This document shows, in pieces, positions 1 to 64,000 of a stretch of 64,000 nt of DNA (positions are counted from its first letter, which is position 1; every line of letters begins with the position of its first letter). This DNA is from Bacteroidota bacterium. GTDB taxonomy: Bacteria > Bacteroidota > Bacteroidia > Bacteroidales > UBA6013. Below the pieces are notes generated by a model. The model did not search any database. It worked only from the letters and a program-made list of their open reading frames with translations, and was not told where the DNA came from. Location of the stretch: NCBI GenBank assembly GCA_020048645.1, contig JAIFMG010000041.1, positions 1 through 64,000 on the forward strand. Reading direction: 5' to 3'. The translations under genes were made by a program, and so were the position numbers.

Positions 1-4
1 AAAA

Positions 5-40
5 ATTTCGTGTTCTTCGTGTTTTTCGTGGAAAAAAATC
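5..40 (-). repeat. Diverged single unit of the 50-bp repeat family seen at 57874-58111
   Basis: The reverse complement of this stretch resembles the core of the tandem repeat near 57.9-58.1 kb: a short A-rich lead, then 'cacgaagaacacgaa' in nearly the same context. Only one diverged unit is present here. The rest of 1-294 shows no convincing gene; the short reading frames in it have no recognisable protein signal. Confidence 0.6.
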
Positions 41-294
41 GAACATTGATTTCAGATTTAACACAATCTAATTTCAAAGTCTTACTTACTTGCAATTGGG
101 ATCAATATGAGATGAATTTTTTCCTTTCCAGTTGGTTTTCCATTCCTATCCAAAGAATTTGCATCCGTCAAACAAATCTTCAGGTAAATTTACGATTTTG
201 ATTTCAAAAGTCAATATTTCGAAGAGGCATTTCCATCAGGCGCCGAATTGGCAGGCTTTGGGAGTGAAATCGACTTTGCCTAGTTGCGCAATTA

Positions 295-1080
295 TTGGAC
301 TCCCAGCGGCTGGTCGAGGCTGTCGAGTCTGCCCAAAAATCACTAGCTTTGGGAGAAACGTCCCTGCGGGAGGCTATGGAAAAGAAACTGGTGGAAAAGG
401 GTTGGTACGATTTCGAGCTGGTGAAAAGCGCCTGGTTCGAGCCGGAAGAAAAGGAGTACTGGGTGGTGGCCGATCCCTTCGGCAGGAAGCACCTGTTGGA
501 CCCTGGGCACTACGCGTGCTACGGCCTGGCGCCAGGCAAGGCGTTCCGGGGCATCGTCGAGAAGCTGAACTGCCAGGGGCGGACCCTGATCGAGCCCGAG
601 CATCCGCGCTACAAGCTGGGCCAGAGCTACTGGTTCGCGGTGCGGGCCCTCCTGCCCGCGGGGCATGGCGGGCAGGACAGCGGGCCCGAATACGCGCTGC
701 TCGACGAGTTCGGGCAGGAGCGTCGGGCGGCGGCGCGCTGCTGGCAGACCAAGGCGCCCCTGCCCGCGCGGCTGCTCTGCCGCGTGGACCGCATCTTGCG
801 CGGCAACTTCTTCCTGACCAACCAGCACCACGACCACCCCAAGCTCCGGACCGGCGGGCGCTACAAGCTCAAGGTCGAGGCCTGGCGCGAGGTCGTCGAT
901 GAGCGGCACGAGCTGGTCTTGGAGCTGACGGCCACGGCGCCCGACGGCTGCGCGTACCGCCTGCCCCTGCCCGAGGAGCCGCCCCTGCCCCGCCCCACCC
1001 GCGTCGAGGCGCTGCTGGCCGACTGGCGCGACGGCCTGCCTGTTTGGAATCTCTTGGGCAATATGTCAAAGAAAAGCTAA
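295..1080 (+). CDS. Hypothetical protein, possibly with tandem OB/S1-like segments
   Basis: 261 residues from a TTG at 295; the next in-frame start is ATG at 376 (residue 28), so the N-terminus is uncertain. No signal peptide or membrane segment is visible, which suggests a cytoplasmic protein. Two similar blocks (about residues 45-115 and 116-200) each carry an aromatic/'FG' strand pattern followed by a 'G..Y' turn; one contains 'EPEHPRYKLG'. The block shape resembles S1/OB-fold repeats, but this is an inference from pattern only. No function is recognised. It stands alone upstream of a small membrane peptide on the same strand. The C-terminus ends in a short polar tail. Confidence 0.6.
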   Translation: MDSQRLVEAVESAQKSLALGETSLREAMEKKLVEKGWYDFELVKSAWFEPEEKEYWVVADPFGRKHLLDPGHYACYGLAPGKAFRGIVEKLNCQGRTLIEPEHPRYKLGQSYWFAVRALLPAGHGGQDSGPEYALLDEFGQERRAAARCWQTKAPLPARLLCRVDRILRGNFFLTNQHHDHPKLRTGGRYKLKVEAWREVVDERHELVLELTATAPDGCAYRLPLPEEPPLPRPTRVEALLADWRDGLPVWNLLGNMSKKS

Positions 1081-1186
1081 ATCGCCCGCGGGCGCTTTGC
1101 ATCTTCGACAAAAAAAGCAATCTTGCTGCCAAACAAGCCCAAACCCACGCGACAGACCAGCCCAACACCCACCACCCCAAAAGCCC

Positions 1187-1294
1187 ATGGAAATGCAAGA
1201 CAACTCGCTCCTCTACATCATAGCCGCCATCGTCCTGCTCCACGTCCTGGGCGGAGTGGCCATACTGATCTACCGCATCAACAAACGAGACTGA
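1187..1294 (+). CDS. Small single-pass membrane peptide (35 aa)
   Basis: The open frame extends upstream to 1097, but the upstream part is Pro/Gln/Cys-rich and unlike protein. The ATG at 1187 gives a compact 35-residue peptide: a short polar N-terminus (MEMQDNS), a hydrophobic helix of about 20 residues and a positively charged end (YRINKRD). This is the typical layout of a small inner-membrane peptide. It ends 4 bases before the start of the next gene, so the two are probably co-transcribed. The function is unknown, and the call rests only on the hydrophobic segment and the tight spacing. Confidence 0.5.
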   Translation: MEMQDNSLLYIIAAIVLLHVLGGVAILIYRINKRD

Positions 1295-1298
1295 CACC

Positions 1299-1937
1299 AT
1301 GTTGAAGAAACTGGCATTTCTCTTGACGGTCCTGCTCCTCGCGGGCCAATCGCAGGCGCAAGAAAGGCCCGCCCCGTCGGACAGCCTGCGCATCGTCGAG
1401 TTTTCCGGCACCTTGCTCAACGACAGCCTACAGCCGGTCTCCTTCGCCACGGTGCAGGTGCTGCACAAGCGGCGCGGCACCATCGCCGACTTCTGGGGCT
1501 ACTTCTACCTCCCGGTCGAGGTGGGCGACACCATCGTCTTCGCCTCGGTCGGCTACAAGAAGGCCTACCACGTCGTCCCCGCGGACGCCGCCGACAACTA
1601 CCAGCGCAACGTCCACATGAAGCTCGACAACATCCTCCTGGGCGAGGTCCTGGTCTTGCCTTGGCACAACTACGAGCAGTTCAAGCAGGCCTTCATCGCC
1701 CTGGAGCTGCCCAAGGACGACTACGAGACGGCCATTGTCAACTTCGAGGTGATCATGACCCAGGTCAAGATGAACGAGTACGCCACCACCAGCTCGATGG
1801 GCCACCGCAACTACATGCGCAGCGTGGCCAACCAGAACTACTACGCCGGCGGCCAGCAGCCGACCATCAACATGAACCCGCTGGCCTGGGCCCAGCTCAT
1901 CGAGGCCATCCGCAGCGGGGCCTTCCGACGGCATTGA
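1299..1937 (+). CDS. Carboxypeptidase-regulatory-like domain protein, exported
   Basis: 212 residues with a clear signal peptide (MLKKLAFLLTVLLLAGQSQAQ). Residues about 33-105 match the carboxypeptidase D regulatory-like fold common in Bacteroidota envelope proteins: 'FSGTLLND' opening, 'PVSFATVQVL', 'DFWGYFYLPV' and 'VGYK' are in the expected order. The remainder is charged and ends in a Gln/Asn-rich tail without a barrel, so this is not a TonB receptor but the short stand-alone form. Likely periplasmic or outer-membrane associated; substrate unknown. It is preceded by the small membrane peptide (4-base gap) and is convergent with the FKBP gene, with only 18 bases between the two stops. Confidence 0.8.
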   Translation: MLKKLAFLLTVLLLAGQSQAQERPAPSDSLRIVEFSGTLLNDSLQPVSFATVQVLHKRRGTIADFWGYFYLPVEVGDTIVFASVGYKKAYHVVPADAADNYQRNVHMKLDNILLGEVLVLPWHNYEQFKQAFIALELPKDDYETAIVNFEVIMTQVKMNEYATTSSMGHRNYMRSVANQNYYAGGQQPTINMNPLAWAQLIEAIRSGAFRRH

Positions 1938-1955
1938 GCCCGCGCGGGGCCGTCC

Positions 1956-2828
1956 TCAGCGGGCCGAAATGAGCTCGACCTCGAAGACCAGCGTCGCGTA
2001 GGGCGGAATCACGCCCTCGACGCCCTCCTTGCCATAGGCCAGGAAAGAGGGAACGATGAGCGTGGCCTTCTGCCCCACGGCCAGTTTCGAGAAACCCTCC
2101 TCCCAGCCGTCGATCACCTCGCGGGCGCCGAGCCGGAAGCTGAAGGTCTCGGCGCGCCGCCGCGACGAGTCGAACACCACGCCGTCGAGGAAGCTGCCTT
2201 CGTAGTGGACTTCGAGCGTCTGCCCGGGCTTCGCCAGCGGTCCCTCGGCAGGCCCTTGCGGGATGAAGTACAATCCGCTCAGGCTTGGCTCCTGCTCTAT
2301 CTTCTTGAGGGCCAGGAACTCATCAATCAGGCGCATCTCCTCGGAGCGGAGCTGCTGCTCCTTGGCTCGGAGCTGCTCCTGGTACTCCTCCTGGGTCTGG
2401 CTGGCCAGCAGCTCGGCCCTGAAGAGCAGCGTGGAGCCAGCAGGCAGTTCGGGTGGCAAGGGCTGGCGGGCGTTGTGCCGGTAGAACGAATCGGCAGGAA
2501 CCCGGAAGAGGATGCTGTCGCCCACGCGCAGGAGCGCGAGTCCGGCATCGACGCTCGGGCCGGCGTGCTTGGGAGGCTCGAGCCGGAGGCGGAACAGGTC
2601 GGGCAGTTCGCGGGTCGAAAAGAGGGCCGGGCCGCCCTCGGGGCCGTACTCGAGCTTGAGGACCAGCACGTCGCCCGGCATGGGCTTGGGCGCGTTCTCG
2701 TCCGTGTGCCAGAGGCGGTACTCCAGCCCGGTCTCGGCGTCGGTGCGCCAGCGTTCGGAATCGTCGGACTGGCAGGCGGCCAAGGCGGCCAGGGCCAGTG
2801 GAAGCGAAAGGGAAATGAGCTTGCTCAT
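1956..2828 (-). CDS. FKBP-type peptidyl-prolyl cis-trans isomerase, lipoprotein
   Basis: 290 residues from ATG at 2828, which overlaps the stop of the upstream sensor gene as ATGA (translational coupling). A longer in-frame extension to 2882 has no signal-like N-terminus and is rejected. The signal peptide ends in a lipobox (ALAAC), so it is a lipoprotein of the cell envelope. The C-terminal 85 residues are a good FKBP domain: 'VHYEGSFLDGVVFDSS', 'VIDGWEEGF', 'PSFLAYG', 'IPPYATLVFEVEL'. The N-terminal half looks like a degenerate second FKBP-like unit followed by a Gln/Glu-rich helix, as in Mip/FkpA-type dimerising isomerases. Expected role: prolyl isomerase and chaperone for secreted proteins. 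Confidence 0.92.
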   Translation of the reverse strand: MSKLISLSLPLALAALAACQSDDSERWRTDAETGLEYRLWHTDENAPKPMPGDVLVLKLEYGPEGGPALFSTRELPDLFRLRLEPPKHAGPSVDAGLALLRVGDSILFRVPADSFYRHNARQPLPPELPAGSTLLFRAELLASQTQEEYQEQLRAKEQQLRSEEMRLIDEFLALKKIEQEPSLSGLYFIPQGPAEGPLAKPGQTLEVHYEGSFLDGVVFDSSRRRAETFSFRLGAREVIDGWEEGFSKLAVGQKATLIVPSFLAYGKEGVEGVIPPYATLVFEVELISAR

Positions 2829-5800
2829 ATGCGGATGCCAATGACCAGGATGTCGTCCACCTGCTCCTGCTCGCCTCTCCATTCCTCGAAAATGTCGTCG
2901 AGGATCTTGCCTTGCACGGCCATGGGCAAGTGGTGGTTTTCGAGAATGACATCCCGGAAACGCTTGATTTTGAACTTTTTGCCCCTGCTGCCTCCAAACT
3001 GGTCCTGGTATCCGTCGGAGAAGATGTAAAAGACATCGCCGGTCTTGATATCGAACTCGTGGGTCGTGAAGGGATCCATGCGGTCATAAATGGCGATGGG
3101 CATCTTGTCGGGCTTGACGATTTCGAGCTCACCGTCGCGGATGAGGATCATGGGGTTGTTGGCGCCAGCGAAATAGAGCTTCATGGCCTCCATGTCCACG
3201 GTGCAGAGCGAGCCGTCCATGCCATCGCGGGCCTCGTTCTCGATGCCTTTCTGGTTGAGCGACTTGATGATGCTGTCGCGTAGGCGTCCGAGGATCTGGG
3301 TGGGGTTCTCGACGTCGGTCTCGTTGACGATACGGTTGAGGAAGCTGACTCCCAACATGCTCATGAATGCCCCGGGCACGCCGTGGCCGGTGCAGTCGGC
3401 CGCCAGGACGATGAGCTTTCGGTTCTCCTTGGCGGTGAACCAGTAGAAGTCGCCCGAGACGATGTCCTTGGGCTTGAACAGGACGAAGGACTCGCTGATG
3501 ATGTTGTCGGGGAAATGGTCGCTCAGGGTGGCGCGCTGTATCCTTCGGGCGTAGTGGATGCTGTCGAGGATTTCCTGGCGCTGGTGCTCGATCTGGTCGC
3601 GCTGGTTCTCGGCGATCATGCGCTGCTTCTCGACGGCGTCGCGCTGGGCCTCGATTTCGTCGCGCTGCTCCTCAATGGCGTCGCGCTGGGCCTCGATTTC
3701 CTCCTTCTGCTGCACCACTTCGGCCGTGCGCAGGCGGACTTCCTCTTCGAGGCGCTCCTTCTGCCGGCGCATCTTGGCCGTGCGGACCAGGTACCAGAAG
3801 TAGAGGCTGAGCAGAATGGCCAGCACGGCGCCGACCTTGGCCAGCGTCGTCTGCCACCAGGCCGGCTCGATGGTGATGTAGAGGCGGATGGGCTCCTTGC
3901 TCCACTTGCCGTCGTTGTTGGAGCCGAGCACCTCGAAGATGTACTCGCCCGGCGGCACCTGGTTGTAGGTGGCGAAGCGGCGCGTGCCCACGTTGTTCCA
4001 GTCCTGGTCGAGGTTGACCATGCGGTACTTGTACTGGTTCTTCGAGGGGAAGACGTAGTCCAGGGCCACGAAGTCGATCGAGATGACGTCCTGGTCGTGG
4101 TTCAGGACGATGTGGGTTTTCTCGCTGATGACGGTGTCGAGCTCGTTGTAAACGCGGTTGAGGACGCTGAAGCCTGTTATGACGACCTCGGGGGCGTGCT
4201 CGTTGTCGCGCATCTTGTCGGGGAAGAAGGCGTTGAAGCCGTTGATGCCGCCGAAGAGCATCTCGCCCTGCGCGGTCATGAAGTAGGACCCCACCAGGAA
4301 CTCGTTGCTCTGGAGGCCGTCGCGGACGTCGTAGTTGCGCACCTCGATGCTCGTCGGGTTGAGGAAGCGGCCGCGGCCGAGGGGGATGTTGCGGAGGGTG
4401 TCCACGACGACCTCGGTGGCGCGGAGGGTGTCGTAATGGACCTCGAACCTGCCCAGGCCCCGGTTCGTGCTGACCCAGAGCCGCCCGGCCCTGTCCTCTA
4501 GGACGCCCATGATGACATCGTTGGGCAGTCCGTCCTTCTCGTCGAAGGATTCGAAGGTGTTGTTGTGCTCGTTGAAGCGGTTGAGGCTTCCCTTGGTGCC
4601 GACCCAGATCCAGCCGCGGGAGTCCTCGAAGACCGAATAGACCCTGTCGTCGCCCATGGCGCCCGGCTGTCCGTTGGTGGGATACCTGTAAAAGCGCGGC
4701 CCGTCGCTGGGCGGATTCTTGAACATCTGCAGGCCGCCGCCGTAGGTGCCCACCCAGAAGCGCTTCTTGCTGTCCTCGAACAAAGTCGTTACGAAGTCGT
4801 TGGCCAGGTCAAACTGGCCTTGGCCTTGCCGGAACGCCTTGAAAGTCTGGCTGTTGTAATCGTAAAGGCAAAGCCCGCCTCCGAAGGTGGCCACCCAGAG
4901 GTTTCCGTTGGAATCCTCCTGCACGTCCCAGACGCGGTTGTTGGTCAGGCTTCCCGGCAGGTTCTCATCGTGCTTGAACACCTTGAAGGTGCCCTTTTGG
5001 CGGTCCATCAGGGCCAGGCCTCCGCCGTCGGTGGCCACCCAGAAGTTGCCGCGGCTGTCCTCGAACATGGCCCGGACGTGGTTGTTGGGCAGTGTGTTGG
5101 GCTTGGTGGGGTCGAAGCGGTATCTCCAGAACTGGTTCGTGCTCCGGTCCCAGCGGTTGAGGCCGGTCTCCACGGTTCCCACCCACATCTGGCCCTGCCG
5201 GTCCATGTAAATCGAGCGCACCTGGTTGGAGCTTAGGCTGTTCGGGTCGTAGGGGTTGTGCCGGAACAGGTCCAGGTCCTCGGCCGCGCGGCTCCACTTG
5301 TTGACCCCGCCGAGCGAGGTGCCCACCCAGAGCAGCCCGGCGCGATCCTGGAACAGGCAGTTGACATTGTCCACGCTGAGGCTGTTCGGGTCGGTGGGGT
5401 CGTTGCGGTAGGCCGCGAAGGTCTCCGCGGACGGGTCGAAACGGACCAGCCCCCCCCCTGCCGTGCCCAGCCAGAGGATTCCGTTGGCGTCCTTCTCGAT
5501 GGCGTTGATGGCGTCGTTGCTCAGCCGCGAGTTCTCGCGGGTGTAGAACTTCACCTTGGACATGCCGCTGATGCCCAACCTGAACTTCCGCAGGCCGTAG
5601 TCCGTGCCCAGCCAGAGCGTGTCGCCGTCGATAAGCAGCGTGTTGATCGTGTTGCTGCGGATGCCCAGCGAGTCGGTCTCCTTCGAGGTCCTGTACGAGA
5701 CGATCCCGCCCTGCACGATGTCAATGGCGTTGATGGCCGAGTCGGTGGCCACCCAGAGCTTGGTCATGCCTTGCGCGGCCATGTCGTTGATCTGGGTCAG

Positions 5801-6331
5801 GCGCCCGCCGACGCCCGAGACGAAGGTGCTGAAACGGATTCTCCCCGAGGGAGCCAGGGTGTCGAGCAGGCACAGGCCCGAGTCGGTGCCGAACCAGACG
5901 CCGCCCCGGCCGTCTTCGGCGATGGTGCGTATCTCGTTGCCGCAGAGGCTGCCCGGGTCAGCGGGATCGTGCTGGAAGCGAACGAACACGTCGTTGTAGC
6001 GGTCGTAGAGGCAAAGCCCGGCCCCGCGGGTGCCCACCCAAAGCCTCCGGGAGGCATCCTCATAGACCACCGTTATCGCGTTGTCGGATATGGTGTTTGG
6101 GTCATCGGGGTTGTTCCGGTAGGCCAGCACTTCGTAACCGTCGTACCGGTTCAGCCCATCCAAGGTCGCGAACCACATGAAGCCTCGGTAGTCTTGCTCG
6201 ATGCTGTAAACGTTGCTCTGGGACAAGCCTTGCTCCAACGAAATGTGATCGAATTTGATCCTGCTGTTTTGAGACCAGCCCCAAAGCGGAAGGGCCAGCG
6301 CCAAGGTCAAGAGCAAGTGGCTTTTTTTCAT
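2825..6331 (-). CDS. Propeller/Y_Y_Y one-protein sensor with SpoIIE-type PP2C phosphatase output
   Basis: 1168 residues from ATG at 6331 (signal peptide MKKSHLLLTLALALPLWGWSQ); the frame is open to 6667 but the extra part is not protein-like. Residues 25-690 hold about a dozen two-component-regulator propeller repeats with the pattern 'EDSRGNFWVATDGGGL'. A Y_Y_Y domain follows (about 750-820), one membrane helix (826-848), a long Gln/Glu/Arg coiled coil (850-930) and a PP2C SpoIIE domain (945-1168) with 'DCTGHGVPGAFMSMLG' and the C-terminal 'DDILVIGI'. Predicted job: sense a periplasmic ligand and dephosphorylate a cytoplasmic phosphoprotein such as a STAS protein; that partner is an inference. 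It is coupled to the FKBP gene. The coiled coil is encoded by near-repeats of about 27 bases at 3590-3710. Confidence 0.93.
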   Translation of the reverse strand: MKKSHLLLTLALALPLWGWSQNSRIKFDHISLEQGLSQSNVYSIEQDYRGFMWFATLDGLNRYDGYEVLAYRNNPDDPNTISDNAITVVYEDASRRLWVGTRGAGLCLYDRYNDVFVRFQHDPADPGSLCGNEIRTIAEDGRGGVWFGTDSGLCLLDTLAPSGRIRFSTFVSGVGGRLTQINDMAAQGMTKLWVATDSAINAIDIVQGGIVSYRTSKETDSLGIRSNTINTLLIDGDTLWLGTDYGLRKFRLGISGMSKVKFYTRENSRLSNDAINAIEKDANGILWLGTAGGGLVRFDPSAETFAAYRNDPTDPNSLSVDNVNCLFQDRAGLLWVGTSLGGVNKWSRAAEDLDLFRHNPYDPNSLSSNQVRSIYMDRQGQMWVGTVETGLNRWDRSTNQFWRYRFDPTKPNTLPNNHVRAMFEDSRGNFWVATDGGGLALMDRQKGTFKVFKHDENLPGSLTNNRVWDVQEDSNGNLWVATFGGGLCLYDYNSQTFKAFRQGQGQFDLANDFVTTLFEDSKKRFWVGTYGGGLQMFKNPPSDGPRFYRYPTNGQPGAMGDDRVYSVFEDSRGWIWVGTKGSLNRFNEHNNTFESFDEKDGLPNDVIMGVLEDRAGRLWVSTNRGLGRFEVHYDTLRATEVVVDTLRNIPLGRGRFLNPTSIEVRNYDVRDGLQSNEFLVGSYFMTAQGEMLFGGINGFNAFFPDKMRDNEHAPEVVITGFSVLNRVYNELDTVISEKTHIVLNHDQDVISIDFVALDYVFPSKNQYKYRMVNLDQDWNNVGTRRFATYNQVPPGEYIFEVLGSNNDGKWSKEPIRLYITIEPAWWQTTLAKVGAVLAILLSLYFWYLVRTAKMRRQKERLEEEVRLRTAEVVQQKEEIEAQRDAIEEQRDEIEAQRDAVEKQRMIAENQRDQIEHQRQEILDSIHYARRIQRATLSDHFPDNIISESFVLFKPKDIVSGDFYWFTAKENRKLIVLAADCTGHGVPGAFMSMLGVSFLNRIVNETDVENPTQILGRLRDSIIKSLNQKGIENEARDGMDGSLCTVDMEAMKLYFAGANNPMILIRDGELEIVKPDKMPIAIYDRMDPFTTHEFDIKTGDVFYIFSDGYQDQFGGSRGKKFKIKRFRDVILENHHLPMAVQGKILDDIFEEWRGEQEQVDDILVIGIRI

Positions 6332-6744
6332 CGGACTTCTGGTGGGCTTGTTTGGTAGGTAAAAGTACAAAAAAATGCCCATCCCAATCTGGCCATACCC
6401 GTAGATTAAAACGCCTGGCCAGAGCTGGGCGCCGCTCGGGCTTTCCCGCCAGAAAGTCTTTCCGTCCGCCATGAGGCGATGCCTTCGGCCAGGGGCATCG
6501 GGGGCCGCCCGCTTGCCTTCGCAACAGGCTGGCCCTAAGGCACTCGAAACGGAATCGGGCAGTGCCCGCCCGCGCCTGCACGGGGCCAGGGCGAAAGCCT
6601 CGGAACAGGCTGCCGCGCCAATTTCCCAAGAACGCGGACCCCGGCCGCCTGGCCCTCCCAGGCGCAAGAAAACTGATTGGGCTTTTTGCTGGCCCGAGGC
6701 CTCCGCGCCGTCCCGGCCCAGCCCCGCCCGCGCCCTGTCCTCGG
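6332..6744. other. Intergenic stretch without a supported gene
   Basis: Between the start of the sensor at 6331 and the terminator of the YceI gene. It is GC-rich at 6450-6740, with open frames on both strands that lack starts, domains or normal composition. Apart from the promoter candidate at 6360-6367, nothing is seen here. Confidence 0.6.
6360..6367 (-). promoter_or_regulatory. Candidate -7 element for the sensor/FKBP operon
   Basis: On the minus strand this reads TACTTTTA, one base from the Bacteroidota -7 consensus TAnnTTTG. It lies 29 bases before the ATG at 6331. A TTG occurs about 17 bases upstream, slightly shorter than the usual 19-21 spacing. Confidence 0.4.
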
Positions 6745-6793
6745 AAAAAGAGAAGCCGCCACCCCATGCGGAAGGGCGGCGGCTTCTCTTTTT
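6745..6793 (-). terminator. Bidirectional intrinsic terminator after the YceI gene
   Basis: An 11-bp perfect stem (gagaagccgcc at 6750-6760 with ggcggcttctc at 6778-6788) is flanked by AAAAA on one side and TTTTT on the other. It therefore works on paper in both directions. It lies 17 bases beyond the YceI stop. Confidence 0.85.
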
Positions 6794-6809
6794 CGATGGA
6801 AAGCCACTA

Positions 6810-7496
6810 TCACTTGGAAGCGTCTGCCTTGGCCTTGAAGGCGATGGTGATGCCCATGTTGTCGTGGACGATGTACTCCTTCAGGTCGGCGAAGATCGTG
6901 GTGGAGTTGTAGGTGATTCCCCAGTCGAGGCGGTTGAGCAGGAACTGCGGCGAGCTGGCCTCCAGCCCCGCGTCCGTGACGGTGACGTTGGCGGGGAAGC
7001 TGATGCTCTTGGTCTTGTCGCGCAAGGTCAGGTTGCCGGTCACCATGTGCGAGGTCTGGATGGAGTCGTTGATGGTCTGGGCCTTCTCCTCCACGGAGGT
7101 GATGACGAACTTCGCCGTGGGGAAGGTGTCCACGTTGAAGAAGTCGGGGTTCTTCAGGTGGCCGACCAGCTTGCCGTTGTTGTCGTCATTGGCGGGGATG
7201 TCCTGGACGTCGATGGTGGTCATGTCGAAGACGACCTCGCCGCCCACGATCTTGCCGGCCTCGACCTGAATGCTGCCGCTCTGGACCTGGACGTAGCCCC
7301 AGTGCTCGCCGGTGGGCTTGCTGCCGTACCAGCGCAGGCGGCTGCCAGCGGTCTCGACGGCGTAGGTCTTCGCGGTTTGGGAGGCCTCGCCCACTTCCTG
7401 CGCGTCGCCGGTTTCGGAAGATACGCCCTCGGGGCCCGAGCTGCAAGAGGCCATCAGAGCCACGGCAGCCAGCGAAAGGAAAAACACTTTTTTCAT
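6810..7496 (-). CDS. YceI-family lipoprotein
   Basis: 228 residues with a lipoprotein signal (MKKVFFLSLAAVALMASCSS; Cys 18). After a polar linker (about 20-45), residues 48-225 form a YceI-like lipocalin-type barrel: 'AGSRLRWYGSKPTGEHWG', 'GKIVGGEVVFDMTTID', 'GHLKNPDFFNVDTFP', and the late 'TYNSTTIFADL..YIVHDNMGI'. YceI proteins bind isoprenoid or other amphiphilic lipids in the periplasm; here it is probably anchored to a membrane. It is a single-gene unit with its own promoter (7550-7579) and terminator (6745-6793). Confidence 0.93.
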   Translation of the reverse strand: MKKVFFLSLAAVALMASCSSGPEGVSSETGDAQEVGEASQTAKTYAVETAGSRLRWYGSKPTGEHWGYVQVQSGSIQVEAGKIVGGEVVFDMTTIDVQDIPANDDNNGKLVGHLKNPDFFNVDTFPTAKFVITSVEEKAQTINDSIQTSHMVTGNLTLRDKTKSISFPANVTVTDAGLEASSPQFLLNRLDWGITYNSTTIFADLKEYIVHDNMGITIAFKAKADASK

Positions 7497-7549
7497 CGTT
7501 CTATGAAATTGGATTAAATTGTTTCGGTGGAAAATTTAAGATTCGTTCA

Positions 7550-7579
7550 CAAAAGTAGCCATTGTCGGCGAACGAACAA
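7550..7579 (-). promoter_or_regulatory. Bacteroidota-type promoter for the YceI gene
   Basis: On the minus strand: TTG at 7579-7577, a 19-base spacer, then TACTTTTG at 7557-7550. This matches the TTG-N19-21-TAnnTTTG pattern. The predicted 5' leader is about 45 bases. Confidence 0.7.
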
Positions 7580-7713
7580 GAGCCGATAACGGAGAAAAAA
7601 CCCAAGGGCATCCAATCCTCGGAATACAGGCGCGAAGATAGGCGCGTCGGGGCAGAAGGCGAATGCAAGAACGAAGGATAAAAAGGTTCTTTTCTCGGAA
7701 GGGCGGACGCCAA

Positions 7714-7748
7714 AGGGCCGACGTTTCCCTTCCGGGAAAGTCGGCCCT
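7714..7748 (-). terminator. Hairpin terminator downstream of the STAS gene
   Basis: A 9-bp stem (agggccgac / gtcggccct) encloses a second complementary stretch (ttccc / gggaa). On the minus strand it is followed by TTTGG, so the T tract is weak. It lies 46 bases beyond the stop of the STAS gene. Confidence 0.6.
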
Positions 7749-7793
7749 GGGGTTTGGGCAAGGTGGGTCATCGGAGACCCGAGGCCAGGCTGC

Positions 7794-8126
7794 TCAAAAC
7801 TCGGCGAGGGCGGCCTGGAGATTGTCGGTGATCGTGAAGATCGGGGTGAAGCCGGAGACCTCGAAGACCTCGTAGATCAGCTCGTTCATGCTGCAAAGGA
7901 CGAGCTTGCCCCCGATCTTGTTGAGGTGCTTGAGGAACATCAGGAAGACGCGGAGGCCGGAGCTGGCAACGAAGTCGAGGTTCTCGCAGTCGATGACCAC
8001 GTTCTTCTCCTTGCGGGAAGAGATCTCGGAGAACTTCTCCTGGAAAAGTTTCGAGCTGGCGGTATCCACTTTACCCACCAGTTCTATGATTGTGATTTCG
8101 CCTTCTTTTCTCTCTTTGATTTCCAT
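7794..8126 (-). CDS. STAS-domain anti-anti-sigma-type protein (RsbV/SpoIIAA-like)
   Basis: 110 residues from ATG at 8126; an in-frame extension to 8219 only overlaps the preceding gene. The whole protein is one STAS domain: 'EITIIELVGKVDTASS', 'NVVIDCENLDFVASSGLRVFL', 'GGKLVLCSMNELIYEVFEVSGF'. The 'SSGLR' turn matches the SpoIIAA phosphorylation site, with Ser56 as the likely phospho-acceptor. By homology it would be phosphorylated by an RsbW-like kinase and dephosphorylated by a SpoIIE phosphatase; both are encoded immediately upstream (gaps of 34 and 36 bases). The downstream target is not in the window: no SigB-type sigma factor is nearby. Confidence 0.93.
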   Translation of the reverse strand: MEIKERKEGEITIIELVGKVDTASSKLFQEKFSEISSRKEKNVVIDCENLDFVASSGLRVFLMFLKHLNKIGGKLVLCSMNELIYEVFEVSGFTPIFTITDNLQAALAEF

Positions 8127-8160
8127 GTCGGTATGTTTGAGGTTGGGTTGAAACAGGGGT

Positions 8161-8577
8161 TCAGAAAACTTTTTTGGAAAGCCGCACCACGTTCTTGCCG
8201 CGGACGCGTTCGTAATCAAATGAATCCATCATCTTCTTGACCAGATGGACGCCCAATCCGCCGATGGGCTTGCCATCCACGTCGAGGCTCAGGTCGGGGA
8301 CCGGGGCGTTGCGCGGGTCGTAGGCCTGGCCGTCGTCCGAGATCTGGACCAGGAGCCGGTCGCCGCTGAGGCTGAACTCGATCTCGATGAAGTGCTCCTT
8401 GTCGTCGGTGTAACCGTGGGTGATGACGTTGGTGATGAGTTCGTCCAAGGCCAGGTTGACCTTGTAAACGCTCCCGGGGTCCAGGCGGTTGTCCTCGCCA
8501 AACTCTTCGAACAGGTCGAGCACCGTGGTGACCTCGCTGATGTCGTTGACAATGGTTACCTTGAACTGCTTGCTCAT
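8161..8577 (-). CDS. RsbW-like anti-sigma/serine kinase (GHKL ATPase)
   Basis: 138 residues, a single GHKL-type ATP-binding domain without a histidine-kinase dimerisation region, as in RsbW/SpoIIAB. The N-box is 'NLALDELITNVITHGY', the G1 box 'ISDDGQAYDP' and the G2 box 'GGLGVHLVKKMMD'. RsbW kinases bind either a partner protein or the STAS antagonist and phosphorylate the latter on Ser. It sits between the SpoIIE phosphatase gene (36-base gap) and the STAS gene (34-base gap), giving the usual phosphatase-kinase-antagonist trio. In Bacteroidota the final effector of such modules is generally not SigB, so the output here is open. Confidence 0.93.
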   Translation of the reverse strand: MSKQFKVTIVNDISEVTTVLDLFEEFGEDNRLDPGSVYKVNLALDELITNVITHGYTDDKEHFIEIEFSLSGDRLLVQISDDGQAYDPRNAPVPDLSLDVDGKPIGGLGVHLVKKMMDSFDYERVRGKNVVRLSKKVF

Positions 8578-8613
8578 CTTCTGTGGAATGTTAGTCAGGG
8601 AGGTGGAAATGGG

Positions 8614-9768
8614 CTATCCTTTGAACTCGAAGCAGAGGATGGTGATGTCGTCCGACTGGTCGGCGCCGTTGGCGTGGCGGGCGACGTCCTCGGCCATGCC
8701 CTCCGAGACTTCCTTGGGGGACTTGCCCGCAAGCTCCTTGAGCTGGGCGCCCACCTTCTCGTCCGTGTAGATCTGGCTCTCCGGGTTCATGGCCTCGGGC
8801 ACCCCGTCGGTGTAGAGGAAGATCGTGTCCGTCGGCGAAAGCTGGACGCTCTTCAGGCCGTAGGGCATCCCGTCCATCACGCCCAGGGCCATGTTCTTGG
8901 TGGTGGGCAGCATCTCCACGCTTCCGTCCTTCCTGACCAGGTAGGGCGGGCAATGGCCGGCGTTCGAGTAGCGGAAAAGACCGGTCTTGAGGTTGAGGAT
9001 GCCGTAGAAGGCCGTCACGAACATCGAGTCGATGCTCTCCTCGCAGATCAGGTCGTTGGCCTCGGCCATGCAGAGCTCGGCGCTTTTGCCGTCCCGGCCC
9101 GTGGTCCGGATGATGGTCCGGCTCAGGGCCATGAAGATGGCCCCCGGCACGCCCTTGCCGGCCACGTCGCCGATCACGAAGCCGAAATGCTCGTCGTCGA
9201 TCTGGAAGAAGTCGTAGAGGTCGCCGCCCACGTCCTTGGCCGCCTTCATCATCCCGAACACCTCCAGGTCCGTGCGGTCGGGGAACTCGCTGGGAACGAG
9301 CGAGAGCTGGATGCTCTTGGCCACGTTCAGGTCCTGCTGTATCGACACGAGCTGGTCGCGCTGCCGGAGCGACTCCCGGATCTGCTGTATCTGCTCGATG
9401 GTCTTGTTGATGGTGATCTCCAGGTCCTTGAAGTCGATGGGCTTGTTCACGAAGTCGAACGCGCCCCGGTTCATGGCCGTGCGCAGGTTGTCCATGTCGC
9501 CATAGGCCGTGACCATCACCGTCTTGAGCTCCGGCCGGTTGAGCTCCTTGACGCGGTCCAGCAGGGTCAGCCCGTCCATCTCGGGCATGTTGATGTCCGA
9601 GAGGATGAAGTCGATGTCAGGGTGCTCGTTCAGGCGGTCCAGGGCCTGGTAGCCGTTGTTGGCAAAGACGAACTCATAAATCCCCTTGCGGATGTCCCGC
9701 CGGAACTTCTGCATGATGAGCAGCTCCAGGTCCGGTTCGTCGTCCACGCTCAATATCTTGATAGCCAT
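8614..9768 (-). CDS. Response regulator with SpoIIE-type PP2C phosphatase output (RsbU-like)
   Basis: 384 residues. The N-terminal receiver domain (1-125) has the acidic pair D9/D10, phospho-acceptor D58 in 'LSDINMPEMDG', a Thr/Ala switch ('MVTAYG') and K109 ('VNKPIDF'). A short coiled coil (125-165) leads to the PP2C SpoIIE domain (175-384) with 'DVGGDLYDFFQI', 'GDVAGKGVPGAIFMA', 'YTDGVPEAM' and 'DDITILCF'. Expected action: receiver phosphorylation turns on dephosphorylation of the STAS protein encoded two genes downstream. The likely phosphate donor is the soluble kinase encoded immediately upstream (76-base gap). Confidence 0.95.
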   Translation of the reverse strand: MAIKILSVDDEPDLELLIMQKFRRDIRKGIYEFVFANNGYQALDRLNEHPDIDFILSDINMPEMDGLTLLDRVKELNRPELKTVMVTAYGDMDNLRTAMNRGAFDFVNKPIDFKDLEITINKTIEQIQQIRESLRQRDQLVSIQQDLNVAKSIQLSLVPSEFPDRTDLEVFGMMKAAKDVGGDLYDFFQIDDEHFGFVIGDVAGKGVPGAIFMALSRTIIRTTGRDGKSAELCMAEANDLICEESIDSMFVTAFYGILNLKTGLFRYSNAGHCPPYLVRKDGSVEMLPTTKNMALGVMDGMPYGLKSVQLSPTDTIFLYTDGVPEAMNPESQIYTDEKVGAQLKELAGKSPKEVSEGMAEDVARHANGADQSDDITILCFEFKG

Positions 9769-9790
9769 TGCCGATGTTTTTTTGTTGTTT

Positions 9791-9798
9791 CAAAAATA
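9791..9798 (-). promoter_or_regulatory. Candidate -7 element for the phosphatase-RsbW-STAS unit
   Basis: Reads TATTTTTG on the minus strand, a full match to TAnnTTTG, 22 bases before the ATG at 9768. No good -33 TTG is found at the usual distance; the nearest TTG leaves a spacer of only 15 bases. If real, it lets the partner-switching trio be expressed apart from the kinase and sensor. Confidence 0.5.
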
Positions 9799-9844
9799 CG
9801 AATAATCCAATGCCAAGAAAATCCTGAACGCAAAAATCGGGGTC

Positions 9845-10699
9845 TTAGTCGCGCGAAAGCGAGATTTTGAGGCTGTCGGGGATGCTGATCCGGAAAAGGG
9901 TGTGCTCGCCGGGGAGGCTCTCCACCTCCAGCCTGCCCTGGTGCTTGACCTCCACGATGTCCTTGCTCATCGACAGGCCCAGGCCGGTGCCCCGGTCAAC
10001 GCCCTTGGTGGTGAAGAAGGGAGTGAAGATCTTGTCGATGACCGACTGCGGCATCCCGGGGCCGTTGTCCTTGATGGTCAGCACCACTTCGCCGGCCTGC
10101 TTGCGGGTGGTCACCCACAGGCGCGGCTGGTATCCTTCCATGCCCTCGGCCACCATCTTCTCCTCCATGGCCTGGCACGCGTTGGTGACGATGTTGATCA
10201 CCACGCGGCCGAACTGGTCGGGCGCCACGTTCACCTTGCCGATGGCAGGGTCGAGCTGGTAGTCGATCGAGGTGTTGAAGTCGCGGTTGCTGCCCCGCAC
10301 CCCGTGGTAGCCCAGGTTCGTGAAGTCGCTGACCATGGTGTTGAAGTCCACGCTGAAGATGGCGCCCTCCTCCTTGCGGGCCTGGGCCAGCATCCCGTTG
10401 ACGATGCGCGAGGCCCGCTGGCCGTGCTGGAGCACCGACCGCGAGTTCTCGGCCAGGCTCTGGCAAAGCTCCGCCAGGTCCGCGTAGCTGTCGGCGTCGA
10501 GCTGGTCCTTGGCCTGCCCAAGGATTTCCAGCATCTCGCTGGCGATGTCCGCGTTGAGGTTCGAGAAGTTGTTGATGAAGTTCAAGGGGTTGCGGATCTC
10601 GTGGATGATGCCGGCGGTCATTTTGCCAATCTCGGCCAGGCGGTCCAGGTGCTGGATCGTCGAGCGCAGCTTGCTGATGTTTTCTTCTTGTTCCGACAC
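9845..10699 (-). CDS. Soluble histidine kinase without a sensor domain
   Basis: 284 residues from a GTG at 10699 (VSEQEEN...). The open frame continues upstream but only as a shadow of the preceding gene. A short coiled N-terminus leads straight into HisKA with phospho-acceptor His33 in 'GIIHEIRNPLNFINNFS', then a GHKL domain with N-box 'NIVTNACQAM', G1 'DNGPGMP' and G2 'GTGLGLS'. There is no membrane or PAS domain, so its input must come from another protein. The giant sensor immediately upstream (17-base gap) has a matching 'INPLNYINNFS' helix but lacks the His, so a heterodimer is conceivable (inference). Confidence 0.93.
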   Translation of the reverse strand: MSEQEENISKLRSTIQHLDRLAEIGKMTAGIIHEIRNPLNFINNFSNLNADIASEMLEILGQAKDQLDADSYADLAELCQSLAENSRSVLQHGQRASRIVNGMLAQARKEEGAIFSVDFNTMVSDFTNLGYHGVRGSNRDFNTSIDYQLDPAIGKVNVAPDQFGRVVINIVTNACQAMEEKMVAEGMEGYQPRLWVTTRKQAGEVVLTIKDNGPGMPQSVIDKIFTPFFTTKGVDRGTGLGLSMSKDIVEVKHQGRLEVESLPGEHTLFRISIPDSLKISLSRD

Positions 10700-10716
10700 G
10701 GTTGGTGGTTTTTGGG

Positions 10717-13700
10717 TTAGGATTCGTTTTCTTCGGTCTTGGGCTTGGCGATGGGGATGGACACCGTGAACCGGGCGAAGGCCCCGTCCTCGGACTCGAC
10801 CGCGATGGTCCCCTTGTGCTGCTTGACGATGTCGATGCCAGAATAGAGGCCCAGCCCGGTGCCCTCGGCCGTGGGCTTGGTCGTGAAGAGCGGGTCGAAG
10901 ATCTTCGGCAGGTTCTTCTCCGGGATGCCCAGCCCGTTGTCCTCGAAGCACAGCAGCAGCAGCTCGTCCTCGACCCTAAGGCTCACCCGGAGCCGGGCCG
11001 CGAAGCCCGCCCCCACCCGCTCCTGCTTCTTGGCCAGCGAGTAGATGGCGTTCCGGGCGATGTAGAGCAGCGCCTTGCCGAACTCCTCCGGAATCACGTT
11101 CACCGGGTCGAGCTCCTCCAGCTCGAAGGCCAGCTCGGGCTCGAATCCCCTGAACTGGTTCTGGCCCTCGGCAAGGGCCTGCTGGGCCGCCTCGCGGGCC
11201 ATGGCGCTCAGGTCGCTCGGGTAGAAGCGCGTCGGCTTGGCCTTCATCAGGGCCTCCATCTCCTTGATGATCCGCGTGGCCGTCACGCCGTGCTGGTTGA
11301 TCTTGACCAGGTTGCCGTTGATCATCTCGATCACCTCCACCTGCTCCTCCAGCAGGTCCTGGCCTTCCGAGGCGTCCTCGCCCAAGGCCTCCCTGGTCTC
11401 CGCGATGATGTCCTTGAGCTCCTGGGTCAGCTCGGTCGAGACTTCCGAGAAGTTGTTGATGTAGTTCAGCGGGTTGATGATGCGGTCCACGATGCCCTGG
11501 GTCAACTGCCCGATGGACGCCATCTTCTCCTTGCGGACCAGCTCCTCCTGCGTCTCGCGCAGGTTGATCAGGGTCATCTGGAGGTCCTCCAGGATCTGCG
11601 TCTTGATGAAGGCCGAGACCAGGTGCTCCTTGAGGTTCCGCAGCAGCGAGAAGGCCTCGCTGCTGAAGGCGTCCTCGCTCTCGGGGTTGTCCAGCACGAT
11701 GAAGCCCTCGATCTGGTCCTTGTTGTCGGGCACGTTGATCAGGATGACCACCCGCGAGTGGGCGCCCACGAAGGCCGGGTGGCCGCCCCCCGCGCCGAGC
11801 TTGGCCCGGTAGCGGATGCTCTCGTCAAGCGCTTCGGTGCCGCCGATCAGCTCGGCGTGCGTCTCCTCCACGCTCAGGGGCTTCAGTTGCTCGTCGCTCA
11901 TCTCGAAGCCGAACTTGGCCGCGAACTCGTACAGGTGCGTCTGCTTGTTCAGCAAGACCGCGTAGCAGTGCTCGGCGCCCTTGATCTGGTGCAGTTTCGA
12001 AAGGATCGAGCGCATCAGGCTCGTGAAGTTGACCTCCTCGTTGATCGACTGCACGATGATGTCGATCTGCTCGAGCTGGATGTTCTTCTGGGCCAGCTCC
12101 GAGGCCTGCTTCTCGATCTCCTCCTTCTGGCTCTCCACGGCCTGCTTCTGCTTGGCGATCTCGTCGCGCTGCTGCACGATCTCGGCCGTCCGCTCGCGCA
12201 CGATCTTCTCGAGCTGCTGCTTCTCCTTGACCAGCCGCCGCGAGTTCAGCTTCACCACGCCGATCACCAGAAGCACCAGGCTGACCAGGTAGAGCAGGTA
12301 GGCCAACACCGTGCGGTAGTACGGCGGGCGGATCCGGAAGGTGAAGCTGGCCACCCGGCTCTCCTGGCCGTGGATGTTCCGCGCCTTGACCTGGAAGACG
12401 TAGGTGCCCTCGAACAGGTTCGTGAACTCCTTCTTGGTCTCCTTGGTCCATGGCGACCACTGGTTGTCGTAGTTCTTCAGGCGCACGCTGAACTCCGTGG
12501 CCTCGATTCCCTCGAAGTAGGGCGAGGCGAACTCGAACACCAGCGTGTTGTGCGCGTAGTCCACCTCGAAGACCAGGTCGTCGGGCTGCTTGTTCCAGGC
12601 CACCGAAAGTGTGTCGTTGAGCGGATGCTCCAGCGCGAAGGTGCCATGGAACAGCACCGAGTCGCGGCCCGCCTGCACCCGGTGGATCACCGCCAGGAAA
12701 TCCTGGTCGAGCTTCGGCTCGATCCGGTCCAGCACCGCGTAGTCGAAGCTGTAGAGCACGGCGCCCCGGGCCAGCCACAGCTTCAGCTCGCTGTCGATGA
12801 ACAGGTCCATCGTCTCGCCATTCGGCAGGCGCCGGTAGGGGACGCTGTCCACCTCGAAGCCCCCGCCGGGCCTGGCGCTGATGCGCTCCACCCAGTAGCG
12901 GTTGCCCCGGTAGATGATGCCCACGATGGCCTCCTGGTCGGGCATCTTCACGAACTTGAGCACGCCCGCCTGCTTGCTGTCGAAATAGGCCGAGAAGACC
13001 GGGTGCGGCACGAACGAGCGGCTCTCCGCGTCGAAGATGAACATCCCCGCCTCGCTGCAGGCCACCAGCTCGCCCTCCAGCTCGCCCAGCTCCAGGCCGT
13101 TGATGCTGCGCAGACCGCTCGTGGCGTCGTAGATGTCCACCAGGGTGTCCTGCCCTTCCACCCGGATGTTCACCAGCCCGTTGTTCTTGGTGCTGAGCCA
13201 GAAGTCGCCCGGGCCCGCGAGGTGGATGTCCCTGAACTCCAGGTTCTCGTTCTCGTAGATCTTGGTCTTGGAAAGGCTCCCCGCCTCCACGTCGAACCGC
13301 AGGAACTGGCCCCGGCAGGCGGCGTAGAGCTGGCCAGGGCCGGCCGCTGTCAGCGCGTAGATGGGCGGCACCCCAGGCAGGGTCGAGCGGGCCGAGTTGC
13401 TGGCCGCGTCCAGCTCGAAAAGCCCCCCGTTGTTGGCGATGAACGTCCGCTGCCCGCCCTCGACTTCCACCTGGGCGAAGCACCACGACTGGTCGCCGAT
13501 GCCCTGCACCTTGTCGAAGATAGGCCCGCCGGCCGTATAGCGCAGCCGGTGCGCCCCCAGCACCGTGGTGATGTAGATCGTCGAGTCGATCTCGGTGATG
13601 CTGTAAACCGTCTCGCTGAGCTTGTAAATCTCGTCGTAGATCGAGAAGGGCGAGAGGAACTCCAGGCTCACGATGCCCGTGTTCAGCGAAAGCCAAAGCA

Positions 13701-14637
13701 CGTTCTTGCCCGAGGAGGAGCTGGAGTTGTAGCTGTGTATCACGATGGGGTCCGGCAGGCGGGCCGAGATGTGCCGCACCAGCTCGCCCTCGGGGTTGAT
13801 CTCGAAGAAGCCGTTGCCCAGCGTGCCGAAGCCGAAGTTCCCGTTGACCAGGGCCACCGCGTTGTAGATCGCCCCGTCGCGGTTGATGCCCGGGGCCGTC
13901 GTCTCGAAATAGGTGGCCGAGACGCTGTCCATGACGCTCAGGTCGTATAGGTACAGGCCATGCAGGCGCGTGGCCACCAGAACGCGGCTCTCGTCATAGG
14001 GCAGGATCCCGAAGATGTCCTTCTCCACGAAGACGTTCTTCTGCGGCACCAGGACGCGGTGGTCGGCTGTCAGCTCGCAGATCCCGTTCGCGTAGTTGCC
14101 GATGAAGTAGCGCCCGTTGGCCACGAAGTTGATGAAGCTCGACGGAGGCGTCTCCAGCACCTCGATGCCCTTGTAGTCATAGACGAAGATGCGGCTCGGC
14201 GTGTTGAAATAGACCTTCCCGTTCCAAACGTTGGTGCGCAGCACCTGCGAGAAGGCCCTGTGCTCCTCCGCCTCGATCAGCCCCACGAGCGACTGGTAGC
14301 GCAACTGGCCCTTCGCGTCGGGCTTCAGGTAGCCGAACTCGCCCGCCGCGCCCACGAAGATGGTCCCGGCGCTGTCGCGCTGGATCGAGAACACTATCGA
14401 GCCGTTGTCGATCGGTATCTGCTTCCAATGCGTGCCATCGAACTGGAGCACGGCGCCCTCTACACCAAAGTGCATCACCCCGCGGTTGTCCTCGACGGCG
14501 CACCAGACCTGGGCCGGGCCGTCGTAGTCTTCGGGTGTGTAAACATGCGTCAGCGGATCACCCGTATGGTTGGCTTGCGAAAAGGCCCATTGCCCTGGAA
14601 CAAGCCATGCTAGCAGCATCAACAGTCTGATTCTCAT
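10717..14637 (-). CDS. Giant propeller/Y_Y_Y/GAF sensor with degenerate histidine-kinase core
   Basis: 1306 residues. Signal peptide (MRIRLLMLLAWLVPGQWAFSQ), a beta-propeller-like periplasmic region (30-690), Y_Y_Y domain (692-772) and a membrane helix (776-797). Then a coiled coil, a GAF-like domain (860-1000), a HisKA-like helix and a GHKL ATPase (about 1160-1300; 'DNGLGIP', 'GTGLGLY'). Where true kinases have 'HEIRNPLN' this protein has 'VDRIINPLN': the phospho-acceptor position is Asp1051 (codon 11487-11485). The ATP-binding boxes look intact, so it may bind ATP and act as an allosteric partner or transphosphorylate another kinase; autophosphorylation on His at this site is not possible. 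It is followed after 17 bases by the soluble kinase gene. Its paralogue is at 18839-22579. Confidence 0.93.
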   Translation of the reverse strand: MRIRLLMLLAWLVPGQWAFSQANHTGDPLTHVYTPEDYDGPAQVWCAVEDNRGVMHFGVEGAVLQFDGTHWKQIPIDNGSIVFSIQRDSAGTIFVGAAGEFGYLKPDAKGQLRYQSLVGLIEAEEHRAFSQVLRTNVWNGKVYFNTPSRIFVYDYKGIEVLETPPSSFINFVANGRYFIGNYANGICELTADHRVLVPQKNVFVEKDIFGILPYDESRVLVATRLHGLYLYDLSVMDSVSATYFETTAPGINRDGAIYNAVALVNGNFGFGTLGNGFFEINPEGELVRHISARLPDPIVIHSYNSSSSSGKNVLWLSLNTGIVSLEFLSPFSIYDEIYKLSETVYSITEIDSTIYITTVLGAHRLRYTAGGPIFDKVQGIGDQSWCFAQVEVEGGQRTFIANNGGLFELDAASNSARSTLPGVPPIYALTAAGPGQLYAACRGQFLRFDVEAGSLSKTKIYENENLEFRDIHLAGPGDFWLSTKNNGLVNIRVEGQDTLVDIYDATSGLRSINGLELGELEGELVACSEAGMFIFDAESRSFVPHPVFSAYFDSKQAGVLKFVKMPDQEAIVGIIYRGNRYWVERISARPGGGFEVDSVPYRRLPNGETMDLFIDSELKLWLARGAVLYSFDYAVLDRIEPKLDQDFLAVIHRVQAGRDSVLFHGTFALEHPLNDTLSVAWNKQPDDLVFEVDYAHNTLVFEFASPYFEGIEATEFSVRLKNYDNQWSPWTKETKKEFTNLFEGTYVFQVKARNIHGQESRVASFTFRIRPPYYRTVLAYLLYLVSLVLLVIGVVKLNSRRLVKEKQQLEKIVRERTAEIVQQRDEIAKQKQAVESQKEEIEKQASELAQKNIQLEQIDIIVQSINEEVNFTSLMRSILSKLHQIKGAEHCYAVLLNKQTHLYEFAAKFGFEMSDEQLKPLSVEETHAELIGGTEALDESIRYRAKLGAGGGHPAFVGAHSRVVILINVPDNKDQIEGFIVLDNPESEDAFSSEAFSLLRNLKEHLVSAFIKTQILEDLQMTLINLRETQEELVRKEKMASIGQLTQGIVDRIINPLNYINNFSEVSTELTQELKDIIAETREALGEDASEGQDLLEEQVEVIEMINGNLVKINQHGVTATRIIKEMEALMKAKPTRFYPSDLSAMAREAAQQALAEGQNQFRGFEPELAFELEELDPVNVIPEEFGKALLYIARNAIYSLAKKQERVGAGFAARLRVSLRVEDELLLLCFEDNGLGIPEKNLPKIFDPLFTTKPTAEGTGLGLYSGIDIVKQHKGTIAVESEDGAFARFTVSIPIAKPKTEENES

Positions 14638-14784
14638 TCGATGGTAAACTACTGCGTTTGCGGATTCGCCGCCTCTGGCGGCCTCCTTGGGTTGAAATCG
14701 GTCGGGAATGAAAAAAACTCTGCCTTAAAAATTCACGCTAATATAAGATTATGTATCAAGCCCATCCTATTCGACAAATAAATT

Positions 14785-14816
14785 GAGCGTGGCCAAGCCG
14801 AAGATTGGCCACGCTC
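14785..14816 (-). terminator. Hairpin terminator after the T9SS cargo gene
   Basis: An 11-bp perfect stem (gagcgtggcca / tggccacgctc) lies 14 bases beyond the stop at 14830. On the minus strand it is followed by a T/A-rich stretch (aatttatttg). It separates the YadA/T9SS genes from the sensor downstream. Confidence 0.7.
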
Positions 14817-14829
14817 GAAAGCCCTCGCG

Positions 14830-16002
14830 TCAAGGAACGAAAATCTTCCGGACCACGCTGCCCTGGGTCGTGCCCACCCGCAGGAGGTACCAGTTGCTCA
14901 CCGCGTTGATCTGCTCGTAGCCGATGTTCATCGTCTGGTCGCCGGCCCGCTGGCTGTACATGACCTGGCCCAGGAGGTTGATCACCTCGAGCCGCTCGAT
15001 TCGGTTGCCCTGCGCCACGCTGATGTAGAGGCCGCGGTCGTCCTGGAGGACTTCCAGCGGGAAGGAGTTCGACTCGACCACTTCCACGAAGGTCATGAAG
15101 TCGCTCTCGCCGGCGGTGAAATCGCCCAGGGCCGAGACCGCGCCCATGAAGCTGCCCGCGGAGGCCTGGTTGAGCAGCTCCCACTGGTTGCCGTCCCAGC
15201 GCCCGCCGAACAGCGAGCTTTCCGTGCCGGCCACGTCAGCGGCCGAGTAGTTGAAGGTCAGGTTGCTGCTGAAGCTGCTCACGCCCTCGGCGCCCACGAC
15301 CCAGTAGCGGTTCAGGAAGTTGGTCTGGCTCTCGTTCTCCGGATGCTTCTGGTTGACCACGCGGGCCGAGATCTGGCCCTGGCCGAACGAGGCCTGGCCG
15401 AAGACCAGCTCGAAGGGCGAGTAGTCGGCGCCATTGTCCATGTCGCCAATCGGGAAGAGGTACTCGACGCCCACGGCATCCACCCCGCGGACCATCATGC
15501 CCTGCCCGTCGGCGCCCACCATGTTGCCCGGGCCGAAGCCCGTGCCGCTGGAAAGGCTCGCGGTTGGGCCGAGCACCAAGTGGTTGTCCCCCAAGACGAT
15601 GACCCCTGCGTCCATGACCAGGCTCTTGTCAATCCGCACGCTCTGCTCCAGGACAACGCCCGCGGCGTTGTTGGTGCGCAGGCCCGGGATGCCCAGCTCC
15701 GCCACCCCCGAGAGGGTCTGCTGCTCCTGCCCGTCGAGCACCAGGTGCCCCGTGCTCGCCGCCGCGATGGCATCGCCGGCAGCCGAGTTGTCGGTCCAGT
15801 CGCCCGATACGAACATCTGGCCATCGACACGCAGCGAACCGCTGTTGTGGACATAGTGCCCCGTGGCCTGTCCGCCCAGCACGAGCACCTGCGCCATTTC
15901 GGGGATCACGATGTGCGCCCCATTGTTGATGACCCCTTGCGCGTTGGCGCCCAGGGCCAGGGCAATGCCCGCGGCGCCTAGCGCCATTGTTTTCGTTTTC
16001 AT
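14830..16002 (-). CDS. Secreted protein with type IX secretion C-terminal sorting domain
   Basis: 390 residues with a signal peptide (MKTKTMALGAAGIALALGANAQ). Residues 25-310 form a repetitive beta-rich, Gly/Asn-rich body with 'NNGAHIVIPEMAQVLVLGG' and 'ISVAQGNRIERLEVINLLG'. The last 75 residues fit a T9SS type A sorting domain: a 'L..YISVA' strand, 'IERLEVINLLGQVMYSQ' and a final 'WYLLRVGTTQGSVVRKIFVP'. Such proteins cross the outer membrane through the Por machinery and are anchored or released at the surface. It is 21 bases downstream of the YadA-like gene and probably co-transcribed with it, so the two may act together at the surface. Confidence 0.88.
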   Translation of the reverse strand: MKTKTMALGAAGIALALGANAQGVINNGAHIVIPEMAQVLVLGGQATGHYVHNSGSLRVDGQMFVSGDWTDNSAAGDAIAAASTGHLVLDGQEQQTLSGVAELGIPGLRTNNAAGVVLEQSVRIDKSLVMDAGVIVLGDNHLVLGPTASLSSGTGFGPGNMVGADGQGMMVRGVDAVGVEYLFPIGDMDNGADYSPFELVFGQASFGQGQISARVVNQKHPENESQTNFLNRYWVVGAEGVSSFSSNLTFNYSAADVAGTESSLFGGRWDGNQWELLNQASAGSFMGAVSALGDFTAGESDFMTFVEVVESNSFPLEVLQDDRGLYISVAQGNRIERLEVINLLGQVMYSQRAGDQTMNIGYEQINAVSNWYLLRVGTTQGSVVRKIFVP

Positions 16003-16023
16003 ATCACGTTCGGTTTAAAGTTT

Positions 16024-18753
16024 TCAATTGATGTCAACCCAGTCCATGCCGTTGAAATAGCGTAGCGTGCAGGTGCCGTCGAAGTTGTCCTGCATGTACA
16101 AGTCGCCCATCGAGGGCAGAATCGGCTCCGAATCCATCGGCTCCAGCCGCATGGCCGAGCTGATGTGCAGCTTCCGCTCCGGATTCCGCACACCCACGCC
16201 CAGCGCGCCCGTGTTCGGCGCGACAAAGACGCCCAAGTCCTCATTCAGGTTGGGATCCGTGTAGAACTGGTATCCGCCCGCGGCCCGCACCACGAACTCG
16301 TTCGGGCCCGAGCTGCTCACGGGCGTGCCCGCGTTCGAGTTGTCCCCGAACACGATCGAGCCGTCGCCGATGCTCTGGGCGTTCGTGCCGAAAGCCATCG
16401 TCCGGTAGCCGAAGGAAGTAACCCCCTCGTTGCCAATGGCGAAGGCGCCCTCGCCTTCCGCCACCGCGTAGGTGCCCAGCGCGAAAGAGTTGTCGCCCTG
16501 CGCGTAGGCGTTGAAGCCGATGGCGAACGCGCTGGAGCCGTAAATGACGCCGCCGCCCGTCATCGTCGGGTCGTAGATCGTCGGGTTGCCGCCCGCGTAG
16601 GCGAACTTGCCCAGGGCCACCGAGCCGTCGCCCAGCGCGTAGGCGTTCTCGCCAATGGCGAACGAGCCTTGCCCCTCGGAGACAGAACCGAAGCCGATCG
16701 AGTAGGAGTTCTGGCCGCGGGCCGAGGCCTGCTGGCCGATCGCGAACGAGCCGATGCCCGTGGCGTAGGCGCTGAAGCCAATGGCCACCGAGTTGGCGCT
16801 GAAGGTCTTGCCGGGCAACACCTTGCCATCCTTGTCGATGTCCGTCTGGTCGCCCCCCGCGAAGGCGGACTGGCCAATGGCAACCGAGCCAAGCCCCAAG
16901 GCGTAAGACTCGCCGCCCAAGGCCAAGGCGCCCCGTCCCTGCGCCGTCGAGCCCATGCCGTAGGCATAGGAGTTCTCGCCCCGGGCCGAGGCCCCCATGC
17001 CGATGGCGAAGGACGACAGGCCCGTGGCGTAGGAGCTGTTGCCAATGGCCACCGAGTTGGCGCTGAAGGTCGCCGTAGGGTCGATCACGTTGCCCGACCC
17101 GTCGATGGCAGTCTGGTCGCCGCCCGCGTAGGCGAACTGGCCGAGCGCCAGCGAGCCGAAGCCCAGCGCGAAGGCCGAGTTGCCAATGGCGAACGAGCCG
17201 TCGCCGTGCGCCAGCGAGTTGTAGCCGATCGAGTAGGCGTCCGTGCCAATGGCCGAGGAGCTTTCGCCAATGGCCAAGGACCCCAGCCCGTCGGCGGAGG
17301 CGCTGGCGCCCAGCGCGTAAGAGTTCGGACCATTGGTCACCGCGCCGATGCCCAGCGCGAAGCTCTGCGTCCCCTCCGCGGAGGCGTAGCGCCCGAAGGC
17401 GAAGCTGTTGTCTTCGTGCGTTACGGCACCGTCGCCAATGGCCACCGAAGAGGCGCCCAGGGCCTCGGCCTCGTAGCCGATGGCCGTCGAGTAGTCCCCG
17501 ATGGCACGCGGCCGGTAGCCGAAGGCCTGCGAGTAGTCGCCCATGGCCAGCGCGTGGTAGCCCGTGCCCATGGAGTTGGTGCCCACCGAGTCGGCGCCGC
17601 CGATCTGGACCCGGCCCACCCGGAAGGCCTCGCGGTTCGGGTACCAGAGCATCCGGGGCTCGTCGAGGACCACCTCGGCCGCCGTCGCTCCCGAGACCAG
17701 GAAGGCCTGCTCGGCCTCGCCCTCTTTGGCGGCCGTGTAGCCGCCCACGGCGAATCCGCCCGCGCCCGCCTTGCTCGAGTTGTCAGGGTAATAGACCCGG
17801 GTGCTGTCGGGCGTGACCCGCAGGTACTCGCGCGAGCCGAACTTCGAGGCGCCGTAGCCGCCCACGGCGAAGCCGCCCGCGCCCGCCTTGGCTTCCGACT
17901 CGGGCACATAGACCCGCGTGCTGTCGGGCGTCACGAAAAGGATGTTGTTGATGCCTGCCTTCGCGGCCGAGTAGCCGCCCACGGCGAAGCCGCCCGCGCC
18001 CGCCTTGGCGGCGTCGTCGGGCACGTAAACCCGGGTGCTATCGGGCGTCACGAACAGGAAGTTGCTCATGCCCGCCTTCGAGGCGCCATAGCCGCCCACG
18101 GCGAAGCCGCCCGCGCCCGCCTTGTCGGCCGCGTCGGGCACATACACGCGCGTGCTGTCGCGGGTGACCCGGAAGATCTCCTCGTCCGTGTTCAGGCTCG
18201 CGACCGAGAAGCCGCCCCAGCCGGTGGTCGGTGCCTCCTCGACGAAGACCCGCACCCCTTCGGGATAGACGGCGAAGACGGTCTGGCCCTCGCTGTTCTT
18301 GACCTCGAAGAGCGGGTCGTTCGGCCCGCTGGCGCCGTTGCCTTGCACGGCCAGCTTGCCCCCGGGGCTGTTGGTGCCCAGGCCGACGTTCTGGTCAGGG
18401 TTGGTCAGGAAGACCGAGCTGGAGCTGGCCTGCCAGAGGTTGTCGCCCGTGGAGGGCAAGGCCAGGTTGGTCCAGATTGTGCCGTTGTAGAAGAAGAAGC
18501 TGCCCAGGTCGGTGTCGAAGACCAGCAGGCCGGTGGCCGGGTTCGCGATGGCTACCCGCTGGGTCGAGCTTACCCTCGGCACCAGGATGCCCCTCTCGGT
18601 GGAGGAAATATCCAGCATCGCGGAGGGGTCGGGGGTCTGCCCCGGGACGTCCGAGATGCCGACGCTCTGCGCCATGGCCGCCCCTCCCACCAGGGAAAGG
18701 AGACCCAAGCTGGCCAGCGTCCGTTTCAATCCTTTGTTGATGATGTTTCGCAT
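16024..18753 (-). CDS. YadA-head-like repetitive surface protein
   Basis: 909 residues with a signal peptide (MRNIINKGLKRTLASLGLL...MAQ). The N-terminal section has the Bacteroidota structural-protein opening 'SAMLDISSTERGILVPRV'. Residues about 200-360 hold several 39-residue repeats built on 'PDSTRVYV' and 'KAGAGGFAVGGY'. Residues about 395-800 are YadA/Hia head repeats of 14 residues with 'S.AIG..A.A.G'. The C-terminus ends in 'YFNGMDWVDIN' and shows neither a YadA membrane anchor nor a T9SS domain. In this it resembles Bacteroidota tail-fibre-like surface proteins. Likely role: trimeric adhesive or structural surface fibre. It is co-directional with the T9SS gene 21 bases downstream. Confidence 0.85.
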   Translation of the reverse strand: MRNIINKGLKRTLASLGLLSLVGGAAMAQSVGISDVPGQTPDPSAMLDISSTERGILVPRVSSTQRVAIANPATGLLVFDTDLGSFFFYNGTIWTNLALPSTGDNLWQASSSSVFLTNPDQNVGLGTNSPGGKLAVQGNGASGPNDPLFEVKNSEGQTVFAVYPEGVRVFVEEAPTTGWGGFSVASLNTDEEIFRVTRDSTRVYVPDAADKAGAGGFAVGGYGASKAGMSNFLFVTPDSTRVYVPDDAAKAGAGGFAVGGYSAAKAGINNILFVTPDSTRVYVPESEAKAGAGGFAVGGYGASKFGSREYLRVTPDSTRVYYPDNSSKAGAGGFAVGGYTAAKEGEAEQAFLVSGATAAEVVLDEPRMLWYPNREAFRVGRVQIGGADSVGTNSMGTGYHALAMGDYSQAFGYRPRAIGDYSTAIGYEAEALGASSVAIGDGAVTHEDNSFAFGRYASAEGTQSFALGIGAVTNGPNSYALGASASADGLGSLAIGESSSAIGTDAYSIGYNSLAHGDGSFAIGNSAFALGFGSLALGQFAYAGGDQTAIDGSGNVIDPTATFSANSVAIGNSSYATGLSSFAIGMGASARGENSYAYGMGSTAQGRGALALGGESYALGLGSVAIGQSAFAGGDQTDIDKDGKVLPGKTFSANSVAIGFSAYATGIGSFAIGQQASARGQNSYSIGFGSVSEGQGSFAIGENAYALGDGSVALGKFAYAGGNPTIYDPTMTGGGVIYGSSAFAIGFNAYAQGDNSFALGTYAVAEGEGAFAIGNEGVTSFGYRTMAFGTNAQSIGDGSIVFGDNSNAGTPVSSSGPNEFVVRAAGGYQFYTDPNLNEDLGVFVAPNTGALGVGVRNPERKLHISSAMRLEPMDSEPILPSMGDLYMQDNFDGTCTLRYFNGMDWVDIN
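17740..18125 (-). repeat. Coding tandem repeats of 117 bp (39 aa) in the YadA-like gene
   Basis: The block 'cccacggcgaagccgcccg' recurs near 17744, 17861, 17978 and 18091, i.e. with a period close to 117 bp. The units encode 'KAGAGGFAVGGY' plus 'TPDSTRVYVP'. DNA identity between units is high, pointing to recent duplication or gene conversion. Confidence 0.85.
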
Positions 18754-18792
18754 TGGCTTTTAGAATTAGGATGGATGTTTGGTTTGTCTGCC

Positions 18793-18824
18793 TAAATATA
18801 GTCCATTCTTCTACAATACGGAAA
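18793..18824 (-). promoter_or_regulatory. Candidate promoter for the YadA-like/T9SS unit
   Basis: On the minus strand: TTTC at 18824-18821, a 20-base spacer, then TATATTTA at 18800-18793. Each element is one base from consensus. It sits in the 85-base gap between the giant sensor and the YadA-like gene. Confidence 0.45.
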
Positions 18825-18838
18825 AGCGATCATCAAAC

Positions 18839-21800
18839 TCACGCCTGGACCAAGGGCAGGCGCAGCGAGAAGTTGGCGAACTTGTCCACTTCGGAGCTCA
18901 CCTCCAGCCTTCCCTTGTGCATCTTGACCACGTCCATGCAGTAATAGAGGCCCAGGCCCGTGGCCTCGGCGGGAGGCCGCGTGGTGAACAAGGGGTCGAA
19001 GACCTTGCGGATGTCCTGCTCGGGGATGCCCACGCCGTTGTCCACCAGATCGAGCCGCACGTGGTCCTGCTCGACGCGGCCCACCACCCTAAACAAGGGC
19101 TGGTACGAAGCCCCGGCCTTCTGGCGCCGGTTGCGCATCGAAATGGCCGAGTTGTGGCACATGTGCCGGAGCATCTTGATGAACTCCGCCGGCACGATGC
19201 GCACGGGCAGGCTCGCCTCCTTGAACTCGAACTGGACCTGCGGGTTGGGAAGGCTCTTGTCAGAGCCGGCAATCTCAGTGAAGAGCCTTGGCACGTACTC
19301 GCGGCTGAACTGCGCCAGGTCCAAGGCTGCGAACTCCTGCGACTTGGGCCGGATCACGTCCTCCATCTCCTTGATGATGCGCGTGGCCACGCGCCCGTGC
19401 GAAAGGATCTTCGAGACGTTCGAGTGCATCATGCCCAGCACGTCCTCGAGCTCGGCCTTGAGCTCCTCGTCCAAGTCCGGGGCCTCCTCGGTGAGCATCT
19501 CCGATACCTCGTCCTTGAGCTCGAGCGTTACGTCCGAGAAGTTCACGATGTAATTCAGCGGGTTGATGACCCTGTCCACCAGGCCCTGCGTGAGCTTGCC
19601 CGCCGAGGCGAGCTGCTCTTGGCGCACCAGCTCTTCCTGGGTCTCGCGCAAGTTCAGCAAGGTGACCTGGAGGTCCTCCAGGATGCGGGTCTTGATGAAG
19701 GCCGAGATCAGGTGCTGCTTGAGGTTGTTGGTCATGCTGAAGTCGCTGCTGTCGAAGGCGTCGTGGTGCTTGAGGTTGGCCAGGATGATGAAGCCCTGCA
19801 CCTTGCTCTCGATGTTGACCACGATGACCAGGATGGACTTGGGCGGAGGCGAGAGCCCCAGCGGGTTGAGCGCCCGGTCCTCGATCTCGTTCTTGAAGAA
19901 GATGTCCTCGAAGACCTCCATCGAGCCCCGCAAGAAGAGGTCCTCGGCCTCCTCGAAGGTCAGCTCGTGGTTCTGGACCAGCTCCTTGTCCACCCCGAAG
20001 GTGGCCTTGTAGGTGAAGTTCCCCGTCTCCTGGTTGAGCACCAGCGCGCCCGCCTTCTCGGTGCCCTTGATCATCTTGAGCATGGTCAGCAGGGCATCGA
20101 AAAGGCCCTCCAGCTTGATCTGCGAGTTGATGGTCTTGACGATGCGGTTGATCTTGCCGAGCTCCTCGTTCTTCTTGGCCAGCTCCAGCGACTGCTTCTC
20201 CATCTCCTCCTTCTGCCGCACGACCTCCTCGGTGCGCTCCTCGATGGTCTTCTCCAAGGCCATTTTCTCCTTGAGCAACTGCCGCGAGCGCAGCTTGAAA
20301 GCGAACCAGATGGCCAACCCCAGGATGCTGAGGTAGAACACGAAGGCCCACCACTTGTAGAACCAAGGCCGCAGCACCTCGAAGCGGAAAGTGGCCTCCT
20401 GGCTGATGTTGCCCTCGCGGTCGCGGGCCTTCACCCGGAAGACATAGACCCCGGCGGGCAAGTTCGTGTATTCCTTGGTGTTGATGGCCCCGAAAGGCGA
20501 CCAAGACTCGTCGAAGCCCTCGAGCAGGTAGCTGAAGAGCAACTGGCCACGGGCATGGAAGCGCGGCGCCGCGAACTCGAAGCGGATGCTGTTGAAGTGG
20601 TGCGAGAGCCTTGGCGCGGCGCCCTCGGCCTGGCCCGGCGCGATGCCGCCCTCCGCGCGCAGGAAGGTCCCCGCGAAAAGCAGCGAGTCGCCAACGGTCG
20701 AAACCCGCCGAATCATGGCCCCGAACTCGATCGCCCGCTCGGCCATTTGCTCGCTGTCGAAGACCACCAGCCCCTTGGGCCCGGCCAGCCAGGTGCGGCC
20801 GCCGTCGAAGTAGATGCTGCTCACCACGAAGTCCGAAACCGACATGAACGGCTCGCGCAAGACCTTGGCAGAGTCCTCGCCAAGCCGCTCCAGAATGGCG
20901 ATGTCGCGCTGGCTGCCCTGCGTGGCCCAGTAGCGCCCGCTGGCGTCGCGCTTGAACAGGTCGAACCAGAAGTTCTGCCTGCCGAAAGGATAGGACTCCA
21001 CGAAACGGTCCTGGGCAGGGTCATAGACGTAGAAGTTCTGCTCGGAGCTGAAGACCACGTTGTCCTCCAGCAGGTTCATCTCGTAGCCGATGATCGTGTC
21101 GCTCGAGTAGCGCTTGTACTCCCAGTTCGAGGGATCGACCCGCACCAGGCCCTGCCTGAGGCTTTCCATCCAGATGCCCTTCCCTTTGACAGCCAGCAGC
21201 TTGGTCACCGAAACGCCAGCCTGGACCTCCCGTGCGAGCCTCCAGCCGTCGCCCTCGCGGGCCAGCACGGCCAGGCCGCTGGTCGTGCCCACGTAGAGCG
21301 TGTCGGCCGAGCCCGGCGATGCGATGATGCTCGTGGCGAACAGCTCGACCAGCAGCGCCGCCTCCCCCTGCTCGACCCGATAGACGCCCCGGCTGGTGGC
21401 CGCCAGCAGGTCGGGGCCGGCCTGCGCGAAGCCGAAGCATCCGTAGATGATTTCGGCCTGGCTCTCCGCGTCGGCGACCTTGGCGAACTGGCCGCTGGCG
21501 TCCATGTACTGGATGCCCTGCGAGCTGGCCAGATAGACCGTGCCATTGTGCCGGACCACCTCGCGCGCCTCGCCGCTGATGCCGTCCTCGTCGTCGAGCA
21601 CGCCGATGGGGCTGGGATACTCCACCAGGGCAAGCCCGTCGTTCAGGGCCAGCCAGATGTTGTGGTGCATGTCCACGAAAATGTCGTTGACCGACTCGTT
21701 CTCAAGCCCGTCGGATTTGTCGATGACCATGACCGGATGGCCCTCCTTGTCGGCGATGACCAGGCCCATGCCGTCGGTGCCCAGCGCGAACTGCCCGTTG

Positions 21801-22579
21801 GGGAGCAAGGTGCCGCAGGTGATCGATCCCAGCGACGCGCTGGCTTCCAGGCCCTTGACAATCCGTCCGTCGCGCAGCGCGAGGATGCCCAGCCGCCGGG
21901 TGATCAGCCAGTAGCCCCCATCGGGGTTCTCGACCATCGAGACCACTTCGATCTGCTTGGGGATGTCTTCGGCCATGCCCAGGCTGGCCAAGGGCTGGCC
22001 CGGCCCGTAGAACTGCGCCCCCGATTCCTTGCGGAAGATGTAGAGCCGATCGCCAAAGACGAAGGTGGAGACCACCAGGTCAACCGGCTCGATGATGCGG
22101 GTCAGGGACTGGCCATCCCATTGGAAGACGGCCGAATCGGAAGCGAAGTAGGCCCAGCCGTTGTCGGCCACCAGCGCCCGGTGGAAAGTCTGGTCGGCGA
22201 AGCGGAACATCGAGTCGGGCACCAGCGGGCGGAAGGTCATCCGGCCCAGCGCGTCCGGCAGCAGGCGCCCCAGCTCGCCCCGGGCGGCCACGAAGATCTG
22301 CCCGCTGTCGGCCAGCTCGGCCAGGTCGTTCACCTGCCGGTTGTCGGCCGTCGGTATCATGCGCCACTGCCAGCCGTCGTACTCGAGCACTCCGGCGAAG
22401 TTGGCCGCGAGGATCGTCCCCCGGGCGTCCTGCGTCAGGCTGAAGTTCTGCCCGTGCGCCTGGTACTGCTCCACGGAGAAGTAGCGCACCAGCGGACTGC
22501 CCGCCTGTTGCGCGCTGGCCAAAGGCATCCAGAGCCCTGTCGCAAGCCAAAGGAAAGAGATCGCGCGGAAGATTTTCAT
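18839..22579 (-). CDS. Second giant propeller/Y_Y_Y/GAF sensor with degenerate histidine-kinase core
   Basis: 1246 residues, paralogous in layout to the protein at 10717-14637. Signal peptide (MKIFRAISFLWLATGLWMPLASAQ), propeller-like periplasmic part (25-655), Y_Y_Y (660-736), membrane helix (743-765) and a coiled coil. Then GAF-like domain (816-946), HisKA-like helix and GHKL domain (1116-1243; 'DNGVGIP', 'ATGLGLY'). At the H-box it reads 'LVDRVINPLNYI', so Asp1002 (codon 19576-19574) replaces the catalytic His. The same replacement in two paralogues argues against sequencing error. The gene follows the nucleotide transporter with a 24-base gap, so the two are probably co-transcribed; no dedicated response regulator lies next to it. 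Confidence 0.93.
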   Translation of the reverse strand: MKIFRAISFLWLATGLWMPLASAQQAGSPLVRYFSVEQYQAHGQNFSLTQDARGTILAANFAGVLEYDGWQWRMIPTADNRQVNDLAELADSGQIFVAARGELGRLLPDALGRMTFRPLVPDSMFRFADQTFHRALVADNGWAYFASDSAVFQWDGQSLTRIIEPVDLVVSTFVFGDRLYIFRKESGAQFYGPGQPLASLGMAEDIPKQIEVVSMVENPDGGYWLITRRLGILALRDGRIVKGLEASASLGSITCGTLLPNGQFALGTDGMGLVIADKEGHPVMVIDKSDGLENESVNDIFVDMHHNIWLALNDGLALVEYPSPIGVLDDEDGISGEAREVVRHNGTVYLASSQGIQYMDASGQFAKVADAESQAEIIYGCFGFAQAGPDLLAATSRGVYRVEQGEAALLVELFATSIIASPGSADTLYVGTTSGLAVLAREGDGWRLAREVQAGVSVTKLLAVKGKGIWMESLRQGLVRVDPSNWEYKRYSSDTIIGYEMNLLEDNVVFSSEQNFYVYDPAQDRFVESYPFGRQNFWFDLFKRDASGRYWATQGSQRDIAILERLGEDSAKVLREPFMSVSDFVVSSIYFDGGRTWLAGPKGLVVFDSEQMAERAIEFGAMIRRVSTVGDSLLFAGTFLRAEGGIAPGQAEGAAPRLSHHFNSIRFEFAAPRFHARGQLLFSYLLEGFDESWSPFGAINTKEYTNLPAGVYVFRVKARDREGNISQEATFRFEVLRPWFYKWWAFVFYLSILGLAIWFAFKLRSRQLLKEKMALEKTIEERTEEVVRQKEEMEKQSLELAKKNEELGKINRIVKTINSQIKLEGLFDALLTMLKMIKGTEKAGALVLNQETGNFTYKATFGVDKELVQNHELTFEEAEDLFLRGSMEVFEDIFFKNEIEDRALNPLGLSPPPKSILVIVVNIESKVQGFIILANLKHHDAFDSSDFSMTNNLKQHLISAFIKTRILEDLQVTLLNLRETQEELVRQEQLASAGKLTQGLVDRVINPLNYIVNFSDVTLELKDEVSEMLTEEAPDLDEELKAELEDVLGMMHSNVSKILSHGRVATRIIKEMEDVIRPKSQEFAALDLAQFSREYVPRLFTEIAGSDKSLPNPQVQFEFKEASLPVRIVPAEFIKMLRHMCHNSAISMRNRRQKAGASYQPLFRVVGRVEQDHVRLDLVDNGVGIPEQDIRKVFDPLFTTRPPAEATGLGLYYCMDVVKMHKGRLEVSSEVDKFANFSLRLPLVQA

Positions 22580-22603
22580 GGTTTCAAGGGCTAATTTTCA
22601 GGG

Positions 22604-25600
22604 CTAGTACGACGCGGCCACGCTCAGCTCGGGCCTGGACAGCATCGCGAGGAAACTCTTGGTAACTTCGACGTTGGAGTTGAGCAGGTCATAGAGCGAG
22701 ACCGTGGGGATGGCCATCAGCAGGCAGTCCTCGACGGCGCGCAGCTCGACCTGCTGGCGCCGCAGGGCGGGGGCGGTAAGCTCGCCCAGCAGCTCGGACG
22801 CGGCCCAGCGCGAGGGGACCTCGGGCACCGAAAGGCTCAGCCGGCCTTCGCAGACCAGCAGGAAGTCCTTGTCGGGGTCGAGCCGGAACTCCTGCCCGGC
22901 CGAGAGCCGGATAGGCTTGCAGGAGAAGGCCAGGCCGACGAGCAAGCTCTGGTGCAGGCTGCTGAAAAAGCGGTTCTGCCGAAGCAGCTCGATGCGGAGC
23001 CAGATGCCGACCCGCTGCGGATCTTTGCTGTAATTGAGGAACTTGCGCAAGAAGAGGGCCTCGGGCGGATACTTGAGCTCCACGTCGGCCAGCAGGCCCT
23101 CGAGGCTGCCTGGCCAGCGCGACAGCAAGACCTGGCAGGAGACCTCGCGGAGCAGCATGTTCGGGTGCAGGGCCAGCCCGCGCAGCAGCGACTGGGCCTC
23201 GGGGTCGGCCTGCTTCTCGAGCTCGAGCACGGCGCAGGCCTTGGTCCAGACCCGCAGGGTCGAGAAGTCGCGCATGAGCAGCTCCTTCAGGCGCGCCTGC
23301 ACGGGGTGACGCCGCTGCGGGAACAGGTTCTCGTAGGCCTTGACGGCCAAGGGCATCTCGGTGTTCTCGACCATGGGCACCACCAGGGCCTTGAGGTCTT
23401 CGGTGAGCACCATTTCCAGGATCTCGAGCGCGTAGTTGCGGTCCTCGCCCTCCGAGCTGAGCGACTCCTGCAAGGTGGCCATGGTCTGGTTGTCGTAGAG
23501 GCATCCCAGGAGCTGGAAGATCTTCTCCTGCGAGCTGCGCCGCTCGATCTCGAGGGCGTCCACCAGCCGCGGGTGCGAGACGGGGTCAAGGTCGATGCTG
23601 GTGGCCAGGAGCCAGACGTGGTGCTCGACCTGCTTTTCGACAAGGCCCTTGAAGAAGTTGGCGTTCTTCTCCGAGACCTTGTAGCCGAACAGGTGCAAAG
23701 CCCGCAGGACGTTGGCCTTGACCTTCAGCGAACTGTTGGTCAGCTTGTTGGCCAGCAGCTCCAGCTTGTCCTCCTCGATGATGGTCTCCATGGCCTTGAC
23801 CACGCGGAACTGTCGGTGCGGCTCGTCCATCTTCTTCTGGAAGTAGTTGTCGAGCCCGGGCAGGATGGGCGGGCCGATCTTGCGGATGGCAGAGGCGGCC
23901 AGGGTGGCCGTCTCGATGCTGGAAAGCGAGTTGACCACGAAGGCGTTGAGCTCCTTGCGGCGGATCTTCCCGGCCGAGACCAGGGCCTGCTCGCGGACCT
24001 GGCCGTTGTCGTCCTGCATGAGCGAGAGCAGGAGCCGGATGGCCTTGAACCGCCCCGTGTAGCCCAGCAGACGGGCCGCCTCGAGCCGCAGGGCCCAGTC
24101 GGCCTCGCCGCACATCCGGGCCAGGTCCTTCATCCGGCGGCGGCTCTTCTCTTCGAGGAACTCGCACAAGGCGCCGGCCTCGGACCCGTCCTCGCGGGAG
24201 GCCAGCCCGCGCAGGGTCGGGATGGCCGACAGGACCAGCCGCTCGCGCACGAGCGCCAGCAGCCGCCCGCGGAGGTCCGGGCGCAGGCCCAGCAGCTCCG
24301 TCAGGATGTCGCCCATGTGGGCAGGCTCAAGCCGCTCGACCAGCAGCAGCAGGTGCGCAAACTCCTCCGGCTCCGCCTCCGCCAGCCGAAGCCGAAGCGC
24401 CGCCAAGTTCGTATTCGAAAGCTCCTCCTCGTTCTTGAGGCTCTTGTTCTGCTTGATGGTCTCCAGGTTCGCCTGGAGGCGCATCTTGTACTCCTTGGCC
24501 ATTTTCAAGCTCTGCGGAACCCAGAACAGCAGCATGGCCAGCAGGATGACGTTGAAGTGGATGAGGCTCATGCCCGGCAGGAAGCCCAGCAGCAGCAGCA
24601 AGACCCCGGCGGCCACGCCCCCGAAGGCCTTGGGGCCCGACTCCATGAAGTTCTGCATGGCCACGCGGTCCTCCTTGGGCAGGGGCTGGAACAGCACCTG
24701 GAAGGCCGGATCGTAGAAGCTCGTGCGCAAGACCCTGAAAAACAGCTTGGTCATGGAAACAAAACCCAGGAACACAATGGCCGTGCCGAAGAAAAAACCG
24801 GAAAAAATCGCCAGGGCCACGCTCAGGCCCGAGATGAAAGGCAGCGAGGCCAGGCCGAAGCGGAGGCCGTAGCGGCTCAGCAGCTTGCCCGAGAGGAAGG
24901 TCTTCATCAGGAACTCCACGAAGGTGTTGAAGCCGAAGAACAGCGCGATGAAAACCGACAGCACCTGCGCCTCCGAAAACTGGTCCTTCAGGTTGACCAT
25001 GAAGATGAAGTCCACGAAGAAGTTGCCGAACATCGGCAGCAGGGACACCCAGAAGAAGGTGCGGAAATAAGGCTCGCGGAACAGCTCGCGCATGCTCTTG
25101 CCCACCGGCTTGCCGTCCTCGCCCAAGGCGGCCCCCTTGGGCGCGGGCTTCTGCGAAAGCCTCTCGCGGAAGCGCGCCACGATGGCCATCATCAGCACGA
25201 TGCAGACGGCCATGGCCCCGAAGCTGATCAGCATGACCTGCTCGGTGCTGATGTAGCGCAGCAGGATGGGCACCGAAAAGAAGCTCAGCATCGAGGCGAG
25301 CACCTCGCCCGTGCCAATCAGCCCGAAAAGCCGCTTGCCCTGCCGAAGGTCGAACACCTTGCCCGCCACGCCCCAGAAGGTCAGCGCCTGCACGAAGACG
25401 ATTACCCGCATCCAGACGAACATCAAGAACGCCAGCCACTTGTTGCCCGTGGCCATGTAGCCCAAGACCATCAGCAGGATGCTCGCCGCCAGAAAGACCA
25501 CCCCAGCCACCGAGAACACCGAGAAAGGCAGCTTCTGCTGGACCTTGCTGACCCCCTTGCCCAGGCCGAACAGGAAGAGGCCCCCGATCACATAAGCCAG

Positions 25601-25768
25601 CGGGATCGCGCCCCGCTCGAACTCCAGCAGGAACAAGCTCGTGGAAGAAGTGTAGAAGAATGCCGTGGCCGCACCTATGAAGAACGAGAAGGCCACCAGC
25701 TCCACGAGCTGCTTGCCCTCGCCCTTGCGAAGGTTGAACATGCGTTGGAACCACGAGCTCTTGGCCAT
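22604..25768 (-). CDS. Npt/Tlc-type nucleotide transporter fused to HEAT repeats and a cNMP-binding-like domain
   Basis: 1054 residues. The N-terminal 440 residues are a 12-helix MFS-like transporter related to bacterial ATP/ADP translocases ('FIGAATAFFYTSSTSLFLLEF', 'RVIVFVQALTFWGVAGKVFDLRQGKR'). Residues about 480-880 are helical HEAT-like repeats rich in Leu/Arg/Glu. Residues about 900-1040 resemble a cyclic-nucleotide-binding domain ('AGQEFRLDPDKDFLLVCEGRL', 'ASELLGELT'), but the phosphate-binding cassette is degenerate ('RRQQVELRA'), so ligand binding is doubtful. In free-living Bacteroidota such fusions are unlikely to steal host ATP. A scaffold or sensor role beside the giant sensor is an inference. 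It lies between a DUF2490 gene (22-base gap) and the sensor gene (24-base gap). Confidence 0.88.
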   Translation of the reverse strand: MAKSSWFQRMFNLRKGEGKQLVELVAFSFFIGAATAFFYTSSTSLFLLEFERGAIPLAYVIGGLFLFGLGKGVSKVQQKLPFSVFSVAGVVFLAASILLMVLGYMATGNKWLAFLMFVWMRVIVFVQALTFWGVAGKVFDLRQGKRLFGLIGTGEVLASMLSFFSVPILLRYISTEQVMLISFGAMAVCIVLMMAIVARFRERLSQKPAPKGAALGEDGKPVGKSMRELFREPYFRTFFWVSLLPMFGNFFVDFIFMVNLKDQFSEAQVLSVFIALFFGFNTFVEFLMKTFLSGKLLSRYGLRFGLASLPFISGLSVALAIFSGFFFGTAIVFLGFVSMTKLFFRVLRTSFYDPAFQVLFQPLPKEDRVAMQNFMESGPKAFGGVAAGVLLLLLGFLPGMSLIHFNVILLAMLLFWVPQSLKMAKEYKMRLQANLETIKQNKSLKNEEELSNTNLAALRLRLAEAEPEEFAHLLLLVERLEPAHMGDILTELLGLRPDLRGRLLALVRERLVLSAIPTLRGLASREDGSEAGALCEFLEEKSRRRMKDLARMCGEADWALRLEAARLLGYTGRFKAIRLLLSLMQDDNGQVREQALVSAGKIRRKELNAFVVNSLSSIETATLAASAIRKIGPPILPGLDNYFQKKMDEPHRQFRVVKAMETIIEEDKLELLANKLTNSSLKVKANVLRALHLFGYKVSEKNANFFKGLVEKQVEHHVWLLATSIDLDPVSHPRLVDALEIERRSSQEKIFQLLGCLYDNQTMATLQESLSSEGEDRNYALEILEMVLTEDLKALVVPMVENTEMPLAVKAYENLFPQRRHPVQARLKELLMRDFSTLRVWTKACAVLELEKQADPEAQSLLRGLALHPNMLLREVSCQVLLSRWPGSLEGLLADVELKYPPEALFLRKFLNYSKDPQRVGIWLRIELLRQNRFFSSLHQSLLVGLAFSCKPIRLSAGQEFRLDPDKDFLLVCEGRLSLSVPEVPSRWAASELLGELTAPALRRQQVELRAVEDCLLMAIPTVSLYDLLNSNVEVTKSFLAMLSRPELSVAASY

Positions 25769-25790
25769 TGGGGGCGGGAGTTGTTAGTAT

Positions 25791-26432
25791 TCAGAGACGT
25801 ATCCGGTAGCCGATGCGCAGGTAGGCCATGTAGCGGTGCTCGGCATACCAGTCGGGCAGGTAGGCCAGCAGGAAGCTCAGCCGGCTGTCGCTCATCACGT
25901 GCAGGCTCGGACCCAGGAACCAGTTCGGCGTGTCGTAGGGCACATCCTGCAAGAAGATGCTCAGGAACCCGAAGTGGTACTGCGGAGTCACCTGCCAGCG
26001 CACGTACTGCACGATCTGGAAGTGGTCCCTGGCCTTGTCGTTCAGGGTCCAGTAGTAGCGGCCCTGCAACTGCACCAGCAGCTTTCCCGCGAAGGCCGAA
26101 GTGTTGTAGTCGGCCCGGATGCCCGTCCACGCCCGGCCGATGCCCCAGGGGCTTTCCAGGCTCTCGGCGGGCTGGCGCCGGAAGTAGTCCACCTTGGTAT
26201 AGCTGAACAGCGTCAGCTTGCCGAAGGTCTTGCCCAGGATGATGTCCGTCCGGCCCAAGCCGAAAGGCTCGATGTGGTCGATCGGGCGGAAGCGGAGGTC
26301 CCATTTGCCCTTGTCGATGGTCAGGCGCAGCTCCGGCGACCACTTGTGCCAGACCTCGGGGTCGAAGTCTTGCGCGGACAGCCGGGAGGCGGCGGCGCCC
26401 CAGAGGGCCAGCAGGAAGAGGAATCTTTTCAT
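25791..26432 (-). CDS. DUF2490-family outer-membrane barrel protein
   Basis: 213 residues with a signal peptide (MKRFLFLLALWGAAASRLSAQ). The rest alternates polar and hydrophobic residues with aromatic girdle positions ('LFSYTKVDYFRR', 'LLVQLQGRYYWTL', 'YMAYLRIGYRIRL'), and the last residue pattern fits an outer-membrane barrel. DUF2490 proteins are uncharacterised Bacteroidota outer-membrane proteins. It is placed between the HMGL enzyme gene (52-base gap) and the nucleotide transporter gene (22-base gap), suggesting a matched outer-membrane partner for the same pathway. Confidence 0.82.
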   Translation of the reverse strand: MKRFLFLLALWGAAASRLSAQDFDPEVWHKWSPELRLTIDKGKWDLRFRPIDHIEPFGLGRTDIILGKTFGKLTLFSYTKVDYFRRQPAESLESPWGIGRAWTGIRADYNTSAFAGKLLVQLQGRYYWTLNDKARDHFQIVQYVRWQVTPQYHFGFLSIFLQDVPYDTPNWFLGPSLHVMSDSRLSFLLAYLPDWYAEHRYMAYLRIGYRIRL

Positions 26433-26484
26433 GGCTTCGGAATTGGTTGTGTGTGTCTGCGTTCTGCGCCAGGCCGCAGGCGGT

Positions 26485-27708
26485 TCAGCCGCCCTGCGCC
26501 TGCAACTGGTCGATCACCTGGGCGAACTCGGCCTTGTCGATCACGGCCCGCCCGCGGCTGAACGCGGTCTCCTTCACCCAGTTGAGCAGCCAGGCCACCT
26601 GCCCGTCCTCCAGCTCGCGGCCCAGCTCCTGGGCCACCTTGCGCACGACGCGGCGGTTGGCGAGCTGCGTCAGGAACACCTGCTGCTCGATGCCCAGCAC
26701 CTTCTTGGCGTCGAAAGGCTGGAAAGCCTCCGGCGTCACGAAAGGCGTGCCCGTGGAGATGGTGTTGATGCCCGTGCCCACGATCGGGTCGGTGATCTTG
26801 AACGGCACCCCCGTGAACTCGCTCACGCGCTTGGCGATGGGGTAGATGAGCTTCAGGTCGATGCCCTCGGTGAAAGGCCTCGTGGAAATACCCGTTCGCT
26901 CCTCGATGCGCTCCTCCTGGTAGCCCAGCATGAACAGGAGCTGCTCGGTGGCCAACAAGCCGTTGCGCTCGCCCAGGCCCAGCCACGAGCTCGTGATCAA
27001 CTTCACGTCGCGGCGCATGGCCATGATGTTGTTGATCGAGGCGAAGCCCAGGTCGTTGTGGAAGTGCGTGCTCAGCGGGATCTCCGGGTTCACCCTGGCC
27101 CGGAGCCGGTCGATGTAGCGCTCGCACTCGAACGGGTAGAACACCCCGATCGAGTCGGCGAAGCCAATGGTCGAGGCACCCAGCTCGTAGAAGCGGTTGG
27201 CCACCTCGGCCACGAACTCCGGCTCGTTCTCCGAGGCGCCCGCGAGTTGCATGTCGATGGGGATGCCCCCCGAGCGGTCGAGCGCGTACTTGAGGATGTC
27301 CGCCCCGAAGTCAACCAGCTCGTGCGGCTCCTTCTTGAGCATCGAGCGCGTGAGCGTCCCCCCCACCGGGAAGACGATGGCCGCCCGCGGATGCCTGGCG
27401 CCCCGCACCGAGTCGATGCAAAGATCCACGTCCTCGCGCATGGCCCTACCGTTGGAAGCCAGGTGGCAGGTATCGACCTGGTCGGCCAAGGCCCGGATGG
27501 CCTCGAACTCGCGCTTGCCAATCGATGGGAAACCCGCCGCGAAGACCAGGTGGCGGTGGCCATGCCCCCGGAACAGCTCCGAGGTCATGCGGGCAATCTC
27601 CACCCGCTGCTCGCCCGTCAGGAGCGTCTTGGCCTGGGCGCCGTCGCGGGCGACTTCCTCCCAGATGACAACCTTGCCTGCCTTGAGTGATTCAACGATT
27701 TGGTCCAT
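26485..27708 (-). CDS. HMGL-fold enzyme of the isopropylmalate/homocitrate synthase family
   Basis: 407 residues, cytoplasmic, TIM-barrel aldolase-type domain. The family fingerprints are 'WEEVARDGAQAKTLLT' (the R-D-G-x-Q metal and acyl-CoA site) and 'LSTHFHNDLGFASINN' (the HxH metal ligands). 'GLGERNGLLATEQLL' is the turn with the conserved Glu/Asn. The protein lacks the C-terminal LeuA regulatory domain and is shorter than LeuA. No leuBCD, lys or nif genes are nearby, so the exact substrate (oxo acid plus acyl-CoA) cannot be assigned; citramalate, homocitrate and isopropylmalate synthase remain possible. It is 17 bases downstream of the TPR-TonB receptor gene and probably in the same operon. 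Confidence 0.85.
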   Translation of the reverse strand: MDQIVESLKAGKVVIWEEVARDGAQAKTLLTGEQRVEIARMTSELFRGHGHRHLVFAAGFPSIGKREFEAIRALADQVDTCHLASNGRAMREDVDLCIDSVRGARHPRAAIVFPVGGTLTRSMLKKEPHELVDFGADILKYALDRSGGIPIDMQLAGASENEPEFVAEVANRFYELGASTIGFADSIGVFYPFECERYIDRLRARVNPEIPLSTHFHNDLGFASINNIMAMRRDVKLITSSWLGLGERNGLLATEQLLFMLGYQEERIEERTGISTRPFTEGIDLKLIYPIAKRVSEFTGVPFKITDPIVGTGINTISTGTPFVTPEAFQPFDAKKVLGIEQQVFLTQLANRRVVRKVAQELGRELEDGQVAWLLNWVKETAFSRGRAVIDKAEFAQVIDQLQAQGG

Positions 27709-27725
27709 AGGAATGATGGTGTTGG

Positions 27726-30347
27726 TTAGAATTTGAAACCCGCCCGAAGGTGCGCATTGAAACCGTTCTGTGGCAGCGCCGAAACCTCCGGATAGCCGGA
27801 AGCCTCGTTCAGCCCAGGCGAGAAATAGGTGTTGTTGAACAGGTTGTTGAGCGTGAGCTGAAGCGAGAAGTGCGGCAACTGGTAGGTGGCCGTGGCGAAG
27901 AAGACAGCATACGGGTCGAAGGTGAACTTGTTCTTCGGCGCCGTGGTGTTCTCGCCCGTGGGCTTCTCGCCCACGAAGTTCATCCGCAGGTGTACGTTGA
28001 GCCGGGGGATGACATCGTAGTAGGCCCCGATGTTGATCTGGTGCGCCGCGATGTCGGCCACGCGCAGTTGGCGCAGGGTGTCGCCCCCTTCCGAGACCAG
28101 CGGCACGCCCCGCTCGTTGACGGGGTCGAGCTGGAAAGGCCGGGTGTGGGTGTAGTTGGCGTAGAGCTCCAGCTTGCCCATGTCCAGCAGCGCGTTGCCC
28201 ATCAGGCCTGTGACGCGCTGCCGCCCCACCGGCTGGTTCTGGTTGGTGCGCAGGCTATCGACATAGACCTCCTGGATGATGTTGCTGTAATAGGAAAGGT
28301 AGCCCGAAAGGTCGGTGTAGAGCTGGCCGCCCATCCACTGCCGCGCCACGCTCAGCTCCGCGTTCTTGACCTTCTCGGGCTGCAAGTTCGGGTTGGGCAG
28401 CTCGCGCTTGCCCGCCACGGTCGAGAACTTCTCGCGGTTGGTCGCGTCCTTGAAGGCCTCCGAGTAGATGGCCTTGAAGATGAAGTCGCCCGGCGTGGCC
28501 ACCAGGGCCAAGCGGGGGTTGAAGACATTGCCGTAGCCCTGGTTGTCGCGGATGCGGTTGTTGTCGTAGCGGAGGCCCAGGGTCAGGCTCAGCAAGTCCC
28601 CGTAGTTGAAGCGGGCTTGCGAGTAGAGGCCCAAGTCTGTGGAAAACAAGACGTTGCCCCCAGCTATCTCGGTGCCCGGGAATCCGTTCTGCTCGGCATC
28701 GTTCTGGAGCGAGATCAAGTAGTCGCCCTGAACCGAGCTGAAGCGGTTCTCGATGCCGGCCACGAGGCTGAACCAGTTGTTGGGGACCAGGAAGATCTTG
28801 AACTCGTTCCGCAACTGGCTGGACTTCTGGAACAGGTAGGTGCTGTCCTGCCGGGGGGCCATGTCCTCCATCAGCTCGGCCAGGCCGTAGGCCCTGCCCG
28901 TGGAGTACCGGTAGTTGCGGAAGCGGACGATGCGGTTGTCGCGGTGGAAGTCGTGGGTCTTGAATTGGGTTAGATTGCTGATGCTGAGCACGTTCGGAAT
29001 CAATTCCCTCTCGTAGCGCAAGTAGAGGAACTGGTGTACGGGCGCCCAGCTCTGGCCCTGGTCGGCCCCCAGGTAGTCGATGTCGGAATACTGCACGCCG
29101 GGCGCCTCGGTCTTGTACCAATGGTAGAAGCCCAAGGTGAAGTCGTCGATCTGCAGCTTGGCATTCACCGCGAAAGACTCGGCATGGTCGGAGTACTCGA
29201 TCGGGTCGAAGAAGGACTTGTCCAGGTCGTAGGCCCGGCGCAAGCCCGCCTCCGTGGGGACGATGAGGCTGTCGCCGAAGACCTGGTAATAGGCGTGGCT
29301 TGTGGGGTGGCCCAGCAGGAACCCGGCCACCTCGTTCCGGTCGGACAGCGTCAGGCTGCGCAAGTAGTCGCTGCGGACGCTGTCGAAGCCCGGCGGCTCG
29401 AAGTCGTGCAGCTCCAGGTGCGAGAAGTCCGCCTCGTCGGTCTCGAAAAGGCGCGTCGTGATGGAGAAAGAGATTGGAGCCTCGCGGGCCTTGGCCGCGA
29501 AGGTGGCGTCCAGGAAGCGGGTGTTGTAGGAACCGTAGCCGACCTGGCCCGTGGCCCCGAAGAGCTTCCCTTCCTCGATGAACTCCTCGGGCTGCTTGGT
29601 GATGATGTTGATCACCCCCAAGAAGGCGTTCGATCCATACATGGTAGAGGCGGGCCCGAAGACGACCTCGACGCTCTTGAGGTTGCTCATGGGGAACTGC
29701 CTCGAAAGATAAACGTTGCTGGACCACAGGTCGTTGTCCTCGACCCCATCCACCAGGAACAAGGTCCGGTTGGTGTTGATGGAGCGGTATCCGCGCTGGT
29801 AGATGTGCGAGTAGAGGTTGCCGTTGGAGCGGGAGATGTCGAAGCCCGGCAGGTCGTGCATGATCTGCTCGAAGTCCCCGTAGCCCGACTTGAAGACCTG
29901 CTCCTGGGTGACCAGGTTGACCGTGGCCGGTGCCTCGAAGAGGCTCTCTGTGGTCTTGGAGACGGAGGTAACCTGTCGGTTGCTGCCGATCTGCTTGAGC
30001 AGGCGGACCATCTCGACAAAGCGCGGCGAGGCGCCCGAGATGAGGTTGGGGTTGAAGTTGGGCGAGATCTTCAGCAGCTCCGAGCAGTTCTGGCCAGCCG
30101 CCGCGTAGTCGTCCTTGGCCAGGTAGGTCTCGGCCAGCAGCATCAGGGCCTGCACCTTGTAATCGTCGTTGGGCCGCTCGGGCGCCGTGCAGGGCGTCAG
30201 GTCGTGGATGACCCGGTCGAAGGCCCCCCGCTCGAAATTCTTGCGGGCGTCCTCGATTCCGTCGCGGTCGCACTGGGCGTAAGCCCCGAACAAAGGCAGG
30301 CCCCAGAGCAGGGCCGCCAGCGCCAATTTCGAAAAGCTCTTGTTCAT
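27726..30347 (-). CDS. TonB-dependent receptor with N-terminal TPR-like segment
   Basis: 873 residues with a signal peptide (MNKSFSKLALAALLWGLPLFGAYAQ). Residues about 27-110 are helical and TPR-like ('ARKNFERGAFDRVIHDL', 'LAETYLAKDDYAAAGQN') instead of the usual carboxypeptidase-regulatory domain. The plug domain follows (130-235: 'ATVNLVTQEQVFKSG', 'LFLVDGVEDNDLW', 'VVFGPASTMYGSNAFLGVINI') and then the barrel to a terminal Phe ('AHLRAGFKF'). No SusD partner is present. Its ATG overlaps the stop of the nSTAND gene as ATGA, so translation of the two is coupled. The ligand is unknown; the link to an intracellular NTPase suggests a signalling as well as transport function. Confidence 0.92.
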   Translation of the reverse strand: MNKSFSKLALAALLWGLPLFGAYAQCDRDGIEDARKNFERGAFDRVIHDLTPCTAPERPNDDYKVQALMLLAETYLAKDDYAAAGQNCSELLKISPNFNPNLISGASPRFVEMVRLLKQIGSNRQVTSVSKTTESLFEAPATVNLVTQEQVFKSGYGDFEQIMHDLPGFDISRSNGNLYSHIYQRGYRSINTNRTLFLVDGVEDNDLWSSNVYLSRQFPMSNLKSVEVVFGPASTMYGSNAFLGVINIITKQPEEFIEEGKLFGATGQVGYGSYNTRFLDATFAAKAREAPISFSITTRLFETDEADFSHLELHDFEPPGFDSVRSDYLRSLTLSDRNEVAGFLLGHPTSHAYYQVFGDSLIVPTEAGLRRAYDLDKSFFDPIEYSDHAESFAVNAKLQIDDFTLGFYHWYKTEAPGVQYSDIDYLGADQGQSWAPVHQFLYLRYERELIPNVLSISNLTQFKTHDFHRDNRIVRFRNYRYSTGRAYGLAELMEDMAPRQDSTYLFQKSSQLRNEFKIFLVPNNWFSLVAGIENRFSSVQGDYLISLQNDAEQNGFPGTEIAGGNVLFSTDLGLYSQARFNYGDLLSLTLGLRYDNNRIRDNQGYGNVFNPRLALVATPGDFIFKAIYSEAFKDATNREKFSTVAGKRELPNPNLQPEKVKNAELSVARQWMGGQLYTDLSGYLSYYSNIIQEVYVDSLRTNQNQPVGRQRVTGLMGNALLDMGKLELYANYTHTRPFQLDPVNERGVPLVSEGGDTLRQLRVADIAAHQINIGAYYDVIPRLNVHLRMNFVGEKPTGENTTAPKNKFTFDPYAVFFATATYQLPHFSLQLTLNNLFNNTYFSPGLNEASGYPEVSALPQNGFNAHLRAGFKF

Positions 30348-33300
30348 GGATTGTCTCCTCCTGTCGTTTGCGATGGGGCCGCGACCCCGATGTACTTCTC
30401 GCGCTCGCGCTCGTCGAGGGTGCGGCCCACCATGGCGCGGACCTGCCCGGCCAGGGCCGGGAGGCTCACGGGCCAGCGTCGGATGGTCCGGTCGGCGCTC
30501 GAGGAGACCAGGAAGGCCCCCTGCTCGACGAACTCCAGGTCGTAGATCCAGTTCTGGTGCGTGCCGATGACCACCGGCTCGGTGTTGGGAAGGTCGCGGC
30601 GCCAGAGGCGGACGGTGCCGTCGTAGCTGCCCGTGGCCATGAGCCGGTCGCCCTCGGGGCTGGTCGCGAAGTCGATGGCGTTGACCTGGGTGGAGTGGCC
30701 GATGAACTCGCTGACCTTGCGGCGGTTCTCGTAGTCCCAGATCTCGACCCGTCCGTTATGCAGGCCCACGGCCACCAGGCCCTTGTCGTCGAGGAAGGCC
30801 ACGGCGCCGATGGGCACCTCGGGCGCCACCACGAACTTCGAGTAGCGCTGGCTCTGCGGGTCCACCAGGATCAGGCTGCCGTCGGAGCCGGCCAGCGCGA
30901 AGCCGGTCTCGCTCGGGCTGATGTCGGCGGCCACGAAGCGCGTGGGGAATTTCGTGGAGAGCACCCGCGAGAAGCCCTGCCCATCCTTGACCCAGATGGA
31001 GGCCACGCTGTCGGCCGAGGCGGCGATGAAAATCTGGCCCGAGCGCGAGAACTCGATGGCCGTGACGATGTCCTTGTGGTCGCTCGGCAGGGCCGCGGCC
31101 TGCCCGTCGCGCCAGTCGTTCCAGAAGTAGAGCTTGCCGGTGTGGGTGCCCGCCACCACGTCGCCCTCGGCCCCGAAGGAGACCGAGCGCATGACCCGCT
31201 CGCGGCGGTTGCCGGGGACTTCGAGCCTGGCGACGGACTGGCCGGCGGCGTCCCAGACCTGCACGCTGGCCTCGTCGCTGGCCGAGACGAAATAGGTCCC
31301 TGCCTTCTCGAAGCTGACCGTGCGGATGCCGTCGCCGCCCGCCCGGGTGACGTTTTGGAGGTCGGCCACCGAGAGCAGGGAGTTGTAGAGGTCGGGCGAG
31401 AAGTGGTCGCCGCCGTTGGCCAGGTGGATGGCGTAGGCTTCCAGGGCCAGGAGCCGGGCCAGCTCGGCGTTCTCGTCGCTGGCCTCGTAGAGCTGCTGGG
31501 CCTTGATGGCCACGGCGCGCGAGGTGGCTATCTGGCTGAGCCTGTCGGCGATGGCCCGCTGCTCCTGGGCGACGTCCGCCGTGGAGTCGGCCCTGTCGCG
31601 CTCCTGGCGCATCCGGCGCTCGTTGAGCAGGGCCCGCTGGAGGTTCTGCCGTGCCTCGAGGCCCAGCACCACGGCCGTGTCGCGCTCCTTCTGGGCAGCC
31701 CGCTGGGCGATGATGGCCAGCCGCTGCTGGTCGAGGGCGAACTCCTTCTCGAGGTTGGTGAAGATTTCCTGCTGCTCGGCGATGGCCTGCTGCTGGTCGG
31801 CAATCTTGCGCTGCGAGGTGGCCACCTGGCGCTCCTTCTCGGCCAGTTGCTTCTGCTGCTTGGCCTCGTTGGTCTGCGAAAGGGCGATGGCCAGGCTCTG
31901 GTCGGCCTGGAACTTGAGCAGGGCCGCGATCAGCAGCAGCGCGATGGAAATCAGGGCCGCCGCGCCCAGGACCACGGAGGTCGTCCGTGCGCGGCGCAGC
32001 TCGCGGGCGCGCTTGGCCTCCCTCTCCTTTTCGAGCCGCTGGGCCTCCGAGTAGCTGGTCCGCAGGAAGCCCACCACCCTGTCGAAGGCGGGGTCGTAGC
32101 GGGCCGCCCAGAACTGGGTGGGCTGCTGCTTCTGGAACCAGTTCCAGGCCACCTCCAGCTCGGGGTTGACCCAGAGCGCCGTCTGGCCGGTGTGGTAGAG
32201 CTTGGACGAGTTGGACAGGCGGAGGTAGAGCTCGGCCGACTTGGTCTCCTCCTCCACCCACTCGCGCAGCCTGCGCCAGATGCGCATGATGCTCTCGTGC
32301 GAGATGTCCAGGATGGTCTCGGAGGTCAGGATGACCGAGGGCGGGGGCATGATGAAGGAGTTGCCCTCGCCGCGGAAGCGCTCGACCACTTCGACCAGCT
32401 CGTGCTCCTTGACCCCGGCCACCTGGCTGATCTTGCTGAGCTCGGTGGGCTTGCGGGTGGCCCGGTTGTCGGGGCCGAGTATCGTCAGGGTCTTGAACAC
32501 CTTCTCGGCCAGGCGCTTGCCGCCCTCGTCGGGGATGCCGTTGAAGATCTCCTCGGCGTGCAGCGAGAGCGAGCTGGCCATTCCGCCCACGGTCTCGTAG
32601 TGGTGGACGTCGATGGGCACGTCGTCCTGGAAGTTGTTGGCGTGGTAGTCCCAGGTGCGCATCAGGGCGTGCTGCATCACCGGAAGCTGGTCGTAGTTGT
32701 TCGCGAAGTCCTCGATCACCTTATCGACCAGCTTGGGGGTGTAGAGCTGTCCGTTGATTTCGATGGGGCCGTAGATGGCCGTGCGGATTTCCTCCTGGTT
32801 CATCCGGGGCACCAGGTAGGCGCCCTCGTTGATCATCTCGTTGAGGCCGCGGAACTCGGTGCAGTCGTCGATGAAGTCGGAGCGCATGGTCACCACGCTG
32901 TAGTAGTTCTCCTGCGAGGCCGTGGAGTACTCCGTCAGCAGGTCCACGAAGCGGAGGTTGTCCTCGTGGGTCTCTGGGGAGATGTTCTCAATCTTGAAGC
33001 GGAAGATCTCCTCGAACTGGTCCACGATCAGCAGCCATTTCTTGGGGCTGGTCTTGTTGACCTTCTCGAAGAGGCGCAGCAGGCTGGGCGGGCCGTGCCG
33101 GAGCTCGTCGGCCACCTGCCGCGACGACTCGAACAGGCCCTTGGTCTCGGGGCTGCGCCGCAAGCGGTCGAAGATGGCGCTGGCCAGGTTCAGGATGGGG
33201 TCGGTGCCAGGCGTGAAGGTGACCACGCGCCACTCGCTCGTCTCCAACTGCGTCTGGCTCCGCAGAAGCGTAGGAATCAGGCCCGCCAGGACCAGGGAGG

Positions 33301-33457
33301 ACTTGCCGCTGCCCGATGAGCCGATCAGGGCCAAGAAGCGGTTGTGCGTCAAGATTTTCAGCACCTCCACCACCTGGCTCTCCCTGCCAAAGAACAGGTC
33401 GGCCTCATCGGTACGGAAACTTCGTATGCCCGGAAATGGATTGCGTTTCACTGACAA
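30344..33457 (-). CDS. Membrane-anchored nSTAND1-type NTPase with C-terminal WD40 repeats
   Basis: 1037 residues. It begins with the typical nSTAND opening 'NPFPGIRSFRTDEADLFFGR', Walker A 'GSSGSGKSS' (46-54) and Walker B 'LLIVDQFEEIF' (near 142). A helical region follows, then a membrane helix (about 490-515) and a long Gln/Glu/Arg coiled coil (515-640). The C-terminal WD40 propeller (about 700-1010) includes 'GSYDGTVRLWRRDL' and 'SSADRTIRRWPV'. STAND NTPases act as ligand-triggered molecular switches. No toxic effector domain (nuclease, TIR, caspase) is fused, so a defence role is not supported; a regulatory role tied to the coupled TonB receptor fits better. It is the first gene of the minus-strand block and has its own promoter. 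Confidence 0.9.
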   Translation of the reverse strand: MSVKRNPFPGIRSFRTDEADLFFGRESQVVEVLKILTHNRFLALIGSSGSGKSSLVLAGLIPTLLRSQTQLETSEWRVVTFTPGTDPILNLASAIFDRLRRSPETKGLFESSRQVADELRHGPPSLLRLFEKVNKTSPKKWLLIVDQFEEIFRFKIENISPETHEDNLRFVDLLTEYSTASQENYYSVVTMRSDFIDDCTEFRGLNEMINEGAYLVPRMNQEEIRTAIYGPIEINGQLYTPKLVDKVIEDFANNYDQLPVMQHALMRTWDYHANNFQDDVPIDVHHYETVGGMASSLSLHAEEIFNGIPDEGGKRLAEKVFKTLTILGPDNRATRKPTELSKISQVAGVKEHELVEVVERFRGEGNSFIMPPPSVILTSETILDISHESIMRIWRRLREWVEEETKSAELYLRLSNSSKLYHTGQTALWVNPELEVAWNWFQKQQPTQFWAARYDPAFDRVVGFLRTSYSEAQRLEKEREAKRARELRRARTTSVVLGAAALISIALLLIAALLKFQADQSLAIALSQTNEAKQQKQLAEKERQVATSQRKIADQQQAIAEQQEIFTNLEKEFALDQQRLAIIAQRAAQKERDTAVVLGLEARQNLQRALLNERRMRQERDRADSTADVAQEQRAIADRLSQIATSRAVAIKAQQLYEASDENAELARLLALEAYAIHLANGGDHFSPDLYNSLLSVADLQNVTRAGGDGIRTVSFEKAGTYFVSASDEASVQVWDAAGQSVARLEVPGNRRERVMRSVSFGAEGDVVAGTHTGKLYFWNDWRDGQAAALPSDHKDIVTAIEFSRSGQIFIAASADSVASIWVKDGQGFSRVLSTKFPTRFVAADISPSETGFALAGSDGSLILVDPQSQRYSKFVVAPEVPIGAVAFLDDKGLVAVGLHNGRVEIWDYENRRKVSEFIGHSTQVNAIDFATSPEGDRLMATGSYDGTVRLWRRDLPNTEPVVIGTHQNWIYDLEFVEQGAFLVSSSADRTIRRWPVSLPALAGQVRAMVGRTLDEREREKYIGVAAPSQTTGGDNP

Positions 33458-33487
33458 TTGGATTTGGGGAAAGGTGGCTTTGGGACG

Positions 33488-33520
33488 CTAAAATAAGCGT
33501 TTTTAATTGAAGCCGTCAAA
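33488..33520 (-). promoter_or_regulatory. Bacteroidota-type promoter for the nSTAND-TonB operon
   Basis: On the minus strand: TTTG at 33520-33517, a 21-base spacer, then TATTTTAG at 33495-33488 (one mismatch to TAnnTTTG). It lies 31 bases before the ATG at 33457. Confidence 0.6.
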
Positions 33521-33967
33521 TCTTGTAGAATGCCATGCCGGCCAAATTTCCCCCAACGACTGCCAAAGAATGGCCAAGGGAGCCCTTGGTGGGAACAGCC
33601 GCGGAACAGGAGCCTCCATTATAAGCATTGCTTTCGAATCAGGAACATAAAAAATCACAAAAGAGTTGTTTCCCAAAAATAAAGAAGGACCAATAAGATT
33701 TAGAGCCGGCCCGGAAGCTGTCCATCCCTCCCTGCGGATGGGACAAGAATGGGCTGGAAAGATGGCCTTCGCCAAAAGATTTCGAGCGTTTGGCAAGCCG
33801 TCCCGAGGGCCCTTGGCGCGGATCATGGGCGGGTATTCTGCCCCGGGCGTTTGCTCCGACGCGCGGAAATGCCCATATTGTATCGTTTTTGGATGGGTGG
33901 GCACGCGGCCGCGCTTTGGCGCGCGGTGCCTCCGCCCCGCCCGTCATAACCCGAATGCAGCCCCACC
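33521..33967. other. Divergent intergenic region without a supported gene
   Basis: It separates the minus-strand nSTAND gene from the plus-strand hybrid kinase. It is AT-rich near 33600-33700 and GC-rich near 33900-33950. Short open frames exist on both strands but none shows domain, start-site or composition support. No strong TAnnTTTG element is seen for the plus-strand gene. Confidence 0.6.
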
Positions 33968-36900
33968 ATGCAAGAAAAGACTACCCATGGCGGCATCAAG
34001 TCCAAGAGCCTCTCGCGCTTCTTCTCGCAGTACATGGCCGTGCTCACGCTCGCGGTGGCCCTGGTGCTCGGCGGATTCTCGGTGGCCAAGGAATGGCGCT
34101 GGTACCGACAGAAGTCCGACGACCTGCGCGAGAACTACCTTGAGGCGCGCAAGGCGCGGATGCAGGCCCTGATCCAGGAGGTCGAGAACACCATCGAGTA
34201 CCACCGCGCCAAGGCCGGGCGCGAGCTCGAGCGCACCCTGCGCGGCGAGGTGGCAGACGCCGTCCGCATCGCCGAGAACCTCCGCCGCCAGAACCCCGGG
34301 ATGGACCGCGCCCGCCTGGCCACCCTGCTCAAGCAGGTGCTCGAGCCGCTGCGCTTCAACCAGGGCCGCGCCTCGCTCTGCGTCTTCGACAACTCCGGAT
34401 GGAACGTCATGATGCCCCTGCGCCCCGAGCAGGAGGGAACCTACCTGGGCGACTACCAGCTCCCCGACGGCCGCTACCCCGTCCGCCAGATCGTCGATTC
34501 GGCCCTGGTGCGCCAGGCCTTCCTCTTCGACTGGTTCCCGCATCCGCTGGACAACGACACCCTGCTGGGCCCCAGCCTGGCCTACTTCGAGCGCATCGAG
34601 GGGCTCGACCTGCTGGTCGGCGCCGGCGACTACCTCGAGGCCAACATGGGCGACGTCCAGAACTTCGTCATGGACCGCGTCGGCGAGATGGGCCTCGACG
34701 GCCAGAAAATCTTCGTCTGCACCTACGGCGGGGCGCTGCTCTTCGACCAGGGCATCCGGCAGAACCAGGTGCGCGAAGGCTGGCAGGACGTCGCGCCCCA
34801 GCGCCGCGCCACCTGCCAGTTGGCCCTGGCCGACAGCTCCGGCCAAGGCCAGTTCCTGATCGACCAGGACCAGAGCCGGGCCACCTACGTCAAGGCCTAC
34901 CCCGACTGGGAGTTCCTCCTGGGCATCGAGATGGACCTGCGCCTAGCCCAGGAGCTGGCCGAGCAGCGCGGCGAGCTGGGCCGGAACCTCACCAAGCAGG
35001 TCTCCCTGATCCTGCTCGTGGTCTTGCTGCTCATGCTGGCCACCGCCCGCGTCTCGCGCTACCTGGCCAGCACCACCCGCGAGAACTTCCGCGTCTTCAC
35101 CTCCTTCTTCCAGAAGGCCGCCCGCGAATCGGCCCAGATCGACAAGGACGGCCTGAGCTTCGAAGAGTTCCGCGAGCTGGCCTCATACGCCAACCACATG
35201 ATAGCCAAGCGCTCCGAAGCCGAGGCCAACCTCAGCACCGAGCGCTCGAGGCTGCGGCACCTGATCGACTCCGTGCCCGACATGATCTACTTCCAGGACA
35301 CCTCCAGCCGCTTCCTGGGATGCAACCTCTCCTACCAGCAGTTCGTCGGACGCGACGAGCAGGGCATCGTCGGCAAGACCTACCAGGACATCCTGACCAG
35401 CGAGCTGGCCCGCTTCCACCACGAGCTAGACCGGCAGGTCATCGAGCAGCAGAAGACCCTCGCGGTGCAGGAGGAGCTCGAGCTGCCCCAGCACGACGGC
35501 CAGCGCCGCGTCTTCAAGACCCTCAAGGTCCTCTACTACGACAGCCAGCGGCGCGTGCTGGGCATCATCGGCGTATCGCACGACATCACCGCCCTCAAGC
35601 AGCACGAGGCCGAGCTCGAGGAGGCCCGCCGCAAGGCCGAGCAGGCCGACCGCATGAAGTCCACCTTCCTGGCCAACATGAGCCACGAGATACGGACGCC
35701 CATGAACGCCATCATCGGATTCACCCGCCTGCTCTCATACCCCGAGATCCCTGAGCACAAGCGCATGGCCTACGCCGAGTTCGTCCACAGCAGCGGCAAG
35801 AACCTGCTCAACCTGATCAACGACATCATCGACGTGGCCAAGATTGAGGCCGGCCAGATACAGGTCAAGCCCGCCCCCACCCTGCCCAACAAGATGCTCG
35901 ACGAGCTGCGCATCACCTTCAACAAGCAGAAAATCGACCGCCGCAAGGAGCTCGTGGCCATCCGCTCGCACAAGGCCGAGCCCGACGACGACTTCTGCAT
36001 CCTGACCGACCCCTTCCGCCTCCACCAGATCCTGGCCAACCTCCTGGGCAACGCCTTGAAATTCACCCACCAGGGCCAGATCGATTTCGGATACGAGATC
36101 CTCGGCCAGGACATCCGCTTCTTCGTCGAGGACACCGGCATCGGCATCCCCGACGACAAGCTGGAGCTGATCTTCGAGCGCTTCGGCCAGGTCGAGGACC
36201 TGCGGGTGGACAACCGCGAGGGCACGGGCCTGGGCCTGGCCATTTCCAGCCAGTTGGCCCGGCTGCTCGGCGGCGGCATCCATGTGCGCTCGGAGATGGG
36301 CAAAGGCTCGCGCTTCTGGTTCGACCTGCCCCTGCGCCGCGTGCCCGCCTCCGAGGTGCCCAAGGCCGAGACCTTCCGCAAGCGATCCTTCAACTGGGAG
36401 GGCGTCCGCGTGCTGGTGGCCGAGGACAACCCGCTCAACCAGACCCTGGTGATGGACACCCTGCTGCTGTTCGACAAGGACCTGCGCGTGGACATCGCCG
36501 AAGACGGCCAGAAGGCCCTCGAAATGGCCCGGAAAAACGCTTACAGCATCGTGCTCATGGACGTGCGGATGCCGAAGATGGACGGCTTCCAGGCCACCCG
36601 CGCCATCCGCGAGACCCTGCCCGAGCCCATGCGCTCGGTGCCCATCCTGGGCCTCTCGGCGCACGCCCTCAAGGAGGAGAAGGAGCGGTGCCTCCAGGCG
36701 GGCATGGACGCGTACCTGACCAAGCCCTTCATGCCCGAGGAGCTCTTCTGGAAAATCGACTCGCTGCTGGCCCCCGACGAGGTCAACCGGCAACTGGCCG
36801 AGGAGACGCCCGCCGTCCGCGACATCGAGGCCGCCGTCGCGCCGCCGCCCCAGGAGTTCGATTGGGTGGCCCGCAACAAAGCCCTGCTCGAGGTCTCCTT

Positions 36901-37222
36901 CCTCAAGAAGATCTACCAGTCCAACCCCCAGCGCCTCAACGAGCTGCTCAACCAGACCCTGCGCGACATCCCCCGGCAGATGCGCAAGATGCGCGAAGAC
37001 CTCGCCCAAGGCCAGGCCAAGGAGGTCGGCGTCATGGCCCACGCCCTGCGGACCTCCTTCCTCTACCTGGGCATGGCGGACCTCCGCGGCCTGGCCGGAA
37101 AGCTCGAGACCAGCGCCCTGGGCGGCCAGGACCCCGACGAGCTGGACGACCTCCTGCTCGACCTCGAGGAGGCCTGGGAAGACCAGCGCGACCAGTTCCT
37201 GCCCGGCCCGGCCGAGGCATGA
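33968..37222 (+). CDS. Hybrid histidine kinase: periplasmic Cache, PAS, HisKA/HATPase, receiver, HPt
   Basis: 1084 residues. Membrane helix about 20-42, a periplasmic Cache-like sensor (45-345; 'VFDNSGWNVMMPL', 'FLFDWFPHP'), and a second helix 345-368. Then PAS (about 425-545; 'DSVPDMIYFQD'), HisKA with His573 in 'SHEIRTPMNAIIGF', and GHKL ATPase ('DTGIGIP', 'GTGLGLA'). The receiver has phospho-acceptor Asp865 in 'LMDVRMPKMDGF'. The C-terminal HPt carries His1025 in 'MAHALRTSFLYLG', in place of the usual 'AHxLKGSS'. A complete His-Asp-His relay is therefore present in one chain, and the next phosphate acceptor must be encoded elsewhere. The Cache domain suggests sensing of a small organic molecule. 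Two envelope genes follow at 40- and 3-base gaps. Confidence 0.95.
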   Translation: MQEKTTHGGIKSKSLSRFFSQYMAVLTLAVALVLGGFSVAKEWRWYRQKSDDLRENYLEARKARMQALIQEVENTIEYHRAKAGRELERTLRGEVADAVRIAENLRRQNPGMDRARLATLLKQVLEPLRFNQGRASLCVFDNSGWNVMMPLRPEQEGTYLGDYQLPDGRYPVRQIVDSALVRQAFLFDWFPHPLDNDTLLGPSLAYFERIEGLDLLVGAGDYLEANMGDVQNFVMDRVGEMGLDGQKIFVCTYGGALLFDQGIRQNQVREGWQDVAPQRRATCQLALADSSGQGQFLIDQDQSRATYVKAYPDWEFLLGIEMDLRLAQELAEQRGELGRNLTKQVSLILLVVLLLMLATARVSRYLASTTRENFRVFTSFFQKAARESAQIDKDGLSFEEFRELASYANHMIAKRSEAEANLSTERSRLRHLIDSVPDMIYFQDTSSRFLGCNLSYQQFVGRDEQGIVGKTYQDILTSELARFHHELDRQVIEQQKTLAVQEELELPQHDGQRRVFKTLKVLYYDSQRRVLGIIGVSHDITALKQHEAELEEARRKAEQADRMKSTFLANMSHEIRTPMNAIIGFTRLLSYPEIPEHKRMAYAEFVHSSGKNLLNLINDIIDVAKIEAGQIQVKPAPTLPNKMLDELRITFNKQKIDRRKELVAIRSHKAEPDDDFCILTDPFRLHQILANLLGNALKFTHQGQIDFGYEILGQDIRFFVEDTGIGIPDDKLELIFERFGQVEDLRVDNREGTGLGLAISSQLARLLGGGIHVRSEMGKGSRFWFDLPLRRVPASEVPKAETFRKRSFNWEGVRVLVAEDNPLNQTLVMDTLLLFDKDLRVDIAEDGQKALEMARKNAYSIVLMDVRMPKMDGFQATRAIRETLPEPMRSVPILGLSAHALKEEKERCLQAGMDAYLTKPFMPEELFWKIDSLLAPDEVNRQLAEETPAVRDIEAAVAPPPQEFDWVARNKALLEVSFLKKIYQSNPQRLNELLNQTLRDIPRQMRKMREDLAQGQAKEVGVMAHALRTSFLYLGMADLRGLAGKLETSALGGQDPDELDDLLLDLEEAWEDQRDQFLPGPAEA

Positions 37223-37262
37223 AAGCATCCTCCAGCCTCAACGACCAAGTTTTGGAAAAACC

Positions 37263-37865
37263 ATGAGCATTCCGTTCCACCCGACAAGCTCCATTCGCCT
37301 GCTTCCGCTGCTGGCGTTTTTCATTCTTGGGGCAAGCCTCCCGGCGCTGGCCCAGGTGAAGCACGAGGCCGAGACGGGCGTCCGGCCCGAGCAGGTGCCC
37401 GGCATGGCCTTGGCCTTCGTCGAGTTCTGCCAGTTCCGCCGCGAGGTGCGCTGGATTGAGGAGCGCAGCGAGCTGGGCCTGACTTACGAGGCCAAAGCGC
37501 GCCACGACGGGCGACACCTGAGCATCGAGTTCGACAGCCTGGGCAACCTGCTGGACCTGGAAGTGGAAATCCGCCCGCACGAGATCCCCAGCCCCGCCCG
37601 CGAGCAGGTCGGGCAGGCGCTCGACGCGCGCTTCTCGGCCCACCGCGTCGAGCGGGCGCAGGCCCAGTACGTCGGCCCCGAGCAGGAAGTGCTGGCCTGG
37701 GTGCTGGCCCCCGGCGAGGTGGCCTGGAGCCCGAGCTTCGAGCTGGTCGTGCAGGGCCGCGACGCGGAAGGCGTCCACACCTACGAGCTGCTCTTCGACC
37801 CCGAGGGCCGCCTGCTGCGCGAAAGCCGGCTCGTGCTGCCGAACACCGAACACCTCGACCACTGA
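37263..37865 (+). CDS. Exported hypothetical protein, PepSY-like fold possible
   Basis: 200 residues with a signal peptide cut after 'SLPALAQ'. The mature part repeats an alternation of helix and strands: 'GLTYEAKARHDGRHLSIEFDSLGNLLDLEVEI' and 'HTYELLFDPEGRLLRES'. This 'EFD..G.LL..E' pattern is like PepSY-type periplasmic domains, but no diagnostic residue was found. It lies between the hybrid kinase gene (40-base gap) and a barrel protein gene (3-base gap), so it is probably part of their operon and may be a periplasmic partner of the barrel. Confidence 0.65.
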   Translation: MSIPFHPTSSIRLLPLLAFFILGASLPALAQVKHEAETGVRPEQVPGMALAFVEFCQFRREVRWIEERSELGLTYEAKARHDGRHLSIEFDSLGNLLDLEVEIRPHEIPSPAREQVGQALDARFSAHRVERAQAQYVGPEQEVLAWVLAPGEVAWSPSFELVVQGRDAEGVHTYELLFDPEGRLLRESRLVLPNTEHLDH

Positions 37866-37868
37866 GCC

Positions 37869-38573
37869 ATGAAGCCGAAACACCTCCGCCCTCGGCTGCT
37901 GGCCGCCGCGCTGCTGTGCTGGCTGGCCCTGCCCAACGCCCTGGCCCAGCAGGAGCACCGCTCGGGCCTGCTCACCAGCGTCAACCTCAACAAAAAGCTC
38001 CGCCAGAGCCTGGCCTTCAATTTCAAGGCCGAGAACCGGCTGCTGTTCTGGCACGGCGACGGCCTCGGCCTCGCGCCCTGGAACCCGACCTACGAGCGCG
38101 TGGACCTGGCCTCCACACTGCTCTTCCCGCTGGGCCTGGGCCTGCGCGGAGGGGCGGGCTACATGTTCCGCACCCTGCCCGGCGCCAGCCTGCACCGCTT
38201 CTCGGCGCAAGCCACGCGCTCGCGGGCGCTCCACCGGGGCCGCCTGGGCCACCGCTACCTGGCCGACCTCAGCCTCCGCGACGGAAGGGCGCCCTCGTGG
38301 CGGCTGCGCTACCGCCCGCTGCTGGAGCTGCCCCTGGCGGGCGACGCCGTGGACCCGGGCGAGCTCTACCTCAAGCTCGGCCCCGAGGCGCTGGGCATCG
38401 CCGCCGCGGGCGAGCTGGGCTGGGAGGCCCGCGCGCTGCTGAACCTGGGCCTCCAGACCGCCCCCGGCCAGATGCTGGAGCTGGGCCTCGACTTCCGGTG
38501 GGCCGGAGTCCAAAGCCAAGCCCTCGAGGAGGGCCAGTACTGGCTCACGCTGTCCTGGTTCGCGAGCTGGTGA
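37869..38573 (+). CDS. Outer-membrane barrel protein, DUF2490-like
   Basis: 234 residues with a signal peptide (ending 'ALPNALAQ'). The mature chain shows alternating strands with aromatic ends: 'LAFNFKAENRLLFW', 'LGLRGGAGYMFRTL', 'ELGLDFRWAG' and a final 'YWLTLSWFASW'. This fits a small outer-membrane barrel of the DUF2490 kind, similar in layout to the protein at 25791-26432. It starts 3 bases after the preceding exported protein, so translation is probably coupled. GC content is very high compared with the repeat region that follows. Confidence 0.65.
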   Translation: MKPKHLRPRLLAAALLCWLALPNALAQQEHRSGLLTSVNLNKKLRQSLAFNFKAENRLLFWHGDGLGLAPWNPTYERVDLASTLLFPLGLGLRGGAGYMFRTLPGASLHRFSAQATRSRALHRGRLGHRYLADLSLRDGRAPSWRLRYRPLLELPLAGDAVDPGELYLKLGPEALGIAAAGELGWEARALLNLGLQTAPGQMLELGLDFRWAGVQSQALEEGQYWLTLSWFASW

Positions 38574-38578
38574 GCAAT

Positions 38579-38945
38579 TCTACGAAAATGCCAGGGCTAC
38601 GCCCCTTTAGAACGCGCGGGCTTCGCAATTCTACGAAGATGCCAGGGCTACGCCCCTGAAAATGCGGGAACCATCGCCGCAAAAGCCCTGAAAGGGCGCA
38701 ATAACATAGCCATGGGTGAAGCCCATGGTGACAACACGCCCACCAACGGCCAAGCCCTGAAAGGGCGCAATAATCCCACGCCGTGGCAAAGTCCGATCGA
38801 AGATGGCAAGGCTACGCCCGTGAAAATGCGGGAACCATCGCCGCAAAAGCCCTGAAAGGGCGCAATAACATAGCCATGGGTGAAGCCCATGGTGACAAAA
38901 CGACCACCAACGGCCAAGCCCTGAAAGGGCGAAATAATCAGGCGA
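38579..38945 (+). repeat. Direct repeat of about 140 bp in two full and one partial copy
   Basis: Copy 1 is at 38635-38775 and copy 2 at 38799-38939, offset by 164 bases and nearly identical. A third, partial copy of the first 30 bases begins at about 38579. Each full copy contains two 'aagccctgaaagggcg' palindromic elements and one 'agccatgggtgaagcccatgg' type inverted repeat. The elements can fold into small hairpins. No gene is supported here. Confidence 0.85.
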
Positions 38946-38984
38946 AGGACAAAGTCCGTGGCGCAGGAATCAGGCCCTATCATC

Positions 38985-39110
38985 ACCCATGAGGACAATT
39001 TCACCCCTTCGGGGTTCTATTCTTTGGCCTGGCTCCGCTCTCTACAATCATTACACCCCTTCGGGGTTGTGCGAGGCTTCATGGCAATCCATCACCTTTG
39101 AACGCAACTG
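38985..39110 (+). repeat. Palindromic 'ccccttcggggtt' repeats, related to 49860-49930
   Basis: Two 'accccttcggggtt' hairpin elements occur about 60 bases apart, followed by 'ggcaatccatcacc'. The layout (gaggacaattcc, hairpin, then the 'ggcaatccatcacc' box) recurs in direct orientation at 49860-49930. Confidence 0.7.
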
Positions 39111-39208
39111 GGAATAAGACCTCATTTTTGGGTAAAACCTTAGTAGAAAATCAATTGGCAAAGTCAAAATAACCTTATTACCTTATGGCAATCCATGAAT
39201 TTGCAATG
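39085..39208 (+). repeat. Copy of a ~120-bp dispersed repeat (inverted partner at 49613-49730)
   Basis: The AT-rich core reads 'ttgggtaaaaccttagtaga' followed by 'gtcaaaataaccttattacc'. The reverse complement of 49613-49730 carries the same blocks in the same order with few differences. Coding potential is absent. Confidence 0.85.
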
Positions 39209-39248
39209 TGATAGACTGCTTTGAAGCGTCTTTGGTTTCGAATTGAAC

Positions 39249-39357
39249 CCCTTTCGGAGTTCTGGTTCGCAGTGGTTCGCTGCTCCCCCGGATTTCATCC
39301 GGGGCTATCCACGTTCAATCCCTTTGGGATTGGCGGAACAGCCCGATTTTGTCGGAT
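39249..39357 (+). repeat. Copy of a dispersed palindromic repeat (others at 55068-55180 and 58125-58185)
   Basis: It contains 'gttctggttcgcagtggttc', a 'ccggatttcatccgg' palindrome, 'aatccctttgggatt' and 'ggcggaacagcccgattttg'. The same order is found at 55068-55180. The region from 38940 to the sigma factor start at 39530 contains no supported gene other than these repeats. Confidence 0.85.
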
Positions 39358-39529
39358 GTTGCTGCCTGGGGCATTTCACCCATCGAAGGCAAATGGGATG
39401 AAAGTCAATTGGCCTCAATGCAATTCTCTGTTTCCCAAGGGGTTGAAAATTCTAAAAAAAAATTTCGCTCCTGGATGCAGCGCCGACCCAGGCGGGGCCG
39501 TATTTGGAGCAAACAAAAGAAGACAGCCC

Positions 39530-40099
39530 TTGGCCACCCCGCGAACCATAGCCCACCACGAGCTGGTGGAACGATGCCGAAAAGGCGACCCGAAGGCGCA
39601 AATGGCCCTCTACAAGCTCTACGCCCGTGCGATGTTCAACACCAGCCTGCGCATCCTGGGCCAGAACGGCGAGGCGGAGGAGGCGATGCAGGAAGCGTTC
39701 CTGAAGGCCTTCGCGAAGCTGGACGAGTTCGGCGGGCAGGTGGAGTTCGGGGCGTGGCTCAAGCGCATCGTGGTCAACCAGAGCCTGGACGTGCTGCGGG
39801 CGCGCAAATCGCGGGTGGGCTTCTTGGAAGAGCTGGACGGCCAGGAAATGGCCTCGGACGACGAGCAGGACCCGCCGTGGGATGACGAGCAGGAGATGGT
39901 GGGCCGCCTGAAGGCCGCGCTGCCGCTTCTGCCCGAGGGCTACCGGGCGGTGCTGAGCCTCTACCTCTTCGAGGGCTACGACCACCAGGAGATAGCCCAG
40001 ATCCTGGGCGTGGAGGCCTCGGCCTCGCGCTCGCAACTTTCCAGGGCCAAGAAGAAGCTGGCCGAACTGCTATCGAAAAACCCAAAGAAATCGACATGA
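39530..40099 (+). CDS. ECF-type RNA polymerase sigma factor
   Basis: 189 residues if started at the TTG at 39530 (LATPRTIAHHELV...). The frame is open to an ATG at 39221, but that extension runs through the dispersed repeats and is rejected. Region 2 contains 'ELVERCRKGDPKAQMALYKLY' split over two helices and 'GEAEEAMQEAFLKAF'. Region 4 contains 'LPEGYRAVLSLYLFEGYDHQEIAQILG' as its helix-turn-helix, followed by 'SRSQLSRAKKKL'. This is the family's normal length. The stop overlaps the next start as ATGA, the usual arrangement with an anti-sigma factor gene. Confidence 0.93.
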   Translation: MATPRTIAHHELVERCRKGDPKAQMALYKLYARAMFNTSLRILGQNGEAEEAMQEAFLKAFAKLDEFGGQVEFGAWLKRIVVNQSLDVLRARKSRVGFLEELDGQEMASDDEQDPPWDDEQEMVGRLKAALPLLPEGYRAVLSLYLFEGYDHQEIAQILGVEASASRSQLSRAKKKLAELLSKNPKKST

Positions 40100-40653
40100 A
40101 AAAGCTCCAAGAACTGGCAAAAAGACGGGCGGAGGACTTCGAGCAAGACCTCCCGGAAGGACACCAGGATCGGTTCCTGGAAAAACTCTCGGCCCGCGCC
40201 CAGGCCAAGCCGACCCAACGGCCGGCCCTGCCGCGGATGCTGGCCCGCCGGGCCATGAAGGTGGCCGCCAGCCTGCTGGGCGCCGGCCTGGGCCTGGGTC
40301 TGCTCTACCTGATGCTCAACCCCGGCGCCCCCGTGCAGGCCTCGCAGACCGCCGACGGCCTTTCGCTGGGCGACATCTCGCCCGAGTACCGCGAGGTCGA
40401 GATCTTCTACCAGCGCGAGCTCGACCGCAAGCTCAAGACCCTGGAAAGCCTGGAATGCGGCAACGGCGACTTCGACAAGCAGGCCGTCCGTCAGGAAATC
40501 GACCTGATCGACACCAGCTACCAGCAACTGCGCCGCGAGCTGCTCAACAACACGGCCGACGAGCGCGTCATCCAGGCCATGATCGAGTCGTACAGGGTGC
40601 GCGACCAACTGCTCGAGCGCGTCATCGAAAGGGTCGCGCCGACTTGCGAATGA
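40096..40653 (+). CDS. Putative membrane anti-sigma factor
   Basis: 185 residues. The N-terminal cytoplasmic part (1-50) is charged ('LAKRRAEDFEQDLPEGHQDRFLEKL'-type helix, given here by position 6-31). One membrane helix spans about 55-76 ('VAASLLGAGLGLGLLYLML'), and a helical periplasmic part follows. No zinc-binding HxxxCxxC motif is present. It starts within the sigma factor's stop codon (ATGA), so the two proteins are made together. The role as anti-sigma factor is inferred from this coupling and topology; no family signature beyond that is seen. The DUF4097 gene follows after 49 bases. Confidence 0.78.
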   Translation: MKKLQELAKRRAEDFEQDLPEGHQDRFLEKLSARAQAKPTQRPALPRMLARRAMKVAASLLGAGLGLGLLYLMLNPGAPVQASQTADGLSLGDISPEYREVEIFYQRELDRKLKTLESLECGNGDFDKQAVRQEIDLIDTSYQQLRRELLNNTADERVIQAMIESYRVRDQLLERVIERVAPTCE

Positions 40654-40702
40654 ACTGAAAACATCTTCACAATCCCAAGAAAACAATCAACACCATAGAA
40701 CC

Positions 40703-41731
40703 ATGAAAACCACAAAACTCCTCGCGCTCAGCCTTCTACTGACCTTCCTGGCGGCGGGCTCGGCCCTGGCCGACGACACCTTCACGCGGGTGTTCGAGCA
40801 AAGTTTCACCCCCGAAGCCAGCAGCATGGTGGACATCGTCAACAAGCACGGCAACGTGCGGGTCGAAAGCTGGAGCCAGAACCAGGTCAAGATCACGGTG
40901 ACCCTCTCGACAGAGGCCAGCAGCCAGGAGCGGGCCGACCGCGAGTTCGACAAGGTGAGCATCGCGCTGGCGCAGACCGGGGCCACCATCTCCGGCAAGA
41001 CCAGCATCCAGGGCAGCCTCCAGGACGTGCGGATCGACTACCTGGTGCAGATGCCCAAGCAGCTCCGCCTGGACGTGCAGAACAGCTTCGGCGACCTGAC
41101 CGTGGGCGAACTGACCGGGAAGGTCAACTTCGACCTGAGCTACGGCACCCTGGTGGCCGACAAGATCCTGAGCGACGACAGCCAGCCCCGCTCGTCCATC
41201 AGCTTGAGCTACAGCGACGGAAGCCGCATCCAGCAGGCCAACTGGCTCAAGCTTGACCTGAGCTACTCGGACCTGGACGTGGTCCAGAGCAAGGCCCTGA
41301 TGATTGTCAGCAAGTACTCGGAGCTGGAGCTGCAAGAAGTGGACATGGCCGTGGCCAACTCGATGTACGACGAGTATGAGGTGGGCACGGTCAACAAGTT
41401 CGTGGCCGAGTCGAAGTACGCGGACTTCAGCTTCGAGCGGGTGAACACCCTGCTGGAGCTGGACCTGTCGTACACGGACCTGGACGTGCAAGTGCTGGCC
41501 CCGACGGTGGAGAAGGTGAGCGTCGCCAGCAAGTACGGCGACATCGCGTTGGCCTTCGGCAGTGCCTTCGCGGGGCGCTACGACCTCTCGGCGGAGTATG
41601 GCGACCTGAGCGTCCCGCAAGGCTGGGCGGCTCCCACCGCCGTCGGGCACACGGGCGAAACCATCAAGGGCGGCAGTGGCGCGGCCGAGCTCTTCATCGA
41701 CCTGAAGTACGGCGACCTCCAGATCCGCTGA
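40703..41731 (+). CDS. Exported DUF4097-like beta-helix protein
   Basis: 342 residues with a signal peptide (MKTTKLLALSLLLTFLAAGSALA). The mature part repeats short beta strands of the type 'VDIVNKHGNVRVESW', 'VQNSFGDLTVGEL', 'LDLSYTDLDVQVL' and 'IDLKYGDLQIR', which fits a right-handed beta-helix of DUF4097/DUF2807 kind. In Bacteroidota such genes often follow ECF sigma/anti-sigma pairs, as here (49-base gap), and may be part of an envelope-stress or surface-remodelling regulon. The substrate is unknown. A good terminator follows at 41757-41787. Confidence 0.85.
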   Translation: MKTTKLLALSLLLTFLAAGSALADDTFTRVFEQSFTPEASSMVDIVNKHGNVRVESWSQNQVKITVTLSTEASSQERADREFDKVSIALAQTGATISGKTSIQGSLQDVRIDYLVQMPKQLRLDVQNSFGDLTVGELTGKVNFDLSYGTLVADKILSDDSQPRSSISLSYSDGSRIQQANWLKLDLSYSDLDVVQSKALMIVSKYSELELQEVDMAVANSMYDEYEVGTVNKFVAESKYADFSFERVNTLLELDLSYTDLDVQVLAPTVEKVSVASKYGDIALAFGSAFAGRYDLSAEYGDLSVPQGWAAPTAVGHTGETIKGGSGAAELFIDLKYGDLQIR

Positions 41732-41756
41732 GCCAGCAGACCCGCCCCGCGCCGCG

Positions 41757-41787
41757 AAAGCCGTCCCCAATCGGGGCGGCTTTTTTT
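41757..41787 (+). terminator. Intrinsic terminator after the sigma/anti-sigma/DUF4097 operon
   Basis: Stem aaagccg-t-cccc / gggg-c-ggcttt with a 4-base loop and one bulge, followed directly by a run of T. It lies 26 bases after the stop. Confidence 0.85.
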
Positions 41788-41838
41788 GTGGCTGCGGGCT
41801 TATCGAGGCTCCGGTTTTCATTTTTCGGCGCGAGTTGT

Positions 41839-41846
41839 TAAATTTG
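41839..41846 (+). promoter_or_regulatory. Candidate -7 element for xseB and the LRR gene
   Basis: TAAATTTG matches TAnnTTTG and lies 34 bases before the xseB ATG. The -33 region holds only a weak TTTTC stretch near 41815. Confidence 0.5.
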
Positions 41847-41880
41847 GAAAAAACATCTCCAAGACTTCTCAACAAGCCAC

Positions 41881-42108
41881 ATGAAAAACCCAGAACCTAC
41901 AACCAAGTACAGCGAGGCCATTGCCCGCGTGGAGGAGATACTCCAGAGCATCCAAAGCTCCGAACTCGACGTGGACGAGCTCGTGGCCCGCATCCAAGAG
42001 GCCACCCAGCTCATCCAATTCTGCAAGAGCCGCCTGAAAAGCGCCGGAGGCGAGCTGGACAAGCTCTTCGACGACCTGGAGCAAGACCTCGACATCTCGA
42101 AGAAATGA
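41881..42108 (+). CDS. xseB: Exodeoxyribonuclease VII small subunit
   Basis: 75 residues, the normal family length. The conserved features are 'YSEAIARVEEILQSIQ', 'ELDVDELVARIQEA' and 'IQFCKSRLKSA', i.e. two antiparallel helices. XseB subunits bind XseA to form exonuclease VII, which degrades single-stranded DNA from both ends. xseA is usually adjacent but is not in this window, so it must be elsewhere. The xseB stop overlaps an ATG (42105) of the next frame as ATGA. Co-transcription with an LRR protein is unusual. Confidence 0.93.
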   Translation: MKNPEPTTKYSEAIARVEEILQSIQSSELDVDELVARIQEATQLIQFCKSRLKSAGGELDKLFDDLEQDLDISKK

Positions 42109-42140
42109 CCGCCCGCCCCACCCCATCCCGCCCCCGCACG

Positions 42141-43706
42141 ATGCGCAAAATCCTGCTCCTGCTCTGCCTTGTGCCGCTCGGCGCCCTCGAGGCCTCGGCC
42201 CAAAAAGGCCTGCTCTCGGCCAGCGACCTAGCCCGCTGCCAGGTGTTCACGAGCCTAGAGCAGGCCCTAGAGCAGGCCGACACGGCCTATCGGCTCGACC
42301 TGAGCGGGCAAGGCCTCGCGGCGCTGGACCCCCGCGTCAAGCAGTTGGCCAAGCTCCAGGTGCTCGACCTGTCGGACAACGCCCTGCAAAGCCTGCCGGC
42401 GGCCATCCAGCAACTGGGCCGGCTCCAGGTGCTCGACCTTTCCAACAACCGTTTCGACAGCCTGCCGCAGGCCATCGGCTATTTCCCCTACATCCAGCGG
42501 GTTGACCTCTCGGACAACCGGCTGGCGGACCTGCCCGCCAGCATGGCCAACCTGCGCGAGCTCAAGGAGCTGGACCTGGCGCGCAACCAGCTCGCGCGCC
42601 TGCCGGATGCCCTCCGCTTCATGGAAGGCCTGGAGCAGCTCGACTGCGAGGGCAACCGCATCAACGAGCTGCCCAACTTCCTGGCCGCGCTGGTCAAGGT
42701 GCGCGACTTCGACCTCGACTACAACCTGCTGGTGGCCTTGCCCACCGAAATCGGCGCCATGGCCTCGCTGCGCCGGCTCGAAATCAAGCACAACCGCCTG
42801 ACGGCCATCCCGGCCAGCATGGGCCAGCTCAACTACCTCGAGCAGCTCGACCTCTCGTTCAACCTCCTGACCATCCTGCCCGAGGAGCTCGGCAACATGT
42901 ACGGCCTGCGGCACCTCAGCCTGCACCACAACCTGCTGCGCTGGATCCCCTGGACCATCGGCGACCTCTCGGGCCTCGAGACCCTCGAGATCTACGCCAA
43001 CCAGATACAGGGCCTGCCCAAGGAGATCGGCAACCTCTTCTCGCTGGAGCTGCTCGACGCCTGGGGCAACCAGATCCAGCGCCTGCCCGTGGAGATCGCC
43101 TACCTCGAGTACGTCGAGAAGATGGACCTCTCGCACAACCGCATCGACAGCCTGCCCGAGGCCCTGGCCTACCTGCCCAAGCTCAAGTTCCTCTTCCTGG
43201 GCGACAACCGCATCGCCAGCCTGCCGCCCGAAATCGCCAAGATGGAGGCCCTGCGCTACCTCCACCTCGAAAACAACCTGCTGCGCGAGCTGCCCGAGGG
43301 CCTGGGCCAACTGGCCGAGCTGGAATCGCTGAAGCTCGACGGCAACCTGCTGGCCCAACTGCCCGAGGCGGTGCTGGCCCTGCCCAAGCTGGGCTACCTC
43401 GGCCTCGCGGGCAATCCGCTCGAAAGCCTGCCCGTAGTCGCCGCCGGATCGGCGCCGCTGCTGCGCGGGCTCGACTGTGGCGGGCTGGACCAACTGGCAG
43501 ACCCCGGCGCGCTCTGGAGCTGGCTGGGGTCCTTCCCCGAAGTGGAATCGCTCTGGCTGCGCGCCGCGGGGCAGGCCGAGCTGGCCCAGAAGTGTGCCGG
43601 CCTGCCGCCTCTCTCCTTCCTGGATGTTTCCGAAAACGGGCTGACGGCCCGACAACTGGCGGCGCTGCGCCAAGCCCGCCCAGGCTGCATGACGGTCTCG
43701 GACTAG
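42141..43706 (+). CDS. Exported leucine-rich repeat protein
   Basis: 521 residues from ATG at 42141, which gives a short clean signal peptide (MRKILLLLCLVPLGALEASA). An upstream ATG at 42105 overlaps the xseB stop and would add 12 residues; it cannot be excluded. The mature protein is about 16 bacterial LRRs of 23 residues ('L..L..LDLSNNRFDSLP' type) from residue 55 to about 440, capped by a less regular C-terminal region. The LRR arc is a protein-interaction surface. No kinase, TIR or sorting domain is seen. The export signal points to a periplasmic or surface role; the binding partner is unknown. Confidence 0.88.
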   Translation: MRKILLLLCLVPLGALEASAQKGLLSASDLARCQVFTSLEQALEQADTAYRLDLSGQGLAALDPRVKQLAKLQVLDLSDNALQSLPAAIQQLGRLQVLDLSNNRFDSLPQAIGYFPYIQRVDLSDNRLADLPASMANLRELKELDLARNQLARLPDALRFMEGLEQLDCEGNRINELPNFLAALVKVRDFDLDYNLLVALPTEIGAMASLRRLEIKHNRLTAIPASMGQLNYLEQLDLSFNLLTILPEELGNMYGLRHLSLHHNLLRWIPWTIGDLSGLETLEIYANQIQGLPKEIGNLFSLELLDAWGNQIQRLPVEIAYLEYVEKMDLSHNRIDSLPEALAYLPKLKFLFLGDNRIASLPPEIAKMEALRYLHLENNLLRELPEGLGQLAELESLKLDGNLLAQLPEAVLALPKLGYLGLAGNPLESLPVVAAGSAPLLRGLDCGGLDQLADPGALWSWLGSFPEVESLWLRAAGQAELAQKCAGLPPLSFLDVSENGLTARQLAALRQARPGCMTVSD

Positions 43707-43770
43707 CGAGGCCCCAGTCGGCAAGGCTGGCCATAAATCATTATCTTCGCGAAACAAAAAGACAACGCAC

Positions 43771-44916
43771 ATGATCATCGCCAACCCCATCTTCGACGTG
43801 GTCTTCAAGCGGCTGATGCAGGACGAGAAAGTCGCCAAGTTCTTCATTTCGACACTGCTCGGGCAACCCGTGGTGAGCCTCTCGTTATTGCCCCAAGAAA
43901 GAGTCTTGTCCGATACCGACAAGACGCTGCGGCTCTACCGGCTCGACTTCGTTGCCAACATCCGCCTGGAGGACGGCAGCCTCAAGAAAGTGCTGATCGA
44001 GGTTCAGAAGTCGCTGGAGTCCATCGACATCATGCGCTTCCGCAACTACCTGGCCGACCAGTACAAGACCCTGGACCTGATGATGGGCAAGCCTAAGCCC
44101 TTGCCCATCACGACGATCTACCTGCTGGGCGACAACGTTCCGGGCATCGAGACGCCCTGCCTCCGGGTCGAGCGGGTTTACACCGACATGGTCAACAACA
44201 AGATCGTCGAGACCCGCAGCGACTTCATCGAAAAGCTGACCCACGACAGCTACGTCGTGCAGATGGGACGAACCAACCCGAAGGTGAACACGGTGCTTTC
44301 GAGGCTGCTGAGCATCTTCGAGCAAGACAACTTCGCAGACGACAAGGGCGTTACCAAGTACTATGTCGAATCCGTCGAAGACGAAGGCATCAAGCGCATC
44401 ACCGACATCCTGCAATTCGTGGGGACCAACCCCGAAGAACGGCAGCGGATCGAAGGCGAACAGGAAGTCTGGCGAACCTATTATGCCCATTTCGGTGAAA
44501 AGGAGGATGAGCTTGCCCAAAAAGTCCAGGCCCACTTGGACGTGATCGTCAAGCAAAACCAAACCATCGAGCAGCAAAACAAAGTGGTGGAAGAGCAAAG
44601 CAGGGCCATCGAAGAGCAGCAGAAAGTGATGGAAGACCAGCAGAAAGCCATGGAAGACCAGCAGAAAGCCATGGAAGACCAGCAGAAAGCCATGGAAGAC
44701 CAGCAGAAAGCCATGGAAGAGAAAGCGATGGAAGACCAGCAGAAAGCGATAGAAGACCAGCAGAAAGCGATAGAACGTCAACAAAAAGACATGGACGAGC
44801 TTCGGCAGATGATGAGGGAGCAAATGCGCATGATGGAGGAGCAGCGTAGGACTGCCGCAGAGAAAGACCAGCAGATCGAAGCGCTGCGGCGCAGGCTCGA
44901 CCCCGACAAGGGCTGA
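43771..44916 (+). CDS. Rpn/PD-(D/E)XK-family nuclease (transposase_31-like) with coiled-coil tail
   Basis: 381 residues. The N-terminal 250 residues match the Rpn family of recombination-promoting nucleases: 'NPIFDVVFKRLM' opening, then the PD-(D/E)XK-like core with Asp59 ('YRLDFVANI') and Glu77/Gln79 ('VLIEVQKS'). Residues 255-375 are a Gln/Glu/Lys coiled coil containing tandem copies of 'MEDQQKA'. Rpn proteins cleave DNA weakly and raise RecA-independent recombination; variation of the tail length by repeat number is known for relatives. It is a single gene, convergent with the amylase gene 24 bases away. A TATCTTCG -7-like element lies at 43742-43749. Confidence 0.9.
   Translation: MIIANPIFDVVFKRLMQDEKVAKFFISTLLGQPVVSLSLLPQERVLSDTDKTLRLYRLDFVANIRLEDGSLKKVLIEVQKSLESIDIMRFRNYLADQYKTLDLMMGKPKPLPITTIYLLGDNVPGIETPCLRVERVYTDMVNNKIVETRSDFIEKLTHDSYVVQMGRTNPKVNTVLSRLLSIFEQDNFADDKGVTKYYVESVEDEGIKRITDILQFVGTNPEERQRIEGEQEVWRTYYAHFGEKEDELAQKVQAHLDVIVKQNQTIEQQNKVVEEQSRAIEEQQKVMEDQQKAMEDQQKAMEDQQKAMEDQQKAMEEKAMEDQQKAIEDQQKAIERQQKDMDELRQMMREQMRMMEEQRRTAAEKDQQIEALRRRLDPDKG
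44608..44790 (+). repeat. 21-bp coding tandem repeat in the Rpn gene
   Basis: Units begin near 44629, 44650, 44671 and 44692 and are identical or nearly so (core atggaagaccagcagaaag). A 15-base shortened unit follows at 44713, with further units at 44728, 44749 and 44770. Each full unit encodes seven residues (MEDQQKA), keeping the coiled-coil heptad in register. Confidence 0.92.
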
Positions 44917-44940
44917 AACCCGCGCCCAGCGTTCCTCGGT

Positions 44941-46167
44941 TCAGGCCTTGACCCAGATTTCCCAATCCTGGCCCGCCATTTTCCACTGGAAGGCGCCTTC
45001 GGGCTGCCATCCGGGCTGGCCGATGCGCAGGAGGGTGTTGTCGTTGCAGAGGGCCACGTAGCGGTGCCGGTCGGCCACCAGGATGCGGAGGCTGCTGTTG
45101 GCTCGGATTCCTTGCTGCCCGCGCAAAGCCACCAGGGCCTCGATGGTTTTCCGCAATTCGGGTCCCCAGTCGAAGAGGTGGGGCCAGTAAACGCAAGGGG
45201 TTCCGGGATGGGTGAGCAGGTAGGCGTAGCCCGTCTCGACCTTTTCGGAAGGGAAAGGCCAATGGTTCTGTCCGCCGTCGGGCGAGGGTCCGGTGTCGTG
45301 GTTGTCGAGGAAGGTCACGGTGGCCTTGGGGTTCTTGCCCAGGCATCCGCAGGCGCGCCCCATGCTGTCGCGGAGCCTCCAGTACTCGCCCTTGCGCAAG
45401 GCGAGCATGAGCTGCCATTTGGTGGTGAAGTCGAAGACGGCGGAAAGGTTCTGTGTGGCTTCGACCCAATGGAGCAGGCCGTCGCGGTGGTCGTCCACCA
45501 CTTGGCCTCCGCCGTGGTAGTCGCCCTGGATGTCGGGCCAGAGCTCGCCGACGCTGAAGTAGGGCTCGGTGGCCTGGTTGTAGAGGGTGATGAACTTGGG
45601 CAGGAAGCCTTTGACGTAGTCGTAGCGCCAGGCCGAGAAGCCCACGTCGTCGCGCAGCCAGTTGAGCCAGTGGATGATGGCCTTCTGGACGGCGGGGTTG
45701 CTGTGGTCGAGGTCGCGGCCGGCGTGGAAGTCGGCGCCGGTATCCTTGCTGCCCGAGCCGACGCCCCACTCGTCGTTGGCCGTTACGGCGGCCTTGTTGT
45801 CGCCGAAGCTGGGGCTGGAAAAGTCCGCCCAGTTGTTGGTGCCGACGCGGTGGTTGACCACGATGTCGGCCATGCAGCGGACGCCGTTTTGGCGGAGGGC
45901 GGCGACGGCCTCGCGCAGCTCTTGCTCCGAGCCGTGGTCGGAGTTGAGGTTGTACCACTCGGAGGGCAGGTATCCGGTTCCGCCGGTTGACTTCGAGACG
46001 GGCGGGAACCAGACCATGGTGAAGCCCATCCGGGCTATCTCAGGCGCGAGGCGGTGGAGGATGTTCCAGGTTCCGTGTCGCCAGGTCTCCCAGTGGAAGC
46101 CTTGAAGGAAGATGTCGCTTCCGTTGCCCAGCGGAGGCGCCGGAAGGTTGGTGGTGTTGGGGCTCAT
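44941..46167 (-). CDS. Alpha-amylase, GH13 family, cytoplasmic
   Basis: 408 residues from ATG at 46167 (MSPNTTNLPAPPLGNGSD...); the frame is open further upstream without protein-like sequence. The four GH13 regions are present: 'DIVVNH' (I), 'FSAWRYDYV' with nucleophile Asp183 (II), 'SVGELW' with acid/base Glu208 (III) and 'FLDNHDT' with Asp291 (IV). The domain after the barrel is short. No signal peptide is visible, so intracellular alpha-1,4-glucan breakdown is expected. No maltose transport, glycogen or SusCD genes lie nearby. It is divergent from the TSUP permease and convergent with the Rpn gene. Confidence 0.93.
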   Translation of the reverse strand: MSPNTTNLPAPPLGNGSDIFLQGFHWETWRHGTWNILHRLAPEIARMGFTMVWFPPVSKSTGGTGYLPSEWYNLNSDHGSEQELREAVAALRQNGVRCMADIVVNHRVGTNNWADFSSPSFGDNKAAVTANDEWGVGSGSKDTGADFHAGRDLDHSNPAVQKAIIHWLNWLRDDVGFSAWRYDYVKGFLPKFITLYNQATEPYFSVGELWPDIQGDYHGGGQVVDDHRDGLLHWVEATQNLSAVFDFTTKWQLMLALRKGEYWRLRDSMGRACGCLGKNPKATVTFLDNHDTGPSPDGGQNHWPFPSEKVETGYAYLLTHPGTPCVYWPHLFDWGPELRKTIEALVALRGQQGIRANSSLRILVADRHRYVALCNDNTLLRIGQPGWQPEGAFQWKMAGQDWEIWVKA

Positions 46168-46299
46168 GCTTGTTCGTTTTGTTTCGGTCTTGAAGATAGA
46201 AAGTCGCCGCCAATCGGCAAGCGCCCCTGCAAAAAAAACCTTCGCGGGTCGAGGTGCCAAGCCCCGAAGGCGGGCTGGCATTGGGTATTTTCGGGAGCA

Positions 46300-47082
46300 A
46301 TGATTAACATCGCGGCCAAAAATAAGCCGATGGACTGGCAAGATTACTTGATACTTTTCGCGGTGGGCGTGCCTGTCGGCCTGGTGAACACGGTGGCGGG
46401 AAGCGGCTCGCTGGTGAGCCTGGCCGTGATGATGTGGATGGGCATGCCCGCGGGCCTGGCCAACGGCACCAACCGGGTGGCGGTGCTGATGCAGACCTTC
46501 GTGGGGGCGGCCCGCTTCGGCCAGGCCAATGTGCTGGAATGGCGCCAGGGCCTCTGGTTCTCCCTGCCGGCCATCGTCGGAGCGCTGGTGGGCGCGCGGC
46601 TGGCCTTGGACATCGACGAACAGATGATGCGGCAGACCATCGCCTTCCTGCTGGTGTTCATGTTCTTCCTGGTGCTGGTGCGTCCGCAGCGCTGGCTGCA
46701 TGGCAAGGAGGGCCAGGCCAGCCAGCGTCCCAACGCCTGGCAGTCGGTCATCTTCTTCCTGATCGGCGTCTATGGCGGCTTCATCCAGGCGGGCGTGGGC
46801 TTCTTCCTGATAGCCGGGCTGGTGCTGAGCGCGGGCTTCGACCTGGTGAAGTCGAACGCCATGAAGCTGCTCATCAGCTTCATCTTCACGCCTTTCACGC
46901 TGGTGGTCTTCGTCTGGGACGGCCAGGTCGATTGGCTGTCGGGCTTCGCGCTGGGGCTGGGCAGCATGCTGGGGGCCTTGGCGGGTGCGGCCCTGGCCCT
47001 GCGCGGCGGGAGCGGCCTGATCAGGGTGATGCTGATGGTGATGCTCGTGGCCTCGGCCCTGCACATGTTCGGCCTGTTCTGA
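46300..47082 (+). CDS. TSUP (TauE/SafE) family membrane transporter
   Basis: 260 residues from ATG at 46300; an ATG at 46330 is a second option. Eight hydrophobic helices are present in two repeats, with family motifs 'GLVNTVAGSGSLVSLAVMM' and 'GVYGGFIQAGVGFFLIAGL'. TSUP proteins are thought to export or import sulfur-containing or small organic anions (sulfite, sulfoacetate, thiosulfate). No sulfur-metabolism genes are adjacent, so the substrate is unassigned. It is divergent from the amylase gene with about 130 bases between the starts; a plus-strand TATTTTCG lies only 7 bases before the start and is doubtful. Confidence 0.9.
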   Translation: MINIAAKNKPMDWQDYLILFAVGVPVGLVNTVAGSGSLVSLAVMMWMGMPAGLANGTNRVAVLMQTFVGAARFGQANVLEWRQGLWFSLPAIVGALVGARLALDIDEQMMRQTIAFLLVFMFFLVLVRPQRWLHGKEGQASQRPNAWQSVIFFLIGVYGGFIQAGVGFFLIAGLVLSAGFDLVKSNAMKLLISFIFTPFTLVVFVWDGQVDWLSGFALGLGSMLGALAGAALALRGGSGLIRVMLMVMLVASALHMFGLF

Positions 47083-47154
47083 ATTGCGCCTTCGCGGGAC
47101 TGGCAAGCCATTTGACGAAAAAGATCGCCCCGAAACCAAAATGACAACCGCGCC

Positions 47155-47466
47155 ATGAAGAAAACGCTCGAACTGCTTGGCCTGCTGGTCCTGGCCCTGC
47201 TCCAGTTGCCCTCGCTGTTCTTCCTTGGCTCGATGGGCCTTGACGCCCTCTCGGAAGGCAGTCCTTCGGGAACGGATTGGCTCGAGTACATCGCTCCCCC
47301 CGTGCTGGCCCTGGTGGCGCTGGCGCTGGGCGGCTGGCTCCTGCCGAAGGTCCTCTCGGGGACGCCCCGCCAGAGGGCCTGGTGGGCCTTCGGCCTTGTC
47401 GCCTCGTTCTCATTCTTCATCAGCGCCGCGCTCCTGCTTAGCGCCTTGGCCTACGCCTTCATGTGA
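47155..47466 (+). CDS. Small membrane protein (103 aa), function unknown
   Basis: 103 residues with three hydrophobic segments (about 6-27, 46-64 and 77-101) separated by short charged loops. The start MKKTLELLGLLVLALLQLP could also be a signal anchor. No family is recognised. It follows the TSUP gene after 72 bases on the same strand and may be in its transcript. The next gene has its own promoter. Confidence 0.65.
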   Translation: MKKTLELLGLLVLALLQLPSLFFLGSMGLDALSEGSPSGTDWLEYIAPPVLALVALALGGWLLPKVLSGTPRQRAWWAFGLVASFSFFISAALLLSALAYAFM

Positions 47467-47497
47467 GCCCGGGCCCGCGGGCGATGGGCGCCTCCTC

Positions 47498-47528
47498 TTG
47501 GGCGGTTTTGAAAAAAACGGTACCTTTG
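47498..47528 (+). promoter_or_regulatory. Bacteroidota-type promoter for the small membrane protein/DUF697/ParA group
   Basis: TTG at 47498-47500, a 20-base spacer, then TACCTTTG at 47521-47528, a full match to the consensus. The leader to the ATG at 47660 is about 125 bases and shows no strong structure. Confidence 0.7.
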
Positions 47529-47659
47529 GGAAGCCAGTCGCCCGCTTGGCAACCGCTGGAAATCAGGCCTTGGACATGAATCCACGGCTGGCTAGGCCCG
47601 CGCTTTCATGCCTTTGTCTTGTTGGCGCTGGCCCTCGGCTTCGAATCGAAATTTGCCCC

Positions 47660-47953
47660 ATGCAGAACTTTAGAACCAAAAGGCTGATAATCTTGCTGTT
47701 CACGCTCATCGCCGCGGTGCTGGCCGTGGTCTCGGCCATTTTCTCGACCCAGGCGCTCGGCTGGCTGACCCGCGCGGGAAGCCTGCTGGCCATGCTGCTC
47801 ATGGCCCTGGCCATCTGGCAGGGCTGGCGGCTGGACCGCCACCTCGCGAGCCGCGAGGAAGACCGGCACTGGAGGATCTACATGGCCTTCTACTTCCCCG
47901 GCCTGATCGTCTTCTTCGCCACCTTCAGCCTGCTCATCATCGAAACTGCCTGA
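47660..47953 (+). CDS. Small membrane protein (97 aa), function unknown
   Basis: 97 residues from ATG at 47660; the longer open frame upstream is a shadow. Three hydrophobic stretches (about 10-30, 37-53 and 73-94) are separated by an Arg/Glu-rich loop ('LDRHLASREEDRHW'), giving a small inner-membrane protein. No family recognised. It is 55 bases upstream of the DUF697 gene, and is the first gene after the promoter at 47498-47528, so it may be co-expressed with DUF697 and ParA. Confidence 0.65.
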   Translation: MQNFRTKRLIILLFTLIAAVLAVVSAIFSTQALGWLTRAGSLLAMLLMALAIWQGWRLDRHLASREEDRHWRIYMAFYFPGLIVFFATFSLLIIETA

Positions 47954-48008
47954 TCCTCGGCCCCTAGTGGCGAATCAACGGCATCCACCCCAAAAAGAAA
48001 GAAAAAAA

Positions 48009-48518
48009 ATGGACGACGACAAACCCAAGGCGGGCCACGGGCTCGGAGGATGGAAGGACGTGCGGGCCAAGACCATCGTGGCCGAAAAGGTGCTCAAGTC
48101 GATGGGCGCGGGCATCATCCCCCTGCCGCTGGTGGACCTGGCGGTGCTGACCAAGATCCAGATGGACATGCTGCACGAGTTCTGCGCGCTCTACGAGGCC
48201 GACTACAACGAGGTCTCGGGCAAAGCGCTGATCTCGACCCTGACCTCGGGGCTGATCTCGCGGGGGGCGGCCAGCCTGATCAAGAGCATCCCCGGCGTGG
48301 GCACCCTGATCGGCGGGGTGTCGAGCGCGGTGCTGTTCGGGGCCTCCACCTACGCCATGGGCAGCGTCTTCAAGAAGTACCTGACCGAGAAGGGCAACCT
48401 GGCGGGCATCAGCCTCGACGAGGCCAAGTCGTTCTACAAGAGCGCCTTCGAGAAAGGCAAGCAGGTGGCCAAAGACCTGCGCGACAAGACCCGGACCGAC
48501 AAGGACATCGAACTTTGA
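48009..48518 (+). CDS. DUF697-family membrane-associated protein
   Basis: 169 residues from ATG at 48009; a GTG at 47967 is possible but weaker. The sequence 'AKTIVAEKVLKSMGAGIIPLPLVDLAVLTKIQMDML' (residues about 22-57), then 'GKALISTLTSGLISRGAASLIKSIPGVGTLIGGVSSAVLFGAS', matches the DUF697 domain often found behind GTPases (YcjF/Era-like). Here it is stand-alone, with an amphipathic hydrophobic centre and a charged C-terminal tail. DUF697 regions are thought to insert in membranes. The ParA-like gene starts 12 bases after its stop, so the pair likely forms a functional unit. Confidence 0.85.
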   Translation: MDDDKPKAGHGLGGWKDVRAKTIVAEKVLKSMGAGIIPLPLVDLAVLTKIQMDMLHEFCALYEADYNEVSGKALISTLTSGLISRGAASLIKSIPGVGTLIGGVSSAVLFGASTYAMGSVFKKYLTEKGNLAGISLDEAKSFYKSAFEKGKQVAKDLRDKTRTDKDIEL

Positions 48519-48529
48519 GCCCCGCCGCC

Positions 48530-49468
48530 ATGCAAGCCAAACCCTACCGCCTGAGCCTGGCCGAGCTGGCCGTGCTGACCCGCCGGACCGAGAAGCAGGC
48601 CCGGCAACTGCTGGAGCCGCACGAGTGCGAATCGGCCAGCACCCGCCTGGGATGGGTGGAGCCCGCGGCCGTGCGGCGGCTGCTCGCCGAGCGCGGGCAC
48701 GGCTTCGGCTTCACGGTCTCGGCGCACATCAACCTGCGCGGCGGCATCGGCAAGACCACCAGCGCCGCAAGCCTGGCCAGCCGCGCGGCCCAGTACGGCT
48801 ACCGCGTGGCCCTGCTCGACCTCGACCCGCAGGGCTCGGCCTCGCTGCTTTTCGACAAGCTGCCCCAGGAGCAGGAGCCCATCTTCTACGACGTCTGGGC
48901 ACGGCCCGAGCAGGACCTGCCCCCGGCCCTCAAGCCCATCCAGGACGGCTTCGCGCTCCTGCCTTCGAGCCTGGAGAACGCCCTGCTCGACTCTAGCCTC
49001 TCGAAGCCGGCCAACCTCAAGCAGGCCGTGGCCTCCAGCGTCAAGGTGCTGCGCCAGTTGGGCTACGACCTGGTGGTCATCGACTGCCCGCCCTCGCTGG
49101 GCGCGGCCACCATCTCGTCGATCTGCGCCGCCGACCGCGTGGTCATCCCGGTCTGGAGCGACCCCTTCTCGTTCAAGGGCCTGGAGCTGACCCTCGAGGA
49201 GATACAGTCCATCACCGAGACCTTCTCGCTGGCGGCGCCCCGCGTGGTGCTGCTTTATTCGCGTTTCGACAAGCGCGAGAAGATCGGCGTGGAAGCCCTG
49301 GAGCTGCTCCGCGCCCAGCACCCCGACAAGCTGGCGCCCATGCCCATCCGCACCAGCAGCGAGTTCTCGAAGGCCCTGCAAAGGCACCAGACCATCTTCG
49401 CCGAGGCCGCCCGCAACACCGCCCGCGACGACTACGACGCCTTCACGCGCCACCTGCTGGGCTTCTGA
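48530..49468 (+). CDS. ParA/MinD-like ATPase with N-terminal helix-turn-helix and altered Walker A
   Basis: 312 residues from ATG at 48530. Residues 8-55 form a MerR/HTH-like start ('SLAELAVLTRRTEKQARQLL'), followed by a ParA core. Walker A is 'LRGGIGKTT' (69-77): the first Lys of the deviant KGGxGKT motif is Arg70, while Lys75 is kept. Switch I 'DLDPQGSAS' and Walker B 'LVVIDCPPSLG' are normal. ParA ATPases move DNA or protein cargo by dynamic ATP-dependent binding. No parB or parS-like gene follows, so it is more likely a cargo-positioning ATPase than a chromosome-partition one. The DUF697 partner is 12 bases upstream. Confidence 0.9.
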   Translation: MQAKPYRLSLAELAVLTRRTEKQARQLLEPHECESASTRLGWVEPAAVRRLLAERGHGFGFTVSAHINLRGGIGKTTSAASLASRAAQYGYRVALLDLDPQGSASLLFDKLPQEQEPIFYDVWARPEQDLPPALKPIQDGFALLPSSLENALLDSSLSKPANLKQAVASSVKVLRQLGYDLVVIDCPPSLGAATISSICAADRVVIPVWSDPFSFKGLELTLEEIQSITETFSLAAPRVVLLYSRFDKREKIGVEALELLRAQHPDKLAPMPIRTSSEFSKALQRHQTIFAEAARNTARDDYDAFTRHLLGF

Positions 49469-49612
49469 GCCCCAGTAGCTTTCGATGGTGCAATATACCA
49501 ATGGCCAGCACCGGGCAAAATTTCGATCGAGGTGGACGTTGAGGATACGGATTGGGTGGGGTTTGCTGAAATAGCCAATCTTCCTCAAAACTTGCTTTTC
49601 CATCCATTTTGC
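49469..49612. other. Intergenic stretch after the ParA gene
   Basis: A short AT-richer stretch with no clear hairpin terminator and no supported gene. It runs into the dispersed repeats that start at 49613. Confidence 0.5.
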
Positions 49613-49730
49613 ATCGCAAATTCATGGGCTATCATAAGGTAATAAGGTTATTTTGACTCCGCCGATTGATTTTCTACTAAGGTTTTACCCAAAAATAAGG
49701 TCTTATACCGAGTTGCGTTCGATGGTGATG
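49613..49730 (-). repeat. Inverted copy of the ~120-bp repeat at 39085-39208
   Basis: Read on the minus strand it gives 'ttgggtaaaaccttagtaga' and 'gtcaaaataaccttattacc' in the same order as the 39-kb copy, with a 'catcgaacgcaact' box on the outer side. The two copies lie in opposite orientation about 10.5 kb apart. Confidence 0.85.
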
Positions 49731-49859
49731 AATACAAATCGGCAGCACCCTTCGATAATGGGAAGATTCGGGGCGAATCCCGAAGGGATGGGATTGTTGT
49801 AGCCAGCCCAGCGCGGGTTGGAGGGGAACCCTGGAGGGGTGGCATTGTCTGGCCCATCC

Positions 49860-49930
49860 TCCCGATGAGGACAATTCCACCCCTCCGGGGTTGGGCGAGT
49901 TTTCAAGGCAATCCATCACCCTTGAACGCG
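49860..49930 (+). repeat. Palindromic repeat related to 38985-39110
   Basis: 'gatgaggacaattccacccc' is followed by a 'cccctccgggg' hairpin and 'aaggcaatccatcaccc'. This has the same order as at 38.99-39.11 kb, with one hairpin instead of two. Confidence 0.75.
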
Positions 49931-49978
49931 ACTTTGTATGCGCCCAGGGGCGCCGCGCGGGCATTTTCCGCCCATCCC

Positions 49979-50019
49979 AAAGGAGAAAGACGGCCCGCGC
50001 GGGGTCGTCTTTCTCCTTT
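49979..50019 (-). terminator. Bidirectional terminator of the DUF2892 gene
   Basis: A 14-bp perfect stem (aaaggagaaagacg / cgtctttctccttt) with a 13-base GC-rich loop lies 20 bases beyond the stop at 50039. The A/T-rich stem ends can serve either direction. Confidence 0.8.
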
Positions 50020-50038
50020 GGCGAAGCGGCGCTTCCGC

Positions 50039-50245
50039 TCAGGACTTCTTCGGCAGGGTGCGGATGCCGAAGGGCAGGTAGAGCGGACAAAAGCGTATGA
50101 CCGAGGTCAGGACGAAAACGCCCGCCAAGACCAGCATGACGATGCCCAGCGTGCCCGCCAGCATGCCCATGAAGTAGGCCGCGACAATCGCCGCCGCGAT
50201 GACCAGGCGCACGCCCCGGTCCAGGTTGCCCATGTTTGCTTCCAT
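50039..50245 (-). CDS. DUF2892-family small membrane protein
   Basis: 68 residues from ATG at 50245 (MEANMGNLDRG...); the frame is open to 50479 without protein-like sequence. The family's 'MGNLDRGVRLVIAAAI' opening is present, with two hydrophobic helices and the ending 'RFCPLYLPFGIRT', as in the C-terminal membrane domain of YgaP-like proteins. The substrate or partner is unknown; a rhodanese-linked sulfur role has been proposed for YgaP but no rhodanese is fused here. A TATTTTTG -7-like element lies at 50331-50324 on the minus strand. Confidence 0.85.
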   Translation of the reverse strand: MEANMGNLDRGVRLVIAAAIVAAYFMGMLAGTLGIVMLVLAGVFVLTSVIRFCPLYLPFGIRTLPKKS

Positions 50246-50691
50246 GATTTGAGTTTTTGAGGAATGAAGGAAATCCATTTTGTGAAGCATGAGAAGACCA
50301 GCCTTCGGCAGGTCCATGCGTGCCAAAAATAGCTCTTTTTGGGCAGATTCGCCCCCGCAGGCCGGGAGCAGCCCGCGAGCAGGTACGGCCGCCGAATCCA
50401 CTTGGCCCGAAGAGCGCTCCTTCCGGGCCAAGCATTTGGGGATTTGGGGCTTTTTGATCATCTTTAAGCCATAGGTCAAGGGCAGAAGCCGCCTAGATAG
50501 CTGGCTACCAGTGGCCTAGGCGAAACTGGGCGAGCCCGGGCGGAGGCGTGGGCCTCCGCCGATTCTGAAGCGCGAGAAGTATCATTTCCATCGGAGGTGG
50601 CCAAGGGCCATGAACTTTCCTAGAAAATGCCTTTTGCCTTCCAGCCCTTGCCCAAACGCCATCGGAACGACAAACCAATCCCCCTAGATAG
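50246..50691. other. Divergent intergenic region between the DUF2892 gene and ppc
   Basis: Contains the minus-strand -7 candidate TATTTTTG (50331-50324) and GC-rich DNA at 50350-50430. No gene is supported on either strand and no clear plus-strand promoter was found for ppc. Confidence 0.6.
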
Positions 50692-53460
50692 ATGCGAACA
50701 CTAGAACTGGTCAAAGAAAAACTGGGCAAGCCTTACAGCGACTTGGAGTTCCTGCTCAACTGCCTCAAGGAGGTGCTTGAGGAGACCGGAGACGCCGAGC
50801 TGGCCAAGGCCATCCCCTGGATCAACCCCGACAAGAAATTCGCCGAGGATGAGTTCACGGGCAAGCACGTCCACCTTTACTCGCTGGTTTTCAAGCTGTT
50901 GAACATCGTAGAGGTGAACGGCGCGGTCCAGGCCCGCCGGGCGAGCGAGGACGAGCACGGCCTGGAGAGCGTCAACGGCCTCTGGGCGCACAACCTGAAG
51001 CTGCTCAAGGACGCGGGCATCTCGCCCGAGGCGATCGCCCGCGCGATCGGGCACATGCGCGTGGAGCCGGTGCTGACGGCCCACCCCACTGAGGCCAAGC
51101 GCGCCACGGTGCTGGAGCACCAGCGGCGCCTCTACCTGCTGATGGTGGACCGCGAGAACCAGATGTGGACCAAGGTGGAGCGCGAGCAGATCCGCCGCAA
51201 CATCAAGCTCAACATGCTCCGCCTCTGGAAGACCGAGGAGATCTTCACCGAGAAGCCCGACCTGCACTCGGAGCTGAACAACGTGCTGCACTACCTGACG
51301 AACGTTTTCCCCGAAGTGCTGGAAATCCACGACCTGCGCTTCAAGCAGGCCTGGGAGGCCCTGGGCTTCGACACGAAGCTGGTGAACGACCACCAGCACC
51401 ACTGCCAGCTCTCGTTCGGCAACTGGGTGGGCGGCGACCGCGACGGGCACCCGCTGGTAACGGCCGAGGTGACGCGCCACACCCTGCACCAGCTCCAGCT
51501 CAACGCCTTCATCATCATCAAGCGGCAGTTGATGAACCTGGTCAAGAAGCTCAGCTACTCGGTGGACTTCAAGGACGCCCCCTACCTGCTGCGCCAGCGG
51601 GTGGAGCTCATGCGCGAGGAGCTGGGCGAGCTGGGGCAGAAGGCCTTCCACCGCAACCGGGGCGAGATCTTCCGGCAGTTCGTGAACCTGATGGTCCACA
51701 AGCTGCCGCTGGACATCAAGCGCGAGCACGCGGTGGAGATACAGGAGCGCCCGGGCTGCTACACCCGGCACAGCCAACTGCTGAGCGACCTGGAGCTGCT
51801 CCAGGATGTGCTGGTGGACTACGGCCTGCACGCCTCGGCCTACTACGACCTGCACAAGGCCATCCGGGTGGTGAGCACCTTCGGCTTCCACCTGGCCAAC
51901 CTGGACGTGCGGCAGAACAGCAGCTTCCACGAGAAGGCCCTCCAGCAACTGATCGACGCCGCGGCCCTGCGCGACAAGCGCTTCCTGGACTGGGACGAGG
52001 CCCAGCGGCGGGCGTTCCTGGACGCCGAGCTCTGCTCGAACCGCCCGTTCACGCATCCCAAGATGCACCTGGAGGCGGAGGCGCAGGCCGTTGTGGACAG
52101 CTACGTGGTCTTGCGCGACCACGTCGAGAAGCACGGCATCTGGGGCCTGGGATCGCTGATCGTGAGCATGACCCGGAGCGTCTCGGACCTGGTGGCCGTC
52201 TATGTGCTGGCCCGCGAGGCCGGCCTGCTGGTCCAGACCGAGGCGGGGCTGGTCTGCCCGCTGCCCGTGGTGCCGCTGTTCGAGACCATCGACGACCTGC
52301 ACCGCAGCGCGGGCATCCTGGACGAGTTCCTCTCGCACCCGTTCACGCGGCGCAGCCTGGAGTACCAGCGGACGGCGCGGGGCGCGGCCCAGCGCTCGCA
52401 GCAGGTGATGATCGGCTACAGCGACAGCAACAAGGACGGGGGCATCCTGTCGAGCCAGTGGAACCTGTTCAACGCGCAGAGCCGCCTGGCCGAGGTGGGC
52501 CGGCGGCACGGGGTGAAGATCCGCTTCTTCCACGGCAAGGGCGGCTCGATCAGCCGGGGCGCCGGCCCGACGCACTGGTTCCTCAAGACCCTGCCGCACT
52601 CGGCCCTCGATGGGGACGTCCGGCAGACGGAGCAGGGCGAGACCATCGCGCAGAAGTACGCCAACAAGATGAACGCTGCCTACAACATCGAGCTGCTGAC
52701 GGCGGGCACGGTGGCCAACTCGCTGCTGCACCAGCACCAGGAGCAGAACGGCTACCCGCTGGCGCAGGCCTTCGAGTTCATCGCCCAGGAGAGCGAGCGC
52801 CGCTACAAGGCCCTGACGCACCACGAGCACTTCATCGACTTCTTCCGGCAGGCCACGCCCATCGACGCCATCGAGATGAGCAAGATCGGCTCGCGGCCTT
52901 CGCGGCGCTCGGGCAAGCGCACGCTCGACGACCTGCGGGCCATCCCCTGGGTGTTCAGTTGGAGCCAGTCGCGGTACAACATCACGGGCTGGTTCGGCGT
53001 GGGCACGGCCCTGAAGGCCCTGCGCGACCAGAGGCCCGAGGACTTCGAGCTTTTCCGGCAGGCCTCGCGGGGCGACGCGCTGGTTCGCTACGTGCTCACG
53101 AACGTTGACACCAGCCTGGCGGCCACGAACGAGCAGGTGATGAGGCAGTACGCCCTGCTGGTGGAGGACCACCAGGTGCGCGCGCAGGTGCTGGGGATGA
53201 TGCTCGAGGAGCTGGGCCTGGCCCGGGAGATGCTCTCGGAGCTGCTCGGACGGGGCATCCACGAGCGCCGCGAGCAGCACTACTACTCGAACATCGTCCG
53301 CGAGGAGGCCCTGGCCGAGCTGCACAAGCTCCAGGTGAACCTCCTGCACCGCTGGCGCACGCTCAAGGACGAGCAGCGGCTCGAGGAGGCCGAGGCCGTC
53401 CTGCTGGAGCTCCTGAAAAGCATCAACGCCATCGCCAGCGCGCTGCGGAACACGGGCTGA
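50692..53460 (+). CDS. ppc: Phosphoenolpyruvate carboxylase
   Basis: 922 residues, close to the family's usual length. Active-site motifs are 'VLTAHPTEA' (His131), 'GNWVGGDRDGHPLVT', 'FHGKGGSISRGAGPTHWF' (His614, Lys616) and 'GYSDSNKDGG'. The protein ends in '...NTG', the family's catalytic C-terminal tail. It converts PEP and bicarbonate to oxaloacetate, topping up the citric-acid cycle. The loop reads FHGKGG where many bacterial enzymes have FHGRGG, and SRG where they have GRG; this suggests a sub-branch, not a defect, because the rest is intact. A strong terminator follows at 53505-53541. Confidence 0.96.
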   Translation: MRTLELVKEKLGKPYSDLEFLLNCLKEVLEETGDAELAKAIPWINPDKKFAEDEFTGKHVHLYSLVFKLLNIVEVNGAVQARRASEDEHGLESVNGLWAHNLKLLKDAGISPEAIARAIGHMRVEPVLTAHPTEAKRATVLEHQRRLYLLMVDRENQMWTKVEREQIRRNIKLNMLRLWKTEEIFTEKPDLHSELNNVLHYLTNVFPEVLEIHDLRFKQAWEALGFDTKLVNDHQHHCQLSFGNWVGGDRDGHPLVTAEVTRHTLHQLQLNAFIIIKRQLMNLVKKLSYSVDFKDAPYLLRQRVELMREELGELGQKAFHRNRGEIFRQFVNLMVHKLPLDIKREHAVEIQERPGCYTRHSQLLSDLELLQDVLVDYGLHASAYYDLHKAIRVVSTFGFHLANLDVRQNSSFHEKALQQLIDAAALRDKRFLDWDEAQRRAFLDAELCSNRPFTHPKMHLEAEAQAVVDSYVVLRDHVEKHGIWGLGSLIVSMTRSVSDLVAVYVLAREAGLLVQTEAGLVCPLPVVPLFETIDDLHRSAGILDEFLSHPFTRRSLEYQRTARGAAQRSQQVMIGYSDSNKDGGILSSQWNLFNAQSRLAEVGRRHGVKIRFFHGKGGSISRGAGPTHWFLKTLPHSALDGDVRQTEQGETIAQKYANKMNAAYNIELLTAGTVANSLLHQHQEQNGYPLAQAFEFIAQESERRYKALTHHEHFIDFFRQATPIDAIEMSKIGSRPSRRSGKRTLDDLRAIPWVFSWSQSRYNITGWFGVGTALKALRDQRPEDFELFRQASRGDALVRYVLTNVDTSLAATNEQVMRQYALLVEDHQVRAQVLGMMLEELGLAREMLSELLGRGIHERREQHYYSNIVREEALAELHKLQVNLLHRWRTLKDEQRLEEAEAVLLELLKSINAIASALRNTG

Positions 53461-53504
53461 AATCGGGCCGGTTTTGGGCCGAACGCGTTTTTCCATTCGT
53501 CTGC

Positions 53505-53541
53505 AAAAAGCGCCTTTTTCGATGAAAAAGGCGCTTTTTTT
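53505..53541 (+). terminator. Intrinsic terminator after ppc
   Basis: Stem aaaaagcgccttttt / aaaaaggcgcttttt with a short loop followed by T residues; 44 bases after the stop. Confidence 0.9.
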
Positions 53542-53611
53542 AGGGTTTTCACGCAAAAAAACGCAAAACAGGCTCGAATCCGCAAACGTTTTCGTAACTA
53601 ATTATATTGGA

Positions 53612-53644
53612 ATTGTCTTTTTTTTGTAAAAAAATCTACTTTTG
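53612..53644 (+). promoter_or_regulatory. Bacteroidota-type promoter for the desaturase gene
   Basis: ATTG at 53612-53615, a 21-base spacer, then TACTTTTG at 53637-53644. The leader to the ATG at 53787 is about 135 bases and contains the small GC hairpin 'ccgccgcggcgg'. Confidence 0.65.
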
Positions 53645-53786
53645 GGCTGGAAGTTCTGTAATCCGCCGCGGCGGGAGAGAACAGATGCAATGGTCACGCT
53701 TTCTCCTAAACGCTTTGAAAAACGCCAAGCCCGATGTGATTTCGGGCTAGTCCCTTCCTCTTTTTTTCACCAACTCTTTTCTGCCC

Positions 53787-54902
53787 ATGAGCAACGCACC
53801 AATCAAGTTCCCGAACGAAACGGGAAAGGAGTTCGTCAGCACGCTTCGCAACCGCGTCAACGACTACTTCAAAGAAAAAGGCATCACCCGCTTCGGTGAC
53901 GCCTCGATGGTATTGAAGACGGTCTTCATGCTGTCGCTTTATTTCGTACCCTACGCGTTCATGCTATCGGGGACCGTGAGCTCCACCTGGGGTTTCCTGG
54001 GCCTGTGGGTCCTGATGGGCCTGGGCATGGCCGGCATCGGCTTCTCGGTGATGCACGACGCCAACCACAACGCCTACTCGTCGAACCGCACGCTGAACAA
54101 GGTGATCGGCTATACGCTGAACATGCTCGGTGGAAACGCCACGAACTGGAAGATCCAGCACAACAAGCTGCACCACTCGTTCACGAACATCGACGGCATG
54201 GACGATGACATCACCCGCATCAGCATCATGCGCTTCTCGCCGCACTCCAAGCTGCGCTTCTTCCACCGCTTCCAGCACATCTACGCGTGGTTCTTCTACG
54301 GCTTCCTGACCCTTTCGTGGGTAACCTCCAAGGAGTTCCTGCAACTGGCCGACTACCGCCGGCGCGACCTGACCAAGGAGCATGGCGAGTTCGGCATGTT
54401 GATGCTCCAGATGACCCTGACCAAGATCGCCTACTATGGCTACATCATGGTCTTGCCGCTGGTCTTGCTGGACGTCTCTCCCTGGCTGATCATCGCCGGA
54501 TTCTTCTCGCTGCACTTCGTGGCGGGCTTCACCCTGAGCGTGGTGTTCCAACTGGCCCACGTCATGCCCGAGTGCGAGTTCCCCACCCCCGACGAGGCCG
54601 GCACCATGGAGAACAACTGGGCCATCCACCAGCTCCTGACCACCTCGAACTACTCGCACGAGAACCGCGTTCTCTCGTGGTTCGTCGGTGGGCTGAACTA
54701 CCAGGTCGAGCACCACTTGTTCCCCAGCATCTGCCACATCCACTACCGCAAGCTGTCCGAAATCGTCCGCAAGACGGCCCAGGAGTTCAAGCTGCCGTAC
54801 AACTCCAACCCCACCTTCTTCGGCGCGCTCTACAGCCATGCCAAGATGCTGCACACGCTCGGCACGCAGGAGCACCTGCCGGAGCACATCCACCTGCACT
54901 GA
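53787..54902 (+). CDS. Membrane fatty acid desaturase (acyl-CoA/acyl-lipid type)
   Basis: 371 residues. The three His boxes of membrane di-iron desaturases are present: H90-DANH ('MHDANHN'), H125-NKLHH ('QHNKLHHSF') and the late 'QVEHHLF' with its Gln variant. Four or more hydrophobic helices span the middle. The QVEHH form places it with front-end/linoleoyl-type desaturases, but there is no fused cytochrome b5. It inserts double bonds into membrane fatty acids, probably to adjust fluidity. It is a single-gene unit with its own promoter and a strong terminator (54934-54972). No desaturase-specific regulator is adjacent. Confidence 0.95.
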   Translation: MSNAPIKFPNETGKEFVSTLRNRVNDYFKEKGITRFGDASMVLKTVFMLSLYFVPYAFMLSGTVSSTWGFLGLWVLMGLGMAGIGFSVMHDANHNAYSSNRTLNKVIGYTLNMLGGNATNWKIQHNKLHHSFTNIDGMDDDITRISIMRFSPHSKLRFFHRFQHIYAWFFYGFLTLSWVTSKEFLQLADYRRRDLTKEHGEFGMLMLQMTLTKIAYYGYIMVLPLVLLDVSPWLIIAGFFSLHFVAGFTLSVVFQLAHVMPECEFPTPDEAGTMENNWAIHQLLTTSNYSHENRVLSWFVGGLNYQVEHHLFPSICHIHYRKLSEIVRKTAQEFKLPYNSNPTFFGALYSHAKMLHTLGTQEHLPEHIHLH

Positions 54903-54933
54903 TTTCCAAACCTTTCCCGATTCTTCCCTGAAC

Positions 54934-54972
54934 GAGGCCGCCCCCCAAAGTGGGGCGGCCTCATTTTTTTTG
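54934..54972 (+). terminator. Intrinsic terminator after the desaturase gene
   Basis: An 11-bp stem (gaggccgcccc / ggggcggcctc) is followed by a long T tract, 32 bases after the stop. Confidence 0.92.
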
Positions 54973-55067
54973 TAGCCCTTCTTCCGCGTCGGCTGCGAGA
55001 TGCCTTTCTACCAAGTTGCTATCCAAGGTGATAGATGGACTTGGTACGTGTTGGTTTTCGCATGGAA

Positions 55068-55180
55068 TCCCTACGGGGTTCTGGTTCGCGGCGGTTCTCT
55101 GCTCCCCGGATTTCATCCGAGGCTATCCACATTCAATCCCTTCGGGATTGGCGGAACAGCCCGATTTTGTCGGACGCAGG
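55068..55180 (+). repeat. Second copy of the dispersed palindromic repeat (see 39249-39357)
   Basis: Contains 'gttctggttcgcggcggttc', 'ccggatttcatccg' and 'aatcccttcgggatt' followed by 'ggcggaacagcccgattttg' in the same order as at 39 kb. The rest of 54973-55555 has no supported gene. Confidence 0.85.
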
Positions 55181-55555
55181 CACTTGGGATGTTCCACCAA
55201 TGCTCGCAACTTGGTATTGTGGTTACTCGATCGCGTCCGATGCTGCAAAATCAAAACCACCTACGGCGGACAAAAATCTGGGTCGCAGAGCAATCTTATG
55301 ACCCAGATTTGGAGAATTTGGCGGATAATTATTGATAATCAGCTCATTTCCAACTCTTCTTTGCCCAGGGTCCTAGCTTTTCACCCAAAAGAAGGAAAAA
55401 GCATCCTCCTGTTCGTTCGAAAGCAAGTTCGGGAGACACCATTCGCGTGTTGGAGAATGGGGTTTGCGGTCCAAAAATGACATTTCGGGATATTGTGCTT
55501 GGCCTTGACTCCAGATCGGCCTTAATTCGATGGTGAAAACCAACACACCTTTCGC

Positions 55556-57721
55556 ATGAGACAAACCATTATTTTCCTTTTCGCTTCACTGTGGATTTCC
55601 AACGCGATGGGGCAGGCGGACATATTTGAGATGAGCCTGGAGGAGTTGATGGACCTGGAAGTGGTAACGGCCTCGCAGTTCGAGGAAAAGGCCAGCGACG
55701 CGCCCGCCACGGTGCTGGTCATCACCCGCGAGCAGATGCGCGAATACGGCTGGCGCGACCTGAAGGACGTTTTCCGGGCCATTCCGGGCTTCGACGTCTC
55801 CTACGAGAGCGGGGGCGAGGTCAAGTCGGTCGTGGTGGCGCGGGGCGTCAACGGCAACAACAAGCTGCTGGTGCTGCAAGACGGCCAGCGGCTGAACCCG
55901 CTCTCCGGCGAGCGGTTCGTCTTCGGGCACAACCTTCCGCTGGACTTCTACCAGCGCATCGAGATCGTCTATGGGCCGGCCTCCGCCTTGTACGGGCCGG
56001 ACGCCTACGCGGGCGTCATCAACCTGATCACCCGCGACGGCGGGGAGCTCGACGGGTTCGAGCTGCGCTCGGGCTACGTCTCGACCGGGGCTTGGGATGG
56101 CTCGGCGCTCTTTGGCAAGCGGGTTGACCAGCACACGGACTTCGTGCTGGGCCTGCGGGCCTTCCACGGCCAGGACTTCGCCCTGCACGAGCACTACACC
56201 CACCCAGACGACTACGGCCCCGTAGGCCTGTACTCCGGGGCCTTGGGCGAGCTGGAGAACGAGTATCCGATCCAGAACTTCAACCTCCTGGCCAAGATCC
56301 GGCACAAGCGCCTGAGCCTTTCGCTCGACTGGCAGCGCTACTACGAGACCAACGCCTACACGGCACTGCCCTGGCTCTACGCCTACGTGCGCGAGAACGT
56401 CTGGGCGCAGGACCTGCGGCACCTGAACCTCACGCACCAGACCATCGACCGCGAAAAGTTCGACCTGCGGGCGAGCCTCTCGCTGGGCGACTACGAGGTG
56501 GACCCGGCCAGCAACTTCACCACGGTCAACTCGGATCTGACGCAAAAGGGCGCGGCCTTCAAATACGCCTACTCGGCCCAGATCCAAGGCTCCGTGCAGG
56601 CCACCTGGACCCCTTCCGAGAGCTTCTCGCTTGTCGCGGGCGGCCTTTACGCCTGGGTGAAGTCGTTCCCGAAGACCCAGAACTTGCCCGAGCCCTTCGC
56701 GGCCAACGGCGAGCTCATCGACGACCTGCGCTTCTACACCGACGCGCTGGGCTTCGTCTTCGGTTCCTACGAGCTGAGCGACCCCTACTTCGGGCGGCGC
56801 GATTTTAGCAACCTCGGAGCCTTCGCCCAGGCCAACTACCGCCCCATCCAGACCCTTTCGGCAACGGCGGGGCTCCGCTACGACTACAACAGCGGCTTCG
56901 GCCCGACGCTCAACCCGCGGCTGGGCCTCGTGTTCGAGCCGCTCGCGAAGCTCAAGCTCAAGGCCATGTACGGCCATGCTTACATCCAGCCCTCGAACTA
57001 CGACAAGTGGGAGAACTGGGCCATCCCCGGCTACATGCACATCCCCAACACGAAGATCAAACCCGAGCGGCTGCGGGCCTACGAGTTCAGCGCCAACTAT
57101 TTCCCCACACAGGACATCAGCCTGCGGCTGAGCCTTTTCCACAACGACATGCGCGACATCATCCGCCCCATTTCGGGCCTTACGCCCCAGGAGCACAACA
57201 ACGGCAGGGCCTTTTTCAACCCCTACGGCAATGGCGGCGTCGAGCACAACGGCAACCTGGGGCGCATCACCAGCCAGGGCATCGAGCTGGCCGCCAGCGC
57301 GCAAGTCGGCAAATTCCTGCCATCGCTGGCCTACTCGCTGCTGGAGGGCGAGGACTTCGAGAGCGGGCTCTCCGTGCCGAAGATCTCCACGCACAAGGTC
57401 CAGGCGGCCTTGACCTTCCGCCACCGGAAACTCTCGGCCACCCTGCACATGCGCTACTTTTCCGACATCCACACCTCGCCGCAAAACACGCTCTACGGCG
57501 AGCTGGGCGACAAGAGCTACCTCCTGCCGGCCAACCTGGCCATCCTCTACGCCAACCTGGTCTGGTCGCCCAGTGAGAGCCTCTCGGTGAGCCTGGCGGT
57601 GGACAACGTCCTGAACACGGCCTATTACGGCTCCTCGCCCTACAACGAGACCGGCTGGCTGGTGGCCAGGGCGCCGCAAGCGCTGCGCAAGAGCTCCATC
57701 GCCATCAGCCACCGCTTCTGA
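55556..57721 (+). CDS. TonB-dependent receptor
   Basis: 721 residues with a signal peptide (MRQTIIFLFASLWISNAMGQ). It opens with 'FEMSLEELMDLEVVTAS', the short N-terminal segment typical of colicin-I-receptor-like TonB proteins. The plug domain (about 40-155) has 'ATVLVITREQMREYG', 'LLVLQDGQRLN' and 'VYGPASALYGPDAYAGVINLI'. The barrel runs to the terminal 'AISHRF'. Probable substrate class: siderophore, cobalamin or oligosaccharide; none can be chosen. It has no SusD, no anti-sigma extension and no partner gene beside it. The upstream gap holds dispersed repeats; the downstream gap holds tandem repeats. Confidence 0.93.
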   Translation: MRQTIIFLFASLWISNAMGQADIFEMSLEELMDLEVVTASQFEEKASDAPATVLVITREQMREYGWRDLKDVFRAIPGFDVSYESGGEVKSVVVARGVNGNNKLLVLQDGQRLNPLSGERFVFGHNLPLDFYQRIEIVYGPASALYGPDAYAGVINLITRDGGELDGFELRSGYVSTGAWDGSALFGKRVDQHTDFVLGLRAFHGQDFALHEHYTHPDDYGPVGLYSGALGELENEYPIQNFNLLAKIRHKRLSLSLDWQRYYETNAYTALPWLYAYVRENVWAQDLRHLNLTHQTIDREKFDLRASLSLGDYEVDPASNFTTVNSDLTQKGAAFKYAYSAQIQGSVQATWTPSESFSLVAGGLYAWVKSFPKTQNLPEPFAANGELIDDLRFYTDALGFVFGSYELSDPYFGRRDFSNLGAFAQANYRPIQTLSATAGLRYDYNSGFGPTLNPRLGLVFEPLAKLKLKAMYGHAYIQPSNYDKWENWAIPGYMHIPNTKIKPERLRAYEFSANYFPTQDISLRLSLFHNDMRDIIRPISGLTPQEHNNGRAFFNPYGNGGVEHNGNLGRITSQGIELAASAQVGKFLPSLAYSLLEGEDFESGLSVPKISTHKVQAALTFRHRKLSATLHMRYFSDIHTSPQNTLYGELGDKSYLLPANLAILYANLVWSPSESLSVSLAVDNVLNTAYYGSSPYNETGWLVARAPQALRKSSIAISHRF

Positions 57722-57734
57722 GCGGTGGCCAAGG

Positions 57735-57818
57735 CCCAAAAAGCGGACGCGGATTCCTCCCAAAGAAGACATCCGCGTCCGCGATGGATAGGCAGTCCAG
57801 AGGAGCTTGATTTTCAGC
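57735..57818 (-). repeat. Orphan copy of the terminator-bearing repeat at 58250-58336
   Basis: The segments share the start (cccaaaaagcggacgcgg), the 12-bp stem gcggacgcggat / atccgcgtccgc, and the end (gaggagcttgat). The stem here is at 57743-57754 and 57771-57782. In minus-strand reading the hairpin is followed by CTTTTTGGG, so it is built to stop minus-strand transcription, yet it lies behind a plus-strand gene. Confidence 0.85.
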
Positions 57819-57873
57819 TTGCCCCAAGCACTTTCCCGCGAACCGGAAAGCCATTGGCCGCCATATTTTTCGC

Positions 57874-58111
57874 CAATGTTTTTTTGTCCACGAAAGGCAC
57901 GAAGAACACGAAACTTGTCTCACGAAAGTTTTTTTTGTCCACGAAAGGCACGAAGAACACGAAACTTGTCTCGCGAATGTTTTTTTGTCCACCAAAGGCA
58001 CGAAGAACACGAAACTTGTCAAGAACACGAAACTTGTCTCGCGAATGTTTTTTTGTCCACCAAAGGCACGAAGAACACGAAACTTGTCTCGCGAATGTTT
58101 TTTTGTCCACC
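57874..58111 (+). repeat. 50-bp tandem repeat with about four and a half units
   Basis: The unit has the core 'gaaggcacgaagaacacgaa' type sequence, preceded by 'tttttttgtccac'. The 'gtccac' box recurs at about 57886, 57937, 57987, 58055 and 58105; the spacing is 50-51 bases except one of 68, which contains an extra 18-base partial unit. A diverged single unit is at 5-40. The remaining part of 57722-58330 holds no supported gene. Confidence 0.9.
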
Positions 58112-58124
58112 TGGATTCAAGTCA

Positions 58125-58185
58125 ATAGCCCCTGATGAAATCCGGGGGAACCGCAGCGAACCAGACCCCCGTAGGGCTTGAATGC
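58125..58185 (-). repeat. Partial inverted copy of the palindromic repeat at 39249 and 55068
   Basis: The reverse complement reads 'ggtctggttcgctgcggttc' then 'ccggatttcatc', matching the first half of the plus-strand copies. Confidence 0.75.
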
Positions 58186-58249
58186 AGCAACCAAAACTTT
58201 CCAAGTCAATCTATGACGCTTGATGGCTACGAGGCATAAGCGTCGAGGG

Positions 58250-58336
58250 CCCCAAAAAGCGGACGCGGATTCCTTCCCGAAGGAGGCATCCGCGTCCGCG
58301 ATGGATGGGCAGGCCAGAGGAGCTTGATTATCAGCG
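58250..58336 (-). terminator. Terminator of the subtilisin-like protease gene, inside a duplicated segment
   Basis: A 12-bp perfect stem (gcggacgcggat at 58259-58270 with atccgcgtccgc at 58288-58299) is followed on the minus strand by CTTTTTGG. The segment overlaps the protease stop at 58331 and is duplicated at 57735-57818. Confidence 0.85.
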
Positions 58337-59998
58337 CAACTTCCTGAAATCCTGTTGGAAAGACACTCCGTCGAGCTCGCCGATGAGGGTGTATTCGCCC
58401 GCTGGCAAGGCTTCGAGGCCTGGCCATTGGCCCAGTTGGTGGCAGCCGGGAAGCAGGGGCTCCTGCCAGGCGCGCAGGGCCACGCCGTTCTTGTCTTGCA
58501 GGCGGAGCTCCAGGGCGGGCGCGCCTGGGGCCGCCTCGACTTCGACGCGCTGGCTGGCGCCGACGAAGCTGACGCGGGCCTTGGGATGGGAGGCCAAGGT
58601 GCGGCGCCCCATGCCCCGCAGGAAGGCGTCGGCCAGCAGGAAGTCGGGGATGCCGAAGCCGAGCTGCACGCTGGGCGACGCGTAGCGGTTGGCGCTGGCC
58701 TCGAGGGCCTTGATGACCTGCATGGGCTGGCGGTCGGGGTTGGCCTGCCAGAGGCAAGTCACCATGCCGGCCATGATGGGCGATGAGAAGGAAGTGCCGC
58801 TGGCCTGCGACACCCCATCGCCATAGGCGTTCTGGACGATGGAGTTGAGGCCCATCGCGCTGACGTTGGGCTTGACGCGGCCGTCTTCGCTGAAGCCCTC
58901 GGAGGTGAAGTAGGCGGGCGCGCCGTTGGACCCGACGGCCCCGACGGTCAAGACGCTGTCGGCATCGGCGGGGCTGGTGATCTTGCGCCAGGGCTCGTCG
59001 CCCGAGTTTCCGGCGCTGGTCACCATGAGCATGCCTTTGTGGGCGGCCCAGTCGCTGCCGATGCTGATGATGGCGCTGCTGCCGTTGAGGAAGGCGTGGG
59101 TGTAGTCGGGCCCAGAGTCGAAGTCGTTGTAACCCAGGGAGGTGTTGACCACGTCGGCGCCCACGCTGTCGGCGTACTCGGCGGCCACGGTCCAGTTGAA
59201 CTCCTCGACGGGGAACTCGCTGGCGGCGTCCTCGGAGCGGAGGAGCCAGAACTGGGCCTCGGGCGCGGTGCCGACGAAGGTGCCGGGCTTGTTGGCGCCG
59301 ATGGTCGAAAAGACCTGCATCCCGTGGGTGGAGGTGTTGAACTTGAGGGGCCCGCCGCGGACGAAGTCCCAGTGGCCGAGGACTTTGTCGCTTTCGAACG
59401 CGCCGACGATGCAGTCCAACGAATTGGCCTTGTAGAACCCGGCATCAATGACGGCCACCTGCATGCCCTGGCCCTCGAAGCCCATGCGGTGCAGGTCCAC
59501 TCCCTTGAGCTGCTCGATCTGGGCCAGGCCCCTGCCGTAGTTGTTCGCCTCCTCCAGCTCGGCCTGCCGCCAGCGCAAGGGCAGGACGGCCAGGGGCTGG
59601 GGCGCGGGCGGCGGGGCCTTTTCGGCGGGCTTGTCCAGCCACTGCCTGTCCACCACGAAGGGCAGGTCCATGATGCGCTCCAGCACCTGCGGGTCGGTGG
59701 CCACCACGCTGACGGCGTTGAACCACTTGGATACGTTCCGAATGTCTCCGCCAGCCTGGCTCACGGCCTGGCGGTAGGCGGGGTTGACGGGCAGGTCCTG
59801 CTCGGCCAGCCCGATTCCCATCCGCTGGCGGCGCTCGATGGACCTGGGCGATAGGAACTCTTCGGGGCGCTCGAGCGAATACGGGGAATCGTCCTTGTCG
59901 GTGAACTGGATCCAGTAGGTGTCGGGCGCGAGCGAGAACTGCCCGCTGGCCTCCAGGAACAGCCCCAAGGCGCCCAAGAGCAAGAAAGTCTTCTTCAT
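58331..59998 (-). CDS. Subtilisin-like serine protease (S8), exported
   Basis: 555 residues from ATG at 59998 (signal peptide MKKTFLLLGALGLFLEASGQ); the longer open frame to 60211 is a shadow. A propeptide-like region (25-140) with 'PRSIERRQRMGI' precedes the catalytic domain. The triad is Asp185 ('VAVIDAGFY'), His225 ('STHGMQV') and Ser403 ('GTSFSSP'). The HGM and DAG contexts differ slightly from the common HGT and DTG/DSG forms. The C-terminal 80 residues are beta-rich and end in 'GVSFQQDFRKLR', which resembles a T9SS sorting domain but is not decisive. It probably degrades extracellular or periplasmic proteins. It is the last gene of a three-gene minus-strand operon. Confidence 0.93.
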   Translation of the reverse strand: MKKTFLLLGALGLFLEASGQFSLAPDTYWIQFTDKDDSPYSLERPEEFLSPRSIERRQRMGIGLAEQDLPVNPAYRQAVSQAGGDIRNVSKWFNAVSVVATDPQVLERIMDLPFVVDRQWLDKPAEKAPPPAPQPLAVLPLRWRQAELEEANNYGRGLAQIEQLKGVDLHRMGFEGQGMQVAVIDAGFYKANSLDCIVGAFESDKVLGHWDFVRGGPLKFNTSTHGMQVFSTIGANKPGTFVGTAPEAQFWLLRSEDAASEFPVEEFNWTVAAEYADSVGADVVNTSLGYNDFDSGPDYTHAFLNGSSAIISIGSDWAAHKGMLMVTSAGNSGDEPWRKITSPADADSVLTVGAVGSNGAPAYFTSEGFSEDGRVKPNVSAMGLNSIVQNAYGDGVSQASGTSFSSPIMAGMVTCLWQANPDRQPMQVIKALEASANRYASPSVQLGFGIPDFLLADAFLRGMGRRTLASHPKARVSFVGASQRVEVEAAPGAPALELRLQDKNGVALRAWQEPLLPGCHQLGQWPGLEALPAGEYTLIGELDGVSFQQDFRKLR

Positions 59999-60018
59999 TT
60001 GGGGGAAATTTAATGGTG

Positions 60019-61434
60019 TCAAATTTTGGTATCCGATACGATTGGGTCCATCTGGCTTTTGATTTCCTGGGCGATGCCCCCGGCCCGCCGGCGGAGGTCC
60101 GCGTCGGATTGCCAGCGCCACCGCGCGCCGAGCTTTCGCCACCAGCGGTGGTAGTGCAGGGCGAAGATGCCCGAGGCCGGCAGGGACAGGCCGAAGAGCA
60201 GGTTGAGCCACCAGGGCCCGAACCAGAGGAAGGAAAGCCCGAAGAGCGTCGCGAAGAGGATGGGGAACAAAAATACTCCCCCCAGGGCGAACTTGATGGA
60301 GCTTCGGAACTGGGTGTCGGCGATCTTGCGCTGGGTGAAGCGTTCGAGCAGGAAATGGGGCAGGAAGCTGATGGCGGCTCCGTAGAGGAAGAAAGGCAGC
60401 AGCAGCAGCAGGCCCAGGGCGCGGCCGGCCAAGGCGGGCCTGGAGCTGGGGCGATGCGGGACCCAGGGGCGTATGTCCTTGGCCTTGAGCTCCTTGTCGA
60501 GCCGCAGGGCCTTTTCTTCGAGCTGGGCGTAGGCCTCGGGGTCGGCCTTGCGCAGGCGGTGCAGCCCCTCGGCGGAGCGCTGGTCGGCCAGGAGGCGGTT
60601 GGGGTAGCTGTCGTCGAGGCCCATGCGGCCGAGCAGGGGCAGGCGGTAGAACTGGCGCAGGAAGTCGTCGGCCGCGTAGTGCTTGAGGTCTCGGATGTTG
60701 AGCATCAGGCCCGAGATGCCGTCGGAGAGGCGGTCGCGGAAGGCGAGCATCCCCCGCTGCGGGTTCTCGAGGTAGGCGTCTCGGAAGTCGGCCACCTCGA
60801 CGGGCTTGCCGAAGCGGACATGGACGACGGTGCGGGCGTTGGTGTAGTGCCAGAGGTGCAGGCCCACGGGCACGACCTTGAGCCCGAGCTGCCAGTGGTT
60901 GCGCTCCTCGGCCTGGAAGGCGATGCGCGAGAGGCCCTTCTGCAAGACGCGCAAGTGGTGCTTGTCGATGTGCGTGGCCTCGGGGAAGATGGCCAGCGGG
61001 TACTCCTTCTTTTCGAGCACCTCGATGGACTTCTCGAAGATGCGCTCGTTCAGGGCCAGGGTGTCCTTGCCGTCGCGCAGGCGGAACACGGGCATGATGC
61101 GCATGAAGGTCAGGACGCTGGCCAGCCTGGGGTTGCGGAAGATGTCGGCCCGCGCCAGGAAGACCACCGGCCGCCGGGTGTTGAAGACCACGGCCAGGGC
61201 GTCCATCAGGGCGTTCTGGTGGTTGGGCGCCAGGATGAGGGCCTGGCCGCGGGGCAGGTTCTCCAGCCCCTCGACGTGTACCTGGTGGTAGAAGAGCCTG
61301 TAGAAGCCAATCACGATGCGCTTGAGCGGCTCGTGCATGAAAAAATGCTGGTCAACCCGGTCGATGAAGGAAAGGTCCAGCTTGGATTCTTGGCTCTCTT
61401 GTGGTTCTGGTTGTGCTTGTGTTGGCATGGGCAT
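60019..61434 (-). CDS. 1-acyl-glycerol-3-phosphate acyltransferase-like protein (PlsC family)
   Basis: 471 residues from ATG at 61434; a TTG at 61449 overlapping the upstream stop is an alternative. The N-terminal half is a PlsC domain: 'APNHQNALMDAL' (the H-x4-D catalytic motif), 'FLARADIFRNP', 'IFPEATH' and 'VVPVGLHLW'. After a charged helical linker there are two to three hydrophobic segments (about 345-420), so it is a membrane enzyme. It should acylate lysophosphatidic acid or a related lipid during phospholipid or ornithine/glycine-lipid synthesis. The extra C-terminal membrane part makes it longer than typical PlsC (about 245 residues). It lies between the SBF transporter and the protease genes (gaps of 11 and 20 bases). 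Confidence 0.9.
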   Translation of the reverse strand: MPMPTQAQPEPQESQESKLDLSFIDRVDQHFFMHEPLKRIVIGFYRLFYHQVHVEGLENLPRGQALILAPNHQNALMDALAVVFNTRRPVVFLARADIFRNPRLASVLTFMRIMPVFRLRDGKDTLALNERIFEKSIEVLEKKEYPLAIFPEATHIDKHHLRVLQKGLSRIAFQAEERNHWQLGLKVVPVGLHLWHYTNARTVVHVRFGKPVEVADFRDAYLENPQRGMLAFRDRLSDGISGLMLNIRDLKHYAADDFLRQFYRLPLLGRMGLDDSYPNRLLADQRSAEGLHRLRKADPEAYAQLEEKALRLDKELKAKDIRPWVPHRPSSRPALAGRALGLLLLLPFFLYGAAISFLPHFLLERFTQRKIADTQFRSSIKFALGGVFLFPILFATLFGLSFLWFGPWWLNLLFGLSLPASGIFALHYHRWWRKLGARWRWQSDADLRRRAGGIAQEIKSQMDPIVSDTKI

Positions 61435-61445
61435 TGGGAAACGGT

Positions 61446-62432
61446 TCAATCAATGGGTTCCTTGTCCTTGTCGGAAGAGGCGCGGCTGGGGCGTCCCAGG
61501 CGAAGGATATAGCTGAGCTCGTCCTCGGATACGGGAATCTTGTTCCAGAGGTAGGCCACCCCGAGGCCGGAGATGATGTGCCAGATGCCCCACCACGCGG
61601 CGATGAAGGCCATGCCGCCCTGCCCATCGAAGAGGCTGAATATCAGGACCAGGCCAAGGCCGCTGTTCTGGATGCCGGTCTCGATGGTGATCGTGCGCCG
61701 GTCGCGCTTGTAAACGCGGGCCACGGAGCTGGTCAGGTAGCCGGCGAACAGGGCCACGCCGTTGTGGATGAGGACAATGAGCATGATGTACTTGATGTAC
61801 TTCAGGAAGTAGTCGAAGTTGTTGGCGAAGGCCACCACGACGAAGCCCATGAAGATGACGATGGACAGGCGCTTGACCGGGCGGATGAACCGGCGGGTCA
61901 GGTCGGGGAAGCGATGGTTGAAGGCCATGCCCAGCAAAAGCGGGATGCCCAGGAGGATGAACACGCTCTGGAACATCTCCCAGGCGTCGATCTCCAGCGG
62001 TGGAAGGTCCGCCCGGCCCGTGTAAATCCCCCCCCAGAGGGCGAAGTTGAGCGGGGTCAGCACCACTGCCGCGAGCGTGGCGATGGCCGTCAGGCTGACC
62101 GACAGGGCCGTGTTGCCGCCCGCCATCGAGGAGATGAAGTTGGAGATGTTGCCCCCTGGACAACTGGCCACCAGGATCATGCCCATGGCCACCCCCGCCG
62201 AGAGGTCCAGGCTCACCACGACGAGGTAGGTCATCGCGGGCATCACCACGAACTGGGCCAACATGCCCACCCACACGGACTTGAGGTTCCGCGCGACATC
62301 CCGGAAGTGGGACATCTTGATTTCCAAGGCCACGCCAAACATTATAAAAGCAAGGGTGATGTTCAGCAAATGCAGGCTTTGGGGGCTGAAGTTGAGCCGA
62401 ATCGGGTCAAGGGCTTCGAGGGCTTCTCGCAT
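61446..62432 (-). CDS. Bile acid:sodium symporter-family (SBF/BASS) transporter
   Basis: 328 residues with nine to ten hydrophobic helices. Family motifs include 'ITLAFIMFGVALEIK', 'ILVASCPGGNISNFIS' (the Na+/substrate-binding crossing) and 'ETGIQNSGLGLVLIF'. Such proteins carry bile acids, pyruvate, pantothenate or other organic anions with sodium; the substrate here is unknown. It is the first gene of the minus-strand operon with the acyltransferase and protease. The -7 candidate TATATTTG is at 62524-62517. It diverges from the SpoIIE phosphatase gene. Confidence 0.92.
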   Translation of the reverse strand: MREALEALDPIRLNFSPQSLHLLNITLAFIMFGVALEIKMSHFRDVARNLKSVWVGMLAQFVVMPAMTYLVVVSLDLSAGVAMGMILVASCPGGNISNFISSMAGGNTALSVSLTAIATLAAVVLTPLNFALWGGIYTGRADLPPLEIDAWEMFQSVFILLGIPLLLGMAFNHRFPDLTRRFIRPVKRLSIVIFMGFVVVAFANNFDYFLKYIKYIMLIVLIHNGVALFAGYLTSSVARVYKRDRRTITIETGIQNSGLGLVLIFSLFDGQGGMAFIAAWWGIWHIISGLGVAYLWNKIPVSEDELSYILRLGRPSRASSDKDKEPID

Positions 62433-62516
62433 CTTGAGGGTTTCTTACGTGTATTGGGTCAGGGGAACGCACGGCGGCCTGTGCCCCGGGCGGCTAGCCC
62501 TGGGCGAAGGCCTTGC

Positions 62517-62524
62517 CAAATATA
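62517..62524 (-). promoter_or_regulatory. Candidate -7 element for the SBF-acyltransferase-protease operon
   Basis: Reads TATATTTG on the minus strand, a full match to TAnnTTTG, 85 bases before the ATG at 62432. No clear TTG is at the -33 position. Confidence 0.45.
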
Positions 62525-62574
62525 GCAATATTTGGCCGCCGTGGCCCCCAGGAAGGGCTCCAGCGGCCCGCGCT

Positions 62575-62606
62575 TTTGGCAGTTTGTCCGATTCGGCTTA
62601 TTTTCA
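62575..62606 (+). promoter_or_regulatory. Candidate promoter for the membrane SpoIIE phosphatase
   Basis: TTTG at 62575-62578, a 20-base spacer, then TATTTTCA at 62599-62606 (two mismatches in the -7). The ATG follows 85 bases later. Confidence 0.45.
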
Positions 62607-62690
62607 GGGCTTGGCAGGACACCTCCAGCCCGCTGCTCCCGCTAGGCTGCGACTTCTTTTCCCTTCTGACCAGGAACACATTCTCTTGGA

Positions 62691-64000
62691 ATGAGCACCA
62701 AGCCCGATTCCCTCCGCGCGTCGATCAGCGAGCCCAGCGGCTCGCTGCGCAAGTTCTACACGGCCTTGGCCTGCCACTCCGCCTTGGGCTTCTCCGTCTC
62801 GCTGGGCCTGTTTTTCGCCCTGGTGGGCGATTGGCGGCAAGCCGTGGCCAGCCTGGCCTGGTCCGCCTATTTTGGGCTGCTCTCGGCCCTGGCCTTCAAG
62901 GACAAGGCCACCCGCCAGCTTCTCAGCCTGCTCATCCTGGGCGTCCTGGCCGCGCTGGCCCTGGTCGTTACGCTGGTTCCCAGGGGTTTCCTGCTGGTGG
63001 GCAACCTGTTCCTGTTCGCCGAGGTGCTCCTGCTGCTGGCCCTGCCCAAGCGGCGCTACATGGCCCTGATCCTGGCCATGCTCGCCGGGCTGGCCGCCGC
63101 CCTCTGGGCACGCTGGCGCGAGCAGGACCTTTCCGGGGGAATCCAGGCCGCCGAGCTCTGGACCATGGCCTTCCTCTCGGGCCTGAACCTGCTTTTCGTC
63201 GGCTGGACCATCGCCTCCCTGAAACGAGGCTACCAGGCCCAGCGGGAAATGGCCCGCGAGGAGAGGGCCAAGGCCCAGGAAAGGATCGAGCAGATCAACA
63301 GGCACAAGGCCAGGCTCGAGAAGCAGGCCCTCAAGCTCCTGGTGGCCCAAGACCGCATCCTGCGCCAGAGCCAGGAAATCGAGGCCATCAACAAGCAGCG
63401 CGACGAGAGCATCGCCTACGCCAAGAACCTCCAGCGCACCCTCATGCCCAAGTTCAGCGACTTCCGCGCCCACTTCTCCAACAGCTTCGTGCTCTACCGG
63501 CCCAAGGACGTGCTCAGCGGAGACTTCGTCTGGGTGCAGGACACCGGACCATCCGTCGTGTTCGGCCTGGGCGACTGCACCGGGCACGGCGTCCGCGGAG
63601 CCTTCATGAGCGTCCTGGCCATGAACTTCCTCGACGAGGCCATCAGCAAGCGGCTCGCGAAGGCCGCGCCGGGACAAGGCGACGACCAGCCGCTCTTCGC
63701 CTGGCTCGAGCCCAGCGCGATGCTCGAGGACATGCGCCACCGCATCAAGAAGGCCCTCCAGAACGGCGACGAGGCCTCCGCCCAAGACGGCCTCGACATG
63801 GCCCTTTGCGTGTTCGACAAGGCCAGCCTGCGCCTGAAGTTCGCCGGGGCCAACCTCTCGCTGGCCGTCGTCCGGCGGCAGTTCCTGCGAGAGCCCGACT
63901 TCACCTGGATAGAGCCCAACCCCTCGAAATGGCAGCCCAAGCATTTCCAGTACGGCGAGACGGCCTACTACGAGGTTCCCGGCGAGAAGGTGCCCGTGGG
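62691..64000 (+). CDS. Membrane SpoIIE-type PP2C phosphatase (partial, runs off the window)
   Basis: An open frame from ATG at 62691 to the window end, about 436 residues without a stop. My translation gives five to six hydrophobic helices (about residues 30-175) with short loops, then a Lys/Glu/Gln coiled coil (about 185-245). A PP2C SpoIIE domain follows, with 'LSGDFVWVQDTG' and 'GDCTGHGVRGAFMSVLAM'. The domain resembles the one at 2825-3500 but is joined to a multi-helix membrane module instead of a propeller. It is probably a third input phosphatase for partner-switching (inference). The C-terminal 'DDITI'-type motif would lie beyond 64000. Confidence 0.88.
   Translation, partial: MSTKPDSLRASISEPSGSLRKFYTALACHSALGFSVSLGLFFALVGDWRQAVASLAWSAYFGLLSALAFKDKATRQLLSLLILGVLAALALVVTLVPRGFLLVGNLFLFAEVLLLLALPKRRYMALILAMLAGLAAALWARWREQDLSGGIQAAELWTMAFLSGLNLLFVGWTIASLKRGYQAQREMAREERAKAQERIEQINRHKARLEKQALKLLVAQDRILRQSQEIEAINKQRDESIAYAKNLQRTLMPKFSDFRAHFSNSFVLYRPKDVLSGDFVWVQDTGPSVVFGLGDCTGHGVRGAFMSVLAMNFLDEAISKRLAKAAPGQGDDQPLFAWLEPSAMLEDMRHRIKKALQNGDEASAQDGLDMALCVFDKASLRLKFAGANLSLAVVRRQFLREPDFTWIEPNPSKWQPKHFQYGETAYYEVPGEKVPV

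Follow-up and report, generated by a model that had tools for sequence, protein, structure and literature searches.

What does a nucleotide-carrier-like protein do when it bears HEAT repeats and a cNBD-like domain at its C-terminus and is encoded in a bacterium that appears to be free-living? The question is raised by the gene at 22604-25768 (minus strand) of the window, by which we mean the whole stretch of 64,000 nucleotides of Bacteroidota DNA that was analysed. The gene is a single intact open reading frame with an ATG start that encodes 1054 residues. From the reading frame, Pfam, profiles and an AlphaFold model, the protein was assigned three parts, an NTT-type MFS carrier, HEAT repeats and a degenerate cNBD-like domain, and is called NTT-HEAT in the following.

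Architecture of NTT-HEAT and its carrier core

The carrier domain comprises residues ~10-435. Pfam TLC (PF03219) gave no direct match to NTT-HEAT, where only a sub-threshold MFS_1 match was seen in the carrier region, and a TLC search across the window's own genome had no match either. The homology to NTT carriers was therefore shown by profile and structure. A subfamily carrier profile from 14 relatives matched CpNTT1 (9j3n, E 1.5e-17) and AtNTT1 (9j3j, 7e-18). The AlphaFold model, with 63 relatives in the alignment, reached a pLDDT of 88.2 and a pTM of 0.81; in it, 12 TM helices are followed by an extended solenoid of HEAT repeats and, at the C-terminus, by a small beta-roll domain. The top five PDB matches of the model in Foldseek were AtNTT1/CpNTT1 structures.

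The HEAT repeats at ~450-914 were recognised by Pfam (HEAT_2 7e-11) and form an all-helical repeat in the model; HEAT_2 was present in all 18 family members checked. At ~915-1045 the profile matched the cNBDs of cGMP kinases at 5e-11, and the model shows a beta-roll. Since no phosphate-binding cassette is conserved across the 63 relatives, G975 is the only well conserved residue and Pfam PF00027 (cNMP_binding) was reached by just one of 18 members, the term degenerate fits this cNBD-like domain. In some members it is absent or shortened, and it is therefore not essential to the scheme proposed below.

The source genome, 4.8 Mb in size and 92% complete, is consistent with a free-living host. 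The sequence-only reading had named an Npt-type carrier, HEAT repeats, a cNMP-like domain without a normal phosphate cassette and an apparently free-living genome, and all four agree with our data, except that the HEAT region is nearer 460 than 400 residues long. The fusion that it singled out is real, but not new, since a study of 2017, whose dataset included 43 NTT sequences from Bacteroidetes, described both NTT-HEAT and NTT-HEAT-cNBD proteins of unknown function as widespread among free-living bacteria (Major, Embley and Williams 2017, PMC5381601).

In AtNTT1, four charged residues are crucial for ATP/ADP exchange (PMC10654386, PMC3306366). These residues, K155, E245, E385 and K527, were compared with the window carrier, which is about 18% identical to AtNTT1/CpNTT1. 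The equivalents of K155 and E245 are absent, so that at least two of the four exchange residues are missing, and the E245 position is occupied by Arg in 15 of 17 relatives. E385 corresponds to D253. For K527, the HMM alignment alone points to the nearly invariant K380, which is a possible equivalent at most because the MAFFT and HMM alignments differ by four columns. A tree of 61 carrier domains, two of them canonical (Megaera Tlc and CpNTT1) and several of its rows with long branches, grouped the window carrier with 17 cassette-bearing relatives (support 99) and split it from Megaera Tlc and CpNTT1 (support 100).

Judged from these residues, canonical ATP/ADP exchange by the window carrier is unlikely. 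That the protein serves energy parasitism as an ATP/ADP exchanger, as its homology to NTT carriers might suggest, is hardly credible, and we do not count it among the live rivals. The carrier lies outside the parasite clade and lacks key residues, the 4.8-Mb genome has many signalling genes, and relatives occur in cultured free-living species. The identity as a parasite carrier was rejected on the tree and the missing exchange residues, in agreement with the sequence-only reading, which had argued against an energy parasite.

The same reading had offered a membrane sensor or scaffold instead. As a pure scaffold or sensor, the carrier would not transport and would be a membrane anchor and receptor only, which fits the absent E245 and K155 equivalents. 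However, the 63-member alignment has 19 invariant columns, and 17 of them fall in the carrier core, which is therefore under strong constraint. The invariant charged residues are R146, E285 and R348, and K145, K289, R368 and K380 are nearly invariant. Since the invariant columns, charged residues included, cluster there, we argue that the core still has something to bind or transport. A carrier without transport is thus very doubtful; of the earlier suggestion, the link to propeller-Y_Y_Y sensors held up, given the conserved cassette described below, but a scaffold in place of a transporter is not supported.

Other NTT carriers were met along the way. Two more NTT-HEAT paralogues, 25-28% identical and ~9 kb apart, lie in the same genome without a cassette (G000:C232, 16790-19351 and 28646-31195). 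Single-domain NTT carriers of ~420-500 residues were found at L033, L034, L036, L037, L039, L040, L050 and L055, in normal-sized Bacteroidota genomes and also on an Azotobacter plasmid. Some genomes have a single-domain carrier beside a fused one of ~900 residues.

A conserved cassette around the NTT-HEAT gene

In the window, NTT-HEAT is one of thirteen genes that run in one direction, on the minus strand, from 33457 down to 7794. The first gene (30344-33457) encodes an nSTAND1 NTPase with a WD40 propeller (Pfam nSTAND1 5e-87, WD40). It is followed by a TonB-dependent receptor with a TPR-like N-terminal region (27726-30347; Pfam) and by an enzyme resembling HMGL/isopropylmalate-homocitrate synthases (26485-27708; PF00682 1e-36, NCBIfam LeuA-type matches below cut-off) in a position that we call the slot. 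Next comes a 213-residue exported protein (25791-26432) with a signal-like N-terminus, without a Pfam match and probably an outer-membrane barrel, whose homologues mostly stand beside HMGL-type slots. The NTT-HEAT gene then precedes, by 24 bp, the gene for a sensor kinase of 1246 residues with a propeller and a Y_Y_Y domain (18839-22579; Pfam, motif).

Beyond this kinase lie a protein with YadA-head repeats (16024-18753; annotation) and a 390-residue exported protein with a weak T9SS C-terminal tail (14830-16002; sequence). The YadA-head protein, 909 residues long, exported and with many repeats, stands within the run and was not seen in the cassettes of relatives. A second propeller-Y_Y_Y kinase (10717-14637) is 32% identical to the first. 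The last four genes encode a small cytosolic histidine kinase (9845-10720, start inferred; 43% identical to Runella DR864_RS28880), a receiver-SpoIIE (PP2C) phosphatase (8614-9768; Pfam, 47% identical to the Runella RR-SpoIIE), an RsbW-like anti-sigma/kinase ATPase (8161-8577; Pfam, the sole homologue found in the genome) and a STAS protein of the anti-anti-sigma type (7794-8126, start inferred; PF01740 2e-21). The partner-switch genes were located by searches with Runella proteins. Between the STAND gene and the first sensor kinase, adjacent genes are separated by -4 to 52 bp, and further along by at most 192 bp; because these gaps are short and all genes point the same way, transcription of the run as one unit is plausible. 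Just past the cassette, at 2825-6667, is another propeller-Y_Y_Y sensor with a SpoIIE phosphatase domain at its end.

Relatives were collected from the flanks in same-order genomes and from a scan of the contig collection, which gave no match with the window protein alone as query and 80 loci with an alignment query. A co-directional order of nSTAND1-WD40, TonB receptor, one or two slot genes, NTT-HEAT and propeller-Y_Y_Y sensor was found, which for convenience we call the STAND-NTT cassette. On a Runella rosea plasmid the gene order is the same as in the window. Among the best 80 loci, 54 had adequate flanks (>6.5 kb upstream and >3.5 kb downstream), and 52 of these had all three flanking families, nSTAND1-WD40, TonB and propeller-Y_Y_Y, a fraction that applies to the window branch because the 80 loci are the best matches by similarity to that branch. 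The two exceptions are distant matches in Acidobacteriota and Thermodesulfobacteriota. The hosts are mostly Bacteroidota, also Ignavibacteriota and Fibrobacterota; two MAG contigs with the cassette are labelled Pseudomonadota and may be mis-binned.

The search was also run in reverse, with the STAND-WD40 protein against 198 same-order genomes, and gave 42 strong (best) places. At 33 of them an NTT-HEAT gene lies within 10 kb, in 32 cases co-directional, and among the remaining nine are at least two (G175, G065) whose NTT-HEAT gene is on a short contig or stands where a contig ends. NTT-HEAT was present in 38 of the 40 genomes with STAND-WD40 as against 51 of the 198 overall (hypergeometric 4e-27, with shared ancestry ignored). 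For an internal control, NTT-HEAT paralogues of ~1100 residues in the same genomes, two of them in the window's own, were inspected and lacked the cassette neighbours. A chance neighbourhood was rejected on this control and the reverse search.

A second, divergent form of the cassette was found at 10 loci, with NTT-HEAT, a HAMP-SpoIIE protein, a TIR-like gene, nSTAND1-WD40 and an outer-membrane protein. The SpoIIE part of this form shares ~44% identity with the SpoIIE domain that ends the sensors of HMGL-type cassettes, and its outer-membrane protein and the TonB receptors match in their N-terminal regions (1e-11 at best). Because the two divergent forms share four components, the cassette link is robust. 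The TIR-like protein was seen between the SpoIIE and STAND-WD40 genes at L083, 13255-14667 (Pfam TIR_2 E 0.003, a weak match), with homologues in the second form at L074, L075, L078-L080, L084, L085, L089 and L091.

We regard it as nearly certain that the cassette is a conserved gene system. The sequence-only reading had put the gene directly ahead of a giant sensor gene and suspected a tie to Y_Y_Y sensors. The sensor is indeed the neighbour and the tie is strongly conserved, in a carrier that is not nested among parasite carriers with full residues; the reading named this one neighbour where the window has a cassette of thirteen genes. In the literature searched, which was open-access only and is weak evidence, no description of a STAND/TonB/slot/propeller-kinase/SpoIIE cassette was found, and the neighbourhood reported for NTT-HEAT fusions in 2017 was a following cNBD gene only (PMC5381601). 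The new part is apparently the neighbourhood, the domain fusion being known.

Slot enzymes, sensors and output

The slot holds exchangeable, mutually unrelated enzymes, and the HMGL type adds the barrel protein. The slot is a formyltransferase-like protein in 30 loci and an HMGL/LeuA-like protein with the barrel in ~11, and GNAT enzymes of two kinds account for 15 and ~8 loci. The first kind, a 286-residue family without a Pfam match, was identified as a GNAT fold by a structure model. Methyltransferases also occur. At L132, 7053-9143, the slot gene encodes a fusion of an HMGL/LeuA-like with a methyltransferase domain, two slot types in one protein.

This exchange of small-molecule transferases at one position (FeeM-like GNAT, formyltransferase-like, methyltransferase, HMGL-like) would suit a home-made signal similar to quorum sensing. 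The slot enzyme would make a diffusible signal, NTT-HEAT would export or import it, the TonB receptor would recover it and the propeller sensor would read it, a different slot enzyme meaning a different signal. However, the GNAT model most resembles ordinary N-acetyltransferases, and FeeM, an N-acyl amino acid synthase, is matched only weakly (E 3e-7 to 3e-3). We hold such a signal to be a live rival, if a rather improbable one.

The other live rival is a nutrient-uptake locus, where the TonB receptor and the carrier import a nutrient across both membranes, perhaps nucleotide-like or another phosphorylated or acidic compound. The slot enzyme would process the nutrient, the propeller kinase, SpoIIE and STAS proteins would only regulate the locus, and the HEAT/cNBD part would tune transport. 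A TonB receptor and a carrier in one operon are what uptake calls for, and the carrier core is the best conserved part. Propeller-Y_Y_Y sensors are classic nutrient sensors, and SusC with hybrid two-component sensors shows such regulation for glycans. Against this, the slot enzymes are unrelated single-step transferases and synthases (formyl-, acyl-, methyl-transferase, HMGL) that do not form one catabolic pathway, and no SusD-like lipoprotein or hydrolase was recognised among the Pfam-annotated cassette genes. Moreover, the TonB barrel is missing from the second cassette form, in which STAND-WD40 and SpoIIE are kept. Nutrient uptake as the role of the locus is unlikely, but to be taken seriously.

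The propeller-Y_Y_Y sensor ends in one of three ways, in a kinase with the H-box His, in a kinase with Asp for His, or in a SpoIIE phosphatase. Since the output domain is either a kinase or SpoIIE, signalling is the constant of the cassette. Both propeller kinases of the window have Asp-Arg in place of the His-Glu of the H-box (VDRxxNPLN; LVDRVINPLNY in the first, IVDRIINPLNY in the second), and the small kinase has an intact one (IIHEIRNPLNF), so that two Asp-type sensors stand with one His-bearing kinase. In loci with >7 kb of downstream flank, a small His-bearing kinase was found near 16 of 16 Asp-type sensors as against 5 of 28 His-type sensors (Fisher 5e-8, with shared ancestry ignored). 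The receiver-SpoIIE, RsbW-like and STAS proteins are encoded together at 7794-9768.

Proposed function and likeness to known systems

We propose that NTT-HEAT is the inner-membrane part of a trans-envelope sensing cassette, a transport-coupled sensor that feeds partner switching, and give this reading an even chance. A ligand would enter the periplasm through the TonB receptor and meet the propeller-Y_Y_Y sensor and the carrier core, which would transport or merely bind it. The cytosolic HEAT/cNBD-like part could read the conformational state of the carrier and dock cytosolic partners, the STAND-WD40 ATPase and the kinases. For output, the small histidine kinase would pass the signal to the receiver-SpoIIE phosphatase. 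The latter would dephosphorylate the STAS protein, by which the RsbW-like partner would be freed or bound. The slot enzyme may make or modify the ligand. The ligand, the direction of the signal and the role of the carrier as a transporter-sensor (transceptor) are inferred; the parts may be physically coupled, and co-directional synteny is a functional link, not proof of physical contact. One point against the proposal is that a simple two-component-to-SpoIIE chain offers no evident role for a STAND ATPase.

NTT-HEAT fusions are found in cyanobacteria, Chlamydiaceae and oomycetes, and in the years since their description in 2017 nothing had pointed to their function. A conserved operon, found from both directions, now ties one large NTT-HEAT branch to signal transduction and is this family's first genomic hint of function. 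It names partners that can be tested and is present in bacteria that can be grown, with Runella, Spirosoma endophyticum and Mucilaginibacter aquatilis as cultured hosts. NTT genes become less reliable as a mark of intracellular life, and the branch offers a case in which a sensor may have evolved from an ancestral nucleotide carrier. Whether this amounts to a new class of trans-envelope signalling, with an NTT-type transceptor and its HEAT arm, a STAND ATPase, an exchangeable signal-making or signal-modifying enzyme, His-less propeller kinases and a SpoIIE/STAS output, we put forward tentatively, inclining to doubt. In that case, the NTT-HEAT proteins of cyanobacteria, Chlamydiaceae and oomycetes would be suspects for signalling, not for energy import.

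Several known systems resemble parts of this locus. SLC9C1-type transporters likewise have a C-terminal cNBD, and the model is similar on the cNBD side; with another transporter fold, a voltage-sensor domain and a ligand-binding cNBD, they are an analogy only. AtNTT1 and CpNTT1 (PDB 9j3j-9j3o) share the MFS-type fold and a significant profile homology with the window carrier, whereas the latter has a fused C-terminal half and altered exchange residues. The fusions described in 2017 have the same three-part architecture (PMC5381601), but the conserved cassette, absent from that description, is a feature of the window branch, and its cNBD-like fold lacks the conserved ligand-binding cassette. 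SusC-type loci of Bacteroidota also combine a TonB receptor with a propeller-Y_Y_Y sensor; the window differs in that SusD and glycan enzymes are not recognised, the output is directed towards SpoIIE, and STAND-WD40 and NTT-HEAT are constant. The receiver-SpoIIE, RsbW-like ATPase and STAS proteins resemble the RsbU/SpoIIE-RsbW-STAS modules, but in the window the input would be a propeller sensor, a STAND ATPase and a carrier instead of a stressosome or a simple phosphatase sensor.
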